A stretch of 64,000 bases of DNA. Source: Echinarachnius parma (Eukaryota; Echinodermata; Echinoidea; Clypeasteroida; Echinarachniidae). Positions 1-64,000 of this stretch are shown here, piece after piece. The notes under the pieces were generated by a model. The model had not been told where the DNA came from. It was given only the letters and a program-made list of their open reading frames with translations, and made no database searches. The stretch lies in NCBI GenBank assembly GCA_037951105.1, contig JBAMJV010007985.1, positions 33,418 to 97,417 on the forward strand, written 5' to 3'. How positions within the stretch are numbered: the stretch's first letter is position 1; every line of letters starts with the position of its first letter. The position numbers were made by a program, and so were the translations under genes.

Positions 1-3000
1 TATGATAACAAAATATTGTTTGCTATACATACCGTTTTATCAACAATCATGGTTAACTTAATCTTCTGGTGATCAGAAGAAATTTGGCAAATTAGGGCCA
101 AAATTAGCATAAAATCAACATTTCCGTTCAATTACTATTATAGAAAACAGCTATGATGTCATAAAAATCTATCTTTATAATGTTTAGAGTTGAACTTCAT
201 TTTCCAAAAGACCATAACAAATAATGTCCAAATACCGGAAAAAAAAGAAATAGGAAATCAGTGTAATAGTGCTCTGGTTCACCAATTTTTTTATATTCAA
301 ATGGTCAGCCTAATTGGCATATTATGGCATCTTGTAGCCAAGTGGTAACTTCTAAAATTGTTTTTTATCAGAATCCTTGACTCTTTTAACATACTAAAAG
401 AGATATCATTTATCTGAATTAATGGATGAAATATCAAAAATTCAATAATGGCCACCTTTTTTTGGCATAAATTAGCATACAATGATACATGGTACACATA
501 TGGGCTCTGTTAACATAGCTTACCGTTTTGTACACATTTATTTGTATATATAGTGACCTAAAAAATGTCCAGGGGGATGCATCTATGATATTAGATATTG
601 AGATATTGAGCATAATATGTGAACATAAATATGCCCATCGAAGGGTAAGACATTACAAACTTAATTCGCTCGATCTGCCTATTTTGAATGAAAAGAAAAC
701 CTTTTTAATTATAGTAAATCACGTTTTTCTCTATGAAAACAATATAGGTTATAACTGTTAATCTGGAATGACGCTTAAAGGCTGTTATGTGGGAAAAAAG
801 AATAATGGACATTAAAAGGCATAAACGTAGTGAATCAAGTTAGTATCCCAGAGGATGGCATGAATGGGTTAATTGTTAATTGTTAATTGTTAATCATATC
901 CAAGCATGAATGACCAAACCTTATGTATGTTCTGGTGACGTTACTATCCGTTATCGAGCTAAGATTGCGATGAAGGTGATAACCATAGCAGATTTATAAT
1001 AGCATCTTTACCCACATGCTCTGGCCGAAGGCTTCCTTGAAAGTATGCATGCAAGTGGATAACCGTTGCTAGTAGTGTCGTTCCTTAGAATTGTCCAAGA
1101 CCAAGTCCGCCAGTTCATGTAGTCTCAGATAAGCCCATAGCTAATATTTCTTCACGTTAAAATCTGACGACGTGCTGTTGCCTGCAATGTGCGCAATGTG
1201 AAACGAAACTTTGGTTGATGTACGATTAGACATAACGGTGCAATTAGTAATTTGCGATTAGCAAGAATTGATTAAATCATAAAATGCAAACATGAATTCA
1301 ATAATTCACTGTAATTTAACTTTTAAAAAATCAATATATCAATTTCAAGTGAATTAACATAATTATACATGTATAATGAAAGGAGCAAAATTTCTTCGAT
1401 TTTTTAGATTTTTTTTAATTTCCATTTGTTACCTTTCTATACCCCTTTAATGTTATTAGAATCAATATTTCTGGAAGAACGACCAACAATAAACTATCAT
1501 CATAATGCTAGATAGCTTTTTCTCAGAAGTATATTTTTGAAGAGGAATGTTCATCCAGGACCCAATCCTATACTACAATCTCAATCTTGGTAATCCTGAA
1601 TGTTTACAAAGTTACATAGTTCATTTGTAAATATAAATCCTGCATTTTTTTAAAATTGAGATAAAGTGTCAAAATGATCAAAGTCTTTATAAAAATGAGC
1701 TCAGCTTCAAAATTATTTGGAATTCTTGTTTAGATAAGTTCATCGATACTGGATCAGCTGTATGCTTCTCAATGTACCTTCGTTTTATTTAACACACCTT
1801 GTTATTGTTGACTGTGACTAGACAAGAATACATGAATACATTCTAGTTCAATACCAATCTGATATTTTGGTTCGTTAAAATGTTTTGTTTGTATACAATT
1901 CATATTTCAATTTATATTGATATTGCAAATCATAAATAGATCAATGGTACTGGCTCTTTTTGTTTAGAAATGGTATAACAAAATTATAAATATTATATGT
2001 AGAGCTATTAAACCGTCACTGCTGATAAACTCGTCATATAATTATTATGGTAAAACATTGTCCTTATTACAGTAGCATGGGGCCCAAATAACATAATACC
2101 ATAATCACTATGTAGTCCCACGTATGACTATATGTGTGGGTTGATCTATAAATGTCAAAACTGAAATATACTTGTTGGTACACATTTGTTAGTTATACAA
2201 CACAATTGAAACTCATCGTAGTAGTTATACTACTAATATCATTTTGTGAAATACTTCGTTTGTTTTATTTTAATGAAATTGAGTTATTGTACTACATGCA
2301 TCTTACCATTGTGTGTGTATGTTTGTTACTTGATGTTACCATTGTCCTTGTTATTGGTTTTTTGCTTTTAAATAATACAACATATGATCACATACGTGTT
2401 TTTGTTTACAAAACAGACTGATATTGCATTTAGGTTGTTGTTTATTCCGAATAATATGATGGTGATCATATAAACGACTGTGGCGTCGAAATAACAATCC
2501 CCATAATTTATTTTACCGTACAGATATGTAAAGTCACTCACCTTTTACAGTAGACAAATGCTGCTCTGGCGCTGCAAATGCGTGATGTTATATGCCGAAG
2601 TCCATGTAATAAATCGGAATATGTGAACGGATGTGTCCCAAAAATGCACATAGGATATCATATTGTGTTCCTTTACTTAATACCATGGTTTAAGGTATAT
2701 AGCTAGACAGTAATGCTGATCAAAATGGTTGTAAACTATCACGCTGTACATCATACCAGTTAGCACATAGAAATGTCAGGTCATCCCCACATGCAATTAT
2801 GTAAATTATGAAAGAATTGGTAGCCGACTAAAACAAAACTATATTTCTTGACGACATAATTTATTGTAGTTTAATATTTATTTCTAACAAATATTTCAAA
2901 ATCAAATTTATTTTGTGTGTATATATAGGTAAAGTTCTGCTCAGAGTCGATATATAAATATACTACATAATGATTTTTTATCTGGTGGTGACAAAGCCTG

Positions 3001-3375
3001 TAGCTGCCGCTGCTGATGTGGTGCGCGCGCGCGGCGACCCGTTCAAACGATTGTTATTATTCTCATTCAAAATCACCCACCTGTGAATGAAAAAAAGAGA
3101 ACAAAATATGAAAAAGTATGTGTATTCAATACATTAATACTGGAAATGATAATGGATAGTAAAGGAGACATAGTACACAGAATATGACTCATAAAATCGA
3201 GTTGATACGAAGCGCAGTAGAGTACATATTTGTAATAGCTGCGCTATATAAATGTTCATATTATTCTCATTATATTGCTGTTCGTGTTCCTGTATTATTA
3301 ATTACCATGCCAGAAGAGCATATCGCTTTCGCTAGGAAGGAGAGCATACATGACAAAAATTAGCATTCAGTGAAA
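1..3375. other. Gene-free AT-rich stretch
   Basis: I see no supportable gene here. The sequence is AT-rich with only short open frames. One frame at 2152-2421 (plus, 89 codons) would give a hydrophobic two-span peptide, but it is rich in Leu, Ile, Val and Tyr as expected from AT-rich DNA, and it lacks a family signature. A short triple repeat of TTAATTG lies near 869-893, and a GC-rich CG-alternating patch lies near 3018-3036. Introns or regulatory DNA of a gene outside the window cannot be excluded. Confidence 0.5.
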
Positions 3376-3410
3376 GCCTCGCATCTGCATATATTATGCA
3401 GATGCGAGGC
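3376..3410. repeat. Perfect 16-bp inverted repeat (hairpin)
   Basis: GCCTCGCATCTGCATA is followed after 3 nt by its exact reverse complement. The hairpin is GC-richer than its surroundings and has no obvious TIR-element body around it. The loop is too short for a normal microRNA precursor. It could be a palindromic protein site, the core of a foldback element, or a small repair palindrome. Confidence 0.85.
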
Positions 3411-4030
3411 CCTCTATGAAATGTTAATGTCGCCATTGACTGGTATGGTGAAGCTGAAGTGGCGTAGCCTGGTTCGACTGATGTGAGGCGTTCAGACACG
3501 AAGCCTTTTTATGGATACGCAAGAAGAGGTGGCAATTGTGTGCATACCCTATTCAGATATTCACATTTATGATGGGGGTGGCCTAGTACAGCTGCGATTG
3601 ACATAATGATGATAGAAACATAAAGATACATGTATATTTTTCATTTACATAATGTGATTGGATATGGGAGAAGTATATTCGTTTTAGGCGATGTACAAGC
3701 TAGCATGCTATGTACCTTGATATATCACATTGGAATTATAATTATGAAGACACATTCACACCTACCAATGTTGGTATTCTTCTAAATCTTTCAACAATAG
3801 GCTAGACTTGTAAATAAAAATATCTGGTAACCAGTTAAACCAGTTCACACAAGTAGAATTTAACAAGAACATTGAAGGTTGTCATGTATTACTTCTGATT
3901 GTTTTCTTGTCATGAGACATCCAGACAATGGGATGCTTGACATTCCAATGATATGGTTTAACATGTTTCCAGGTAGTATATTGTCATTTCCTTCGGAGGA
4001 CATGCAATTTAAGTGGAATGTTAGTCTAAA

Positions 4031-4475
4031 GCCCCTTTCACACCGGACCTGCGTAGAGTTGCGTAGTGTGGCGTACCGAGTACGCCGAAATAGGCTGCGT
4101 ATTCATGAACAAAAATGTTGCTTCGGCAATAAACGCTCGTAGGAGCCTCGAGTAGATGTTTCGTCGGACTGGCGTAGGGCCGGAAGCGTACTATTGCGTA
4201 GGCATGGGGTACAGTAGCGTAGTGTTGCGTAGACTTGCGTTGGCATGACGTACAGTAGCGTAGTGTTGCGTAGACCTGCGTACTGTCTGCGTCCAGTGTC
4301 TACGCAGACAGTACGCGAAAAAAAATAAACATGTTTAATTGTTTGCGTCCATCTCGCGTACCACTCTGCGTACCTCAGCGTATAGTTGCGTAGGACAGCG
4401 TACAGCAGCGTACACTCGGCGTAGTCGGTGCACAACACTACGCAACTATACGCAGGGCACGGTGTGAAACCCCCT
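4031..4475. mobile_element. Foldback/TIR element packed with GCGTA words
   Basis: The left end reads GCCCCTTTCACACCG and then CTGCGTAGAGTTGCGTAG. The right end is its imperfect reverse complement, with GCGTAT near 4450 and CGGTGTGAAAC at 4460-4470. About 25 copies of GCGTA or TACGC fill the 445 bp between the ends. The left half uses mainly the plus orientation, and both orientations occur near the centre (4298-4315) and the right end. A minus-strand open frame crosses the array but is a by-product of the repeats. No transposase is present, so this is a non-autonomous element or foldback repeat. No clear target duplication was found. Confidence 0.7.
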
Positions 4476-4727
4476 TAAGGAGAAACAATAGGGGTTATCC
4501 CCGGTGGTGCATGAGAACAATCGATGTGCTTGTCAAATTATAATGAGGTGGAATGGATGTTACTTGTTAGTGGTAATGTATGTCCTTTTAGCCAAGCCTA
4601 AGTTGATACATTTAGTAGAATACCACCCATTGTGTTCCGTTGTGTTTTATTTATCAAAATTTATATGAACGACAAACAAAAAAGAGCTGCTTACTCATAT
4701 GCATTACAGGGGACGTGGAATCGGAGG

Positions 4728-5010
4728 GGGGGGGGGGGGGGCGGGGCAGCGGGAGGTATGCAGCACACTCCCCCCCCCCCCCCCCCCCCCACCCCCCACT
4801 TTTTTGGCATACAAAGTTACCTAATCATAAAATAACAAGTATTTAATAAATGATACTCATTGTGGTTTGAGATGGGTTGAGGTGGGAGGGGATGGTGTTC
4901 AACTCCTCAATTGCCACCCCCCCCCCCCCCCCCCACCCCCTTCTCCCAACCAGCCGGCAACCAACCCGGGACCGACCCTCTTTTTGTCGTCAGTCCCCCC
5001 CCCCCCCCTC
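4728..5010. repeat. Poly-G and poly-C tracts
   Basis: A run of G (about 4728-4742), then runs of C near 4770-4790, 4917-4934 and 4997-5008 stand out in AT-rich DNA. The flanks are low-complexity purine or pyrimidine sequence. Proline- and glycine-rich open frames across these tracts are artefacts of the homopolymers. Confidence 0.85.
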
Positions 5011-5311
5011 CTTTTTCACGGCCCCTGCATTATAGGTCCTTGACACATGCAGCATTAACCTCTTAACAATAATTTATACAGATTTTGAATTTAAAATCAA
5101 CGGTATTTTTACCTTTGTTGACATGCGATGAAGTGATGAATGGTTAATACAGTGTGGGGGTTTTCTCTCTCGGTATGTCTAATTAATGATGCGTGAAAAT
5201 GTCATAATAAATGGTTGTTATATTGCACTGACTTTGTCTGTTTGTACAGAAATTCGAAAATCCAGGACCTTATATATTGATAATACAAATGCAACAAGGA
5301 TGACAGACCCT

Positions 5312-5698
5312 TTAAAGGGACTTAGTAACATTGTCCAAATCCTAAAAATATAATTTTAATTCTAGCGGTTCCCTCATACCTTGTTGTATTCGTATTACTA
5401 ATAAAATCATGGGACAGGTTTCGGTTTTTCAAATTTCCCTTTCGTTACAAAGATATGTACGATCGAAGTATTCAGATAAGAAAAACTCCGGTAGAGTTTT
5501 TCTTACTGTGTACAAAGTGAGTGCAGTGAGTTAGTGACTATCACTTTGCATTTTCGCTCATTACTTGGCCATGCAATGTCCATTTGACTTGAAATTTTCA
5601 CACAATACCCTGTGGACATATGAGATAAAAACAATATACATTGCATTAACCATTCATCACTTTTTGCACATGTGAACAAAGTTACTAGATCCCTTTAA
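5312..5698. mobile_element. MITE family B copy (TTAA-flanked, GGGACTTAGTAAC end)
   Basis: TTAAAGGGACTTAGTAAC at the left pairs with GTTACTAGATCCCTTTAA at the right. The body contains shared blocks such as TTCCCTCATACCTTGTTG and GACATATGAGATAA that recur at 21586-22555, 22749-23128, 55344-55612 and 56002-56366. There is no coding capacity. Because the ends read TTTAAA, the target duplication may be TTAA or the TA inside it. Confidence 0.85.
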
Positions 5699-7008
5699 GT
5701 AGAGTTCCAAGTACGGTTTGTGGATTCTAACGATGTAACTAGATCTCTGTAATTCACTATATTACTATGATTTTGACTATATTTATTTTAAAGACACACA
5801 TATAAAACTAACGAATACACAGTCACTAAACACACACGCCCACGCGAATACACATAACACACATCAATACACAAACATACACGACGATGATATTGTTGAT
5901 TCTTAGATTCTTTATTTGATTAGTGAAACTGTTTTATTTGATATGAATAAACACTTAAGTTTAATACACGAGTCTCTATACTCTATTTGTATACTGATAA
6001 CAGTCATGAGACAATAAATCACAATCGCTATGACAAACTGAAACTTTGTTTGATCGCTGGAGGTTATACAATTATTTAGAAAAGGCATATTCTTTATGCA
6101 ATGTCTAACACACTATTAACGAAGCATACTCTAAGAAAATTAATGAACACGTAAACTATAGGTACTGGCATTACCGAGTATGTGATGGCCTTTATAAAAG
6201 CCACTGAAAATATGATTATATAGTTGGTGATTTATGCATGAATGAGGTTCATGTAATATTAAGGTTTTTGTCTCTCTCCGTCCTCGGGAGGAAGGAAGGA
6301 AAAAGTAGGACCATAATTTGCACTGCACAACAAATACGTTTGATTAGTACTTGCACCTTGTTCACGGTCGACACCTAGGTTATTGTTTGCTTGCACCATC
6401 GATTACACGGACTTGAGGAGCAATTAAAAAAGTGTGAAAACAAAAAGTAAACAGTGCCATCTTATGATCGCCAAAGAAAAACTAATCTTTTAGAGTGGAC
6501 AGCCTATAAACAAAGAACAACAAAAACAAAACAACAAGCAAAGCCTATTGGATCCAACAGGTACTACACAAACGATTCATTTCCTGTATTTGTTTTCGAA
6601 TAAGTGATAAGGAAACTACTTATCTATAAATAAAACAAGTATCTTACACGCGAATATAATAATGCATTGAATTGATATAGCAGATTATAAGTCCTAATCA
6701 TAATACAAATTACACAACAAAACTACAAAATACCAACTTTCATATTTGTAAACATGCATTAATGAGTCGAACCAGTCAGACAAGTCAAGTGGCAATGATA
6801 TACGGGGAGGGGGCGTATAGGGGCATGTCCCACAATAACTTGCAATACCAATTAAAAAAAACAAAGCATGCGGCGATATTATAACAAATCTAAAAATATA
6901 TCATGTATTTCCCGCAAATCCCCGCAAATTTGTTTTTTTTTAATAATGTAAGGGCGTCCACACGCGACGCCACTTCACAAGTGTGGAAATGTCATGCAAT
7001 ATTTTGCA
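5699..7008. other. Gene-free stretch
   Basis: I see no supportable gene, RNA or clear repeat boundary. The sequence is AT-rich with a patch of short CACA-type repeats near 5795-5885. A 62-codon minus frame at 6140-6328 has no recognisable features. Confidence 0.5.
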
Positions 7009-7010
7009 TA

Positions 7011-7804
7011 TGGGCAACTCCAGCGTCACGGACATTACAAACAGACAGTATTTTCATGACTTTCCAATGCCACTACTAATTCATACCTCTACCTAATGTC
7101 TAACTTTTATTTTGATTACAAAGCAATAGCCTGGTTAAGTATGCAAACAAAGTTTCAGAACATTTATCCAATTCGTTACTGAGTAATTCTGCAAAATGTG
7201 CGCCGTCACGGACATTACATTTTTTGGACATGACTTTTTGCATCCATATACATCTTTGCAAAAATCTGTGAGTTCTGAGACCTTACAAAGGTGATTTAGG
7301 TATTCAATTATAGACAAGGCAATGATGAATTGAATCCAAGTTGGATTTTGCGAAACGGGCCAGGTATATGTGATCTAGACAACAAAACGTTGTATCACGG
7401 ACATTACATTTTTGAGCGTCACGGACATTACAGTTTGTCCGGAGGATTTGATTAATTAAAAAATATACTTTAGAGCACTCAAAAGACTGAAATTTTAATC
7501 TGAAAAGTTACTTTGATTATCAGTCATCACATTTGGTGCCTTAAATAATAAAAATATTAGAAAATTTGGAAAATATAAGGATTTTCCTGAAATTTGCACA
7601 GGGTAGTCCCATGTGTGGAGTTTCATGTATGGTTTCCATTTCTCCTATAAGGAGACACCCGAGAATCATAAAAATCATGTGAACTGAAAGATATAATCAT
7701 AGGATCATGGTGTATGGAAAAATAATCCAGAACAAATCAATAGGATTTGAAATAGAGCCAATTGTTTTTTGGAGTTCATGTCCACTTTTTCGTGGAATTG
7801 CCCA
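7011..7804. mobile_element. TIR element with TCACGGACATTACA words (copy 1)
   Basis: The left end TGGGCAACTCCA and right end TGGAATTGCCCA are terminal inverted repeats, flanked by TA on both sides (7009-7010 and 7805-7806), as in Tc1/mariner-type insertions. The word TCACGGACATTACA occurs at 7026, 7206, 7395 and 7419, the first directly beside the left TIR. The first 430 bp closely match 28401-28830. A 60-codon minus frame (7135-7317) survives in both copies, but it reads straight through the words and is probably not a protein. No transposase is encoded. Confidence 0.8.
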
Positions 7805-7964
7805 TATGTCAAATTGTAGGAGACCACGAGCATACTTCACAAAACAAATTTATCAAGAACTATCCAATTGCACGGCGTCATGAATTTTGAACGACTTCAA
7901 AGAACTATAATTTGAGATTATCTCAGGATTCTCAGCCGAACTTATAATAAATCAACTAACTATA

Positions 7965-8222
7965 TGTGACCAGCTATAGCAAAACCCGGCACTTGTCGCT
8001 AATTCATGTGTTGAAGAAATTAGCATTTTAAGTTCACCCACCCACTGTGTGTAAAAGACCTATGATTGTAAAATTGAAACAATCATATCTTCGCCAATTA
8101 GTGACCAATTAGTTATAACAAGGCATCAAAATAAAAGCTTGCGATGAGGAATTTACGATGGTATGAAAATCTGCATTTTGATTTTTACCGACAAGTGCCG
8201 GGTTTTGCTATAGTCGGTCACA
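7965..8222. mobile_element. TIR element, TGTGACC family, TA target site
   Basis: The ends are inverted repeats of about 34 bp: TGTGACCAGCTATAGCAAAA at the left and its near-exact reverse complement at the right, continuing through CCCGGCACTTGTCG. TA flanks both sides (7963-7964 and 8223-8224). The 258-bp body has no coding potential. A longer relative with the same TGTGACC end sits at 45921-46355. Confidence 0.85.
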
Positions 8223-8229
8223 TATACAT

Positions 8230-10080
8230 TTATTGTGTTTGTATATAGGCATTGGTGTAAGGACAAAGTAAGGCATGGCAGGAGGGGTGGGGGCTGAAAT
8301 GTCCACATTCTAATATATATATTTCCTGGGATTTTAGGTGCCGTGTGTCAGAATATTACACTCAAGTTTGAAGACACGATTTAGCCCCAAAATGACATGA
8401 TATAGCTAATTAAGCATACAGTTGTGTCTTTTGCCAAAAAAGAGACGTCTAGATAAAATATTAAAGTTAGAAACACACTGCTGCTACTTTGCGTAAAAAT
8501 TTAGTGTACATTCCAGCATCACTGTAAGTGATAACGAACTACTAACCGAGGGCGAAAAGTGCAATAAAACACATTATAGGCAATGTCAGATTTATACACA
8601 CTTTACACTACAAATATAACAAAATATAACCAAAACATCTTTTTGATAAAAACATATACCTTTCGGGTAATTGAATTGCATTAAGAAATAATACGCTACA
8701 CAGGGTAAAATGCATGTTAGGTTTAAAATTGCATGTTCATGTTACTCTGAGCTTTAGTATGTTCGGGGTCAGTCTGTAACTAGATACACTTTTTGTACAT
8801 AAACCAATCCCTGTGTATTTTCGGAACGCCGTCCGGAAAGGGTTAAAGGTATCTGCTATCAAAAGCAATACAAGTTTTCATAACTCCATGCAGGTACGTA
8901 AACAAATAGCTACAATCAAACGAAACTAACGGCGTAAGTTGTTTATACAATAATTATTTCGAGGTAATGACGTAAGCGGTACTTATGTATGGCCTTAGTA
9001 AGTGCCACTGCAACGTTTCTCTTCCGTTTCATATCCGTTTGACATCCGGGAAGTACTGTCTAGCCGATCTATAGCAGAAAATAAAATGCTGTAGACCAAT
9101 TTCGCAATGGACTAGAAGGATACCTTTAATTCGGTTCCGTTTTGCGTGGATGAGCAACGGATTGAACATCATACTTTGCTAGATAACGACTGTTTCGCCA
9201 ACTTTTGGTCGGACAGTAAACGGAAGGAGAAACGGTGCAACGGATTGGGGACTACCCTATTACACACTGGCGTACCCAGGATTTGTACAAGGGAGGGAAG
9301 GGGGGGGGGGGGGGGTGGGGGATTCGAGGCCGAGACCAACACTACTTGTTAGGTTGTGTCCTAGGGGGCGGAGATCATTGGTTATGATGGTCGAGACCGC
9401 TAAAAAAGAGGACTCGAAACCCGGTACCACTGGTACAGGGGGAAGGGGGATTCAGAAACAGTCATTCTTTGGTCAAAGGGGGGGGGGGGGGGTTTGAGCA
9501 CCCCCTCCCCCTGGGTACGTCTATGCTACTACAGGCTTCGATCTATGCAGAGTAGGTCAGGCAATTGTCATTAACATCATGCAGACGAGCAGTAGGTTGC
9601 ATTCGTCCAGTTGCGTACTTCCGTCCAACAACAATGGCGACGATCTGTGATAGAGCAAATATCAACAAGAGACAACTAAGTGAAGATGTATGTTACAGAT
9701 ATCCTCGCCTTTTATGATCTAATGAGTATTACGTTATGATGACAGTAATTAAAAATTTAATCTTCATCAATCCGATCAATACAAACAATCCAATTGGGTT
9801 TGCAATTTTGGACATTTAAAAAAAAAAACAGCACATTTTGTACAGAAACAGAGACGTTACTTGACTGTGTTGGTAGCCATCCTATATGGATTATCAAACT
9901 TGCTGGAGTGCCCTTTAATCTATTTTGGTTAACTTTTGTTAATATTATGAAGGATGAGGTGGGGCAGAAGCGTGCACCTGTATCTACGCCACTTTTCAGA
10001 TGATAACGGTTTGATAGTATGTTCGCATTTAGGATTATTGTGTTACAATGGATTATATTTTTGAATATTTCGCGCATTCA
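8230..10080. other. Gene-free stretch with poly-G tracts
   Basis: No gene is supported. G runs occur near 9300-9318 and 9478-9492. The phrase CACTGGCGTACCCAGG precedes the first run, and a reversed relative (CCTGGGTACGCCACTG) occurs at 58241-58256 beside another homopolymer, so both are probably ends of one dispersed repeat family. Short frames at 9146-9497 run through the G tract and are not credible. Frames at 9757-10077 on both strands have no family features. Confidence 0.5.
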
Positions 10081-10201
10081 CAAAACAAAAAAATCCTAAC
10101 ACTCTATATATGTATTATGTTCGTAGCAGAATAGTTATTCTAATAGAGTATTATAATTAATACAAGGAAATTAGAAAGAAATAATCAAATAGCCTAAAAT
10201 A

Positions 10202-10515
10202 TCAGATTAAAATTACCATTATCAGACCAAAGATCACGCAGGTAGCACCGGAAATTGCCAATACCTTCGACGCACTTGTATCGCTCCATGGTACAAAGGC
10301 CAGCTTTCCATCCTGGCCTTTCGCGTTCGACATGTTAGATGGCGGACTTCCATAACCCATGGATTCACGTGCAGAAACGGATGACGTCCCTGGGAGCATT
10401 GATGACGTCCTGTTCGCGGCCTTTGATCGCGTTACCGCAAAGCTCGATGACGTCATTGATGCAGCACCTCGAGAAGCTGGTGAAGAGTGTAGATTCTTGG
10501 GAGGTGTCGTAACGA
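10202..10515 (-). CDS. Gene 1 exon 4: stalk and hydrophobic C-terminus
   Basis: The acceptor CTCCCTACCGCAG| (AG at 10517-10516) leads into a phase-1 exon rich in Ser, Thr, Pro and Ala, a likely O-glycosylated stalk. The final segment, from about residue 236 to 255, is hydrophobic (VLAISGATCVIFGLIMVILI) and is followed at once by TGA (10204-10202). The same reading frame stays open upstream of the acceptor, but those residues lie in the intron. Confidence 0.8.
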
Positions 10516-13195
10516 CTGCGGTAGGGAGGTACGAATGAACAAGAGAAGAACAAGGACGTAAACATCTCTTGATCATGTGAACCGAGTGGCTTATGTACAC
10601 AGTTTATAAAGATGTCATGAACTCGTTGGTAATGGGTTAACATAATACAATCCTAGCCTATAATATCATTCTGGTCAACACTTGAATGGTCACTGATGGT
10701 TATCATTGTCTTCTGTTTGCAGCATGACCATGATTATAGTAGTTTATTTTGTTGTTGTAATTGCTCTATAGTTATCTCTTTATGAACAATTAATTTTGTA
10801 TGCACGTATGCAACATTAATCATTACTTTCTTAGTTTATACTTTTTCTCTTCAAGAACTATTTTGTTTGTATGCACATTATGCATAATTAATCATTATTT
10901 ATAATAAAAGATTTAATATAAGAAACTAAAACTGTTCGTATATGAATACACTATACTAATAATTTAGGAACATGGTTGTGCACTACACTGTATAGTGAAA
11001 ATGAAGAAATCAAAACCAATGAACTGACCCAAACGTATCTGCTTTCCTTTTTGTTTGCACTAAATGTGCAACATGAAAGTCTGTGTGTCGACGTCTGACT
11101 CTACGTTTTATATGATGGTTGTATGACGAAAAATGTCATCCACTTGCCCACTAGGCTAGCATTTTATGAAATGATATTTCATTATTGTTTTCTAGTTAAA
11201 AAAGGTCGACATTTTATTACAGAAGATACCAATGTATCATTATCTAGCACCATCGAGGTGCATATGGTACCTACACTTACCAGGAGTCGCTTTTGAGGGC
11301 GGCAGGCTAGCATTTTGTGAAACAATATTTCATTATTGTTTTCTAGTTAAAAACGCCAACGTGACTTGTTATAAAATAGAGGATACCTATATTTCATTAT
11401 CTAGTTCGGGAGCTTGAGATAAATATGCACCATCGAGGTTCATATAACATCTACACTTACCAGGAGTCGATGTTGAGGGTGGTAGAACGAGCAGGTGGAG
11501 CTGAGGTTTGTTCCGCCGTTCCCGCAGACATGTTTGGGAGCCGTGCTTCTTACAGCATGTGTAGTTGCCTGCGTCCTTCATCCCCACCGACCGTATGGTA
11601 AGGTTCACGTTGATCATGTTGGTAAACCAGCCGGTGTTCTGCCGAATAGAAGATAACTTAATTAATGTTGGTAAAAATGTAAGTAACTGTAAGGCACGGA
11701 TGACCCCTTACCCCCCCCCCCCCCAAACCCCAAAAAACTATAACAACAACACCAATAACAACAAACAAACATACATAAGGATAACACAAGTAAGCGTAGC
11801 TTAGTGTGACACCGAATCCCCCCCCCCCCCCACCCGACCGTCTTCCCAATGATTTTAAAAACAAAGGAAACACGCAAGGGTACCAATTATTACCACCACC
11901 CCCCCCCCCCCCCCCCCCCACCAGCAAATAAAAGAGAAAGAAACATATTATATTTATTTTGTTCCGCTTTTTTATTTTCTAATTGTACCTCTAAAGCAGC
12001 AGTTATTTTAATATCCGGGCCCTGATGGCGATTCACATGATCCAAGCTCAGCTCCTCGTCAATGTTGTGAAACCAACCAACTCTCCTGACGAAGTCAACC
12101 CTTCGAATGCGAGCATCATTGTCTATCGTACACATGAACGTGACGTCATCGCCTAAAACCGCAATGACGTTAAGCCCATCATCCTTAAGCTCGACGAAAC
12201 CTTATTGGGAGAACAACAAATAGCCAAAGAGAGAAAATACAATATTACAATATTGAAATATCGAATTTTATCCAAGTAAAAGCCAGGGCCCAAGATGGCC
12301 ATACGTTAACCTGTCGTATACGGGAATCAAGTGGGTCCGGCATTAACCATAATGGAACATTCAAAGTTTAGAAGGGAGCCGGTTAAAATCTTACCCTGTC
12401 GCTTCATGATTTTTTTTTTTTAAGTTTGCGCATCCTCTTTTTTAAAGTTTGCGCATCTTCTTTTTTTGTTTACGAAATGTGCGAAAAATGGTTCTACAGT
12501 TACGAAGCATGGGATTTTTTGTCTAAGTATTTCGGAAGAAAATGTTAAATATTCGTCATTCGTGTACAAGCATATAAATATGGAGAATAGTTACATTTTA
12601 AAAAGAGATAACAGGTTATCAATTTGAATAAGATACATGTAAATTTAAATATTGCAAACATTATAGGAAAACTGAACATAAACATACACTATAAATGAAA
12701 AAGAGCGAAAAAACAATTATGCTCTCTCCGGAATTGTTGTATAAATTATTTTAAACATACAGGAAAACTGACCAGAAATATGTATGTAGATGAAAAACTG
12801 CATGGAAGAAAGGGTTTATCCGGGATAAGAACACAAGACCTCAGGACTGAACCCGGTACTGAGCTAAAGAAGTCCTGTGTGGTATTAATCCCAGATACCC
12901 TTAGCTTTATAAATGACCAAATTTGCATAAAATTTAATCAACATGATAAAGTAGAAAATGTGTTTTCAAACATTAAATTACCAGTCGATTTAGGAATTTT
13001 GTAGTGGGTTGAAGCTGGACAATTTGCTTCCGCTAGGTCCAAAATTCCTGGCTTGCCTGACATTGATTAAGATCATTCGCATAACAATATATAGTTATGA
13101 CGTTACCTTCGATTACGTCAACAAATCTTACCTGCCACCGCGCAGAAATAAATCGACGCAACCAGAAGAAGGCAGAAGTAAGAACGGAGCTCCAT
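10202..13195 (-). CDS. Single-Ig-domain, probably GPI-anchored surface protein (4 exons)
   Basis: Exons 13195-13132, 12200-11989, 11638-11461 and 10515-10202 sum to 768 nt, which is 255 codons plus a stop with no internal stop. The intron phases match (1, 0, 1) and every junction has GT and AG. The predicted product has a signal peptide (about residues 1-21) and a V-type Ig domain with Cys in VTFMC and the DAGNYTC motif. A Ser/Thr/Pro-rich stalk follows, then a hydrophobic C-terminus (about 20 residues) that ends at the stop with no cytoplasmic residues. Small residues (SDTSAS) precede that segment, which suits a GPI-attachment signal; a tailless transmembrane anchor is the alternative. N-glycosylation sequons include NLT, NYT, NRT and NMS. 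The Ig domain is split by a phase-0 intron. The ligand is unknown; adhesion or recognition is inferred from architecture alone. Confidence 0.8.
11150..11490 (-). repeat. Tandem duplication covering the end of gene 1 exon 3
   Basis: Blocks at about 11153-11310 and 11306-11490 (plus-strand coordinates) share GGCTAGCATTTTRTGAAA, TTCATTATTGTTTTCTAGTT and CACCATCGAGGT. Both contain CTACACTTACCAGGAGTCG, the complement of the exon 3 donor region. One copy is the functional exon end, and the other is a decayed duplicate in the intron with the donor still recognisable at 11280-11271. Confidence 0.75.
11461..11638 (-). CDS. Gene 1 exon 3: second half of Ig domain
   Basis: The acceptor TCTATTCGGCAG| is followed by 59 codons plus one base. 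The frame contains VNLTIRSVGMKDAGNYTC, the classic end of a V-set Ig domain (D-x-G-x-Y-x-C), and a following CC pair. It ends with LPPSTSTP at the strong donor CTG|GTAAGTG (phase 1). The last about 25 bp and the donor are partly duplicated in the next intron near 11281-11305. Confidence 0.85.
11711..11919. repeat. Three poly-C tracts in a gene 1 intron
   Basis: Runs of C at about 11711-11724, 11818-11830 and 11899-11919 lie in the short intron between the two Ig-domain exons. On the transcribed strand these are G runs, which could form G-rich structures in the pre-mRNA. That effect is inference only. Confidence 0.85.
11989..12200 (-). CDS. Gene 1 exon 2: first half of Ig domain
   Basis: The acceptor TTCTCCCAATAAG| precedes 12200. 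The exon supplies two bases to finish the split codon, then 70 full codons, including VLGDDVTFMC with the first Ig cysteine. It ends at GAG|GTACAA (donor at 11988-11987) in phase 0. Reading on past the donor enters a glycine-rich frame caused by a poly-C tract, so the splice site marks the true end. Confidence 0.8.
13132..13195 (-). CDS. Gene 1 exon 1: signal peptide
   Basis: ATG at 13195-13193 opens a frame of 21 codons plus one base with a hydrophobic core (CLLLVASIYFCAVA). It ends at a good donor (CAG|GTAAGA, intron starting at 13131). The phase-1 end fits the next exon. This is the usual layout for Ig superfamily genes, where the leader is a separate phase-1 exon. Confidence 0.8.
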
Positions 13196-13785
13196 GAATA
13201 ACATCGTTTAAGACATCTCGAAACAAATCAACAGATTGTAATTGAATCGTGCGTGGATTCGATGATAACAAGTTGAATTTCTGTCTAGTTTAGTACAAGA
13301 CTGATGGTTAGGTCAGATAATTTTTTTTTTAAGTGTTAAGCGACGGCACTGCTGATCACCCGAGTTGATGAATGTTGATGATGGATCTATTGCTTCGAGT
13401 CCACCGAAAAAAATCGTCTTTATACGAATGATGAACTAACTAAAATATCGCTGCAAACTTACTTTATATAATGTAGACATGCTTAGGAGTCGGAAATGCT
13501 TCTCCGTTACCTCCCATCAATTTTTCTCTGGAGTATAATGACTGTTTCAAAATGCCATTGTTTCAAATATGAAAGTGCATAAAGGGAGCGGGGAACTTTC
13601 ATGCATTGGCGTATCTAAAGGGGGAAAGGGGGAATACCCCTGGGATCATTATTGCCTCGTTTTCCCATGTGAGGGAAAACAAGGGGATATTAACCTTCTC
13701 CCTGGAAGAAATTAATCGTCTCAATCTCTCTAGGGGGAAAATGAAAACTAGACATATTTATCATCGAATTAAATGTATTTTCACT

Positions 13786-13835
13786 GCCCCCCCCCCCCCC
13801 CCCCCCCACACACACACGCACACACACGCATGCAC
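13786..13835. repeat. Poly-C followed by CA microsatellite
   Basis: A run of about 22 C (13786-13807) passes into an interrupted CA/CG dinucleotide repeat. It sits downstream of TTGGCGTATCTAAAGGGGG (13605-13623), resembling other repeats in the window where a GGCGTA phrase is next to a homopolymer. Confidence 0.85.
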
Positions 13836-14143
13836 ACACCATCATGGGGTGACCTGTGCTACTTATCTGGGACTGACCTAATCTTGGAAACCGGATTACA
13901 GAGCAAAATAAATATTCCCATCAACATGAATATGTGTAGCGCATAAATTAGAACGCGGGGGATTCCCCTAGCTAATTACGTCATGCGAGTGTCAATGGCA
14001 ATGGTGACTTTCGTGAGCAGTCAAAGTCAATAAAGTTCGATCCCAAACGTATCGATTGTGTATGTGAGAGAGATATCTATTAACCCTTGATCAATTATGA
14101 TTATAGAATAACTTGGTTTTGGACAAAGTCCGATATATATGGC

Positions 14144-14707
14144 TTAAAGGGAAAGTTGAGTTTTGGTAGAGAGGGCGCTAGACTACTTAATTGGTTTGTG
14201 AGGTAATGAAAAACTGAGTGTAAAATTTGAAAGAGCATAATATTTAAACAATAAAATCATCTTTGTTTGATCAAAATCGGTTCAGAAACGGCTGAAATAT
14301 CCATAAATATAACAATTTGTAATAAACCCGGGGCCCCGGGTTTATTAGAGAATTTTGAACCAGCCGTTAAAAATAAAAAAAAATGCTTCCTCTTTACAAA
14401 AAAGTTACAAAATAGGTATTTAAATAGTTGTTGGTTATTTCTCTATCTAATCACTATTTCAACAAAGCATCACATGCACAATATTTTATTCAAAATGGTT
14501 GCAACCGATGAGTGTTTAGAGAGCGCCCTCTTACGTTTTAACGGCTCTTTTTGAATGATAACATGATCTTTACTACGTCATTTGTAATTTTGTGTTCCTT
14601 TCTAGTTATAACTATTAGTTTGTAATGTAATGATGCAGGTTTTGGTTACTAAAATTCAGTTTCACTAAAACTGTACTCTCCTTACCAGAACTCAACTATC
14701 CCTTTAA
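14144..14707. mobile_element. MITE family C copy with central GGGGCCCC palindrome
   Basis: The left end TTAAAGGGAAAGTTGAGTTT and right end AACTCAACTATCCCTTTAA are inverted repeats. The body shows a perfect 28-bp palindrome at 14320-14347 centred on GGGGCCCC, plus AGAGGGCGCTAGACTACTT near the left and AGAGAGCGCCCTCTTACG near the right. Related copies lie at 18607-19216, 20979-21544, 23957-24493, 25353-25832, 31785-32880 (with a nested copy) and 59262-59558. It is non-coding. Confidence 0.85.
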
Positions 14708-14739
14708 TATGTCGTTAGAAAGTCTGTTTATTGGCAAAT

Positions 14740-16330
14740 GTATATGAATTTTGAATACTACTGTTCTTTCAAATGGATCAACGTCTGTATTAAGAACCTC
14801 TTTTTTTATTTTCACGTTATTACATTGTGTGGTCATTGTGGTCATTGTGGTCACTTGGATCAGAAGTGAGTGTCTAGTCATAATACAAAACCTAAAAAAA
14901 TAAATATCGAAAATGATTTTATTTGCTCTTACAAAATCGAACATCAAACTTGCCTGGAAACAGGAGTAAAGTGATGGGAATAATTAGGAGAACTAAGAAG
15001 GACGGGTTGCTTATTCAAAACAAAATAATGAATGGAAATAATAAACGATTCGCGTGAATGGGGTACACTCTATTACCCGTTAACACCCGGCAAAAAAACA
15101 AAGTAACAAATGAAAGTGATATACTTTGTTATTCCAATTGTGCATACATGTGCTTGTCATTTCTCTTTTATACCCTACAGAACGACATGGAAGTGATACA
15201 TGTTATATTCCTTTATGTTCGTTCACGCCAATTCTTCTTCGCAATTATTGCATTCGGGAGGATATTTCACAAGGGAGTGATATTCCGATTTCCATTATAA
15301 TTTCATCCTGTCCTGTCCGTTAACGGCATTACCGCCTAGTATTCCCCGTGTTTACCAATGGTCAATTATAATGATAGCATAACTTCGCGTTGGCCAAAGT
15401 CCGATATGTATAAAGCTTAATGTATAAAGCTTCTGTCGTTAAAAAGTTTGTTTTGGGGCAAATCTTCATGAATCCCAGTTATTACTGTTCTTCAAAATGG
15501 ACCAACGTCTGTATTATAAATCTCTTTTTTACATTCCAGGTATTACATTTTGTGGCTTAGATCTTAGTTAACACACTGTCAATCATCATTACAATCATCA
15601 CCATCAAAACCATAACCACTACAATCACCATCAAAGCCATAACCGCTACCATCATTGCCAACAAAACGATAGCCACTACCATCATCACCATCAAAACCAT
15701 AACCACTACCATCATCACCCCCAAAACCAGAACCATTACAACCATCACCACCACAATTAACAACCACTATGTTCACAACCAAAACAAAAATCATCACAAC
15801 AAGAACCATAACCACTACACTCACCATCAAAGTCATAACCACTACCATCATCGCCAACAAAACGATAGCCACTACAATCATCACCCCCAAAACCATAACC
15901 ACTACCATCACCATAAAGTCCATAACCACTACAATACCACCAAAACCATGACCATTACAATCACCACCGAAACCATAACCACTACAATCATCACCAGCCA
16001 AACCAGAACCATTACAATCACCACTAAAACCAGAACCACTACAATCGGTGATGATGGTAATGGTTATGGTTTTATTGGTGAAGATGGTTTGTCAATAACC
16101 CCCTAAAATATATATTTTGTTTAAAGGTCGCACATTATACTGGCCGGGATACGGTTGGAAAGTGGTTTGGGTGATGAGGGGGGACTGCAGGACGAGGGAT
16201 TGGTTATTCAAAACGAAAGATCGAATGAAAATGTAATGCGATTCGTGTGAACGGGGTTCCCTCTAACACCCGGCCAAAAAACGGAGACAAATGAAAGTGA
16301 TACACTTTGTTAGTCTATTAGTTCAATTCC
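14740..16330. repeat. Local direct duplication flanking a minisatellite
   Basis: Sequences near 14765-15120 recur at about 15488-15560 and 16190-16310. Shared phrases include CAACGTCTGTATTA, ATGAAAGTGATA and ACACCCGGC. The spacing between copies grows from about 725 to about 1160 bp because the minisatellite at 15575-16050 lies inside the second copy. A third partial relative follows near 16545-16580, and another block (GGGAGTGATTTCC) recurs at 17190-17250. Confidence 0.6.
15575..16050. repeat. CAT/ACC-rich minisatellite
   Basis: About 475 bp of imperfect repeats built on AACCATAACCACTACAATC and ATCATCACC units with trinucleotide character. Open frames on both strands across it (Met/Val-rich on minus, Thr/Ile-rich on plus) are repeat artefacts. 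Confidence 0.9.
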
Positions 16331-18028
16331 CATCATTTCTGCTCCAGTGTATTCAGGTAGAAATGTTACAAGAATGTGACGTTATGAATTTATTTGTAGA
16401 AATGGATATTGTCTAGACCATCATGCATCATTGGCTTCACAGACTAATAGCCAAAGCTGGGGAAATAATTTCCGATTATTACAAGTTCTAAATTAGGTAC
16501 ATTATTTGTGATTATTGACCTTGTTATTATTATGGTACAAGAATGAAAGTACGAAGGAAAACAATAAACGATTCGTGTGACTGGTAATGACTTAATTAAA
16601 GATATGCTTGAGTTCTGCTCGATGTTTGTCAATTTGCAAATAAACATGCTTTCCAGCCAAGAGGATGAAGAAATATCGTTCAAATACCAAATGAAAGAGT
16701 TAGTACAAGTCGAAAATACAAGTAACATTCAAGATAACATTACGGAGCAGCAAAGGGACACACTGTCGTTCAGTCCTGTAGTTGCCGGGCTAGTCCGTTG
16801 GATTCCGCCGGTTCGCTGCATATTTTAATGAGGCGATCGGCCGCGGCCGTATTATGTATTATTCAATGGCGACGCCTGAGCGACGCTATTCCTCGCGACA
16901 AGGACAAGTTCATAGGTTTAAATTCAGAATGTTTACAATAATGCGAGCACTTGGAGGGAAGTAACTCTTGTTCAGATGGCCTTTTAACTGTGTTTACTCT
17001 GCACTTGGATTCAAAACCAAGCGAAAAACTCACAAGTCAATTTTCAGATATAACCAATGCTAACATTTATCTTTAAACCGATTATACCCGTCAAAAACAC
17101 CCATTCTTTATTGGAAGTGAGGCAATTTGTTATTGTAATAGTTCCGTTAGTGTCATTTCGTCCTCTCAGTTAGGAGGAAATTGTTCAAGGGAGTGATTTC
17201 CCTACTTCCATTTTGATTTCCTCCTGTCCGGCGTCAACGACATTACCGCCTATAAAGTCAACGTTGAAAGGAAAATTGGTGATGATAAAAAAGTTCACAG
17301 TAAAAGTTAATTAATTTGATCTCAAAATACCCAAACGTGACTCATAAAATATGAGAAATTTAAAAAAACTCTTTTTAGGTTGACCAATGGGGTAAAATTA
17401 GCTTCCAGGTAAAGACGCTTAATGTAACTATACAAGTGGCGAGTGAAGCTATTTGGGGGGCACAAAATACGAAATGCGTATTATTTTCTTACTTGCAATT
17501 AATTGTATGCTTATAATTAATAACAATTTTTTCTGCAACGAGGTATAATGGTAGCTTCATTACTTTCCTTTTAACCACACTAATAAATAAATGTTTAATT
17601 TTGAAGCCTTATTGGTGCGAAACCAACACCTTAAAGGCTGCAATTTTGCACCTAAACGGTGTGGTCTGCATCCTAGGGGGTGCATACATTCCCCCCTATA
17701 GGATGCCAATACCCCAATTTGGAGTGCATAATTGCAGGCTTAATGGTGCTGCTTACTGCAGCAGCGTATTGCCCCTAACTGTAAACTAATTTTGTAGTGT
17801 GAAGAGTTTAAACGTTAATTATAATGGTTAATTTATAGGTAAACAAATGGTGTTAATAGTGTTAATATAGGTCTGTTTCAGCTTGTTTACCAACGGATGC
17901 TACACGTCCTCCGACAGGATTTGTTTTAGTATTTTTCATAATTGATGTATAATGATACCTTTATGAAACAAAAACTTCCCCGTCCAGAAAAACTATTGTA
18001 CTAGAATTTGACATGATAGTGTTTGTTA

Positions 18029-18409
18029 TTAAAGGGATCGAGCTTTATTGTTGGCTTGTGGAGAAAGTAATGAATAGTTGGTAGAACGTGTAGTTTTCTG
18101 ATCTGTCATGTCCTCTAAGTATTGTTTGAACAGTTCACGGTTAAAGGGATGTTACATGGCCGAGTATATAGTGAGCTTAAATACTTAGTTATATTTGCAA
18201 ACTCATTGCACTGATTTTGTACACGGTTATGACTTTAGTTGAAAAAACACCTCAATCATAAATATCTTTCTAATAAAAGGAAAGCTAGAAAAACTAGAAC
18301 CTGTTCCATATAACTGCTGTTATAATCGAATAAAACAATGTAGGGGAGAACTTAAATATATTTATAGATAAGTGTTATAGATTTGGACAATGTTACTAGA
18401 TCCCTTTAA
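18029..18409. mobile_element. MITE family B-variant in copy A
   Basis: TTAAAGGGATCGAGCTTTAT at the left and GTTACTAGATCCCTTTAA at the right mark a 380-bp relative of family B in inverted orientation. The same insertion is present in copy B (24723-25098), so it predates the segmental duplication. Confidence 0.75.
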
Positions 18410-18473
18410 AGCATTGAGCATGCGCATAATTTGTGTTCGTTCCACGTAATGCAAGCAGAGTACAATACAATTA

Positions 18474-18510
18474 AGTTCAAGTTCAAGTTTATTCCGACAG
18501 AAGGAAATAT
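18474..18510 (-). mobile_element. LINE-type 3' tail remnant
   Basis: On the minus strand the sequence reads TTCCTTCTGTCGGAATAAAC followed by CTTGAA repeats, the form of a non-LTR retrotransposon 3' end with a short simple-repeat tail. The copy B equivalent (25146-25225) has a longer, degenerate CTTGAA tract, showing repeat growth since the duplication. Confidence 0.5.
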
Positions 18511-18606
18511 GAACCACATGCTCTAAACAAACTCATCATAATTTCATGACGAAATTTATTAACGATTTCTTCTTGACAAAATATTAAATTAATAGTAATG
18601 GCTATG

Positions 18607-19216
18607 TTTAGGGGGTAGTTCAGTTTTGGTATAAGGGGTGTTGCGCGAAATAGTTTTTTTGTTTCATAATGACAAACTGAGTGAAAATTTTGAAAGAGCA
18701 TACAATTTTAATGGCAGATTAAACTTTATTTCATCAAAATCGGCTCAGAAACTGTTGAAATATCAATGAATATATCCGATCGGAATGAATCTGGGGCCCA
18801 GATTTATTCGATGATTTGTTTTTAATTTAAAAAATGCTTAAACTTGTTCAAGAATGTTCAAAAGAGGTTTTTAAATAGTTGTTGATGATCTCTGTATTTA
18901 ATAGTTATTTCAACAGACATCACATGCATACTTTTGTATAAAAAATTGTTGAAACCTATGTTTTTTAGAGAGCACCCTCTTGTGTTATAATGGCTCTTTA
19001 TTTAATTATACCAGGCTTTATACTTAGTCTTTAGAGGGTACCCTTTTGTGTTATAATAGCTCTTTTTGAAGGATATCAGGCTTTTTTTTTACGTAGTCGT
19101 TTGCAATTTTCTATAACTTTCGAGCATGGTGGAGTTACAACTATAAGTTTATAATGTTATTGTGAGGTTTTGTTATACTAAAGCTTAGCTTTACCAAAAC
19201 TGTACTACCCCTTTAA
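18607..19216. mobile_element. MITE family C copy in copy A
   Basis: GGGGTAGTTCAGTTTTGGTA at the left and CCAAAACTGTACTACCCCTT at the right. The centre is degenerate (CTGGGGCCCAG near 18791). A short internal duplication of GAGAGCACCCTCTTGTG and TAGAGGGTACCCTTTTGTG occurs near 18968-19060. The copy B version is 25353-25832. Confidence 0.8.
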
Positions 19217-20978
19217 CATCAGACGTAACGATTACTTCATTGTTCACTAATCACAAATAACATCAACATAATCCTATTATGTCAACATTTACACACAACA
19301 AAAATGTAATTACTAAAGTAATCATAACATTTCAAATTGTATAATTTTACTCGCACAAAGTTTGCATTTTTATATATCAAAACGGCTGAAATTTATATTG
19401 GGTCACGTTTTCTTTAATCTATGCTCAGTCAGCCATTACATAATATACATGTTTTTATTTAAGGGCCTTGCAAAGTTAAAACAATTCCAAACATCCAAAT
19501 AAAGTGTGGACGTGGGTTGGTGGGTTAAGGGCCATTTTGGATACAAACATATTTAAAACAAATTGGAAAGCCCCCCCCCCCCCCCTCTCCCCAATATAGA
19601 TTAAGTGTAAACAAAAAACTGCACTTCACTCGTCACAAATCATATAATGAATTTTAAAAACTCCTTTTGTTCATGCCGGAGATAGATTTCCAAAAAATAA
19701 AAAAACAATTGGTGGGTGGGTGGGGTGAGCTCTATACAAAATCAATCTGGATGTTTGGAGCACGCACCCCTTGCCCTGGCCCCTCCATAGGCTACTCCCC
19801 TGTTGCAGCAGCGCATGTAAGATCACGTTTAGTTGAAGGACATTCAAGTTATCCATTAACTTCATTAAATTCAACCAAAAATCAGTTGGAGCTCCCAATT
19901 CGCCCTAGACCTCGATCGTTTCTTGGTAAATGGCAACAGGTTAATGAAAAGGAAGTTTTCATTTTCAAAATCTTTCCGGTTTCATGGATATATTTATAAT
20001 TGTATTGAAAGCGTTCCGGAGCGCTTTCCGAGGGTAGCCAAAACCAATCTGCAGTACATAATAACGTAGGACATAAATGTTGACCTTCTCCAGTATTGAG
20101 TAAACAGATTTGTCTTTTCATAAGACTATTACACATCCTTCAGAAGGACGTTACAATGATATTGGTAAATGATTGAAGTTTGACTTTGTATTTCGGACAA
20201 ATCGTACGAAGTTAATAATCACTTCGATGATGGTGATTTCTCGGTGTCCAACTCAGGACCCAATGAACATGATAAGTGGAAATCAACAATCAATTGATAT
20301 TGCCACATCGCCTTTATATATCGTATAGCAATATATGCAACAATCATAAAGTAGCATAATGATTATGTCCATCGGATAGTGTGTCTTTACCAATGAAAAT
20401 TGATACCAAGAACAGTAATTTTGGACGTGTAGTTTTTGTTTGAGGGCACTATGAGTGAGACCATTTCAGGTTCGCCATGTTCGCTGTATGCTTTAATGAG
20501 GCGATTGGCCGCGGCCGTATCATGTGTTATTCAATGGCGACACCTGTTCATAGGTTTCAATTCAGAATTTCACAAGAATGCAAGCACTTGGAGGAAAGTC
20601 ATTCTTGTTCAGATAGCCTTCTTACTAGGTTTACTCTGCACATGGATCCAAAAACCAAGCGAAAAACTCACAAGTAATTTTTCAGATATAACCAATACTG
20701 ACATTCATCTTTAAACCGATTATACCCGTTAAAAACACCCATTCACAACTGGAAGTGAGGCAGTTTGTTATTATATTAGTTCCGTTAGCGTCATATCGTC
20801 CTCTTAGTTAGGAGGAAATTGTTAAATTCACCGCCTAGTTGTCAATGTTGGAAGGAACATTGCTGATGATAACAAAAGTTTTCAGTGAAACTTCATGAAT
20901 TCGATCTGAAAAATACCCAAACGTGACTCATATACCATGGGAAATTTAAAACAATAGGAAATAACTGTTTATCTTCGT

Positions 20979-21544
20979 TTAAAGAGATAGTTGAGTTTTG
21001 GTATTGAGGGCACTGCACACAATATTTGTTGTGATATGATGAAAAACCGAGAGTCAAATTTGAAAAAGCATAATATTTTGATGACAGAATATACTTCATT
21101 TGATAAAAATCGGTTCAGAAATGACTGAAATATCCATAAACATACCCAGTTGTGATAAACGTCGGGCCCCACAATTTTTAGAGATATTGAACCAGCCATT
21201 AATTAGGATTTTATAATGCTTCCTCACCTCAAACATTTGCAAAAGAGGTTTTTAAATATTTGTTAATTATGTCTCTATCAAATCACTATTTCAACAAAAC
21301 ATCACATACACAATATTTTTATTTTAAATGGATGAACCCAATGAGATTTGAGATAGTGCCCTCTTGAGTTTAAACGACTCTTTTTTAATGATAACAGGCT
21401 AAAGTCATTTGTAATTTTGAATTCCCTTCGATCATGGTGGAATTATAACTGATTGTTTTTAATGTAATTTTACAGGTTTTTGTTACTCAAATTCAGTTTG
21501 ACCCAAACTGTACTCTCTATACCAAAACTCAACTATCCCTTTAA
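20979..21544. mobile_element. MITE family C insertion in copy B
   Basis: TTTAAAGAGATAGTTGAGTT at the left and CTCAACTATCCCTTTAAGG at the right. The copy A counterpart near 17370-17380 reads CTCTTTTTAGGTTGACC without the element, giving an empty site. Confidence 0.85.
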
Positions 21545-21585
21545 GGTTGACGAATGGGGTGCAATTAGCATCCAGGTAAATACGC

Positions 21586-22555
21586 TTAAAAGGACTAAGG
21601 CCCCTGTATAAATCGAGTATATTATTATTATTATTATTATTACACATGCGTCGGCTTTTAAAGCCGGCCCCGGGGCCGGCCTCACGCCGGCAATTTGAAG
21701 CCGCCTCGAGACCATTAAACCCCTGTTACACATTGCAGGACCCCTGTAATTATATTCACAAGATTCACGGTGATCAGGCCTCATATCCATATACGGCTCT
21801 GCTCATACCATATTTAGTGTTGGCATCAGCGCGCCCTTGTATCCCATATTAGGCATATTAAGCGACCTACTTCCTTATTGCGCGCAGTACGCGCGCGCTA
21901 CAAGCGAATTATGCGCGCGCTGCAAGCGCATTAAGCGCGCGCTGCAAGTTCATTTGCATATTCAAGCCGGCCTCAGTCCACTTACCCTGTTACACATACC
22001 GATTGCCGGACTGAGGCCGGCCTGAGGCCGGCTTCAAACCACATCCAGAGGTGGACAGAAATGGGGCCGGCCTCAGGCCGGCTTTTCAAAATTGACCCCT
22101 GTTACACATGAATGAAGTGGACTGAGGCCGCCTCAGGAGGCGGCCTCAGTCCACTTAAAAGGTATGTGTAACAGAGGTCTAAGTAACATTTTCCAAATCC
22201 TCCAAATCCGATAGCGGTTCCCTCATAGTCATACCTTGTTGTATTCTTATTAACAATACAATCATGGGACAGGTTTAGGTTTTTCAAATTTCCCTTTCGT
22301 AACAAAATATATGCACGATTGAAGTGTTCAGATATTGATTAATCCACTGGATCGTCAAAACCGTGATCAAAGTGAGTGCAATGAGTTATAATATCACTTA
22401 CGTTATTTGCTCATGCATAACTCGGCCATATATCGTCCTTTAAACTTAACATATTCACACAACATCAGATTGACATATCAGATAACAACAATATCCATTG
22501 TATCAACCACTTATCACTTTTTGCACATGTCAACAAAGTTAATAGATCCCTTTAA
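21586..22555. mobile_element. MITE family B copy split by an inner element
   Basis: The left 10-14 bp (TTAAAAGGACTAAG) and the right part from 22179 (CTAAGTAACATTTTCC to GATCCCTTTAA) are family B sequence. An unrelated GC-rich element lies between them. Copy A reads CGCTTAATGTAAC at 17415-17427, the empty site of the whole insertion. Confidence 0.8.
21600..22178. mobile_element. GC-rich palindromic word element nested in a MITE
   Basis: The element is flanked by CTAAG on both sides (21595-21599 and 22179-22183), consistent with a 5-bp target duplication. Inside are repeated words CCTGTTACACAT (four places, both orientations), GGCCGGC palindromes, ACTGAGGCCG in both orientations, and three copies of GCGCGCGCTRCAAGCG near 21889-21948. 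It is sharply GC-rich against AT-rich flanks. It has no coding capacity. Confidence 0.75.
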
Positions 22556-22748
22556 TTTAACTGTACAAGACCGTTGCGAGTGAAAATATTGCTGGGGCAC
22601 AAAATGCAAAATGCGTATATTTGATGACTTGCAATTTTTTGTATGCTTATAATTGATAACAATTCTTTCTGCTATGAGGTATAATGGTACTAGCTTTATT
22701 ACTTCCCTTTTAACCACACTAACATAATGATTGTTTACATTTTAACCC

Positions 22749-23128
22749 TTAAAGGGACTTAGAAACATTGTCCAAATTCTCAAAATTAATTTGAATTCTA
22801 GCGTTTCCCTCATACCTTGTTGTATTCGTATTACAAATAAAATCATAGGACAGGTTTCGGTTTTTAAATTTCCCTTTCGTTACAAAGATATGTACGATTG
22901 AAGTGTTCAGATAATAAATTATCCGTTGGATATTCAAAACCGTGTACAAAGTGAGTGCAATGAGTTATTGAATTATTGCATTTGTGATCATTACTCGTCC
23001 ATGCAACGTCCATTTGACTTGAAATGTTCACACAATACCCTAAGGACATATCAGATAATAACAATATACATTGCATCAACCATTCATCACTTTGTGCACA
23101 TGACAACAAAGTTACTAGATCCCTTTAA
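22749..23128. mobile_element. MITE family B insertion in copy B
   Basis: TTAAAGGGACTTAGAAACAT at the left and GTTACTAGATCCCTTTAA at the right. Copy A near 17600 lacks it. Internal blocks match 5312-5698 closely. Confidence 0.85.
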
Positions 23129-23956
23129 TGGGGTAAAACGCTGATACAATATCAGCCATCACCTTCAAGTGTGCAATTGTGTACACAAAGATGTGGTCTG
23201 CATCCTATGGTATGCAGAAATGCACCCCATAAGATGCCAATACCCCAATTTGGAGTGCAGAACTGCACCCTTAAGTGTGCTGCTATTGTAGCTGCAGCAT
23301 TTTGCCCCCTATCCACAGAAATACAATATAAATACTAGAACCCCAACTGAATAAGCGTATAGCGTTTTAACCACAGAGATAGGCCACACCTTTATCAGCA
23401 AGTTTTTGAAAATACGCACCGAATGTCATGCAAATGAGGTAGTACGTCAGATTTTTTTCATTTGAATAAATTATCAGACGTGGATTCATTGGATAAATTA
23501 ACACATTACGCAAAAAGATAAAGTAATTACGCATTGCGCACTTGCAGTTGCCATGGCATTTAAACACGCACTTCTCAGCAAAATTGCGCTTCATAATACC
23601 AAAGACGCTTCAGTATTCTAATTCATCTCTATTATTTTAATTACGCGCAGTACTAACAGTTACGCGATGTCATGTATTTAATTGGGCACAGTCAAGAAAC
23701 AGGGGATTTCCCTACTAGGATCAAAATATTGTTTTTCATTGTGACGTCAACAGAGGCATACCATAAATTCGTGCGTGATAATTGTGAAGTTCGCGCCCGC
23801 GCAATATTATGAATGAATTTACGCTAATATTACCATGGCAGCCAGTCGAATTAACATAACAATCGGTGGTTCTCTTCATTACAAATTTGGCCAACTTCCA
23901 TTTTGAGTTGGGGGGGCCTGCCCCTATCTGTGAACTAATTGTTTAGTGTGAAGAGT

Positions 23957-24493
23957 TTAAAGGGGTAGTTTAGTTTTGGTAAGGCTGAACTTTAGTAGCC
24001 AAAACCTCCACAGTAACATTATAAACTAATAGTTATAACTCCACCATACTCGAAAGGTATACAAAATTACAAACGACTAACTAAAAAGACTGTTATCATT
24101 CAAAAAGAGCCATTAAAACACAAGAGGGCGCTTTTTTAAAAGGCATTGGTTTCAACCATTTTTCATACAAAATAATGCATGTGATATTGGTAAATTGATT
24201 AAATAGCGAGATCATCAACAACTATTTAAAAAACGATTTTGAACATTTTTGAAAAAGTGCAAGCATTTTTTTTTTTTTAATAAAAATCATCTAATTATTT
24301 GGGCCCCAAATAATTATAAGATCATACATATTTATTGATATTTCAGGCGTTTCTTGGTCGATTTTGACCAAATAAAATTTATTCTGCCATTTAAATTGCA
24401 TGTTCTCTCAAATTCGACACTCAGTTTTTCATTAACTCACCAAAAATTGTGATGTGCAGCGCCTTCTCTACCAAAACTAAACTACCCCTTTAA
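23957..24493. mobile_element. MITE family C insertion in copy B
   Basis: AAAGGGGTAGTTTAGTTTTG at the left and AAACTAAACTACCCCTTTAA at the right, with GGGCCCC at 24301-24307. Copy A at 17801-17815 reads GAAGAGTTTAAACGTTAAT, the exact undisturbed target. Confidence 0.9.
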
Positions 24494-24722
24494 ACGTTAA
24501 TTATAATGGTTAATTTGTAGGTAAACTATTGGTGTTAATAGGGTTAATGGAGGTCGAGCGTCCGTTTCAGCTTGTTTACCAACGGATGCTCCACGTCCTC
24601 CGGCAGGATTTGTTTTAGTATTTTAATAATAATCGATAATAATCGATGCATAATGATGCCTTAACTCAACAAAAACTTCCCTGTCCAGAAAGACTATTGT
24701 ACTAGAATTGTATATGATAGTG

Positions 24723-25098
24723 TTAAAGGGATCTAGCTTCTATTTTTTGGCATATGCAGAAAGTGATGAGTGTTAGTATAATGTGTAGTTTTATTGCTAT
24801 CTGATATGTGTGAAGTATTGTGTGAAGTTTTCACGATGAATGGAGGTTACATGGACGAGTAGTAAGCGAAAATACTTAGTAATATTTACCAACTAATTGC
24901 ACTGATTTTGTACACGGTTAAGACTTTAGTTGAGAAACACCCCAATCATTAATATTTGTGTAATGAAAGGGAAGCTAGAAAAAAATGAAACCTGTTCCAT
25001 ATAACTGTTTCTATAATCCAATAAAACAATGTAAGAGAGAACTTATAGATTTCTAAATAAGTTTTATGGATTTAGACAGTGTTACTAGATCCCTTTAA
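24723..25098. mobile_element. MITE family B-variant in copy B
   Basis: TTAAAGGGATCTAGCTTC at the left and GTTACTAGATCCCTTTAA at the right. This is the paralogue of 18029-18409 and is shared by both duplication copies. Confidence 0.75.
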
Positions 25099-25352
25099 AG
25101 TATTGCGCATGCGCATGACTTCATATTCGTGCTCGTTCCACTCATTACGAATACGTTCAAGTTTGATTTCAAGTTCAAATGCAAGTTCAAATTTAAGTTT
25201 AAGTTCAAGTTTATTCCGACAAGAGGAAATATGAACCACATGCTCTTCTTAAATAGGTTAGGCCCCTCTAAACAACTCATCATAATTTCATTACCAAGAC
25301 ATTTGTTACGATTTCTTCATGACACAATATTCAAATAATAGTAATGTCTGTG

Positions 25353-25832
25353 TTAAAGGGGTAGTTTAGTTGTGGTATAGAGGGCGCTGCACAAAATAGT
25401 TGTTTTGTTACATAATGACAAACTAAGTCTAAAATTGCAATGGCAGATTAGACTTCATTTTATTTTGATCAAAATCCGCTCAGAAACGGTTGAAAAATCA
25501 ATGAATAAATCCGATCAAATTTCGGGTCAGATTTATTCGAGGATTTTTGTTTTTATTACAAAAATACTCATACTTTTTCAAAAATTGTCAAAAGAGGTTT
25601 TTAAATAGTTGTTGATGATCTCTTTTTTTAATAATTATTTCAACAAAACATCACATGTATACTCTTGTATGGAAATGGTTGAAACCTATGTTCTTATAGA
25701 GAGCACCCTCATGTGTTTGCAATTTTCTATACCTTTTGAGCATGGTGGAGTTACAACTATTAGTTTATAATGTCATTGTGCAGGTTTTTGTTACTAACGC
25801 TCAGCCTTACCAAAACTGTACAATTACTTTAT
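25353..25832. mobile_element. MITE family C copy with eroded right end
   Basis: TTAAAGGGGTAGTTTAGTTG at the left, but the right end reads CAAAACTGTACAATTACTTTAT, so the terminal repeat is decayed. This is the paralogue of 18607-19216, with a 3' internal deletion. Confidence 0.7.
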
Positions 25833-26050
25833 GGTTTACTAAGCACAAATATCATAAACATGGTGCTTTTATGTCAACATTTTACACAATATAATGTATT
25901 AACTGAAGTATTTATGACATGTCAAATTGTATCATTTTACTGGCGTAAAGTTTGCATTTTATATTATATCAAAACGGCTGAAATGTATATTGGGTCACGT
26001 TTTCTTTAATCTATGCTCAGTCAGCCATTACATGATATACATGTTTTCAT

Positions 26051-26690
26051 TTAAAGGGACAGATCCTCTTTTGCAAGCCAAATTTCAAAAGTTGCGAGAT
26101 TATTGTCTTATATGAAAGAAAATGTCATTTAATAGCATGCCTGAACAAATTAGGGCTTGAAATCTCTTTTTCGTGGAGTTATAGACCTAAAACTAATAAA
26201 CCGTCGTCCAACAAAACAATTGTGCATTATACGTATATTCACCCAGTGAGGAAGTTCGTACAGGGATTCCTAGAAGTACCACAACGCTATGCGTGACCCC
26301 TACGTGACTCGCGCTAGCTACGTGACCCACACACATATACGAATAGCATGACCGCACACTAGGCAAAATAACCAAACCACGCTTAAACTGACTACATGTA
26401 ATTACATATTCTTCATTTTTGAGATTTTTGTCCGTGACATACCTTTACAAATGTCGGCTTCACAATACTTTTGCAAGAATAAGTACAATATAGTTGTAAT
26501 ATTATGCTAAATCAGTTAAACTCTTTTATTGACCGATATATAGTCTGATGGAGGGACGCATTCGTTTTTCATTCATAGAATCCAAATTATAGGGCTGTCC
26601 GATCTTATTTTTTTGTGTGTGTTACATTCATCCCCATTCGTCAACTGGAAACTGTTCAGACGTTTTGTAAAAGAGGATCTGTCCCTTTAA
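26051..26690. mobile_element. 640-bp TIR element, AGGGACAGATCCTCTTTT ends
   Basis: The 18-bp inverted repeats are perfect, flanked by TTAA (26051-26054 and 26687-26690). Copy A reads TTTATTTAAGGGCCTTGC at 19454-19471, an intact empty site. The middle contains repeated ACGTGAC/GTGACCC words near 26285-26330. There is no transposase. Confidence 0.9.
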
Positions 26691-27599
26691 AGGCCTTACA
26701 AAGTTAAAACAATTTCAAACATCAAAGTAAAGTTTAGACGTAGGTTGGTGGGTTAAGGGCCATTTTGGATACAAACATATTTAAAACAAATTGGAAAGCC
26801 CCCCCCCCCCCCCCCCTCAAAAAAATAAAGATAAATAAATAAATGAAAATAAAGATTTAGTGTAAACAAAAAACTGCACTTCACTCGTCTCAAATCATAC
26901 AATGAATTTTGAAAAGTCATCTGTCCATGCCGGAGAATTGGATAGGGGGGTGGGTGGGGGGTGGGTGGTGGGTGGGTGGGTTGAGCTCTATACAAAATCC
27001 ATTTGGATGTTTGGAGCACGCACCCCCTCGCCCTGGCCCCTCTATAGGCTACTCCCCTGTTGCAGCAGCGCATGTAAGATCACGTTTATTTGAAGGACAT
27101 TCAAGTTATCCATTAACTTCATTAAATTCAACCAAAAATCAGTTGGAGCTCCCAATTCGCCCTAGACCTCGATCGTTTCTTGGTAAATGGCAACAGGTTA
27201 ATGAAAAGGGCATTTTTATTTTCAAAATCTTTCCGGTTTCATGGATATATTTATAATTGTATTGAAAGCGTTCCGGAGCGCTTTCCGATGGTAGCCAAAA
27301 CCAATCTGCAGTACATAATAACGTGGGACATAAATGTTGACCTTCTCCACTCTTGAGTAAACAGATTTGTCTTTTCATAAGACTGTCACCCATCCTTCAG
27401 AAGGACATTACAATGACATCGGTAAATGAGTGAAGTTTCAACTTTGTATTTCGGACAAATCGTACAAAGTTAAAAATCACTTCGATGATGGGGTATTTAT
27501 CGGTATTTATCAAACAACTCTGCCCATTCTCTCGGCATCGCTCGGCACACAATTGAATGCACACTAACAATGGCGCGCGCATTGCTTGCGTGTTCAATG

Positions 27600-27730
27600 G
27601 TATATTTATTTATTTATTTATTTATTCAGTCTTCTTTTAAAAAAAAACACAGGGTAGCCCCATTCAGAGCCACAAAGGCCTGCTTTACAAGAGGGCCCTG
27701 TATCAGATAGAAATTACAATGTGTACATTA
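27600..27730 (-). mobile_element. LINE 3' end remnant with TTTA tail
   Basis: On the minus strand the sequence runs from GGCCTTTGTGGCTCTGAATG to GGGGCTACCCTGTG and then a run of AATA units. This is the typical shape of a CR1/L2-like LINE 3' end. No reverse transcriptase is attached. Confidence 0.5.
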
Positions 27731-28343
27731 AAAACACAGCATAAAGATAACGGGCAGTAAGTGCGATTTATCAGGCACTGACTTGGTAAAAATTTGCAAA
27801 AATGGGACCCTGACATGGAGTCCTCACAGCGCCCTAAAACAACTACGCGACCAAAATTACTGTTTTTGTTTTCGTTTTTCATTGGAAAAGAAACTTTATC
27901 CGTTGAACATAATCATTTTGTTACTATATTTTGGGAAGTGCCCCGTTCCGTTTGTTTGGGCCACCCTGTATTACAATGTGTTTCCTTCCGATAAAAGCAT
28001 GATAAGTATTCCATCCAAACTCGAAAACCATAACATTGAATGGTGTTCGCAGTCCGAGATTGTGTTTAATTTATTCATTGATATCTCACAATCGATGACA
28101 AGTGTCACACAATTATCAGTATCATCATTATCAGTTTGTTTCGTTTTTAATCATCACTTTATTAGGCAAATTCTGCCAATTAAAAGGAAGTACGTAACTC
28201 AGGACACTGCATAATAACTGCCAGCTCAGGGCAGTAAAAATGGTAACAACATCAAATTTAATACATAAGATGTGTAACACTTGGTTAAGTAATTAAGAAT
28301 TGTTCATAATTATACATCAAACAATCAACAGGATAGTTTGAAT

Positions 28344-28398
28344 GAATGAATGAATAACTTTATTACCAAAAGGTTCAAATATAACAATCATACATGTA
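28344..28398. repeat. GAAT microsatellite, possible retroelement tail
   Basis: GAATGAATGAATGAATAACT is followed by TTTATTACCAAAAGGTTC. The pattern suits a minus-strand LINE or SINE 3' end, cut off at the TIR element that begins at 28401. Confidence 0.5.
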
Positions 28399-28400
28399 TA

Positions 28401-30068
28401 TGGGCAACTCCAGCGTCATTACAAATCAGAGAATTTTCATGACTTTCCAATGCCACTACTAATTCATACCTCTAACTAATGTCTAACTTTTATTTTGATT
28501 ACAAAACAATATCCTAGTTAAGTATGCAAAAAAAGTTTCAGAACATTTATCCAATTCGTTACTGAGTAATTCTGCGAAATGTGCGCCGTCACGGACATTA
28601 CATCTTTTGGACATGACTTTTTGCATCCATATACATCTTTGCAAAAGTCTGTGAGTTCTGAGACCTCATAAAGGTGATTTAGGTATTTAATTATAGACAA
28701 GGCAATGATGAATTGAATCCAAGTTGTTTTGGGGGAAACGGGCCAGGCATATGTGATCTAGACAACAAAACGTTGCGTCACGGACATTACATTTTCAGCG
28801 TCACGGACATTACACTTTTGTCCACTTTTTCTAAACTCAGAAATAACCCGCAAAAAATGCTCCATTGTGCATGACACTTTTTTAATTGTACATTTGATAT
28901 GTAATCAAACAGTTTTGAGAACAAAAATTATATTTCAATTTTTTTTTTTCAATTAGCAAAAAATTATTTTAAAATATTAATAAGTTTTTCCAAAATTATT
29001 GTAAAATTTGAAATTTTTCAACAGAATTTGCAGTAAACCAAATGTTCAACTATTAAAAAAAATATTATACATTTTTAATGAGGTACAATGCTGTTTTGTG
29101 CCAAAAAATTGTAAAATCTAAAAAAAGTTGTGTACATCATGGGCATAACACATGGAAAATCATGGACTAAGAGTATAATTTTTGCAATTTGATCATACTA
29201 TATGAGATTTAACCATCTCTTTCTCCTCCCAGTAAGTTATAGTCAAGTCTTTATTGATTATTGAGACATGCATGTTCAAATTAAGCAAGGAATTTAGTTT
29301 TATAAATAGTTCAGAGTACTGACTCAAAGTTCACTATCTGATTAACGATACAATTTATTAAAATTTGAACCAGGAAGGTAGTAGTCCCCCAGTTACTTGG
29401 GATTATCTTATTTCTTGGCTAAAGTAAGACATTTACATAAGAAAATAATGCTTGATATTTTTTTGCTCTGCTTTTTTATACTTTTCACTGTGTATGTAAT
29501 GTCCGTGACGCAGCAGTGATGTAATGTCCGTGACGCCATTCTGGACAAGCCATCAAATATTTAAGTAAATGCTCTTGATATACTTTATGATATAACATTC
29601 TAGCTTTGCAAATGAATTTTGAATTAAATTGAATTAGGACTTCTGCTTCTACAAAAACGTTTATATCTAAAACGTCACGGACATTACACATCAATGTTGT
29701 AAGAATCAAGATTTTATCCAATAACAGTTTTCAAAAAGTAAAGATTTTTACACAATTTCCTTTTCTATGATGTTAAAACAAAGCATAAACAAGACATTAT
29801 AAGTAGAATTATTGTTCTGAAGTGATCCATATTTTTAACTTTTATTTCATAAACAACGGATGCAAATTTCATCATTTTGGGGGGTAATACATACAATTTT
29901 TGTCCCAACTTCAATGGCCAAAAAAAAAATATTCTGCATTGAATTTCAAACTTTTTTCCTTTCGTCATCAAAATATGGTCCTTCCTCATTACTATCCAGT
30001 AGTTAACAAGGCTGTCCCATGAGTTTCATTTTTCTATCCTTGGGTGACATTTTTCGTGGAATTGCCCA
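28401..30068. mobile_element. TIR element with TCACGGACATTACA words (copy 2)
   Basis: The ends TGGGCAACTCCA and TGGAATTGCCCA are flanked by TA (28399-28400 and 30069-30070). The word lies at 28589, 28778, 28801 and about 29675 (direct), and inverted at 29495-29511 and 29520-29536. The TIR-adjacent word at 28413-28423 has lost its middle (GCGTCATTACA). The left 430 bp match 7011-7440. The 1668-bp body is AT-rich without a transposase; a 60-codon minus frame (28518-28700) matches the one in copy 1. Confidence 0.8.
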
Positions 30069-30204
30069 TATAAGAAATGTTAACGTACAAACAAATTGGT
30101 AAAAGGACCCTACAGAAATAGCAGCTATTGTTAGTGGGGCGTAGGACCCTTTGTACATGAATAAATGACTTACATTTAAATGAGGCAAGAAAACTATGAT
30201 TAAA

Positions 30205-31784
30205 TAACAGTCTATACTAAGTATTTACAATAGTGGACATTCACTCACTAATAACAACAACACTATACGGTTATATAAAACATATCAAATATTTTCAAAA
30301 GAATACAAAATCTTTGGCAGCAAATCACAAAAGATTATGAGACGTAATGACTCAATAAATACTTTTTTACATTTATCTTAATAAGGTGGAGTCTATCAAG
30401 TCTTAGTATCTCCAAAGGCATACTATTCCAAATATCAGAACCCTGAAATGAGATTGAAGTTTTTCCATGCTCTGTTCTCATCTTAGGCTTAACCAAAATA
30501 TTTCCATCTTTTTGTCTTGTATTATAAGAGTTTTCGAAAAAGGTATAATATTCAAACACTGAGTGTGGTAAATGTTTATAAATTAACTTAAAAATAAAAA
30601 GTGTTACTAACAATTTATGCAGCTTAAACACATCTAATATACCTAATGAATAAAACAATGGGGAGGATGAGGCCATTCTATTATTGAAAGTAATTGCTCT
30701 GAATGACATTTTTGTTAACATCAATATTTTGTTCATCAACATCAAAGGTGCACTTCCCCAGACTTCAAGGCCGTAAGATAAGTGTGACTGAATAAACGAA
30801 TAATACAATAATACAAGGACTTGTTTGGGAACAAAGTGTCGTAGTCTATACAAAATTCCTACTTTCCTACGAAGTACAGAGCATAAATTATTTATATGTT
30901 CATCCCATACCAAATACCTATCACTATATATTCCAACGAAAAGAGATACGTGTACTTCATTCAATAACTCATTCTTCATTTTTACAACTCCAACAATACG
31001 ACACTCTTTTCTCCTTGGCTTAATAATCATAAAATTTGTTTTCTTTATATTAATCTTATTCGCATCACACCACTCATCAATATGTTTTAAATTATCAGTT
31101 ATTTCCAATAAATCAATATCTGCCTGATTAGGCAAAAGTGAATGAAAAAACATTAGAGTCATCAGCAAAGAGTCTAAAATTAAAGTAGTCTGATGATCTA
31201 GGCAGATCATTAATATAAATCAAAAAAGTGTAGGACCTAGAACAGATCCCTGGGGCACCCCACATTTAATTAAGGACATGGCAGAAGTGGAACCATTATG
31301 ATGCACAAACTGACGACGGTCACTCAAATAATCACGAAACCAATTCAATTGAGTTCCTCGTACACCATAATTTCCTAACTTGCCCGAGAGTATATCATGA
31401 TTCATTGTATCAAATGCTTTAGCAAAGTCAACAAAGACACCTACAGTAATTCGACCTTCATCCTGAAACTGGATTAACTGATTTATCAAGCTAATCAGTG
31501 ATAAATTTGTACTATGCTTTTCCCTGAAACCATACTGATGTTTATACAATAAATCATATTTTCCCAGGAATTTCCCTAAACGAATATTCACTAACTTCTC
31601 AAACACTTTACTTAGAATAGGTAAGACAGATATAGGCCTATAATTCCCTGGATCAGTTCTTGTACCTTTCTTATACACCGGACTGACTCTGGCTATCTTC
31701 ATAGAACGTGGGAAGACACCCAATTGACAAGACGTATTCAAAATATATGACAGTGGTTGCGACACATAATACACACCATCTTAG
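30205..31784 (-). pseudogene. LINE reverse transcriptase, 5'-truncated and frameshifted
   Basis: The minus strand encodes a non-LTR reverse transcriptase of the CR1/jockey type. The segment 31774-31220 shows NYRPISVLPILSKVFE, GFREKHSTN, the catalytic block FVDFAKAFDTMNHDIL and GVPQGSVLGP. Near 31226 a T run is one base short and shifts the frame. The FADD catalytic box lies in a short stretch of another frame (about 31211-31150). A second shift then restores the frame of 31150-30335, which carries thumb-region sequence (EVWGSAPL near 30755). The 5' end is cut at a family C MITE (31785). It cannot make an active enzyme as it stands. Confidence 0.85.
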
Positions 31785-32880
31785 TTAAAGGGGTAGTTTA
31801 GTTTTGGTAGAGAGGGCGCTGCACGTCACAATTTGTTTGTGAGGTAATGAAAAACCGAGTGTCGAATTTGAGAGAACATGCAATTTTAATGGCAGAATAA
31901 ACTTTACTTGGTCAAAATCGACCCAGTAACGGCTGAAATATCAATCAATATATTTGATCTAATAATTATTTGGGCCCAAATAATTAAAGGGATAGTTGAG
32001 TTTTGGTAGAGAGGGCGCTAGACTACTTCTTTTTTTGTGAGGTAATGAAAAACCGAGTGTAAAATTTGAAAGAGCATAATATTTACATAATAAAATCATC
32101 TTTGTTTGATCTAAATCGGTTCAGAGACGGCTGAAATATCCATAAATATAACAATTTGTAATAAACCTGGGGCCCCGGGTTTATTAGAGAATTTTGAACC
32201 AGCCGTTAAAAATTCAGAAAAATGCTTCCTCTTTTCAAAAAGTAACAAAATAGGTATTTAAATAGTTGTTGGTTATTTCTCTATCTAATCACTATTTCAA
32301 CAAAGCATCACATGCACAATATTTTATTTAAAATGGCTGAAACCAATGAGTGTATAGAGAGCGCCCTCTTACGTTTTAACGGCTATTTTTGAATGATAAC
32401 ATGACCTTTACTACGTCATTTGTAATTTTGTGTTCCTTTCTACTTATAACTATTAGTTTGTAATGTAATGATGCAGGTTTTGGTTACTAAAATTCAGTTT
32501 CACCAAAACTGTACTCTCCTTACCAGAACTCAACTATCCCTTTAACTGATTTTTCAAAAAATTAAAAAAATGCTTCGCTTTTTTTTAAATTGTCAAAAGC
32601 GTTTTTTAAATAGTTGTTGATGATCTCTTTATTTAATCATTATTTCAATAAAACATCACATGCATAATTTTGTATGAAAAATTGTTGAAACCAATGCTTT
32701 TCTAGAAAGCGCCCTCTTGTGTTTTAATGGTTCGTTTTGAATGATAACGGGCTTTTTAGCTAGTCGTTTGAAATTGTGTATACCTTTCGAGCATGGTGGA
32801 GTTATAACTATTATTATAATGTTACTGTCCAGGTTTGGTTACTAAAGTTCAGCCTTACCAAAACTGTACTACCCCTTTAA
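31785..32880. mobile_element. MITE family C, outer copy interrupted by a nested copy
   Basis: The outer element starts TTAAAGGGGTAGTTTAGTTT and ends AAAACTGTACTACCCCTTTAA. Its left part (31785-31983) and right part (32546-32880) join to a standard family C body, as judged from 23957-24493. The inner element occupies 31984-32545. Confidence 0.85.
31984..32545. mobile_element. MITE family C, inner nested copy
   Basis: AAAGGGATAGTTGAGTTTTG at the left and AACTCAACTATCCCTTTAA at the right, closely matching 14144-14707 including the GGGGCCCC core near 32171. It lies in the middle of another family C element beside its GGGCCCAAATAATT core. Confidence 0.9.
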
Positions 32881-34324
32881 CATAAAATAATATGTGTAAT
32901 AGCAAATCAAATGCCAGTACAGTATGGAGACATGGTTCTTGACTTCTCGGTCTGAACCGCCACTAGCAGACCAGGACCCCGTTGCAGTCAGAGACGCAAC
33001 CGAATGCAGATCACATCCAAATTCAAGATCAGATCACGCGTAAATGAGCAAATCTGATTGGTCGAAACACGCACATCTTCTGACCCACAACCATAGAGAA
33101 ATATCTAACTCTATGCCCACATAATAATTATTTTGACAATTGCTACAATAGTTTTTAAAAACAAGTTAATGACATAAGCTAAAGACGTGTCTACACAATC
33201 TCAGAAGTATTGCTTCAGACCAAAACAAATAACATTACGAATTATTGCAGCAATATGCTGTCTAATTGTGTTTAATATGTATTATTGTAAGGCAGTTTAG
33301 GTTTATCTTATCAGCGAGGCTTTATACAATATAATTTCACCAAAGAAAACAACACATACAATACAAAATTATCTGTCTACTTATTATTCATAATTACACA
33401 GTCAAAAAAACAATTCAGACGTTATCCGCGAAATTCATCAAACTGACCCGACTTCAGCGTAAGTGGGGTATTTCCGTATTTTGCTAAGCGACTTGGAAAT
33501 CTGCGTGTTTGACAGTCTATATCGTCCAAGTTCGCGATTATGTTGTGATCCTTTTCCAATTTGTATTGGCAACTTCATTCATCCATTTAGTAAATTTACT
33601 ATAATTTGTGTTAATAGTTCCTCAGGTTTGTGTCGACTGGATGGTTTTATTGTGCATCATAATATGGTCATCATGTTTTGTTCGAAATCACTTTATCGAC
33701 AATTTACATATACATGAATGGAAAATGCTTAAATATGATATATATACAATATTTACAATATATTATGTCCAGGTCAAGGCATTTACACACACTTTCACAA
33801 TAACTTGACATACAAGAGGGCAAAAGGACAATGGCACTATTGAACGAGCAGAGTTTGAGACTACTTCGCAATAATTATATAGATACAAGGATGTGCAAAA
33901 TTAGACTTTTTGCATATATCAATGTGACTATAAAGCGCTTACAATTAACTTTAAATGTGCACATGTAAAGTGTAAGATATTAGACACTTTACAGGCCTCC
34001 CTTCAACAATTAACAATTAACGAAGAATTTGTGATAATTTCCCTCATAATGGTTTAATTTTTTTACAATAAAGTAGAATAAATGTGTTAATTTAGTCAAA
34101 TGCCACCTAACTCAATATAAATTGCATAATTATAGTTCGTCTAATTTCTTTTGTTTGAAAACCAAGTACTAAATATTCAAAAAGACAAACACGCTTTAAA
34201 GAAATAAGTTAGGGCTCACCCGGTTCCTGTATGTAACGGATAAAGAATTCCTGCCTACAAAATCTTAGAAACAAAATCAGTTTTTGCAACAACGCTGTCT
34301 TTCTCAGTCTCTCTGTCCTGAAAT
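32881..34324. other. Gene-free stretch downstream of gene 2
   Basis: No separate gene is supported. The part nearest 34325 should be the 3' UTR of gene 2 on the minus strand. At about 32974-33075 a degenerate block (CCCGTTGCAGTCAGAGA, AATCTGATTGGTCGAA) is related to 36439-36545 and 57107-57239, a short dispersed repeat family. A plus frame at 33463-33717 shows no family features. Confidence 0.5.
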
Positions 34325-34448
34325 TCACTCTTCAAACGATGTCTTCGTCATTGGAACATTTTCACCAGGAGTGTGCGCATCGCTGTTATTTGGAGGCCTC
34401 CGGAACGTCTTGTACATTTTGTAAATGACCATCTCAAGCAAAAGTACC
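34325..34448 (-). CDS. Gene 2 exon 6: two alternative acceptors, cytoplasmic tail
   Basis: Two AG acceptors lie 16 nt apart: CACTCATCAG| (exon from 34448) and TTTTTGCTTGAG| (exon from 34432). From 34432 the phase-0 frame reads MVIYKMYKTFRRPPNNS and continues to SFEE and TGA (34327-34325), a membrane end plus a basic stop-transfer and a short tail with Ser/Thr. From 34448 the same phase gives only VLFA before TGA (34436-34434). Both are chemically sensible C-termini. Which is used cannot be told from DNA alone. Confidence 0.65.
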
Positions 34449-37400
34449 TGATGAGTGATGAGCAAATAAATATTCAATAACGATATTGCGAAAAGGGTCA
34501 TTGTTTGTTAATGGTTGATACAAAGATTATTTAAGAGAACTACATCATCTTACTCAAACCCAAATTAGAAGATACCATTATCATCCTATTACAGCATTGT
34601 TAGGGTCTTGACAAATTTATAGTTACATCAATGTAACCATGTAAGCAGGTCACATTTTGAGGATACATTTTAATGTTGTTATGCAACGTCACGTTAGTCA
34701 TAGCCTTTGCTGTTATTCGGTATGGGCAATTCCACGGTAACGGAAGGACATTCAGACACAATTTTGGAACTTCAATCAAATAATTCCAGGATCCTGCTTT
34801 TGATTTTTTATTCTAAATGGCATGTCTTTGATCCTTGTTGGGACACCTTTGATTTCCACTATTTCTAAAATTTTGACCGCATTATGTAAATTAGATATGG
34901 ACACTAATGAGGCCGGTAACGGAAGGACGCCAAAATGGACATGGATTTTCAATTTTTTTAGTTATGACCCAATCTCTGTGAAGTTACGAGGTTTATCATG
35001 TTAAGTTGGCTACTAGTCAATTTCCTTATGTTCACAGAGTATTAACACCACCTTTTAAGAAAAATATCTACATTGGTATATTAATTATGAGAAATTAATT
35101 ACTCCAGTGTTCGGTAACGGAAGGACGGTAACGGAAGGACCTCTGAAAAGTCTATTGGAATTGTACAATAAAATTAATTTTGAAATTTAAAGACCATTTA
35201 TGAGAAGGAAACATCTCTTTTGTGGTCTAAAATGAGTTTGTATCATAGATAGCATATGGACATCACAAGCATTTACATTTCTATTTTTTTCTTACTATAT
35301 TTCATGCTCCAATGGCTCTTATTCATGGTAAATCCATGGTAACGGAAGGACACTCAGACACAAATTGTCAACTTTAAGAAAGACATTTTTAAATACTTGT
35401 GTTGTTAGAACAGTCTATTTTGATAACAATACTTCCAAAACATACAGTTTTAAGGTCCCATCATTTTTTTTTTTTTTAATCTCCGCACATTATTGAATAT
35501 GCATACAAATGAGGTCGGTAACGGAAGGACACCAAAATGGACACGATTTTGTTATCAAATCAGTTTTAACTAAAACTCTGTGATATTAAATAATACAAAA
35601 TATTTTAAGGGTACACATTTCATTCTCTGAAGGGTTAAGAAGAATTTACTTGTTCTTTGATTAAAATTTGTCCGCAGATATTTGAGTTATTTCACACAAA
35701 GCGGACCAATGTTCGGTAACGGAAGGACATAATGGACTATAATGTATGATATGACACAGTAAGGGTCATTCCATGTCAAATCACCTTTAAAAAAATAGAA
35801 AATTTTCATCGCAGCCCCCTTCAAATTTGCTAATATTTGGTATGTATGATATTTCAACCTTTAAAAGTGCAAATATTTAAGTTTTAGCCCAATCCGCCCA
35901 ATGGTTTTGGCGCTATAGTCGATTCTTATGGGGGAGTTTTGTAAGAAATGGGCGTGGGCACCATTTTTCAAATGGCCATTGTCCATTAACCGTTGGGTCA
36001 ATTTATTTTGTAAAGGTGTCATTGGACTGGGGATGTTATGTGCAATCCATTTATGCCATTTGTGTTCATGCATGAGCGAGTTTGGATACGATAACCTTTG
36101 ACCTTAGATTTTGACCTTCCGTTTTACCTCGTGGATCAAAAAAATTTGAGAATTTGTTTTGCTTAAATCTTGGCTTGATATAATTTCTACAACATATGAA
36201 AGAATTGGAGATATCTTATTTCTTGCTTTTTCTACAGCCTTGTTTTTAGTTTGCAAATTTCATGTAAAATTTAATTATTTTAGACCTACACCCATGTCCA
36301 AGAATTCTATAGGGGTGTATTGTATACAAAAAGACCTATTCAAAGTCATGATCAGAGCCTATTCACACCCTGGCTCACCACAGTTAAATAGACCTACTAA
36401 TCCCCATACAATAGAAATCCAGACAAATGGCATCATGGTACAAGGGCCCTGTTGCAGAAAGTGATAAAATCAATTGTGAGCCAGATCAAATGTTCTAAAT
36501 GCACAAATCTGATTGGTTGAAACACAGAAAATTACTAGTCTGACCACGCTACGCCACTGATAGCTGGCCATTGCAGGTATTGTCTCATTATTTTGGGTTT
36601 TCATATATGAGAGACCAATTTTTTAACATAAATTTTGTCATAATATGTAATATGAGGTACCTTGTCCATCTGTTACCATGTGTATGGTAACGGAAGGACA
36701 TTTTCTTTTGTTATTTATTAATTAACGAAGAAACAATGAGTAATAAAATTGTTAGCAATGGGAAGGCCTACTTGAACTTGCTTTGCACTGAAGATCGGTC
36801 TGCTCTCTAACAATTATGTGAGCCACAAAATTAAAAATATAAATGTTTCGGTAACGGAAGGACATTTTCATAGGCTGAAAATAAGAAGTCATTGAAGCAT
36901 AACAAATCAAATAAATCATACAAATTTACTATTTTACGAAATGGTCATATCTCAGGAGTCAGAATTGCACTGAAGATCGGTCTGCTCTCTAACAATTATG
37001 TGAGCCACAAAATTAAAAATATAAATGTTTCGGTAACGGAAGGACATTTTCATAGGCTGAAAATAAGAAGTCATTGAAGCATAACAAATCAAATAAATCA
37101 TACAAATTTACTATTTTACGAAATGGTCATATCTCAGGAGTCAGAATAATGGTTTTTAGGCTTAACTGGGGAAATATTAAACAAACACAGGATCAAAACA
37201 CTTTTTCCCCAAAATGTCAAATTTGTGGGGTTCAATTATGGTTATAAAGTTATTATAAAAAAACAACTAAAATTATGTAAAACTAAAATTTTCTCATTGA
37301 ATTCCAAAAATATAGAATTTAAGCTTTGATTTGATACCAAATTTGTATCATAAAAATGCTTGTAAAATTTTTGGTCAAATGTCCACTTTGGCGTGGAATT

Positions 37401-37932
37401 GCCCGTATGGTAAATTTTCTTTCAGAAAAAAGGGTGGATATGATTGTCTTCTCGGTAAGCATTACCTTATTCGTGTCTTTGGTATAATGAAGGCAATATG
37501 TTAATCTCCAATTCATCATTCAAATAATATCACTATGTTAGATTGTGATATTATGGTTGTAAATTTCAAAACTAACATCTGAAAAATTGCTGTAATCGAA
37601 CGTTCATTTTCAGTTATACATATTGCCTTCTCCAGAACGTGATATCATAACAAATAATTTATAAACAAATACATTCGCGAAATTTACATTTTGATTGAAT
37701 TCTAAGAAATAAAGTGAACGTGGAAGGACAGGTTGTATAACTTACAGCAAATGTTGTTATAACCACTGTTCCAATGATGATTCCGGTCAAGTTCTGGTGA
37801 GTAGATTTTACTGAAAGGGAATAGAGTTGATTGTTGTTGTTAAGAAACGTATGTGGTTATAATATGTATTATTCTATAATAATAATTATTATTATTATGA
37901 CTATTTGTTTGTTTATTATTTTCAGTAGTAGC

Positions 37933-37981
<49 letters not shown>

Positions 37982-40900
37982 TTTGTATTAGTATTACTAT
38001 TATTAATATTAATTTCAGAAGTATTTTATTGAAATACAGACTTCAGTATATCAACCCTCGAAATTAAAGAATAATGGAATTTCCGGAATTACGAACTATC
38101 GGAAAATTTAAAACTCATATTTAGCAATTAACACCCATTAATCCACAATAAATATTCCGGATTTCTTGTTCGGTAAGCACAAACCTTGGGAACAAAATAA
38201 TAGAAAAGTTTCAAATATACCAGGTCCAAACTTACCATAGGCATTGTTTCCGATGCTGTTGCCGATGGCCGATGGATCAGTTTGTAATTGATTTGTGGCT
38301 GTCGTAGTTATCTGAGTATCCGGTTCTGCGTGTTCTGTGCAATAAATTGAATTAGAATTTTAGTGGATGATACGGTTCTGGTCAAACTGAATTTTATTAT
38401 GATAAATAATTATATAATTGGTAGGTTAGCCTTTAAGAACCTCAACCACTTAACAAAATTATTGTATCAATATAGTACTTGAATATGATAGTTGCATTAA
38501 TATAGTAATTCAGTTTAGAGGCCAAAAAAATTATAACGACACTTTGGTATATTTAGTTATTTAAATAATGTGTAGGATTTTAAAAAAAATTCTTAAATGA
38601 TTTAATCATTGTTGGACCCAGTATTTATGCCCATCGGATAGAGTTGTTGCTGTGTCTGATCTTATTATGACCAAATACATGTTTTTGCTGTTATTGAAAT
38701 TATTCTTAGAGCGCCCTCTACTGAAGCCCAAAGTAAACATCTATGCATACTAAAGTATAGGATACAAATGTTGAGTTGAAAGTATGAAGAAATCGATGCG
38801 ATAAAATACACAATATCACAATTATTGGCCTTGAATAGTCTGCCAAAAATAGGTACACAATGGCATGTTATGAGTATACGTTTATGACAACAATAAGGCT
38901 GAGTCATCGGCTAGATCATTATTATCAATATTTCATGGTTGATTACTTCTAACGTACCCTGGGATTATGACCAACAATTACAAATTTGTTAAAGGGGAGC
39001 TAAACGCTGGCATTTTTGCTATATACCTATTTCTGATAAGTGCATAGTTCCTGTCTCTCATATTGTTTTCTTAGGTATAAATAATCAATGTTATATAACC
39101 ACTTGTATTAGTTTAGACTGGAGGCTGGAGGCTGGAGGCTGCCAAGTTTTCCAACGTCATCTGACTTTGCAGTAACAGCAGCGGTTACATATCACGCTTT
39201 TGTTAGTGCACGCTCAGATGATTTCAGAAAACGTTTCCAAAAAGTAAGAAAACATGCAGCCTTTAGTGATGAGTCAAAATAGTGGTTTACATTATTTTCA
39301 TTATAAGTGATACCCAGGAGAAGTTATAGGATTAAAAGAAAAAAAGGTTTATTCACTAAATAGTAACAGCAAACGGAAAATACAGCGTTTTGTTCCCATG
39401 TATAAAGTAACGATCAAACGAGGCCATGTAGGCAGTGTGGAGCTAAGGATTATGGATTCGGATAATGGAACTAAAGAAGAATGAGTCATCAACAATATCA
39501 TTGTACAGTCAAACCTGTCTACAGCGACCACTCAAGGGACCGGCGAAAAGTGGTCGCTGTAGACAGGTGCTCACATTAGACAACTTGGCGGCCATTTTGA
39601 ATTTATGGTCGCATACTGTGCCTATATGCACATGTGTAAATAATTGTCATTTCATAGTTCAATTTAGCCTAGCCACAACACAAATTGAAATTATATATTA
39701 GCATTATATTTTAACATATAATCAATATGACATGGTTAATCACATTTGAATGATCTTATAATCACAAACAAAAAACAAGTTAGAACATATCCATGCATCC
39801 GAAACGCCAAATACAATGGTGGCGCCAATAAATATGGATACGAATACGAATATGACAATGAAGAATGGATGAGTCACGAGCAAGACCGTTGTTATTAATT
39901 TTACATGGTTGGATGCATCTTTAAAAATATGCTCTTGCATATGATATCGATTCCCATGATTGCAAACCATAAACAAGACAGTGGTAGCGTCAAGGTACAT
40001 ATTGCACCCCCCCCCCCCCCCTCCCCTCGCTCCTCGTTCTGTCTTGTTTTAATGTGCATTGTTTGTTTTCCTTTATTTTGCTTAGTTAACCAGCTTTTGG
40101 GCCGATTTGTTCACCTAGACTGTATGCCAACAAGTGACTTTTCACTTTAATTTTCGAAAGTGGCATTTCCCATACAGATATTGTAAAGGCCCAGAACAGG
40201 GATCAATATTATTTTTCTTGTGTGGTGTGTGCATTGCCTTGAAATACCTTCGGCGAGGTAAGCTTTGAATCATCAAAAAGTTATTGACATTCAACTCGTT
40301 TTCTGATCTTGAATCCGCAGAAAGAGGGGATTTTTAGATCATTGGGATTCCGCATTGAAGCGTCTGCGGTACAAAGGGTCCCAAATATAACTGGCGATTG
40401 AACTTCTTTAGAAAGTCCTACAATAATTCATACACACCTATTCATAACCCCAGGAGGCCCTTGATCGATACAAAAACGTGTCAGATTGAAATACCCCTTC
40501 GGAGTGTTCACGTCATTTGTAATAATGGAAGCTGGAATTCCTCATTGAAGCTACTGCAGTAGAAATATGTATGAAATTCAAATAATATCTTTCTCTGAAA
40601 GTTTGAAAACAACTTTATTCGTTTATTTCACTGCATATTCATCTTCACTCATTTACCATCATACAATCCCGGTGGGCTCATTCGAGACCACTAACTGTGG
40701 CCATAGTTGCTAGATGGAACGTTATTCATGCCAGTAGGGATTTTGTTTAGGCCGAGAAATTCCAAGAGCGTATGTGTCACAGAAAACACGATATTAAATA
40801 ATTAGGACTGTTTATAAGGGTTAAAGACCTTTAGTTGGAGATTGCGAGAATGGGAAATGTTTGAAATAAAGAAATCTCCTTGGAAAGGAGTAAGAAAGAA

Positions 40901-43900
40901 GTAAAATATGTATGTACAATAGCCTCGCTTTTCTAATTGTAAGTATTGTAGGAAATTCTGAAAATCTTCTACCAGGTAGATCTAAACCAAGCCTGCTTGC
41001 CCATTGCCCTTCAGTATGTTACATGCATTTATAACACAATGTTCCTCGGTACATACCCGTCTTTCCTTCAGTAACCGTGGTAACCAATGCTGTATGGGAT
41101 GTGGAGGGTGCTGCTGATGTTGGGTAGGATGACGTTGTTGCTACTGGGGTTGTTGTGAAGGTACAATTATCTACCCTCTCATTCAGTACCTCGTCGTAAG
41201 ATATTCCACAAACGGCATTGTTCTTGTCGATGTACCCTAAGAGTGATTAAACATGAATATGCATTAATGTATGCGTATAATTTGTTTGTAATCTTTTGTG
41301 AAAACACAAAAAACATAATCATAATGATTGATTCTTGAGTAGAGCTTTTTATCCGTTTAATCGACTTCAAAATTGAAAAATTGAATTCCATTTTAACACG
41401 CTAGCCTAGTTCCAGTATAAGTCTAATTTAGACTATATGGCTAAGTAAGCAAGGTTTTGTTTAATAGTCACTACCTATTATGTTTAATAAAATGGTCTAT
41501 TAGGTTTAACCTAGTTAGTAACTAAACTGTGGCACATATGTGATCCTTTTAATGGAACGAAGCTAGTTCGGGCATGTGAATATGGTTCTGATGTTAAGGA
41601 ACAAAGTGGGTTATTTAATCTGTTTTCATTACCAATTGAGATTGTTATTTAAAAATTATCCATGGATTCCAAGCCTTCCGAAAAAACGAAACAAATTTAA
41701 TACTTTGTTAGGTAGTGGGAAACTATTTGGAAGAATTACAGACTTAGTAATCAATACCATACATTTTCAGACCTATATGTGATTTTGCAACTTGAATTTG
41801 GGATTTAGTATTAATAAAATCGTCCCAAATAAATACCTTTACCATCAAATTTGTGTTCTTCTTTTGTTAGAGAGAAGTAGCAGTATCTTTTGTTCATGAA
41901 GAAACATAAACAAGGCATTTGTCATGTGATTAATATGTCTATAACTTTCACTGGAATAACTATTGCTATTCCTCCAGCTATCGTTCTATTTTAATCCATG
42001 TCACATTCATCTAACAATTTATATGCTTAGTTTTTACTAAATTTGCAAGAACTTGTTGTTCATTGTTGATGGCTTTTGGAGGTACCACCTTAGATGAACA
42101 AAATGTGTAAGTTTATCATTACTTTTCTGATTTGAAGAGAAAATTCCTTTTCACTATGAGGATAGATTAATAATGTAAAAAGCTACATTTAGCTTGTTTG
42201 TATAGCCTCATATTATCTATCGTTACCATAAAGAAGGTACATGCCCCTATTCTTTTGCGGAGATGCGTTTAAAATATGTCTTTGCTAAACATTTTAAATG
42301 TTTTTTTTCCCTAAAATATTGGTTTTTAAGCTATTGGTCTTGTACATTTTTTAAATTGGCCATATTCTAAGCTTTCCAGTAATATGGTTTGTAAGGGCTC
42401 ACTTCTATGGCTAGAGCGATCAGGATATATTAAACGTGCGCAAAATTGTCAAATAATACCCAAGTGGTCCCCTTAAGATGCATATAAACCACTTGTCCCG
42501 ATGTACACATATTTACCGAAGTGCCCAATATAAATGAGATACGTGCAATCTTGCACTAAGTGTGTGAGTATTATCACCTATGTCAGTGTTAAATTATCTG
42601 TTATATAGTTCAACCATGATACACAGATAATGTATTGTAAACATTGGTGAAATAATATGGGGTGATAAGACTTAAATAGACAAGTCAATTACGTTACAAA
42701 ATCAACATATCAACATTATACTAGGTCGTTGATGTTGAAGTGTTTATCATCAAATACCAATATGTGTGATAACCAATATCAACTGATGTCCTGCACTAGC
42801 CTAGTCTTCAGGACTGGTCCAGAAAAGGTTTGGACTTTGGTCGAAACATGTTGTAGAAAAATTAGTCATTCCTGAACGGGTTAATTGAATATAAGTGATA
42901 TTTGTCCGAACAGAAGTCCTGAAGTCAAAATGTATATGCACATTAAAATCATTTACTTATCGGACATGCTTCTCATATATTTTTTTATTAGAATGTTATA
43001 TAATTTGTTCTGAAAGAAGACTTGCTGTAGTGTTTCTTGAAACTTTGTAAAACAAACTTTGTCGTGATAAGTCATGCATGAACTAATTAATGTATTAAGC
43101 TGATGTTATATAATTATTTTTTCTTTAATGATACAGTCACTGATTTTCAACTAATTATCCTTCTCGCTTTAACCTTTAACAACAAAAAAGGTTCTTGCTT
43201 CTTCGATGCATGAAAATAACCAGATTTGCCCCAAAATGACGTTATATTGTCATAACATTACTTGACTTTCCTTAAATGTAACATGAGTTTACCCGAATTA
43301 GACGTGAGTTTGCCCTAATATGACATTATTTTGACCAAATATTACATAGTTTTGTCCGAATAATGGATTTTGCCTGAATAAAACATGGATTTGCCCGAGT
43401 ATGATAATATGGTTTGCTCGAATTTGAGATGCAAGAACTGCCTGGGGAGCAGCCGACCATGCAGCCCCGACTGTAATGTTATTACTTTTAATCCATATCA
43501 ATATGGAATAATTAAACCTAAACAATGATTCTTTCCACTGATGCATGAGTGATTCTATAACGTATGCGCTTTACAATGATAGTCTTGATAGAAAACAACA
43601 ATTAATCAATGGAAACTAATATCGCACATTGCTTGCAATAAGATCGAACTAAGGGCGTACATTATGTATTTATATTTTATTCACAAATCTCCCCTTTTGT
43701 TTCGTATTATTTTTTAAAGAAAATTAGTGGGGGCATGTGATCTTCAACCCCCCCCCCCCCCCCCCCCCCCACTCCCCACACACACACACACAAACACACA
43801 TGTGCCCCCTTACCCTCAATTCGCCACTATGAAGTATATTCACACAATATTTTATAAAATATAAGTCATATGCAAGTTACTCTTTAATAATTGAGCGCTT

Positions 43901-46900
43901 TCAACTTGTTTAATCAGACAGATATTGATATTGCTATTTGTTCTTAAATTGTTACTTAGACAGTTATATCAATATTATAGCTTGCAACATATTTCTTGAT
44001 TGTATAGCATTTAGTCTTATTTAGAATATAATTATGTGATAGAAACTCTGTACCTTTTCTTTACACTCATTTAATTTATCATATTGAATAATTTATGTTT
44101 TAATCATTCAATACAACCCAACAAGACTTTATTTATTACCTGTAAGTTAATGTTATGATTTACAGCTTATAGCTGTTTGCTCTCTCGTGCAATCTTATTG
44201 CTTTGCTTGTAATTCTTACTTAATTAGTCATATAATTAATGTTTGCATTTGTTGGTATATTATTATTTGTAATTTTGATAGAAACTTTATGCTTCAAACG
44301 CTTTTATAGTTAGTTTAATTGAAATGAAGATTACCCATTTATTATAATTTATATTTTGTTTTTGAACATAACTTAAGTTATTTATGTAAATCTCTTAATT
44401 TGATACTATGAATTTGATAGTTGATTTACACTAAGTTGATATTATATTTATACTTATTTTTTTAATTCCTCATATTTTGATAGGTAATGTTAAAATTCTG
44501 CCACTAGTATGTATCAATCACAAGTTTGCATTCTTATTTATATTTTGTACTGGTGTAATATTCTGTATTATTTCCTTTTATCTTGTATGTCATTTTCAAT
44601 GTTTTTTACCTTGTAAATTCACTTGTAATTTAGCCTTTTGGCTACAAATAATTGAATAAAATACCTTGAATTGAATTGAAATTACCTATATCAATATGAC
44701 TAGAATAGTCTTGCTCTCATATAATAATGATTTCACAATAGGTATTCAGCTGATAGGTATAAATGATAAATATATTATAATACATTAATTGCTTGGTGAT
44801 TAATAACTTAGAACAGTTCCATTTATGAATGATTAGCAATTATGCTCAATGATTTGATATTTGTTCTTTGTGTAGTGTAGCTTTGTTTATCTTATAGTGA
44901 TTTACTTTTGTAAATTTTGTACTTAACATTAATGTTCCAATTCATTTAAATGCGAATGTAGCAATTGCTATATTATATTATTTATGCTATGTATGTTTTG
45001 ATGTTCAATGTACACTGATCCTTTCAGCACTGCTGCTGATCAGTTTGAAATGTATACCAAAATATATAAATAAATAAATAAATAAATAAAATATACTGTA
45101 ACGGTTTTGTCGATTTGACGGACATATGTTATGGGATGAAGATGATGATGAATGATGAATGTCTGGATGGCCGAGGTTATATAGTTCTAAATCACAATCA
45201 TAATCACATTCACTCTGTAAAGCACGTTCCACAAGCTTCGATATACAGATAACAGTTGGCGAGAGTTATTCGGTTACTCGTTTATTATTCACTGAACTCA
45301 GCATAAATCCAACATGAGGTATAACCTCACATCGTGAACATCGATCACGATCTCCAACGCCCAGATGTGACTACCTGGACTTGTACTGAACATGGCAAAC
45401 ACCAACTCCCAAGTTATCACTCTACAGTCTTAGACTTAGACACTCAACTTAATCTCAACGTATATGAACCCCGAGTGAGAGAGATGTCGAGCTTATATAG
45501 GCTAGAGGATAAAGGATGACATCTATTAAGACACTAACTAAAAGGTTACTAAATGCAGCAAAGAACAAACTCTAGCGACTTGACATTACAATGGACTTAC
45601 TTCTTAGAAATACAGTAATCCCTAAACATTACAGAGCTTAAGGTTAAGCTAACAGCAACATCTGAGAGAAGGGTCTACACAATAGAGGGTGTTACTGTAG
45701 GTAAGTGTGAAGTTCATGTCTACAGGATTAAAGCAAGATTAAAGACAGGGTAACACAGATTTAATGACATCAAAGAGCATCACCGCTCTTAAGATGGGTG
45801 AACGGGTAAACAATGGCATTATAAGGTGAGGGTTAAGTGGGAACCAATTCACACGGTTGAAGTGAGTGGATAAGTTGCTGGTTGGTAAACAGCGCAATAA
45901 CAAAGAAGTAACAGACTATATGTGACCTTACACCACTAAACTACCAATAAGTCGGGGAAAATGATTTTGCTGATTTTCATATAACATTAAAATAGAGTTT
46001 ATTACCTTTAAAATGGTATATAATTTGTCATATTTGGACTAAGCAAACCCTTTCAAAATTAATGCAAAAGATATGATATATAGCTGATGCATTTTTAAAA
46101 TAAGGGAGAAACGGGCCGCTTAAAAGATATGTGCCTATTCATGGGCTGTACTAAGATCACATTTATTAAATTAAAAATTTATATTTAAACATGATTTCTG
46201 ACGCTCAAAATTTTCCAGAAGGTAGATTAAGATATGGTTATTCAGGAAATATAAAAATCCTAAATCTCATATTTTGAACAAAATTTGACTAGTTTAGCTA
46301 ATAAAAGAGAAACTACCACAGCGACATAACGGTCGTTTTGTGGTGTGAGGTCACATATACATGGAGACTATTAAATGCATGTATCTACATTCGTAACAAT
46401 ACCTCCCCCTTTGAAAAATCTCACTGTCCTCAGTGAGGCAACAGTGGAAATAGAAAACAATTACAGCAAACATAACAATGACATTTTGTACGACAAATCA
46501 ATGTTTAAATGATACATAAATTATATGGAAAACACCAATAATGCAACTTATACATCAAACAATAATTCTACTCTACAACGTTCAGTTATGCTAACACGGA
46601 CGTCTAAACATAATTCGCAAACACGTTATATAAACCAATAAACATCGACCTAATTACTATAGCTACCACAAATTATAATTATCTACACAACCATTAACAC
46701 AGTACCAGCACATGTGCGAAACAAAAACTAAATACATAAACAATCACTTTGTTTAAAGCTCCCCAAAACGGTCTTAAGTAATCTCGTGAAACATAAGAAA
46801 AACAAACCAGAAGTATTAGTTTGCAGATCTAATTAATGCGATAAAACCAAAATTAAATCAGAACTCTGACAAAAACAAACTATCGAAACCAAGTTGACAA

Positions 46901-49900
46901 AAAGATCACTGAACCAAATGGGAAAACAAAAACGGAGGAGTTGGTTTAAAAATGAAACAAACACAATCATGCTATAACAAACATAATGGCAATAAGTATA
47001 ACATCCAATTGTGCTCTTTCTACAGTCATATTTCGTATCGTTTCCCATAATGTCCAAATGATTTACCAATTTTGTAATCCATTCAACGAGACTTAACACT
47101 ATTATTTTAACACCTCCACATTAAAAAAACAACAACAAATTTCTTTGGTCATGTACTGAGTTCTTTGTCCAAAGAATTATTTTATATCGGCATGCAATGA
47201 TAAAGTTCTTTTTCTTCACGAACATCAAGGGAATGTCTATATAGTCCATTGTCTCAGCTTCCTAATTAATAACATTTTCATTCCTTAAAAATTATCGGAA
47301 TACTGACGATGACCACCACTCCAGCAATCCGCCGTGATCGATGTCCGTGGTCGTGTACGTCATGTTAAATACTATCTGGATATGGGATAGTACATTCCGA
47401 TTATCAGCTTCCATGTCGCTGTCGAGGTCGTTTTCTGCATCGTACGTTATCAAGCGTTTGCGGGTGAGTTGACAAAAGGTGACTTCCTACGGCCCGGATA
47501 ATTCCAGCAAAGGCGTCTGTCTCATGAGACGCAGGGCAGGTTGTCTTTTCGTCAACGTCGACCGCGTGGTGGTTGCGATATCTAAAACTACACTATATAA
47601 ATTACCGGGCTCGTTCCAACGTGCAATGGCCAACGGAACCATGGCAACGGCCCCTCAGCTCCGATTTCGGCGCGACCACTTTTTACAGATACCCAGTATG
47701 TTCCAACACATACTGGCTGTATCACAACGCGACTTACATACAAATTAACCTAAACTACATATATCGCACCTCGCTTCATAATCCACAACTGCAACGATGA
47801 CCTCAAGGCTCCATATCGAAGACAATAATTTATCACAATAATACATGTACAAATCTAAATAGCCTTATTTCTCACAAATACAATGAGGTTAAAACACAAA
47901 CAAATCTCCATGCTCGTTTTAAATCAAAGAAAGCTCTACATAATTTTGCGAATCATATCCATAACTATTTTCTTTTCTCCGAACAATGTGCTAGCTGAGA
48001 CTAATGGCGTATAAAGGGTTTCCCTCGAAGACGTCGAATTACAGAATATTTGCATTCCGATAGGTAAGGTTCTAGGTAATACCTATGCAGTACCACGCGA
48101 GCTCAAGCTTGACCGCACCATCTCCGCACGCGAGAATGGAATCGTAGGACGGCATCGCGCATGACGTCCGGCGTTGAGATTCCCGCAATCGATGTCGATG
48201 AGGTCCAGCATGATGACGGCGATGACCAACGGTCGGCGAGATGGACGATGAAGACAAAGTTTGCTCCGCTCCTGCTCCATGACAGTGAGGCCACCAGCTC
48301 CTCCTCGAACTCATCGCCAACAAATCGATGACCACCAAGAGCCAGCACACGCCGAACTTATCCATGCTGGACACCATGACCAACTTTAACATCGATCTCT
48401 TATTCGTCCATGGTTCACGAAGAACGCAGCTACTCTGGACCCAAGCTAGTTTTCTTTTTCTCGAGCATCGTCGCAACTTTAGCACCGTATTCAAGATCGT
48501 CGAGGTCCATATTATCACTATTTAGCGGCATGTCCGAGGCACGTGTTAAAATCTCCCGTCAGTTTCATGACCAAGGCACGTGTTGAAGTCCAGCATCCCA
48601 CTTCTGACACCAGTGTAACGGTTTTGTCGATTTGACGGACATATGTTATGGGATGAAGATGATGATGAATGTGAATTATGCCAACCTCTTGCTGATATTC
48701 TTAATGCATCTTTTCAACAGGGCATAGTTCCTTGGCAGTGGAAAAGGGGCCAAATTATTCCCATTCCCAAATGTCAACCGCCAAAATTAGACCAGCTTCG
48801 TCCGATATGCTTAACAAGCCAATTCGCTAAAATTGCTGAATCATGTATTACTCAATGGCTTCTGGATGACATTTCGAAATACATTGACCCTCATCAATAT
48901 GGAAATAGACCTGGTTTATCGACTTCTCACTATTTGATAAAATTGTTACATGAAATGTATACAAACTGTGAAAGATCAAAATCGATTTCAACCATTGTGT
49001 GCACAGATTTTTCGAAAGCCTTCCATAGATTAGATCATAATATTTTAGTTTAAAAATTAATTGAACTCAATGTAAGGCCATTTTTAATTGATTGGATAAT
49101 AAGTTTTTTAGAACAAAGATCGCAATGTGTCAAATATCAAGGTGTTTTGTCTGAATGTAAAAATACCCATTTTGGGGTACCTCAGGGTACGAAGTTGGGC
49201 CCAATTTTGTTTTTAATAATGTTTAATGATGCTTGCCAAAATATACTATTACCATACTTTAAGTACGTTGATGATCTCACCTTGTTAGAAAATCGAGTAT
49301 CTCAAGATCCAGTGTCTATGCAAAATATTTTGACTCAATTAATGGAATCGTCAGATAATAATCATATGAAATTGAACCCACTTAAATGTATAACAATGTC
49401 AGTTACCTTCATGAAAACTCCTCCTCCATTTGACACTTTGTATATCGGTGAATCGCCTCTCCCAAATGTTCAAACAGTTAAAATTCTTGGGGTGTATATT
49501 CAATCTAACTTAAAGTGGGATGACCATGTCAATGAGATATTAAAGAAGAGCAATACAAAATTATATATGTTCAGAATGGTTAAGAAATATAAATTACCTA
49601 TTGTTACATTGGATATATCTATACTAGAATATTGTGTACCAGTTTTTAATGGCGGATTGACTTTGAAGCAAGTACAAAGTTTAGAAAGAGTTCAAAAGAG
49701 GGTTTGTCGAATAATTCTAGGGAAAGATTATATTAGTTATGAAAATGCAATTATTGAATGTAAGCTTGAACGCCTTGAAACTAGAAGAGAAAAACTTTGT
49801 ATTGAATTTGCTAAATCACTCTCTAATAACCCACATTGTAAAGATTGGTTACCCAAACAAAAAAATGTAAATATTTCTTTGAGATATATACCAAAGTTCA

Positions 49901-52900
49901 ATCAATATAAATGTAAAACAAACAGATTTAGGAATAGTGCAATACCATATTTCATTGATCTTTTAAATATCCAATGAAATTTTTACTTCCCAGGTATATG
50001 CACTTTGCTTCAAATCAAATTAAATTAAATTAAACTACAGTTACGCATGCATCTTCTTTGTTAATTATACAAAAATGTGCCACATTTTTAAAAGTTTATA
50101 CTTTTGTTTTGATGAAATATTTTGTTCTACTGTACCTCATGTGAATTTAAATGTTATGAATGAATATCATTTTAATTTGTATCTAAATGTATTGATTTCG
50201 ATGTAAACATCAACATTTCAGCCTTTGGGCTGCCGTTGTATGTAGCAATGCTTGTAACTTTTGAATGTTTTTTTTATTGAAATAAAACCATTATATCTAT
50301 CTATCTATCTATCTATCGAATGATGAATGTCTGGATGGCCGAGGTTATATAGTTCTAAATCACAATCATAATCACATTCACTCTGTAAAGCACGTTCCAC
50401 AAGCTTCGATATACAGATAACAGTTGGCGAGAGTTATTCGGTTACTCGTTTATTATTCACTGAACTCAGCATAAATCCAACATGAGGTATAACCTCACAT
50501 CGTGAACATCGATCACGATCTCCAACGCCCAGATGTGACTACCTGGACTTGTACTGAACATGGCAAACACCAACTCCCAGGTTATCACTCTACAGACTTA
50601 GACTTAGACACTCAACTTAATCTCAACGTATATGAACCCCGAGTGAGAGAGATGTCGAGCTTATATAGGCTAGAGGACAAAGGATGACATCTATTAAGAC
50701 ACTAACTAAAAGGTTACTAAATGCAGCAAAGAACAAACTCTAGCGACTTGACATTACAATGGACTTACTTCTTAGAAATACAGTAATCCCTAAACATTAC
50801 AGAGCTTAAGGTTAAGCTAACAGCAACATCTGAGAGAAGGGTCTACACAATAGAGGGTGTTACTGTAGGTAAGTGTGAAGTTCATGTCTACAGGATTAAA
50901 GCAAGATTAAAGACAGGGTAACACAGATTTAATGACATCAAAGAGCATCACCGCTCTTGAGAGGGGTGAACGGGTAAACAATGGCATTATGAGGTGAGGG
51001 TTAAGTGGGAACCAATTCACACGGTTTAAGTGAGTGGATAAGTTGCTGGTTGGTAAACAGCGCAATAACAAAGAAGTAACAGACTATATACATGGAGACT
51101 ATTAAATGCATGTATCTACATTCGTAACAATACAATGGACAAAGGGCCTGTTTGGCAACTCCATTTTGGTATGCTTCTTAACATGAATTGATACTTAACA
51201 AAATAATAAACAGTAGTTAAATTACGAGTTGAGAGCTGTATTAACAAATTAATCCCGGCCACAGTTCAAGTGTAAAGAGTTGTGTTTAAACAATTCGCAC
51301 GCTTTGTCATTATACCCAGCACGAGGCATAAGCGGCTCACACGACATCCCTTTTTACATTATCATAAAGGACCTTTCAGAATACATAAGAAGACTTTGAG
51401 CAGTGGCAGATCTACGGGGGGGGGGGGGGGGGGGGGGGGAGGGGTTTAGGGAGTTTAACCCCCCCCCCCCCCCCCCCTCTTGGGCTGTCAACTGTGCATA
51501 GAAAAACGCCATCATGTGTCCAGACCCACACAGTATCCGCATCGTCATTGGGTCAAACCCCCCCCCCCCCCCCCCTCTTAGCAAAAAGCTAGATCCGCCC
51601 CTGTTGAGCATTGTTAGTTAGTCTTAAAGGACTTTGGGACTGCTACTGGACTTTGTATGTAAGACTTGATTTAACATATAACTATTTATTTTGTTCGCAT
51701 CAGTATCATCGCGAAATATTTCAATACAACTGTCGACTAAAGTCGAAAGACATTATAGCACTACGTTCAATTTATTACATTTATGTTGCAGTTAGAGAAA
51801 TTAAAACCCTACTAAATGGAAGTAATGCGCATTTCAGTTTAACTTACATGCTCCAAAGTATGTCGATTGGATATTGTTGCAGTTCCCCGTTGCACGATCC
51901 TTCTTACACAGGTAGTACGACCCCACGTCATATGTATCCATGACTGGTATCTCGATTGCGCAGTACCATGACCCACGTGGTGCGTTAGGCGTTACATCCG
52001 TCACATGCTGGACGCGGTATCTGTATCCCCTTCCAGGTCCGCAAGAATTATTATGTGGCGTTTGGCACAAGATAATGTCTTGAGAACATCTTGCATCTCG
52101 GTCTTGTATTTTACTTAGAGATACCTCGTAGTAGATGTTTGCTGTTGTTCCTAGTTGAGCTGATACTGGGAAGAATCCATCGGGTGGTTTTTGAACGGCT
52201 AGAATGATCGAAATAGAGAGGTTAAAATGTAAATAGGGATGTTAGTGTTTTTTTAAATCGCTTATTTTGGTCAGGAGTTTACGTTGTATTATGATGCAGA
52301 TATGATTGATAAAACAGATTGAAGAGACATTTCCGTATTTTTGAATATTTTGTTAACAAGCTCAATCAAAGGTATATGATATAAAGGAAAACACATTGAT
52401 GAGGGGTGGCAGCTAACTAGCCAATAAATCTAACAAATTGCTGCAAAGGTAAGTTATTTTGGAAATGCGGAACTATCACTTGATAAAATGACCAACACGT
52501 TAGTTACGCAATTTGTAATTTAGTAAAGGCAATGCAAAAGCAGCGTTATCAGATACTCAGTTCATAGTTGTCTGGAGAGAAAGTTTTAATATGTAAAACA
52601 ACAAATTAATAAATTAAAAAGTCAGACTTTACTGCATGTGTGTTACCCCATGGGTAGAGCATTATGGGAAGGGGGCAAGCCAGTTTGGTATGGTCTCCCG
52701 AGGATCCAAATTAAATATGCACTTTGGCACATGATAAATATGGACATTTAAAAGATAAAAGAATATGAATTTAGTAATTTACTGTGTCAGTTATCACGGA
52801 ACCAAATCAACTCTAAAATGAATAGGTATTGGCGTGTTTATATTTGGGTAAATTATATTTTCACAGGCGATGTTGGAGTTAAGCCTTAAGGTGATACCAA

Positions 52901-53100
52901 AATCAGCGTCTGAATTTCTTATATATTATATTAATTGGCCGATGAATTTCTGCTTCGCTGTTTTATATTGACTGGCAGTCTGTGTAATTATCACATGTAT
53001 AATCCTAGTTAAAGACAACTGAATACTTACTGTCTGCGCGGGAACATCTTGCGAAGATACAGATGCAAAAATAAACATATAATTTGATATGTCCAGTCAT
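34325..53100 (-). CDS. Ig-like membrane receptor with alternative last-exon acceptors (6 exons)
   Basis: Exons 53100-53031, 52198-51848, 41236-41057, 38334-38236, 37810-37746 and 34432-34325 total 873 nt (290 codons plus stop). The intron phases are 1, 1, 1, 1 and 0, and every junction has GT/AG. The protein has a signal peptide (about 1-22) and a Cys-rich Ig-like domain ending in DVGSYYLC. A further Cys-containing segment, a Thr/Ser-rich stalk, one membrane span (GIIIGTVVITTFA onwards) and a basic tail of about 33 residues follow. Using the acceptor 16 nt upstream (exon from 34448) gives VLFA and a stop, a 259-residue tailless form whose C-terminus resembles a GPI signal. Sequons include NCT and NLT. 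Introns total about 17.9 kb and hold many mobile elements. The function is unknown; surface recognition is inferred. Confidence 0.78.
34723..37405. mobile_element. TIR element with GGTAACGGAAGGACA words (in gene 2 last intron)
   Basis: The left end TGGGCAATTCCACG and right end CGTGGAATTGCCCG are inverted repeats, flanked by TA (34721-34722 and 37406-37407). The word occurs ten times, all direct, at 34736, 34915, 35113, 35127, 35338, 35517, 35715, 36686, 36850 and 37032. The first is joined to the TIR. The spacing 179/198 occurs twice because an interior block of about 602 bp is duplicated and diverged. No transposase is seen. The element shares ends and spacing with 7011-7804 and 28401-30068 but uses a different word. 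Confidence 0.85.
36784..37147. repeat. 182-bp tandem duplication inside the TIR element
   Basis: The block from TTGCACTGAAGATCGG to CTCAGGAGTCAGAA is present twice with a period of 182 bp and is almost identical. It includes one GGTAACGGAAGGACA word per unit, so the duplication raised the word count recently. Confidence 0.95.
37746..37810 (-). CDS. Gene 2 exon 5: juxtamembrane and membrane span
   Basis: The acceptor CCCTTTCAG| and the donor TTTGCT|GTAAGT bound 65 nt. It encodes KSTHQNLTGIIIGTVVITTF and Ala: a glycosylation sequon directly before a hydrophobic helix. It changes the phase from 1 to 0. The intron before it holds an AGT/ACT microsatellite. Confidence 0.75.
37930..37982. repeat. 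AGT trinucleotide microsatellite
   Basis: About 17 near-perfect AGT units in the intron between gene 2 exons 4 and 5. A serine-rich plus-strand open frame across it is spurious. Confidence 0.95.
38236..38334 (-). CDS. Gene 2 exon 4: Thr-rich stalk
   Basis: The acceptor AATTTATTGCACAG| and the donor TATG|GTAAGT bound a 99-nt exon in phase 1 on both sides. It encodes EHAEPDTQITTTATNQLQTD and a Gly/Asn/Ser-rich end. A symmetrical phase-1 exon like this could be skipped without breaking the frame. Confidence 0.7.
39513..39568. repeat. 20-bp perfect inverted repeat
   Basis: ACCTGTCTACAGCGACCACT and its exact complement are separated by 16 bp (CAAGGGACCGGCGAAA). This form, a hairpin with an AGACAGGT end, resembles termini of dispersed DNA elements in animal genomes. 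It lies in gene 2 intron 3-4 space (38335-41056). Confidence 0.85.
39570..41050. other. Intron of gene 2 without further features
   Basis: Apart from a poly-C tract near 40007-40021, I see no exon-like, RNA or repeat signal here. The region lies between exons 4 and 3 of gene 2 on the minus strand. Confidence 0.5.
41057..41236 (-). CDS. Gene 2 exon 3: Cys segment and start of stalk
   Basis: The acceptor TTAATCACTCTTAG| starts a phase-1 exon of 180 nt. It encodes WYIDKNNAVCGISYDEVLNE and then a Thr/Ser/Pro-rich run (FTTTPVATTSSYPTSAAPS). The donor is ACGG|GTATGT. The Thr/Ser bias and lack of stops over 60 codons in AT-rich DNA support it as coding. Confidence 0.75.
43222..43432. repeat. Degenerate minisatellite, TTTGCCCGAATATGACAT-like unit
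   Basis: About nine units of roughly 20-24 bp repeat TTTGCCCGAATNNGAC with substitutions. The minus-strand frame gives a repeating GQN/GQI pattern that reflects the DNA repeat rather than a protein. Confidence 0.75.
43749..43800. repeat. Poly-C and CA microsatellite
   Basis: A run of more than 20 C is followed by CACTCCCCA and a CA repeat, the same composite arrangement as at 13786-13835. Confidence 0.9.
45097..46398 (-). repeat. 3' LTR, carrying a TIR-element insertion
   Basis: The native length is 865 bp after removing the 435-bp element at 45921-46355 and one TA. It matches the other LTR with only scattered substitutions (for example near 45414, 45437 and 45796). The 61-codon frame at 45334-45519 also exists in the other LTR and is not a gene. 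Confidence 0.9.
45921..46355. mobile_element. TIR element inserted in the LTR, TGTGACC family
   Basis: The ends TGTGACCTTACACCAC and GTGGTGTGAGGTCACA are inverted repeats with one mismatch, flanked by TA on both sides. The partner LTR reads GACTATATACATGG at 51082-51095, the exact empty site with a single TA. This proves the boundaries and the TA target preference. Confidence 0.95.
46399..48613 (-). pseudogene. Interior of the LTR element with gag-like start remnant
   Basis: Just inside the primer site a minus-strand ATG at 48531 opens MPLNSDNMDLDDLEYGAKVA, which ends at a stop after about 33 codons. This is a plausible decayed start of a gag-like frame, but no gag family motif can be claimed. 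Longer frames at 48518-48072 and 48348-48103 overlap in different registers and show no capsid, protease or polymerase motif. The rest (46414-48000) is non-coding. Confidence 0.45.
48595..48612 (-). promoter_or_regulatory. Primer-binding site (tRNA-Leu type)
   Basis: The minus-strand TGGTGTCAGAAGTGGGAT starts one base inside the LTR and is complementary to ATCCCACTTCTGACACCA. That matches the conserved 3' end of animal tRNA-Leu with CCA, as known from memory of tRNA sequences. Confidence 0.8.
48614..51129 (-). repeat. 5' LTR, split by a LINE insertion
   Basis: The LTR sequence is interrupted from 48672 to 50317. Removing the LINE and one 5-bp target copy leaves 865 bp, the same as the other LTR. 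The frame at 50502-50687 is the counterpart of 45334-45519 and is not a gene. Confidence 0.9.
48672..50317 (+). pseudogene. 5'-truncated LINE inserted in the LTR, RT with one stop
   Basis: The plus strand encodes the C-terminal part of a non-LTR reverse transcriptase: LRPICLTSQFAKIAE, QYGNRPGLSTSHYL, FSKAFHRLDHNIL, then an in-frame TAA (49052-49054). The frame continues through GVPQGTKLGPILF and the catalytic YVDD box (about 49264-49275), ending at 49977. A 3' UTR with AATAAA leads into an ATCT microsatellite tail (50296-50316). GAATG flanks both sides (48667-48671 and 50318-50322), a target duplication. The 5' end is truncated, as usual for LINE insertions. Confidence 0.88.
51397..51603. mobile_element. 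hAT-like MITE with poly-G/poly-C arms
   Basis: CAGTGGCAGATCTACGGGGG at the left and GCTAGATCCGCCCCTG at the right are inverted repeats of the CAGNGGCGGATCTAG type seen in hAT transposons. TTGAGCA occurs on both sides (51394-51400 and 51602-51608), overlapping the first bases. Long G and C runs occur at about 51417-51439, 51460-51477 and 51559-51575. Confidence 0.6.
51848..52198 (-). CDS. Gene 2 exon 2: divergent Ig-like domain
   Basis: The acceptor TTTCGATCATTCTAG| leads to 351 nt that stay open in the required frame. Cysteines occur at RCSQD, ILCQT, NSCGP, WYCAI, YLCKK and GNCNN. DVGSYYLC is the Ig-type D-x-G-x-Y-x-C motif. The exon ends GGAGCAT|GTAAGT in phase 1. The extra cysteines make it unlike a standard V domain, so distant relatives should be considered. 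Confidence 0.8.
52199..53030. other. Intron 1 of gene 2
   Basis: Nothing further is seen in this 830-bp intron. It is AT-rich and has no repeat boundary. Confidence 0.55.
53031..53100 (-). CDS. Gene 2 exon 1: signal peptide
   Basis: ATG at 53100-53098 gives 23 codons plus one base. The leader has a hydrophobic core (LYVYFCICIFA) and a likely cleavage near SRA-D. The donor ACA|GTAAGT at 53030 is strong, and the phase-1 end matches exon 2. Confidence 0.75.
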
Positions 53101-53850
53101 CGTGTACCCAATATTAACATCAAATGAAACACTGTTCACAAAAGTGAATCAACCCATAATTATTGTCGTCCTTAATCCTTATTGTTTTGGCGCGAATATT
53201 AATTTAGTAGTTGAATGCACATGTAAGGCAAGCGTCAGATTCCCGTAAATGAGCGGTGTGTTCACGTAACCGTTCAAATGTACTAATCAAGACGCCCAGT
53301 CTGTACTGAGCAATATGAAATAATACAACGACGAGCATTTATAGTGCAAGCAATAAAGTGGATACATTCAATAAGTCGATTGCATATAGATAGTGTACCT
53401 CGGAGATAACAAAGAGGAAAGTCCGTTCAACGCTAAAGATTATACGTTTCTTTGTAGTTTCGTTTTGCATTGATTTACTTCATCGATATAAAAATGTGTA
53501 TATCGATGATTTACGTTGGTTGAAGACACTGGATGTAGTCAAGCCTTTAGTCAAGGCTCTATATGGCTTGGAGATTCTATATGCGATCGCGAGCTAGCTA
53601 GCTGTGACAGAGCTATACGACACGGGATCAGCGAGCGGGACTAACTGGCTCGATGTGTTCTCTTCGCTCACGTAATTGTGCATATAGCGCGAGAGTCTTG
53701 GCGAAAGACTAGGTGTAGACATACATCCAATTTCTAATATAGCTATGAGGCTAGAGGGTTAATGCTATTGTAACATTGCTATTATTCCCTATTGCGCCAT
53801 AGCGGGGAATCCCAACCAGCAATGCTTACAAACAATAATCCTTCATTCCT
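53101..53850. promoter_or_regulatory. Upstream region of gene 2
   Basis: This region lies 5' of the gene 2 start on the minus strand and should contain its promoter and 5' UTR. I could not identify a convincing TATA or initiator pair. A palindromic GAGCTAGCTAGCTGTGAC lies at 53591-53608. Confidence 0.3.
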
Positions 53851-53859
53851 GCACTCTCA

Positions 53860-55660
53860 GAAAAGGGGCTTAATATTGCACCTTAAAAAGCGCACGAATG
53901 TTAATTGCTTGAAAATTGTAGCTCTATTTAAGGGGTACATTTCCCCCCTTGGCCTAATGTGTAAATACGAACCTTGTAAACTTGCACATTAAGTGCGTCA
54001 TAAGGGGGGAACTTTCAAACTATAGGGTTCAAAGTTGCACCCTTTGATATGGTGCTACTACTCACCTTAAACTTAGATGCAACTACAGGTGCAGTTCTGC
54101 ACGTTACTTGAATGTTTCAAGATGCAGTTTTATAGGTGTGGTCAGTACGAGAAAGAGTCGGCACCTTTAGATGTACACAAGTCTGCCTTTTGTATTACTT
54201 ACCTTTAAAAGGGTTCTTGTTTTACTTTTGCTGTGGATAAAAAAGTCAAACAGAATTTGATTAAAAAACAATTATACAAAAGTGCTCCATATCACTTATT
54301 TTACCGTCAAAGAATGCACAACGTCTTAAGGTACACATTTTTGCAACACTGTCAGCTCTTTCAAAGGTGTAATTTTGCAACATTCACGCAACACCCTATG
54401 GATCAGAGGTGCGCCATTATGGTTCACGGTTGCACCCTAAATATGCAACGATACAACTTTAACCTGACGGTGCAACTTTACACTCTACCTAAATTCTCAA
54501 CGTTGACAAATTACCGTATTGTTTTAGTGTGTACTGAACCGAAAATATATTCGGATAACAATAATAAAGCAAAGTAACAGTAATGACAAACACCCGAAAC
54601 TTACAAAAAGAAAACATATGCTTTCATCACCTGCCATGTAAAAGAATACATCATAACTCATATTTTGATGTGATAAAATAAGGGACAGAAACTGCTTTGA
54701 AACTGACTATTTGAGCCATAAAATGTTTTAGTCTTTTACCCGAGATTCAAGATATGCAAGCGTAAGTACGTACGACATGTGGGTTTGTCGACCAATACCC
54801 AGCCCGGCGTGCTAGTGGCGTGCATTTATGTTCCAACTGATATTTCTGCATTTAACGATACTTAGGTTCGAATTCTACCACACAAGACATTTTTTATAAT
54901 ATTTCAACAATAATTGTCAATACGTTTGACCAATGAAGATGACTTCTAAAATCCCCAAATACTGTTATATGGCTTTGAATTCAATTCAGTTTGCTAGTAG
55001 TGCAATATATATTATTAGTTGTCAAAGGTGCACACGACACGTCATGAAGATGAGGATAAATGCAATTTAAGCCCCAAAAAACAGTAAACTTATGCGCTTA
55101 TTGTAAACCCGCACAATCGTTCAACAGTAGGAGCACCCCATTTAATTCTGAACCAGGAAGGATGCAAATGCATATCATTACGGTACAGACAAGCGCCTTT
55201 AACGTCCCCGTATTCATCGGGGAGGTGTTAATGTGCACTTTGCAACGTATATAATTATGCCCCATAAAGAACAAAACAAAAAACGGTTTGCTCATTACCC
55301 CACTGCCCTAAAGTATGATGTTTTTGTTCCATGGTTCGCACCCTTAAAGGGACTAAGTAACATTGTCCAAATCCTCCAGACTTTCTTCAAACTCTATAAC
55401 AATAAAACAAAAATAACAATAAAAGCACGGGAAAGGTTTCGGTTTTTCAAATTTCCATTTCGTTCAAACGATATTATTGCCGTGTTCAGATGTTAAACTG
55501 TTTACGGGTACAACATAAGTGCAACAATGAGTAAGTGAATATCACTTTGCATTTCCCGACTAATCACTCATAACTGTTTGCACTTGTCAACAAAGCTACT
55601 AAATCCCTTTAAGGGTCCAAATTTGAACCTTTAATTTTCAGTGTAAATGGGATACTATCC
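53860..55660. repeat. Degenerate TTGCAC/GTGCAA word region
   Basis: Words such as TTGCACCCT, GTGCAACTTT, TTTGCAACA and TGCACCTTAA recur at irregular spacing (for example 53876, 54033, 54083, 54353, 54374, 54435, 54471). Similar words occur at 17620-17770 and 23160-23290 in the segmental duplication. Open frames here (54233-54577, 55060-55254) show no family features. A family B MITE interrupts the block at 55344-55612 within an ACCCTTAAGGGT-like site. Confidence 0.5.
55344..55612. mobile_element. MITE family B copy, internally shortened
   Basis: TTAAAGGGACTAAGTAACAT at the left and CTACTAAATCCCTTTAA at the right. It lacks some of the internal blocks of the longer copies. Confidence 0.8.
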
Positions 55661-55857
55661 ATACGATGGGAACGAACTTCCCAGATGGAAATATTTTAGT
55701 TTTGTACTAAGATATCATACAAAGAATTAATTTGGGGCTAGGCAGATATAAGGTCGATTGATCCGAGGCCATTAATTTAGTTGTGAAACCGAGCACGAGT
55801 AGGAAGAGGGTGTGTTGCCACGCATTCATATTTTGTGTCAATAAAGACGGTCGCCTT

Positions 55858-55945
55858 GCCCCCCCCCCCCCCCCTCCCTCCCCCCCCCCCCCCCCAAAAA
55901 AAATAAATAAATAAATAAATACAAATAAATAAATAAATGAATATA
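55858..55945. repeat. Poly-C tracts and AAAT microsatellite
   Basis: Two C runs separated by a TCCCT spacer are followed by A-rich sequence and AAAT units. Confidence 0.9.
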
Positions 55946-56001
55946 AAGACAAATTATTAATAAATAACAAATATATATATAAAACAATCAGTAAGCTATC
56001 G

Positions 56002-56366
56002 TTAAAGGGATCTAGTAACTTTGTTGACATGTGCAAAAAGTGATGAATGGTTGATGCAATGTATAGTGTTGTTATCTCATATGTCCACAGGGTATTGTGT
56101 GAACATTTCAAGTCAAATGAACATTGTATGGCCAAGTAATGAGCGAAAATGCAAAGTGATATTCAGTAACTCACTGTACTCACTTTGTACACGGAAGAAA
56201 AACTCGCCCGGAGTTGTTCTTATCTGAATACTTCAATCATACATATCTTTGTAACGAAAGGGAAATTTGAAAAACCGAAACCTGTCCCGTGATTTTATTG
56301 TTAAGGGAACCGCTAGAATAATAAATTTATTTTGAGGATTTGGACAATGTTACTAAGTCCCTTTAA
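56002..56366. mobile_element. MITE family B copy, inverted
   Basis: TTAAAGGGATCTAGTAACTT at the left and AATGTTACTAAGTCCCTTTAA at the right. The internal blocks are the reverse of those at 5312-5698. It directly abuts a Penelope-like fragment on its right. Confidence 0.85.
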
Positions 56367-56382
56367 TAATATCGCTTATGAT

Positions 56383-56790
56383 ATAAATCCTACATCGGTG
56401 AAACAGCCCGACCGATATCAGAAAGAATCACTGAGCATAAAAGGGATGTCAGGCTCCGACAAACTGACAGCTCAGTCGTTACTAGCCGAACATTTTTGGG
56501 AGAACCAGCATCACCCAGACTGTGACGGGGTTCAGTGCCTTTCCCAAGAACGGAACTGGTACACACGTAAGATAAAGGAAGCTATCAATATCCGCCTCAA
56601 TCCCAATAACTTCAATAGAGACAACGATCGATATCCCCGAATTGTGGATGCGTAAGATAAGTCGCCATGACACTCCCATACCAGCCCGAACCAGCAGCTA
56701 ATTTTTTTTCCGCACATGGTAAAGCAAATCCTAATGAATTATTCATAAGCAGCGATGTACGTCAAGGGCTACTAATGAATTTAGTTTTTA
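56383..56790 (+). pseudogene. Penelope-like GIY-YIG endonuclease fragment (copy 1)
   Basis: The plus strand encodes YKSYIGETARPISERITEHK, the YIG half of a GIY-YIG domain with its downstream Arg and Glu-His. Near 56490 the frame shifts, then HFWENQHHPDCDGVQ and RNWYTRKIKEAINIR follow to a TAA after IVDA. The W-x-x-RK-x-x-EAI-x-I pattern is typical of Penelope-like element C-termini. The GIY half and the reverse transcriptase are missing. The 3' flank (56655-56790) matches 61040-61165. Confidence 0.8.
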
Positions 56791-56799
56791 TGGTAGCAT

Positions 56800-57100
56800 G
56801 TATTATACATGATTCATGTTGCTCCTCAATAATTAACTGAACAATGGGCAATATGTGTGTGCTTTTTTTTTTACCAATTGTTATTCTAAAATTACAATCA
56901 ATCACATTATATATCATCACATTTCTCATTTCCCCATCCCCCATTTTTATTCTCAATTGATCTAATTCCCTCTTTTCACTTGGCAAAGCTGACTTAATTA
57001 CCAAAGCGCACACATGACACACAAGTACACATGATACACACAAACACGCAAGAACTGACAAGCAAACAAATACACACATGATGCACCATAAACAAAGACA
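56800..57100. other. Gene-free stretch with ACAC-rich repeats
   Basis: No gene is supported. The minus frame at 57103-56762 is Cys/Leu/Val-rich because of ACAC/GTGT-rich sequence. Confidence 0.5.
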
Positions 57101-57106
57101 CATATA

Positions 57107-57239
57107 GGTCCCATTGCAGAAAGAGATTTGTTCAATAAGTCAGAAACTGTGCATGCTTCAACCAATCAGATTCACAAATTTAGAACACATGATTAATTGT
57201 AACATACAGTCGATTGTATGCCTTTCTGCAATGGGGTAC
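57107..57239. mobile_element. Short TIR element, CCCATTGCAGAAAG ends
   Basis: GGTCCCATTGCAGAAAG at the left pairs with CTTTCTGCAATGGGGTAC at the right over 133 bp. The inner AACCAATCAGATT is shared in reverse (AATCTGATTGGTT) with degenerate relatives at 36439-36545 and 32974-33075. Confidence 0.7.
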
Positions 57240-58980
57240 TGCATGGTCATACAAATATCATACAAATAAAGAGGCAATTCGCACTGTCATAAAATTGAGT
57301 TACAAATGTTGTTTTATATTCCAGAGTCAATAAATATGCACATGTCCATTTCATATGTATTTAGTAAAGTCAGATATCAGAGAAATGTGGTGTGTGATGG
57401 AATTGTATGTGTTGTTGTTGTTGATGCAAACACATACGACGGTCACCAGCACCCAATATAAGGTTCACTAATAGAAATAAGACATTACCAACAACTGAAT
57501 AAAAGAATGTCCACACAAGTGATGTACAATTTAGATGACGTCATTATTGAAGGGTATAAAACAAATGTCCGAAAGATATATTGCACTGGTGAATAATTAA
57601 GGTCCATGAGGATAATTTGAGGAATCCAGTTGGCCTGAATGAAACGTGCATCCGTGGAAGAGATGAGAACGAAAGTTCAAGGAGATGATCGATGAAGATG
57701 TGAAACGCGAGCGTGCGTAAAGAGAAGACGATGTCGAACAGCGAGAGTTCGAAGAGATGATGAAGGTGATGAATGCGAAGACGCGTGAAGAGGAAAAAAA
57801 CAATATATCAATTCAGCTCCATTGATGGACGAGCACGCACGATGTGGCTGCGATGATCTCCGCAGGTTGCCGTGGAGAGAAGCTAGCCTGAACGATGTCC
57901 TATAAACATGTCCATTAGATGAAACAAAATGATGAACAGCGAAGAATTCCGAATGGCTCAGTAGATGAGAAGGATGATGATGTCGAAAAATTGTGATAGT
58001 TTAACGCCCCATGTCGGTCGGCGGACTCTCCCTTGATGTGAAGAAATGAAGACGACCATGGGTTAAATGGTAACTCCATGTCGATGTCGAAGAGGAGAGG
58101 AAAGAGTGGAGGTGTTGCTCTGATGAAAGTCAGTAGGGAGAGTGAAAAACAGCACGGTTTGCTAAAACTACAAGTGAGTGTGCATTCAAACCACGAGGTT
58201 TGGCTGATGAAATCCCCCCCCCCCCCCACTCCTTAACAAAAACCTGGGTACGCCACTGTGTCCATCTCATTCGTGTCTAAACCCAATCAGTTTAGATTTA
58301 GACAGCTGATTCCGTAGCTTTGACCCCGTCAACTGCAGCTGAATGCGATGATCATTATGTCATACGGCTGCGAGTTCAATTTATGATGCTGGCTTGAAGT
58401 CAAATCCCGCTACCGCTGTATCCATCCTAGAATGCAGTTGATGGCTAGTGAGAAGAGTGCATCTATCAGGAATCTAATTTAGAGAGAGAAAAACATATCA
58501 GATCTTTAGTGTTATGCAAGGCAAGGACAAGGTAAACTGAGCACTTATATATTTAAATTCTTGTTTTAAACTTTTAGATCAAACTAATACTACCAAACTA
58601 TAATTTAACAATCTTAAAATTGTATTGGACCAGTGACAGTGTCATTGAAAAATATGTTACGACTATTGTCCATACATAATTCGCATTCATAAATAATATA
58701 ATTCAATTATTTTAATTCATTCGTGTGTTCTGAAATTTTACTTGCTCTAAGTTAAAGGCTTTATTGATTGGTCACTAGCCCCACTTTGGCCAATCAAATT
58801 AAGTGATTTTCTAAAGCATATAATACAAAGTAATGATAACACCGTGAAGCCAGTTTTAAATATGCGTGACCGAAATCAGATATGCTAACCATACTACACA
58901 AGGACAACAAATATTACATTGTGAAAATGCGACACGATAACATAATCGATGTGTGAGATATGAAATAGAAAGATAGGAGA
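57240..58980. other. Gene-free stretch
   Basis: No gene is supported. GATGAA-rich purine sequence at 57600-58100 gives Ser/Phe-rich minus frames without motifs. A C run at about 58206-58219 stands beside CCTGGGTACGCCACTG (58241-58256), a phrase seen reversed near 9266. Confidence 0.5.
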
Positions 58981-58981
58981 G

Positions 58982-59260
58982 TTCGGCAAAACTATACTTT
59001 TAATTAGTAGGCTAGCAGAATTTTGGTCGCTAACTTCAACCCTAACCTTACCCCTAACCCTAACCCTAAATTTGGTGGCTATAGGTCAGATTTAGTGGCT
59101 ATAGGTCAGATTTAGTGGGTAGGTCAGATTTAGTGGCTATAGCCCAGATTTAGTGGCTATGACTTAGATTTAGTGGTTATAAGTTAGATTTATTGGGCAG
59201 TACGAAAATTGAAGTTAGCAACCAAAATTCTGCTAGCCTACTAAAGTATAGTTTTGCCGA
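58982..59260. mobile_element. TIR element with about 50-bp ends and telomere-like core
   Basis: TTCGGCAAAACTATACTTTT at the left and ACTAAAGTATAGTTTTGCCGA at the right continue as near-perfect inverted repeats through GGCTAGCAGAATTTTGG and TAACTTCAA. Inside lie CCCTAA-type units (59040-59069) and five to six copies of a 20-bp unit GATTTAGTGGCTATAGGTCA (59083-59195). Confidence 0.85.
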
Positions 59261-59261
59261 G

Positions 59262-59558
59262 AGAAATAACCAACAACTATTTAAATACCTATTTTGTAAC
59301 TTTTTGAAAAGAGGAAGCATTTTGTTGAATTTTTAACGGCTGGTTCAAAATTCTCTAATAAACCTGGGGCCCAAGCTTTATTACAAATTGTTATATTTAT
59401 GGATATTTTAGCCGTCTCTGAACCGATTTTGATCAAACAAAGATGATTTTATTATTTAAATATTATGCTCTTTCAAATTTTACACTCAGTTTTTCATTAC
59501 CTCACCAAAAAAAAAGTAGTCTAGCGCCCTCTCTACCAAAACTCAACTTTCCCTTTAA
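59262..59558. mobile_element. MITE family C copy, truncated, inverted
   Basis: It runs from AATAACCAACAACTATTTAA to CAAAACTCAACTTTCCCTTTAA and includes a degenerate centre near 59365 (CTGGGGCCCAAG). The other half is missing; the cut coincides with the preceding TIR element. Confidence 0.8.
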
Positions 59559-59859
59559 CAGTATATGGGGCACATATAACACGAAAGGAAACAAGTGAAC
59601 AAAAATGCACAAATAATGCATTTTCTCAGACCTTATACATTTACTCACCTATAACGAGCTCTTCTATGATAATTAAATTTCCTTTTCATTCCATCAAGTG
59701 GAACTCACGATGCCAAAATAATTTTCAGTCGTTGAAAATGGTAAATATAACACGCAAGTGAATGGAGTACTTTGTTTTCTTGGGTGTACTTTTGGATATT
59801 TCATACACTGTCGCTGGCTTCATGATGGGGGCGCTGTTGCTCTATCCAGTGGTGTAGAT

Positions 59860-60865
59860 CGGTGGTATAAATACCCTTGATTACAACATATTTGTATTTG
59901 ATAGAGGGCGACATTTGTATACTGTGAAGAAGAATGTACTTCCTGTCACATCACTGCACTGTAATACAAGGCGTGAGGAAATAGTTTTTTGTAGATTGGG
60001 ACTTGGAGTAGTAAGATTAAATGATTTTATGCCTACATTTGGTAAACACATGACAAGTTTGTGTGCTACATGTTTGGTTAGTGAAGTGGTTGAGCATTAT
60101 CTATTATATTGTCGTATGTATAAAGAAGAGAGGGAGATGATCAAAAAAAGAATTAAACAAAATTTGTTTTAAGTATACACGTATTACTACAGCCAAGCAA
60201 CATAAGTATTGTTCTTATGTTTATAAAGATAACAAATACATTCAAAGTGTTGTAGAAGTTAATATGTATATGTGTTTGTGTATGTTTTAAGTTTTTATTT
60301 CTCCTTTTGTATGCACAATAACTGGTGACGGGTTAAACTTATTTTAAATTAAGCTCCAAATGAAAGTGATTGCAATATGTGTAAGGCATTGTTTATACAA
60401 AATGTGGTAGTTTAATTTTCCGGAGTAATGTTCCTGGTACCTATGCACCCCCGCCTGCATTATGTGTATATGAGTTGCCTAAGCCTTGTGCCGAGAAGCC
60501 TGCTATTACGTACAAAGCCGGGGTGGCAAGATTATATCATCAGAAAGCGGATTGTAGGTTGAGCGGATTAGTGCAATGGACATACTTTTTTTTTTTGTAT
60601 TTGAGTTTTGAGAATTTAATTGTGGTAGAAACAAAAAGAAGTAATGTTTGGCGTAAACTATTCTAATTTGAATGCAACGCCAAAATTGTAACAACAACAA
60701 CAACAATATTATTCTGTATCACCTGACGAAGTGTTGCAGCGGCGCACGAACTGTCGTGATCTTTTGATTCTGCAATGAGTAACTTATTTAGTATCATTAT
60801 TCAGTAAGCTTATGGTAAAATGAGTCTATTTTTTCCAATGTGTTTAAAAGGTTTGTCATTTATAA
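59860..60865 (+). mobile_element. Retroelement segment with Zn-knuckle C-terminus (copy 1)
   Basis: A 1-kb segment is shared with 62163-63224. It encodes on the plus strand a short frame (59915-60172) with IVFCRLGLGVVRLND and a C-x2-C-x7-H-x4-C motif (CATCLVSEVVEHYLLYC), as found at the C-terminus of several LINE polyproteins. A long 3' untranslated part ends in a CAA repeat and a degenerate hammerhead-like motif at 60716-60760. It directly precedes a Penelope-like fragment. Confidence 0.65.
60716..60760 (+). ncRNA. Hammerhead ribozyme relic
   Basis: CTGACGA (60723-60729), a short stem II and a stem I of five matched pairs (ATCAC with GTGAT) are kept. The GAAA-C of the core reads GAAC-T, so the A15.1-U16.1 pair is lost. 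It is probably inactive. See the intact copy at 63018-63060. Confidence 0.55.
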
Positions 60866-61165
60866 TCTAGCCGAACATGTATGGGAGAACCAGCATCACC
60901 CAGACTGTGACGGGGTTCAGTGCCTTTCCCAATAACGGAACTGGTACACACGTAAGATAAAGGAAGCTATCAATATCCGCCTCAATCCCAATAACTTCAA
61001 TAGAGACAACGATCGATATCTCCGAATTTTGGATGCGTACGATAAGCCGCCATGACACTCCCCGACCAGCCCGAACAGGCAGCTAATTTTTTTTCCGCAC
61101 ATGGTAAAGCAAATCCTAATGAATTATTCATAAGCAGCGATGTCCGTCAAGGGCTACTCATGAAT
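60866..61165 (+). pseudogene. Penelope-like GIY-YIG endonuclease fragment (copy 2)
   Basis: The sequence is nearly identical to 56490-56790 but starts later and has an in-frame stop where copy 1 reads CAAGAACGG (here CAATAACGG near 60931). The region encodes RNWYTRKIKEAINIR and ends past LDAYDKPP. The tail 61090-61142 is repeated in inverse orientation at 61401-61453. Confidence 0.8.
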
Positions 61166-61453
61166 ATTCATAACTTGGATCGGGGTTAGGGTAAGTTTGA
61201 GGATTATAATTACCATGAGACCCTTCTGACCATCGGCAATTTACAAGGCCTAATGGTCATGCTATGGAAGTCAACGCTTCGTATCATGGGTTCAAATCCT
61301 CTGTGCTTCTTTTCTTTTGCCATAATAAATGTTGAGTAGCGGTTTATTTAGTAAATGTATCACGCAGAGTTTTCAATAAAGTCTGAAAACTGTGACCAAC
61401 ATCACTGCTTATGAATAATTCACAAGAATTAGCTTTACCATGTGCGGAAACAA
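61090..61453. repeat. Inverted repeat of the Penelope-like tail
   Basis: TTTCCGCACATGGTAAAG and GAATTATTCATAAGCAG (61090-61142) recur as the reverse complement at 61401-61453 (CTGCTTATGAATAATTC and CTTTACCATGTGCGGAAA, with small changes). The spacer of about 260 bp includes GGTTCAAATCC (about 61291-61301), a match to an RNA polymerase III B box. Confidence 0.75.
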
Positions 61454-61469
61454 AATTGCGAACCGGCAC

Positions 61470-61625
61470 GCTATTGTTTCCGTTCAACAGACGAGCCGAG
61501 CCAGCGGCCCGCTGATTGGTGGAACACCAGTGTGCGTCGCCCAATAGGACAGGTCCTTTACTGGCCAATCAGGAGCTCACTCGCTAAAGCAGGAATGCGC
61601 ACTGCACCTGTCATAGGGTATAATT
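61470..61625. promoter_or_regulatory. GC-richer block with three CCAAT-type boxes
   Basis: ATTGG (in CTGATTGGTGG, about 61516), CCAAT (in GCCCAATAGG) and CCAAT (in GGCCAATCAGG, about 61563) lie within about 60 bp. Promoters in animals often carry such clusters, so this may be a promoter of the Penelope-like element or a host promoter relic. No TATA or gene is attached. Confidence 0.35.
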
Positions 61626-61859
61626 TTTTTTTTCCCAAAGATATTTATTTTCTCCAAACAATAACAAAATAATCAATAACAAGATTAGTATATAAAATAA
61701 TTTGCATGTTTACATAATTGTATATAATATGATCTTACATTCACATCTAAATAGTACAAATTAACTTTTACTATTTACATCAAATAAAGCATGAAACATG
61801 CATGCATGAAGAAAGCATAAACATAAAAAAGGGGAAAATAGGAGAGAACAAAATATTCC

Positions 61860-61895
61860 CCCCCCCCCCAAAAAAAAAAAAAAAAAAAAAAAAAA
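61860..61895. repeat. Poly-C/poly-A tract
   Basis: Nine to ten C are followed by about 26 A, and then by CACA-rich sequence to about 61960. Confidence 0.95.
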
Positions 61896-62162
61896 CACCT
61901 ATACAAGCACTTACATACACACATACACACGCGTGCACAGACACCCACACACACATCCACAGAAAACATGCCTACATCTTGTGAGAATCTCGACCAATTA
62001 TTAGCCATGTTTATTTCATTGCTTCTATTCGCCTTCCCTATTTTGTTCTGCACGAAGCTATTTTAAATTGTCCCACTTTCTAAAATGATATGTTAGAGTA
62101 CCTCGATCTCCAGCTAATTTCTTCTCCTCCTTTCTATTTTCTAATAATCTTTTCTTAATCTC

Positions 62163-63224
62163 CAAAGGATAAATACCCTTGCTTACAACATATTTGTATT
62201 TGATAGAGGGCGACATTTGTATACCGTGAAGAAGAATGTACTTCCTGTCACATCACTGCACTGTAATACAAGGCGTGAAGAAATAGTTTTTTGTAGATTG
62301 GGACTTGGAGTAGTAAGATTAAATGATTGTATGCCTACATATGGTAAACACATGACAAGTTTGTGTGCTACATGTTTGGTTAGTGAAGTGGTTGAGCATT
62401 ATCTATTATATTGTCGTATGTATAAAGAAGAGAGGGAGATGATCAAAAAAAGAATTAAACAAAAAATGTGTTAAGTATACACGTATTACTACAGCCAAGC
62501 AACATAAGTATTGTTCTTATGTTTATAAAGATAACAAATACATTCAAAGTGTTGTAGAAGTTAATATGTATATGTGTTTGTGTATGTTTTTAGTTTGTTT
62601 TTCTCCTTTTGTATGCACAAAAACTGGTGACGGTTTAAACTTATTTTAAATTAGGCTCCAAATGAAAGTGATTGCAATATGTGTAAGGCATTGTTTATAC
62701 AAAATGTGGTAGTTTAATTTTCCGGAGTAATGTTCCTGGTACCTATGCACCCCCGCCTGCATTATGTGTATATGAGTTGCCTAAGCCTTGTGCCGAGAAG
62801 CCTGCTATTACGTACAAAGCCGGGTTGGCAAGATTATATCATCAGAAAGCGGATTGTAGGTTGAGCGGATTAGTGCAATGGACATACTTTTTTTTTTTTT
62901 TGTATTTGAGTTTTGAGAATTTAATTGTGGTAGAAAAACAAAAGTAATGTTTGGCGCAAACTATTCTAATTTGAATGCAACGCCAAAATTGTAATAACAA
63001 CAACAATATTATTTTGTATCATCTGACGAAGTGTTGCAGCGGCGCACGAAACGTCGTGATTCCTTGTTGACTATAAATTGCGAGACAAACGAATATCATT
63101 AGCGATATTATTAACGAAACTATTTCCGCAATGAGTAACTTATTTAGTATCATTAATCAGTAAGCTTATGGTAAAATGAGTCTATTTTTTCCAATTTGTT
63201 TAAAAAGTTTGTCATTTATAATCT
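62163..63224 (+). mobile_element. Retroelement segment with Zn-knuckle C-terminus (copy 2)
   Basis: It is colinear with 59860-60865 and differs by scattered bases. It also holds about 50 bp near 63065-63125 that copy 1 lacks. The frame 62217-62474 has the same CATCLVSEVVEHYLLYC knuckle. An intact hammerhead core lies at 63018-63060. Confidence 0.65.
63018..63060 (+). ncRNA. Type I hammerhead ribozyme, minimal stem III
   Basis: All core positions are present: CTGACGA (63023-63029), GAAA (63048-63051) and the GTC cleavage site (63053-63055). Stem I pairs ATCAT (63018-63022) with GTGAT (63056-63060). Stem II is formed by GTGT and GC with GC and GCAC around an AGCG loop, with one bulged T. Stem III is only A-CG-U, which as the palindrome ACGU can pair between two molecules. 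Such minimal hammerheads are known from Penelope-like elements. Activity is inferred, not shown. Confidence 0.7.
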
Positions 63225-63446
63225 TCCGTCGTGAACAAACATAGTCGAGAATCAGAGGGATTTCCTGTCAATTATCAATTGGTCTTCGACCAGATCTCTG
63301 AACTGAACACGTGCCGCCTCTCGAATTTCGAACACAAATGAAAAGGGTTTACGAGACTCATTAGTGTGTGTGTGTGCGGTCTGGTGGACGATGGGAACGC
63401 GCTAGTGTTGCAGCTGCGTATCTACTCAATTCGCTGTGCATTGTGC

Positions 63447-63482
63447 TTTTATAACCTGAAGAAGTAAGAACAACGCAGTCAG
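63447..63482 (+). promoter_or_regulatory. Candidate TATA box and initiator of gene 3
   Basis: TTTTATAAC at 63447-63455 is followed about 25-30 bp later by GCAGTCAGC, an initiator-like site. The coding start at 63572 would leave a leader of about 95 nt. The evidence is position and wording only. Confidence 0.35.
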
Positions 63483-63571
63483 CTTCAGTCATCATATTCG
63501 AGTAGTATTCATAATTTCATTACATGTGCTGCTCCTGACGATTACTGAAAGTTGAGAAAAGATCATTCAGG

Positions 63572-64000
63572 ATGAACGTCGTAAGAGACGTTTTACGTGT
63601 AGGGATGTTCTTCCTTTCAGTCTCCAGGTTGTGTATGCTGCAATGCGACGCATCAGAAGAATTATCGTGCATAATTGAAAGTTCGACTTACAGCAAGGAT
63701 ACCTGGAATGATTGCACATGCACTGCAACACTTGATGGAAATGGAGAAGACTTCCAAATCGTCTGCTTCCAAAATGGCCGGAAAGCGCCATTTCAATATA
63801 CAGTTAACGGTGATGAGTCAGTGAATAGGCCTGGTAGCGATAATAAGACTCAGGTTATTAGAAGATTTTGGATGGATCGAAATGAGACAATAAACTGTTG
63901 CCTAACAAACGATATAGTTGGTGTTCAGGCGTCCTTGTGTAAAGACTTCGTCCACCAAATAACTCTAGCTTCAAATACTCAAGCCTCTGAGGATCAATCT
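63572..64000 (+). CDS. N-terminus of a secreted or membrane Cys-rich, Ig-like protein (partial)
   Basis: ATG at 63572 opens a frame of 143 codons with no stop before the window ends. Residues 1-28 look like a signal peptide (VGMFFLSVSRLCML core, then CDAS). The mature part has cysteines in LSCII, DCTCT, IVCFQ, INCCLTN and SLCKD, and N-glycosylation sequons NKT and NET. Such an open frame is far longer than chance for this AT-rich DNA. The spacing suggests an Ig-like or other disulfide-rich extracellular domain, but no family is certain. Unlike genes 1 and 2, the leader and first domain share one exon. A candidate TATA box lies at 63447. Confidence 0.7.
   Translation, partial: MNVVRDVLRVGMFFLSVSRLCMLQCDASEELSCIIESSTYSKDTWNDCTCTATLDGNGEDFQIVCFQNGRKAPFQYTVNGDESVNRPGSDNKTQVIRRFWMDRNETINCCLTNDIVGVQASLCKDFVHQITLASNTQASEDQS

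Follow-up and report, generated by a model that had tools for sequence, protein, structure and literature searches.

The window, i.e., the whole stretch of 64,000 nt of Echinarachnius parma DNA that was analysed (positions 33,418–97,417 of its contig), contains three elements, W1, W2 and W3, with common ends. The sequence TGGGCAAYTCCA (≤1 mismatch) was found 7 times in the window, compared to a mean of 0.64 in shuffled sequences, and 0 of 100 shuffles reached this number. Six of the seven matches were the ends of W1, W2 and W3. This confirmed the original prediction of three elements sharing their ends, with exact matches at five ends and a single mismatch at the right end of W3 (37394–37405). 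Within the window, TCACGGACATTACA matched 10 times (≤2 mismatches; shuffle mean 0.52) and GGTAACGGAAGGACA 11 times (≤2 mismatches; shuffle mean 0.05). The elements carry short repeated words, which were located by word matches and are listed below together with the other parts of the elements.

7011–7804, + strand: W1, short non-autonomous element of word class GTCACGGACATTACA, with exact ends at 7011–7022 and 7793–7804
7026–7039, + strand: W1 word 1
7206–7219, + strand: W1 word 2, followed by the common TGGACATG motif at about 7225–7232
7395–7408, + strand: W1 word 3
7419–7432, + strand: W1 word 4, tandem partner of word 3
7447–7804, + strand: right half of W1, without words, shared at 77% identity with short elements of the GGTAACGGAAGGACA family
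28401–30068, + strand: W2, longer non-autonomous element of the same word class as W1, with exact ends
28589–28602, + strand: W2 word 2
28778–28791, + strand: W2 word 3
28801–28814, + strand: W2 word 4
29495–29508, − strand: W2 right-arm word
29520–29533, − strand: W2 right-arm word
29675–29688, + strand: W2 right-arm word
34723–37405, + strand: W3, long non-autonomous element of word class GGTAACGGAAGGACA
34736–34750, + strand: W3 word 1
34915–34929, + strand: W3 word 2, followed by TGGACATG
35113–35127, + strand: W3 word 3
35127–35141, + strand: W3 word 4, tandem partner
35327–35729, + strand: second, diverged left-arm copy of W3, with words at 35338, 35517 and 35715
36663: degenerate inverted word of W3, from the word search
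36686–36700, + strand: W3 right-arm word
36850–36864, + strand: W3 right-arm word, in the first unit of a 182-bp tandem duplication
37032–37046, + strand: W3 right-arm word, in the second unit of this duplication

Full-length relatives were found for W1 (L012, L015), and relatives also for W2 (L016) and W3 (e.g., L010, L013). The word coordinates originally predicted were right, as were the spacings of 180/189/24 (W1) and 179/198/14 (W3). The word lists were correct as far as they went, but W2 has three more words, all in its right arm, and W3 has six more plus the degenerate one. The shorter first spacing of about 173 in W2 was due to a 6-bp deletion in its first word, and intact copies of the W1/W2 class were regular, with words at 15/194/383/406 in L016 and at 15/194/383 in L008. 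Both left-arm copies of W3 were spaced 179/198, and their flanks were 74–82% identical to each other.

The TA flanks, which had been taken as a shared feature, turned out to be the commonest flank but not a fixed one. TA preceded 26 of 65 ends that had not been chosen by their flank. Reading by eye showed the flanking 2 bp to be duplicated in 17 of 19 end pairs, with sequences that varied (including TA, AA, GT, TG and GG); the exceptions were L009 and L019. Position −4 was C or T in 59 of the 65 ends, and position −3 was A in 45 of 65. The 11 elements checked had no coding capacity. Their longest stop-free stretches (76–108 aa) lay inside the range of shuffled sequences, as run for three of the 11 elements (mean 79–83, maximum 127–130).

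Tips, word classes and spacing in the genome

The genome searched comprises 1.2 Gb in 14,790 contigs. It contained 6,330 exact TGGGCAAYTCCA sites, compared to 32 sites for the reversed control pattern, and the tips were near-constant (TGGGCAAYTCC). A viral collection gave 0 matches to the right-end pattern, and the papers that matched the TGGGCAATTCCA tip in a literature search were, judged by their titles, unrelated to transposons. We sampled 20 paired-end regions and 20 end regions, drawn from 100 listed TGGGCAAYTCCA places, as well as 20 W3-family copies taken from 53 exact matches to tip plus word. The sample is small, covering loci from at most 200 of thousands of places, and contains the W3 family in excess, since copies of this family were selected by tip and first word. 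Near sampled copies, two open frames coded for a rhodopsin-type receptor and a RING/B-box protein.

Twelve word classes recurred within elements: GTCACGGACATTAC, GTAACGGAAGGAC, GTTAGTAACGTTAC, GTAACTGACGTTAC, GTGACAGACGGGAC, GTTACGGACGTAC, GTGTCGGACGTAC, GTAACAGCGTGAC, GTAACGCCGTGAC, GTAACGGAATTAC, GTAACTCGCGTTAC and GTTACGGGTGTTAC. Two more classes, GTTAGGGACATTAC and GTTACAGAATGAC, were represented by a first word alone. Among 99 distinct arms with a length of 560 bp or more, 93 had a recognised word (≤1 mismatch) and 6 lacked one. Words of a foreign class at ≤1 mismatch were absent from all 20 elements or arms inspected; the 153 hits of this check count near-palindromic words on both strands. 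Older copies contained mutated words, with exact words at 4 of 8 positions in L019, 3 of 8 in L027 and 2 of 5 in L011.

The words are 13–15 bp long and resemble each other between classes, with a mean edit distance of 4.1 compared to 8.4 for shuffled words. They can be read as a pair of GTNAC-like half-sites separated by about 4 bp. The pattern GTNAC-N(5-7)-ACA two bases after the tip was found at 1,978 tips genome-wide, and the control gave 0.

The positions of the words varied very little between families. Word 1 started at base 15 from the left end in all placed left arms except for L028 (base 17). Word 2 was located at 183–202 and word 3 at 370–400, and the right-arm words, counted inward, at 356–376 and 512–546. 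Based on one hand-entered representative per family (accuracy ±1 bp), the means were 192.5 (sd 4.4) for word 2 and 384 (sd 8.0) for word 3, in 11 families each, and 364 (sd 5.7) and 528 (sd 7.5) for the right-arm words, in 10 families each. Word 3 was followed by one or two tandem copies. In complete forms the right tip had no word, and many right tips carried a GACAT motif. The spacing seen in the window was therefore kept in further families. Since blastn between most families yielded no match for the inter-word sequence, it is unlikely that the constant spacing is mere inheritance. We remark that the steps between words (about 165–195 bp) are near nucleosome size.

Words of sister families and arms of the window elements

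The best pair for following a change of words lies outside the window and consists of the families GGTAACAGCGTGAC (AGCG; L020, L056, L070) and TGTAACGCCGTGAC (GCCG; L002, L007, L068). Flank identity between them was 93.0% for the left arm and 80.4% for the right. Within seven homologous words, columns 1, 7 and 8 (of 14) were changed in 6, 6 and 7 words, respectively, and the remaining 11 columns showed changes in 3 of 77 cells. The chance of such a pattern was about 6e-9, when tandem words were counted as one site and the higher flank divergence was used. Word 2 of L002 had undergone only part of the change and contained two odd bases, which fit CpG decay. In this pair the words have cleanly changed together in place.

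Doublets of the general form GTAAC[AG][GC]CGTGAC-N-GTAAC[AG][GC]CGTGAC occurred 855 times in the genome. Eight of them were read at letter level, and all were matched (four AGCG/AGCG and four GCCG/GCCG). We also looked for words that vary independently within one element. The mixed doublet AGCG-then-GCCG, counted genome-wide in this order, was found 0 times against the 855 doublets of the general form, and the claim that words change together withstood this search. The words thus behave like sites of a protein, as originally proposed, in that one pair shows the change in place and further families keep the spacing.

Two other pairs were less clean. L017 and L027 had blast segments with 68–88% identity, and 6 of 8 words could be aligned; the third base changed from A to T in all six and the second base from T to G in five. 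Between L014 and L055, TGACG was replaced by TCGCG in 4 of 4 words, with flanks only 50% identical.

Variation within the W3 family was lower in the words than in the flanks. For words 2–4, word 1 being left out as the copies had been selected on it, 1 of 798 positions varied in 19 long copies compared to 59 of 6818 in the flanks (p = 0.010), and 5 of 353 compared to 118 of 3209 in nine short copies (p = 0.013).

A different picture emerged for the contrast within the window, which had been taken as a swap of the words between W1 and W3. W2 resembled W1 in the left part only (95% over 300 bp). When the short forms of the W1 family (W1, L012, L015) were compared to those of the W3 family (L024, L034, L040), identity was 47% over columns 1–440 and 77% over columns 445–809, with a sharp shift between them. 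For one left-arm pair of these families, identity was 46%, compared to a mean of 45% and a maximum of 51% in 20 shuffles, and 189 columns matched, compared to a shuffle maximum of 174. The left arms thus appear to retain a trace of homology. Visibly common to them are the tip, the TGGACATG motif and the word positions. Of the homology originally claimed for the elements, these common features and the trace of left-arm similarity remain, but the identity itself is about that of shuffled sequences. Because the left arms can hardly be aligned and the right halves are 77% identical, we concluded that the short forms have exchanged a whole arm together with its words, and that the words were not swapped in place. 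The earlier inference from W1 and W3 alone was therefore unsafe, but it is valid for the AGCG/GCCG pair.

Transposase_21 gene at locus C1014

A search of the genome with the profile PF02992 (Transposase_21) gave 17 matches. One of them, at locus C1014, was a frame of 775 aa (15774–18098; E 5.6e-9, 36.0 bits, cut-off 28.6). A right end (TATA followed by TGGGCAATTCCGGATGAGAG) was present at 13616, as the spacing grammar predicts, and GTAACGGAATTAC words were located at 13977, 14132, 14148 and 14165 (about 361, 516, 532 and 549 bp in). No left end was detected in the sequence up to 28600. The proposed search for an autonomous copy therefore yielded a transposase-bearing relative, but one of another family and with a single end identified. 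Exact ends of the GTAACGGAATTAC family occurred 257 times (right) and 488 times (left) in the genome. All three fetched copies with the C1014 right end (L080–L082) had the terminal 693–695 bp in common (93–94%) and also contained two shorter segments from the far side of the gene (84–93%). The copies match both sides of the gene, as expected for internal deletion derivatives. Within the group, the Transposase_21 gene is present in one family, that of the GTAACGGAATTAC class, which is neither of the window classes.

The gene for the 775-aa protein exists in six identical copies. In total, there were nine distinct open transposase frames with a length of 450 aa or more (775, 784, 549, 756, 807, 874, 546, 694 and 474 aa), and those of 775 and 807 aa were 36% identical. 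At L076, the PF02992 locus with the 807-aa frame, neither tip nor words were present in 6 kb; its ends may be outside. A PDB search with the 775-aa frame gave no relatives at E up to 1. A repetitive frame of 328–335 aa precedes the transposase frame at C1014; a gene resembling TnpA was not identified.

Regarding the features of the CACTA/EnSpm group, Transposase_21 lies inside the element for the GTAACGGAATTAC class, the target duplication (2–3 bp in that group) is 2 bp in the 17 of 19 end pairs, and subterminal repeats of 10–20 bp occur in direct and inverted orientation. The tips deviate from the canonical plant CACTA tip.

Proposed role of the words and comparison with known systems

Taken together, the elements are likely to be non-autonomous relatives of CACTA/EnSpm transposons, the words being sites for a protein of the respective family and selection acting on drift in the specificity of this protein. 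We infer from the arrangement and change of the words that a protein binds them, which protein this would be, and that selection was the cause. The tips and the GACAT (GGACAT) motif would serve a conserved catalytic step. The words would be subterminal sites for the element-encoded protein of each family, either a tnp2-type transposase or a TnpA-like partner; they would recruit the family's own protein at both ends, and the fixed spacing would let the ends pair. If the preference of the protein drifts, only copies with matching words would keep moving. Word sets would consequently change as blocks, with tips, GGACAT motif and spacing staying as they are, and non-autonomous copies would go along with whichever lineage can still mobilise them. 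Further variation comes from whole-arm exchange between families and from the tandem expansion of words.

It is rather unlikely that the words serve as sites for a host factor, or for an anti-silencing protein similar to VANC that the element encodes, and have no function in transposition itself. VANC proteins bind to short motifs located in the non-coding sequence of VANDAL elements, with targets that differ from one related element to another (PMC5735166), and at C1014 the right-arm words are located on the stretch that separates the tip from the transposase frame. Recognition of the ends fits better with word 1 at about 15 bp from the tip, with fixed spacings at both ends and with the presence of words in non-coding copies as well.

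That gene conversion or replication slippage homogenised the words of an element, with no change in a protein, is improbable. Words 3 and 4 are arranged in tandem, and close relatives differ in the number of copies (one in L020, two in L056, three in L002); the motifs of VANDAL21 have been described as undergoing related tandem-repeat dynamics (PMC5735166). However, distant words (at 15, about 195 and about 392, and in the right arm) also change, and conversion tracts would need to be about 15 bp long and to respect the word borders. For words at least 30 bp apart in eight elements, similarity was 0.99 inside the word, a value biased upward as words were found at ≤1 mismatch, and 0.75 and 0.62 at the adjoining bases; beyond these it was at the background of about 0.28. 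Conversion, which had originally been offered as one cause of the change, does not agree with this loss of similarity beyond one base on either side.

We consider it very unlikely that the group belongs to another superfamily (ISL2EU/Harbinger), with the Transposase_21 gene merely inserted beside the right end. ISL2EU elements have 2-bp duplications and GG starts (PMC4482050), and the genome contains at least 150 matches to DDE_Tnp_4 (PF13359). But the duplication of ISL2EU is AT only (PMC4482050), and the shorter copies match both sides of the Transposase_21 gene. Six of the 150 DDE_Tnp_4 loci were fetched; no TGGGCAAYTCCA ends were present in the fetched stretches, and two of these loci encoded THAP-HTH-DDE proteins of the ISL2EU type. 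PF13613 gave 12 matches.

That the swap consists only of whole-arm exchange between old families, as seen for the two short families in the shift from 47% to 77% identity at about column 445, is extremely unlikely, given the 93% and 80% identity of the flanks around the changed words of the AGCG/GCCG pair.

Returning to words as sites of family-specific proteins, they might, as a more tentative and somewhat doubtful extension, constitute an address code, in which coexisting families have interchangeable tips and arms and are separated only by a private, indexed word. If so, new families would arise by replacement of the whole word set, mixed intermediates being quickly lost, and each family would no longer be titrated by non-autonomous copies belonging to its parent. 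On this view, the nine distinct open transposase frames would act as keys, each fitting a different word. The arm exchange shows, in addition, that a non-autonomous copy can shift its allegiance when one of its arms is replaced. The elements bear on the general problem of how a DNA-binding protein and the many dispersed sites it recognises come to change their specificity together. The genome offers a graded series, from sisters with 93% identical flanks and a change of three bases to families that have no more than tips and spacing in common, and together with the at least nine open transposase frames this series makes the matching of words and proteins directly testable.

The principle of diverging subterminal repeats is already known from plant CACTA elements. 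The coordinated swap, originally regarded as unusual, has published counterparts in CACTA relatives of soybean (PMC2613891) and Chenopodium (PMC8978399). Soybean CACTA elements combine conserved tips with subterminal repeats that diverge within one species, and a co-evolving TnpA-like protein was proposed (PMC2613891). Like soybean Tgmt*/Tgm1, the elements described here have a Transposase_21/tnp2 gene, short conserved tips, asymmetric ends, and subterminal repeats of 10–20 bp in both orientations, with different versions of the motif within one species (PMC2613891). In contrast to plant CACTA elements (En/Spm), the tips are TGGGC and not CACTA, and the duplication is 2 bp and not 3. Compared to the part of the soybean account considered here (PMC2613891), words are few and at fixed distances close to nucleosome size, at least 12 repeated word classes coexist, and one swap occurred in place between flanks with 93% identity.

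TRC elements (SmTRC1) are animal relatives of CACTA with a Transposase_21 gene, 2-bp duplications and tips beginning with CCC (PMC1636069). Gene, duplication length and animal host are shared with the elements of E. parma, but here the tips begin with TGGG and do not have the CCC core suggested by the authors as a hallmark. No subterminal word system is mentioned in the part of the TRC account considered (PMC1636069). ISL2EU, with AT duplications, GG starts, a THAP/HTH/DDE transposase and a YqaJ partner (PMC4482050), likewise occurs in animals and makes 2-bp duplications; it was set aside because its duplication is AT and that of our elements is varied (TA, AA, GT, TG, GG). IS481EU was dropped in view of its duplications of 4 or about 15 bp (PMC10045372).

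Two further plant systems show motif forms that differ between elements. Jozin CACTA elements of Chenopodium contain 19–23 copies of a 12-bp motif, the form of which differs between the elements of different species (PMC8978399). In E. parma the form also differs between elements, but the classes coexist in one genome; fixed spacing is not reported for Jozin in the part of the account considered (PMC8978399). VANDAL elements of Arabidopsis also have element-specific motif sets that change together, there with a matching family of VANC proteins (PMC5735166). They differ in being Mutator-like elements, in the spread of their motifs by tandem repeats and in the anti-silencing function of the protein (PMC5735166). 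Compared to all these accounts, the dozen coexisting word classes, the fixed grid of positions and the swap traced in place are new, in that we have not seen them in the literature searched.

Duplication and a tip-like stretch within the third element

The third element (W3, a long non-autonomous CACTA-related transposon) harbors an exact tandem duplication at window positions 36783-37146, with a unit of 182 bp and one word per unit. Its relative in region L010 has a single word at the matching place. W3 also comprises the stretch GGGTCATTCCATGTCAAATCA (window ~35762-35785), which we take to resemble the tip of another repeat family.

Other repeats and open frames in the window

At 14143-32884 and 59260-59558 of the window, a repeat of 100-300 bp occurs several times, in diverged form and on both strands. 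Two open frames were judged by eye to be non-LTR reverse transcriptase-like:
30335-31774, minus strand, non-LTR reverse transcriptase-like open frame
48643-49977, plus strand, non-LTR reverse transcriptase-like open frame

Additional tips and ends in related families

In the GTAACGGAATTAC family, an additional complete tip with the same direction was found about 1131 bp inward (L058:14 and 1144) and, in L028, 2203 bp inward (L028:101 and 2304). This internal tip is followed by a different word, GTTACAGAATGACA, and the offset between both tips recurs at many sites among the genome-wide tip and left-end matches listed.

The two transposase loci, C1014 and L076, have a repeat in common (G000:C1014:24558-25046 and L076:5191-5665) with 93% identity over 490 bp. 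It contains TATGGGCGATTCCG and is possibly another TGGGC-tipped family that inserted there.

At G000:C139:4155 and 4551, a pair of GTCACGGACATTACA-class left ends is oriented towards one another at a distance of about 400 bp, an arrangement like that of a fold-back element.
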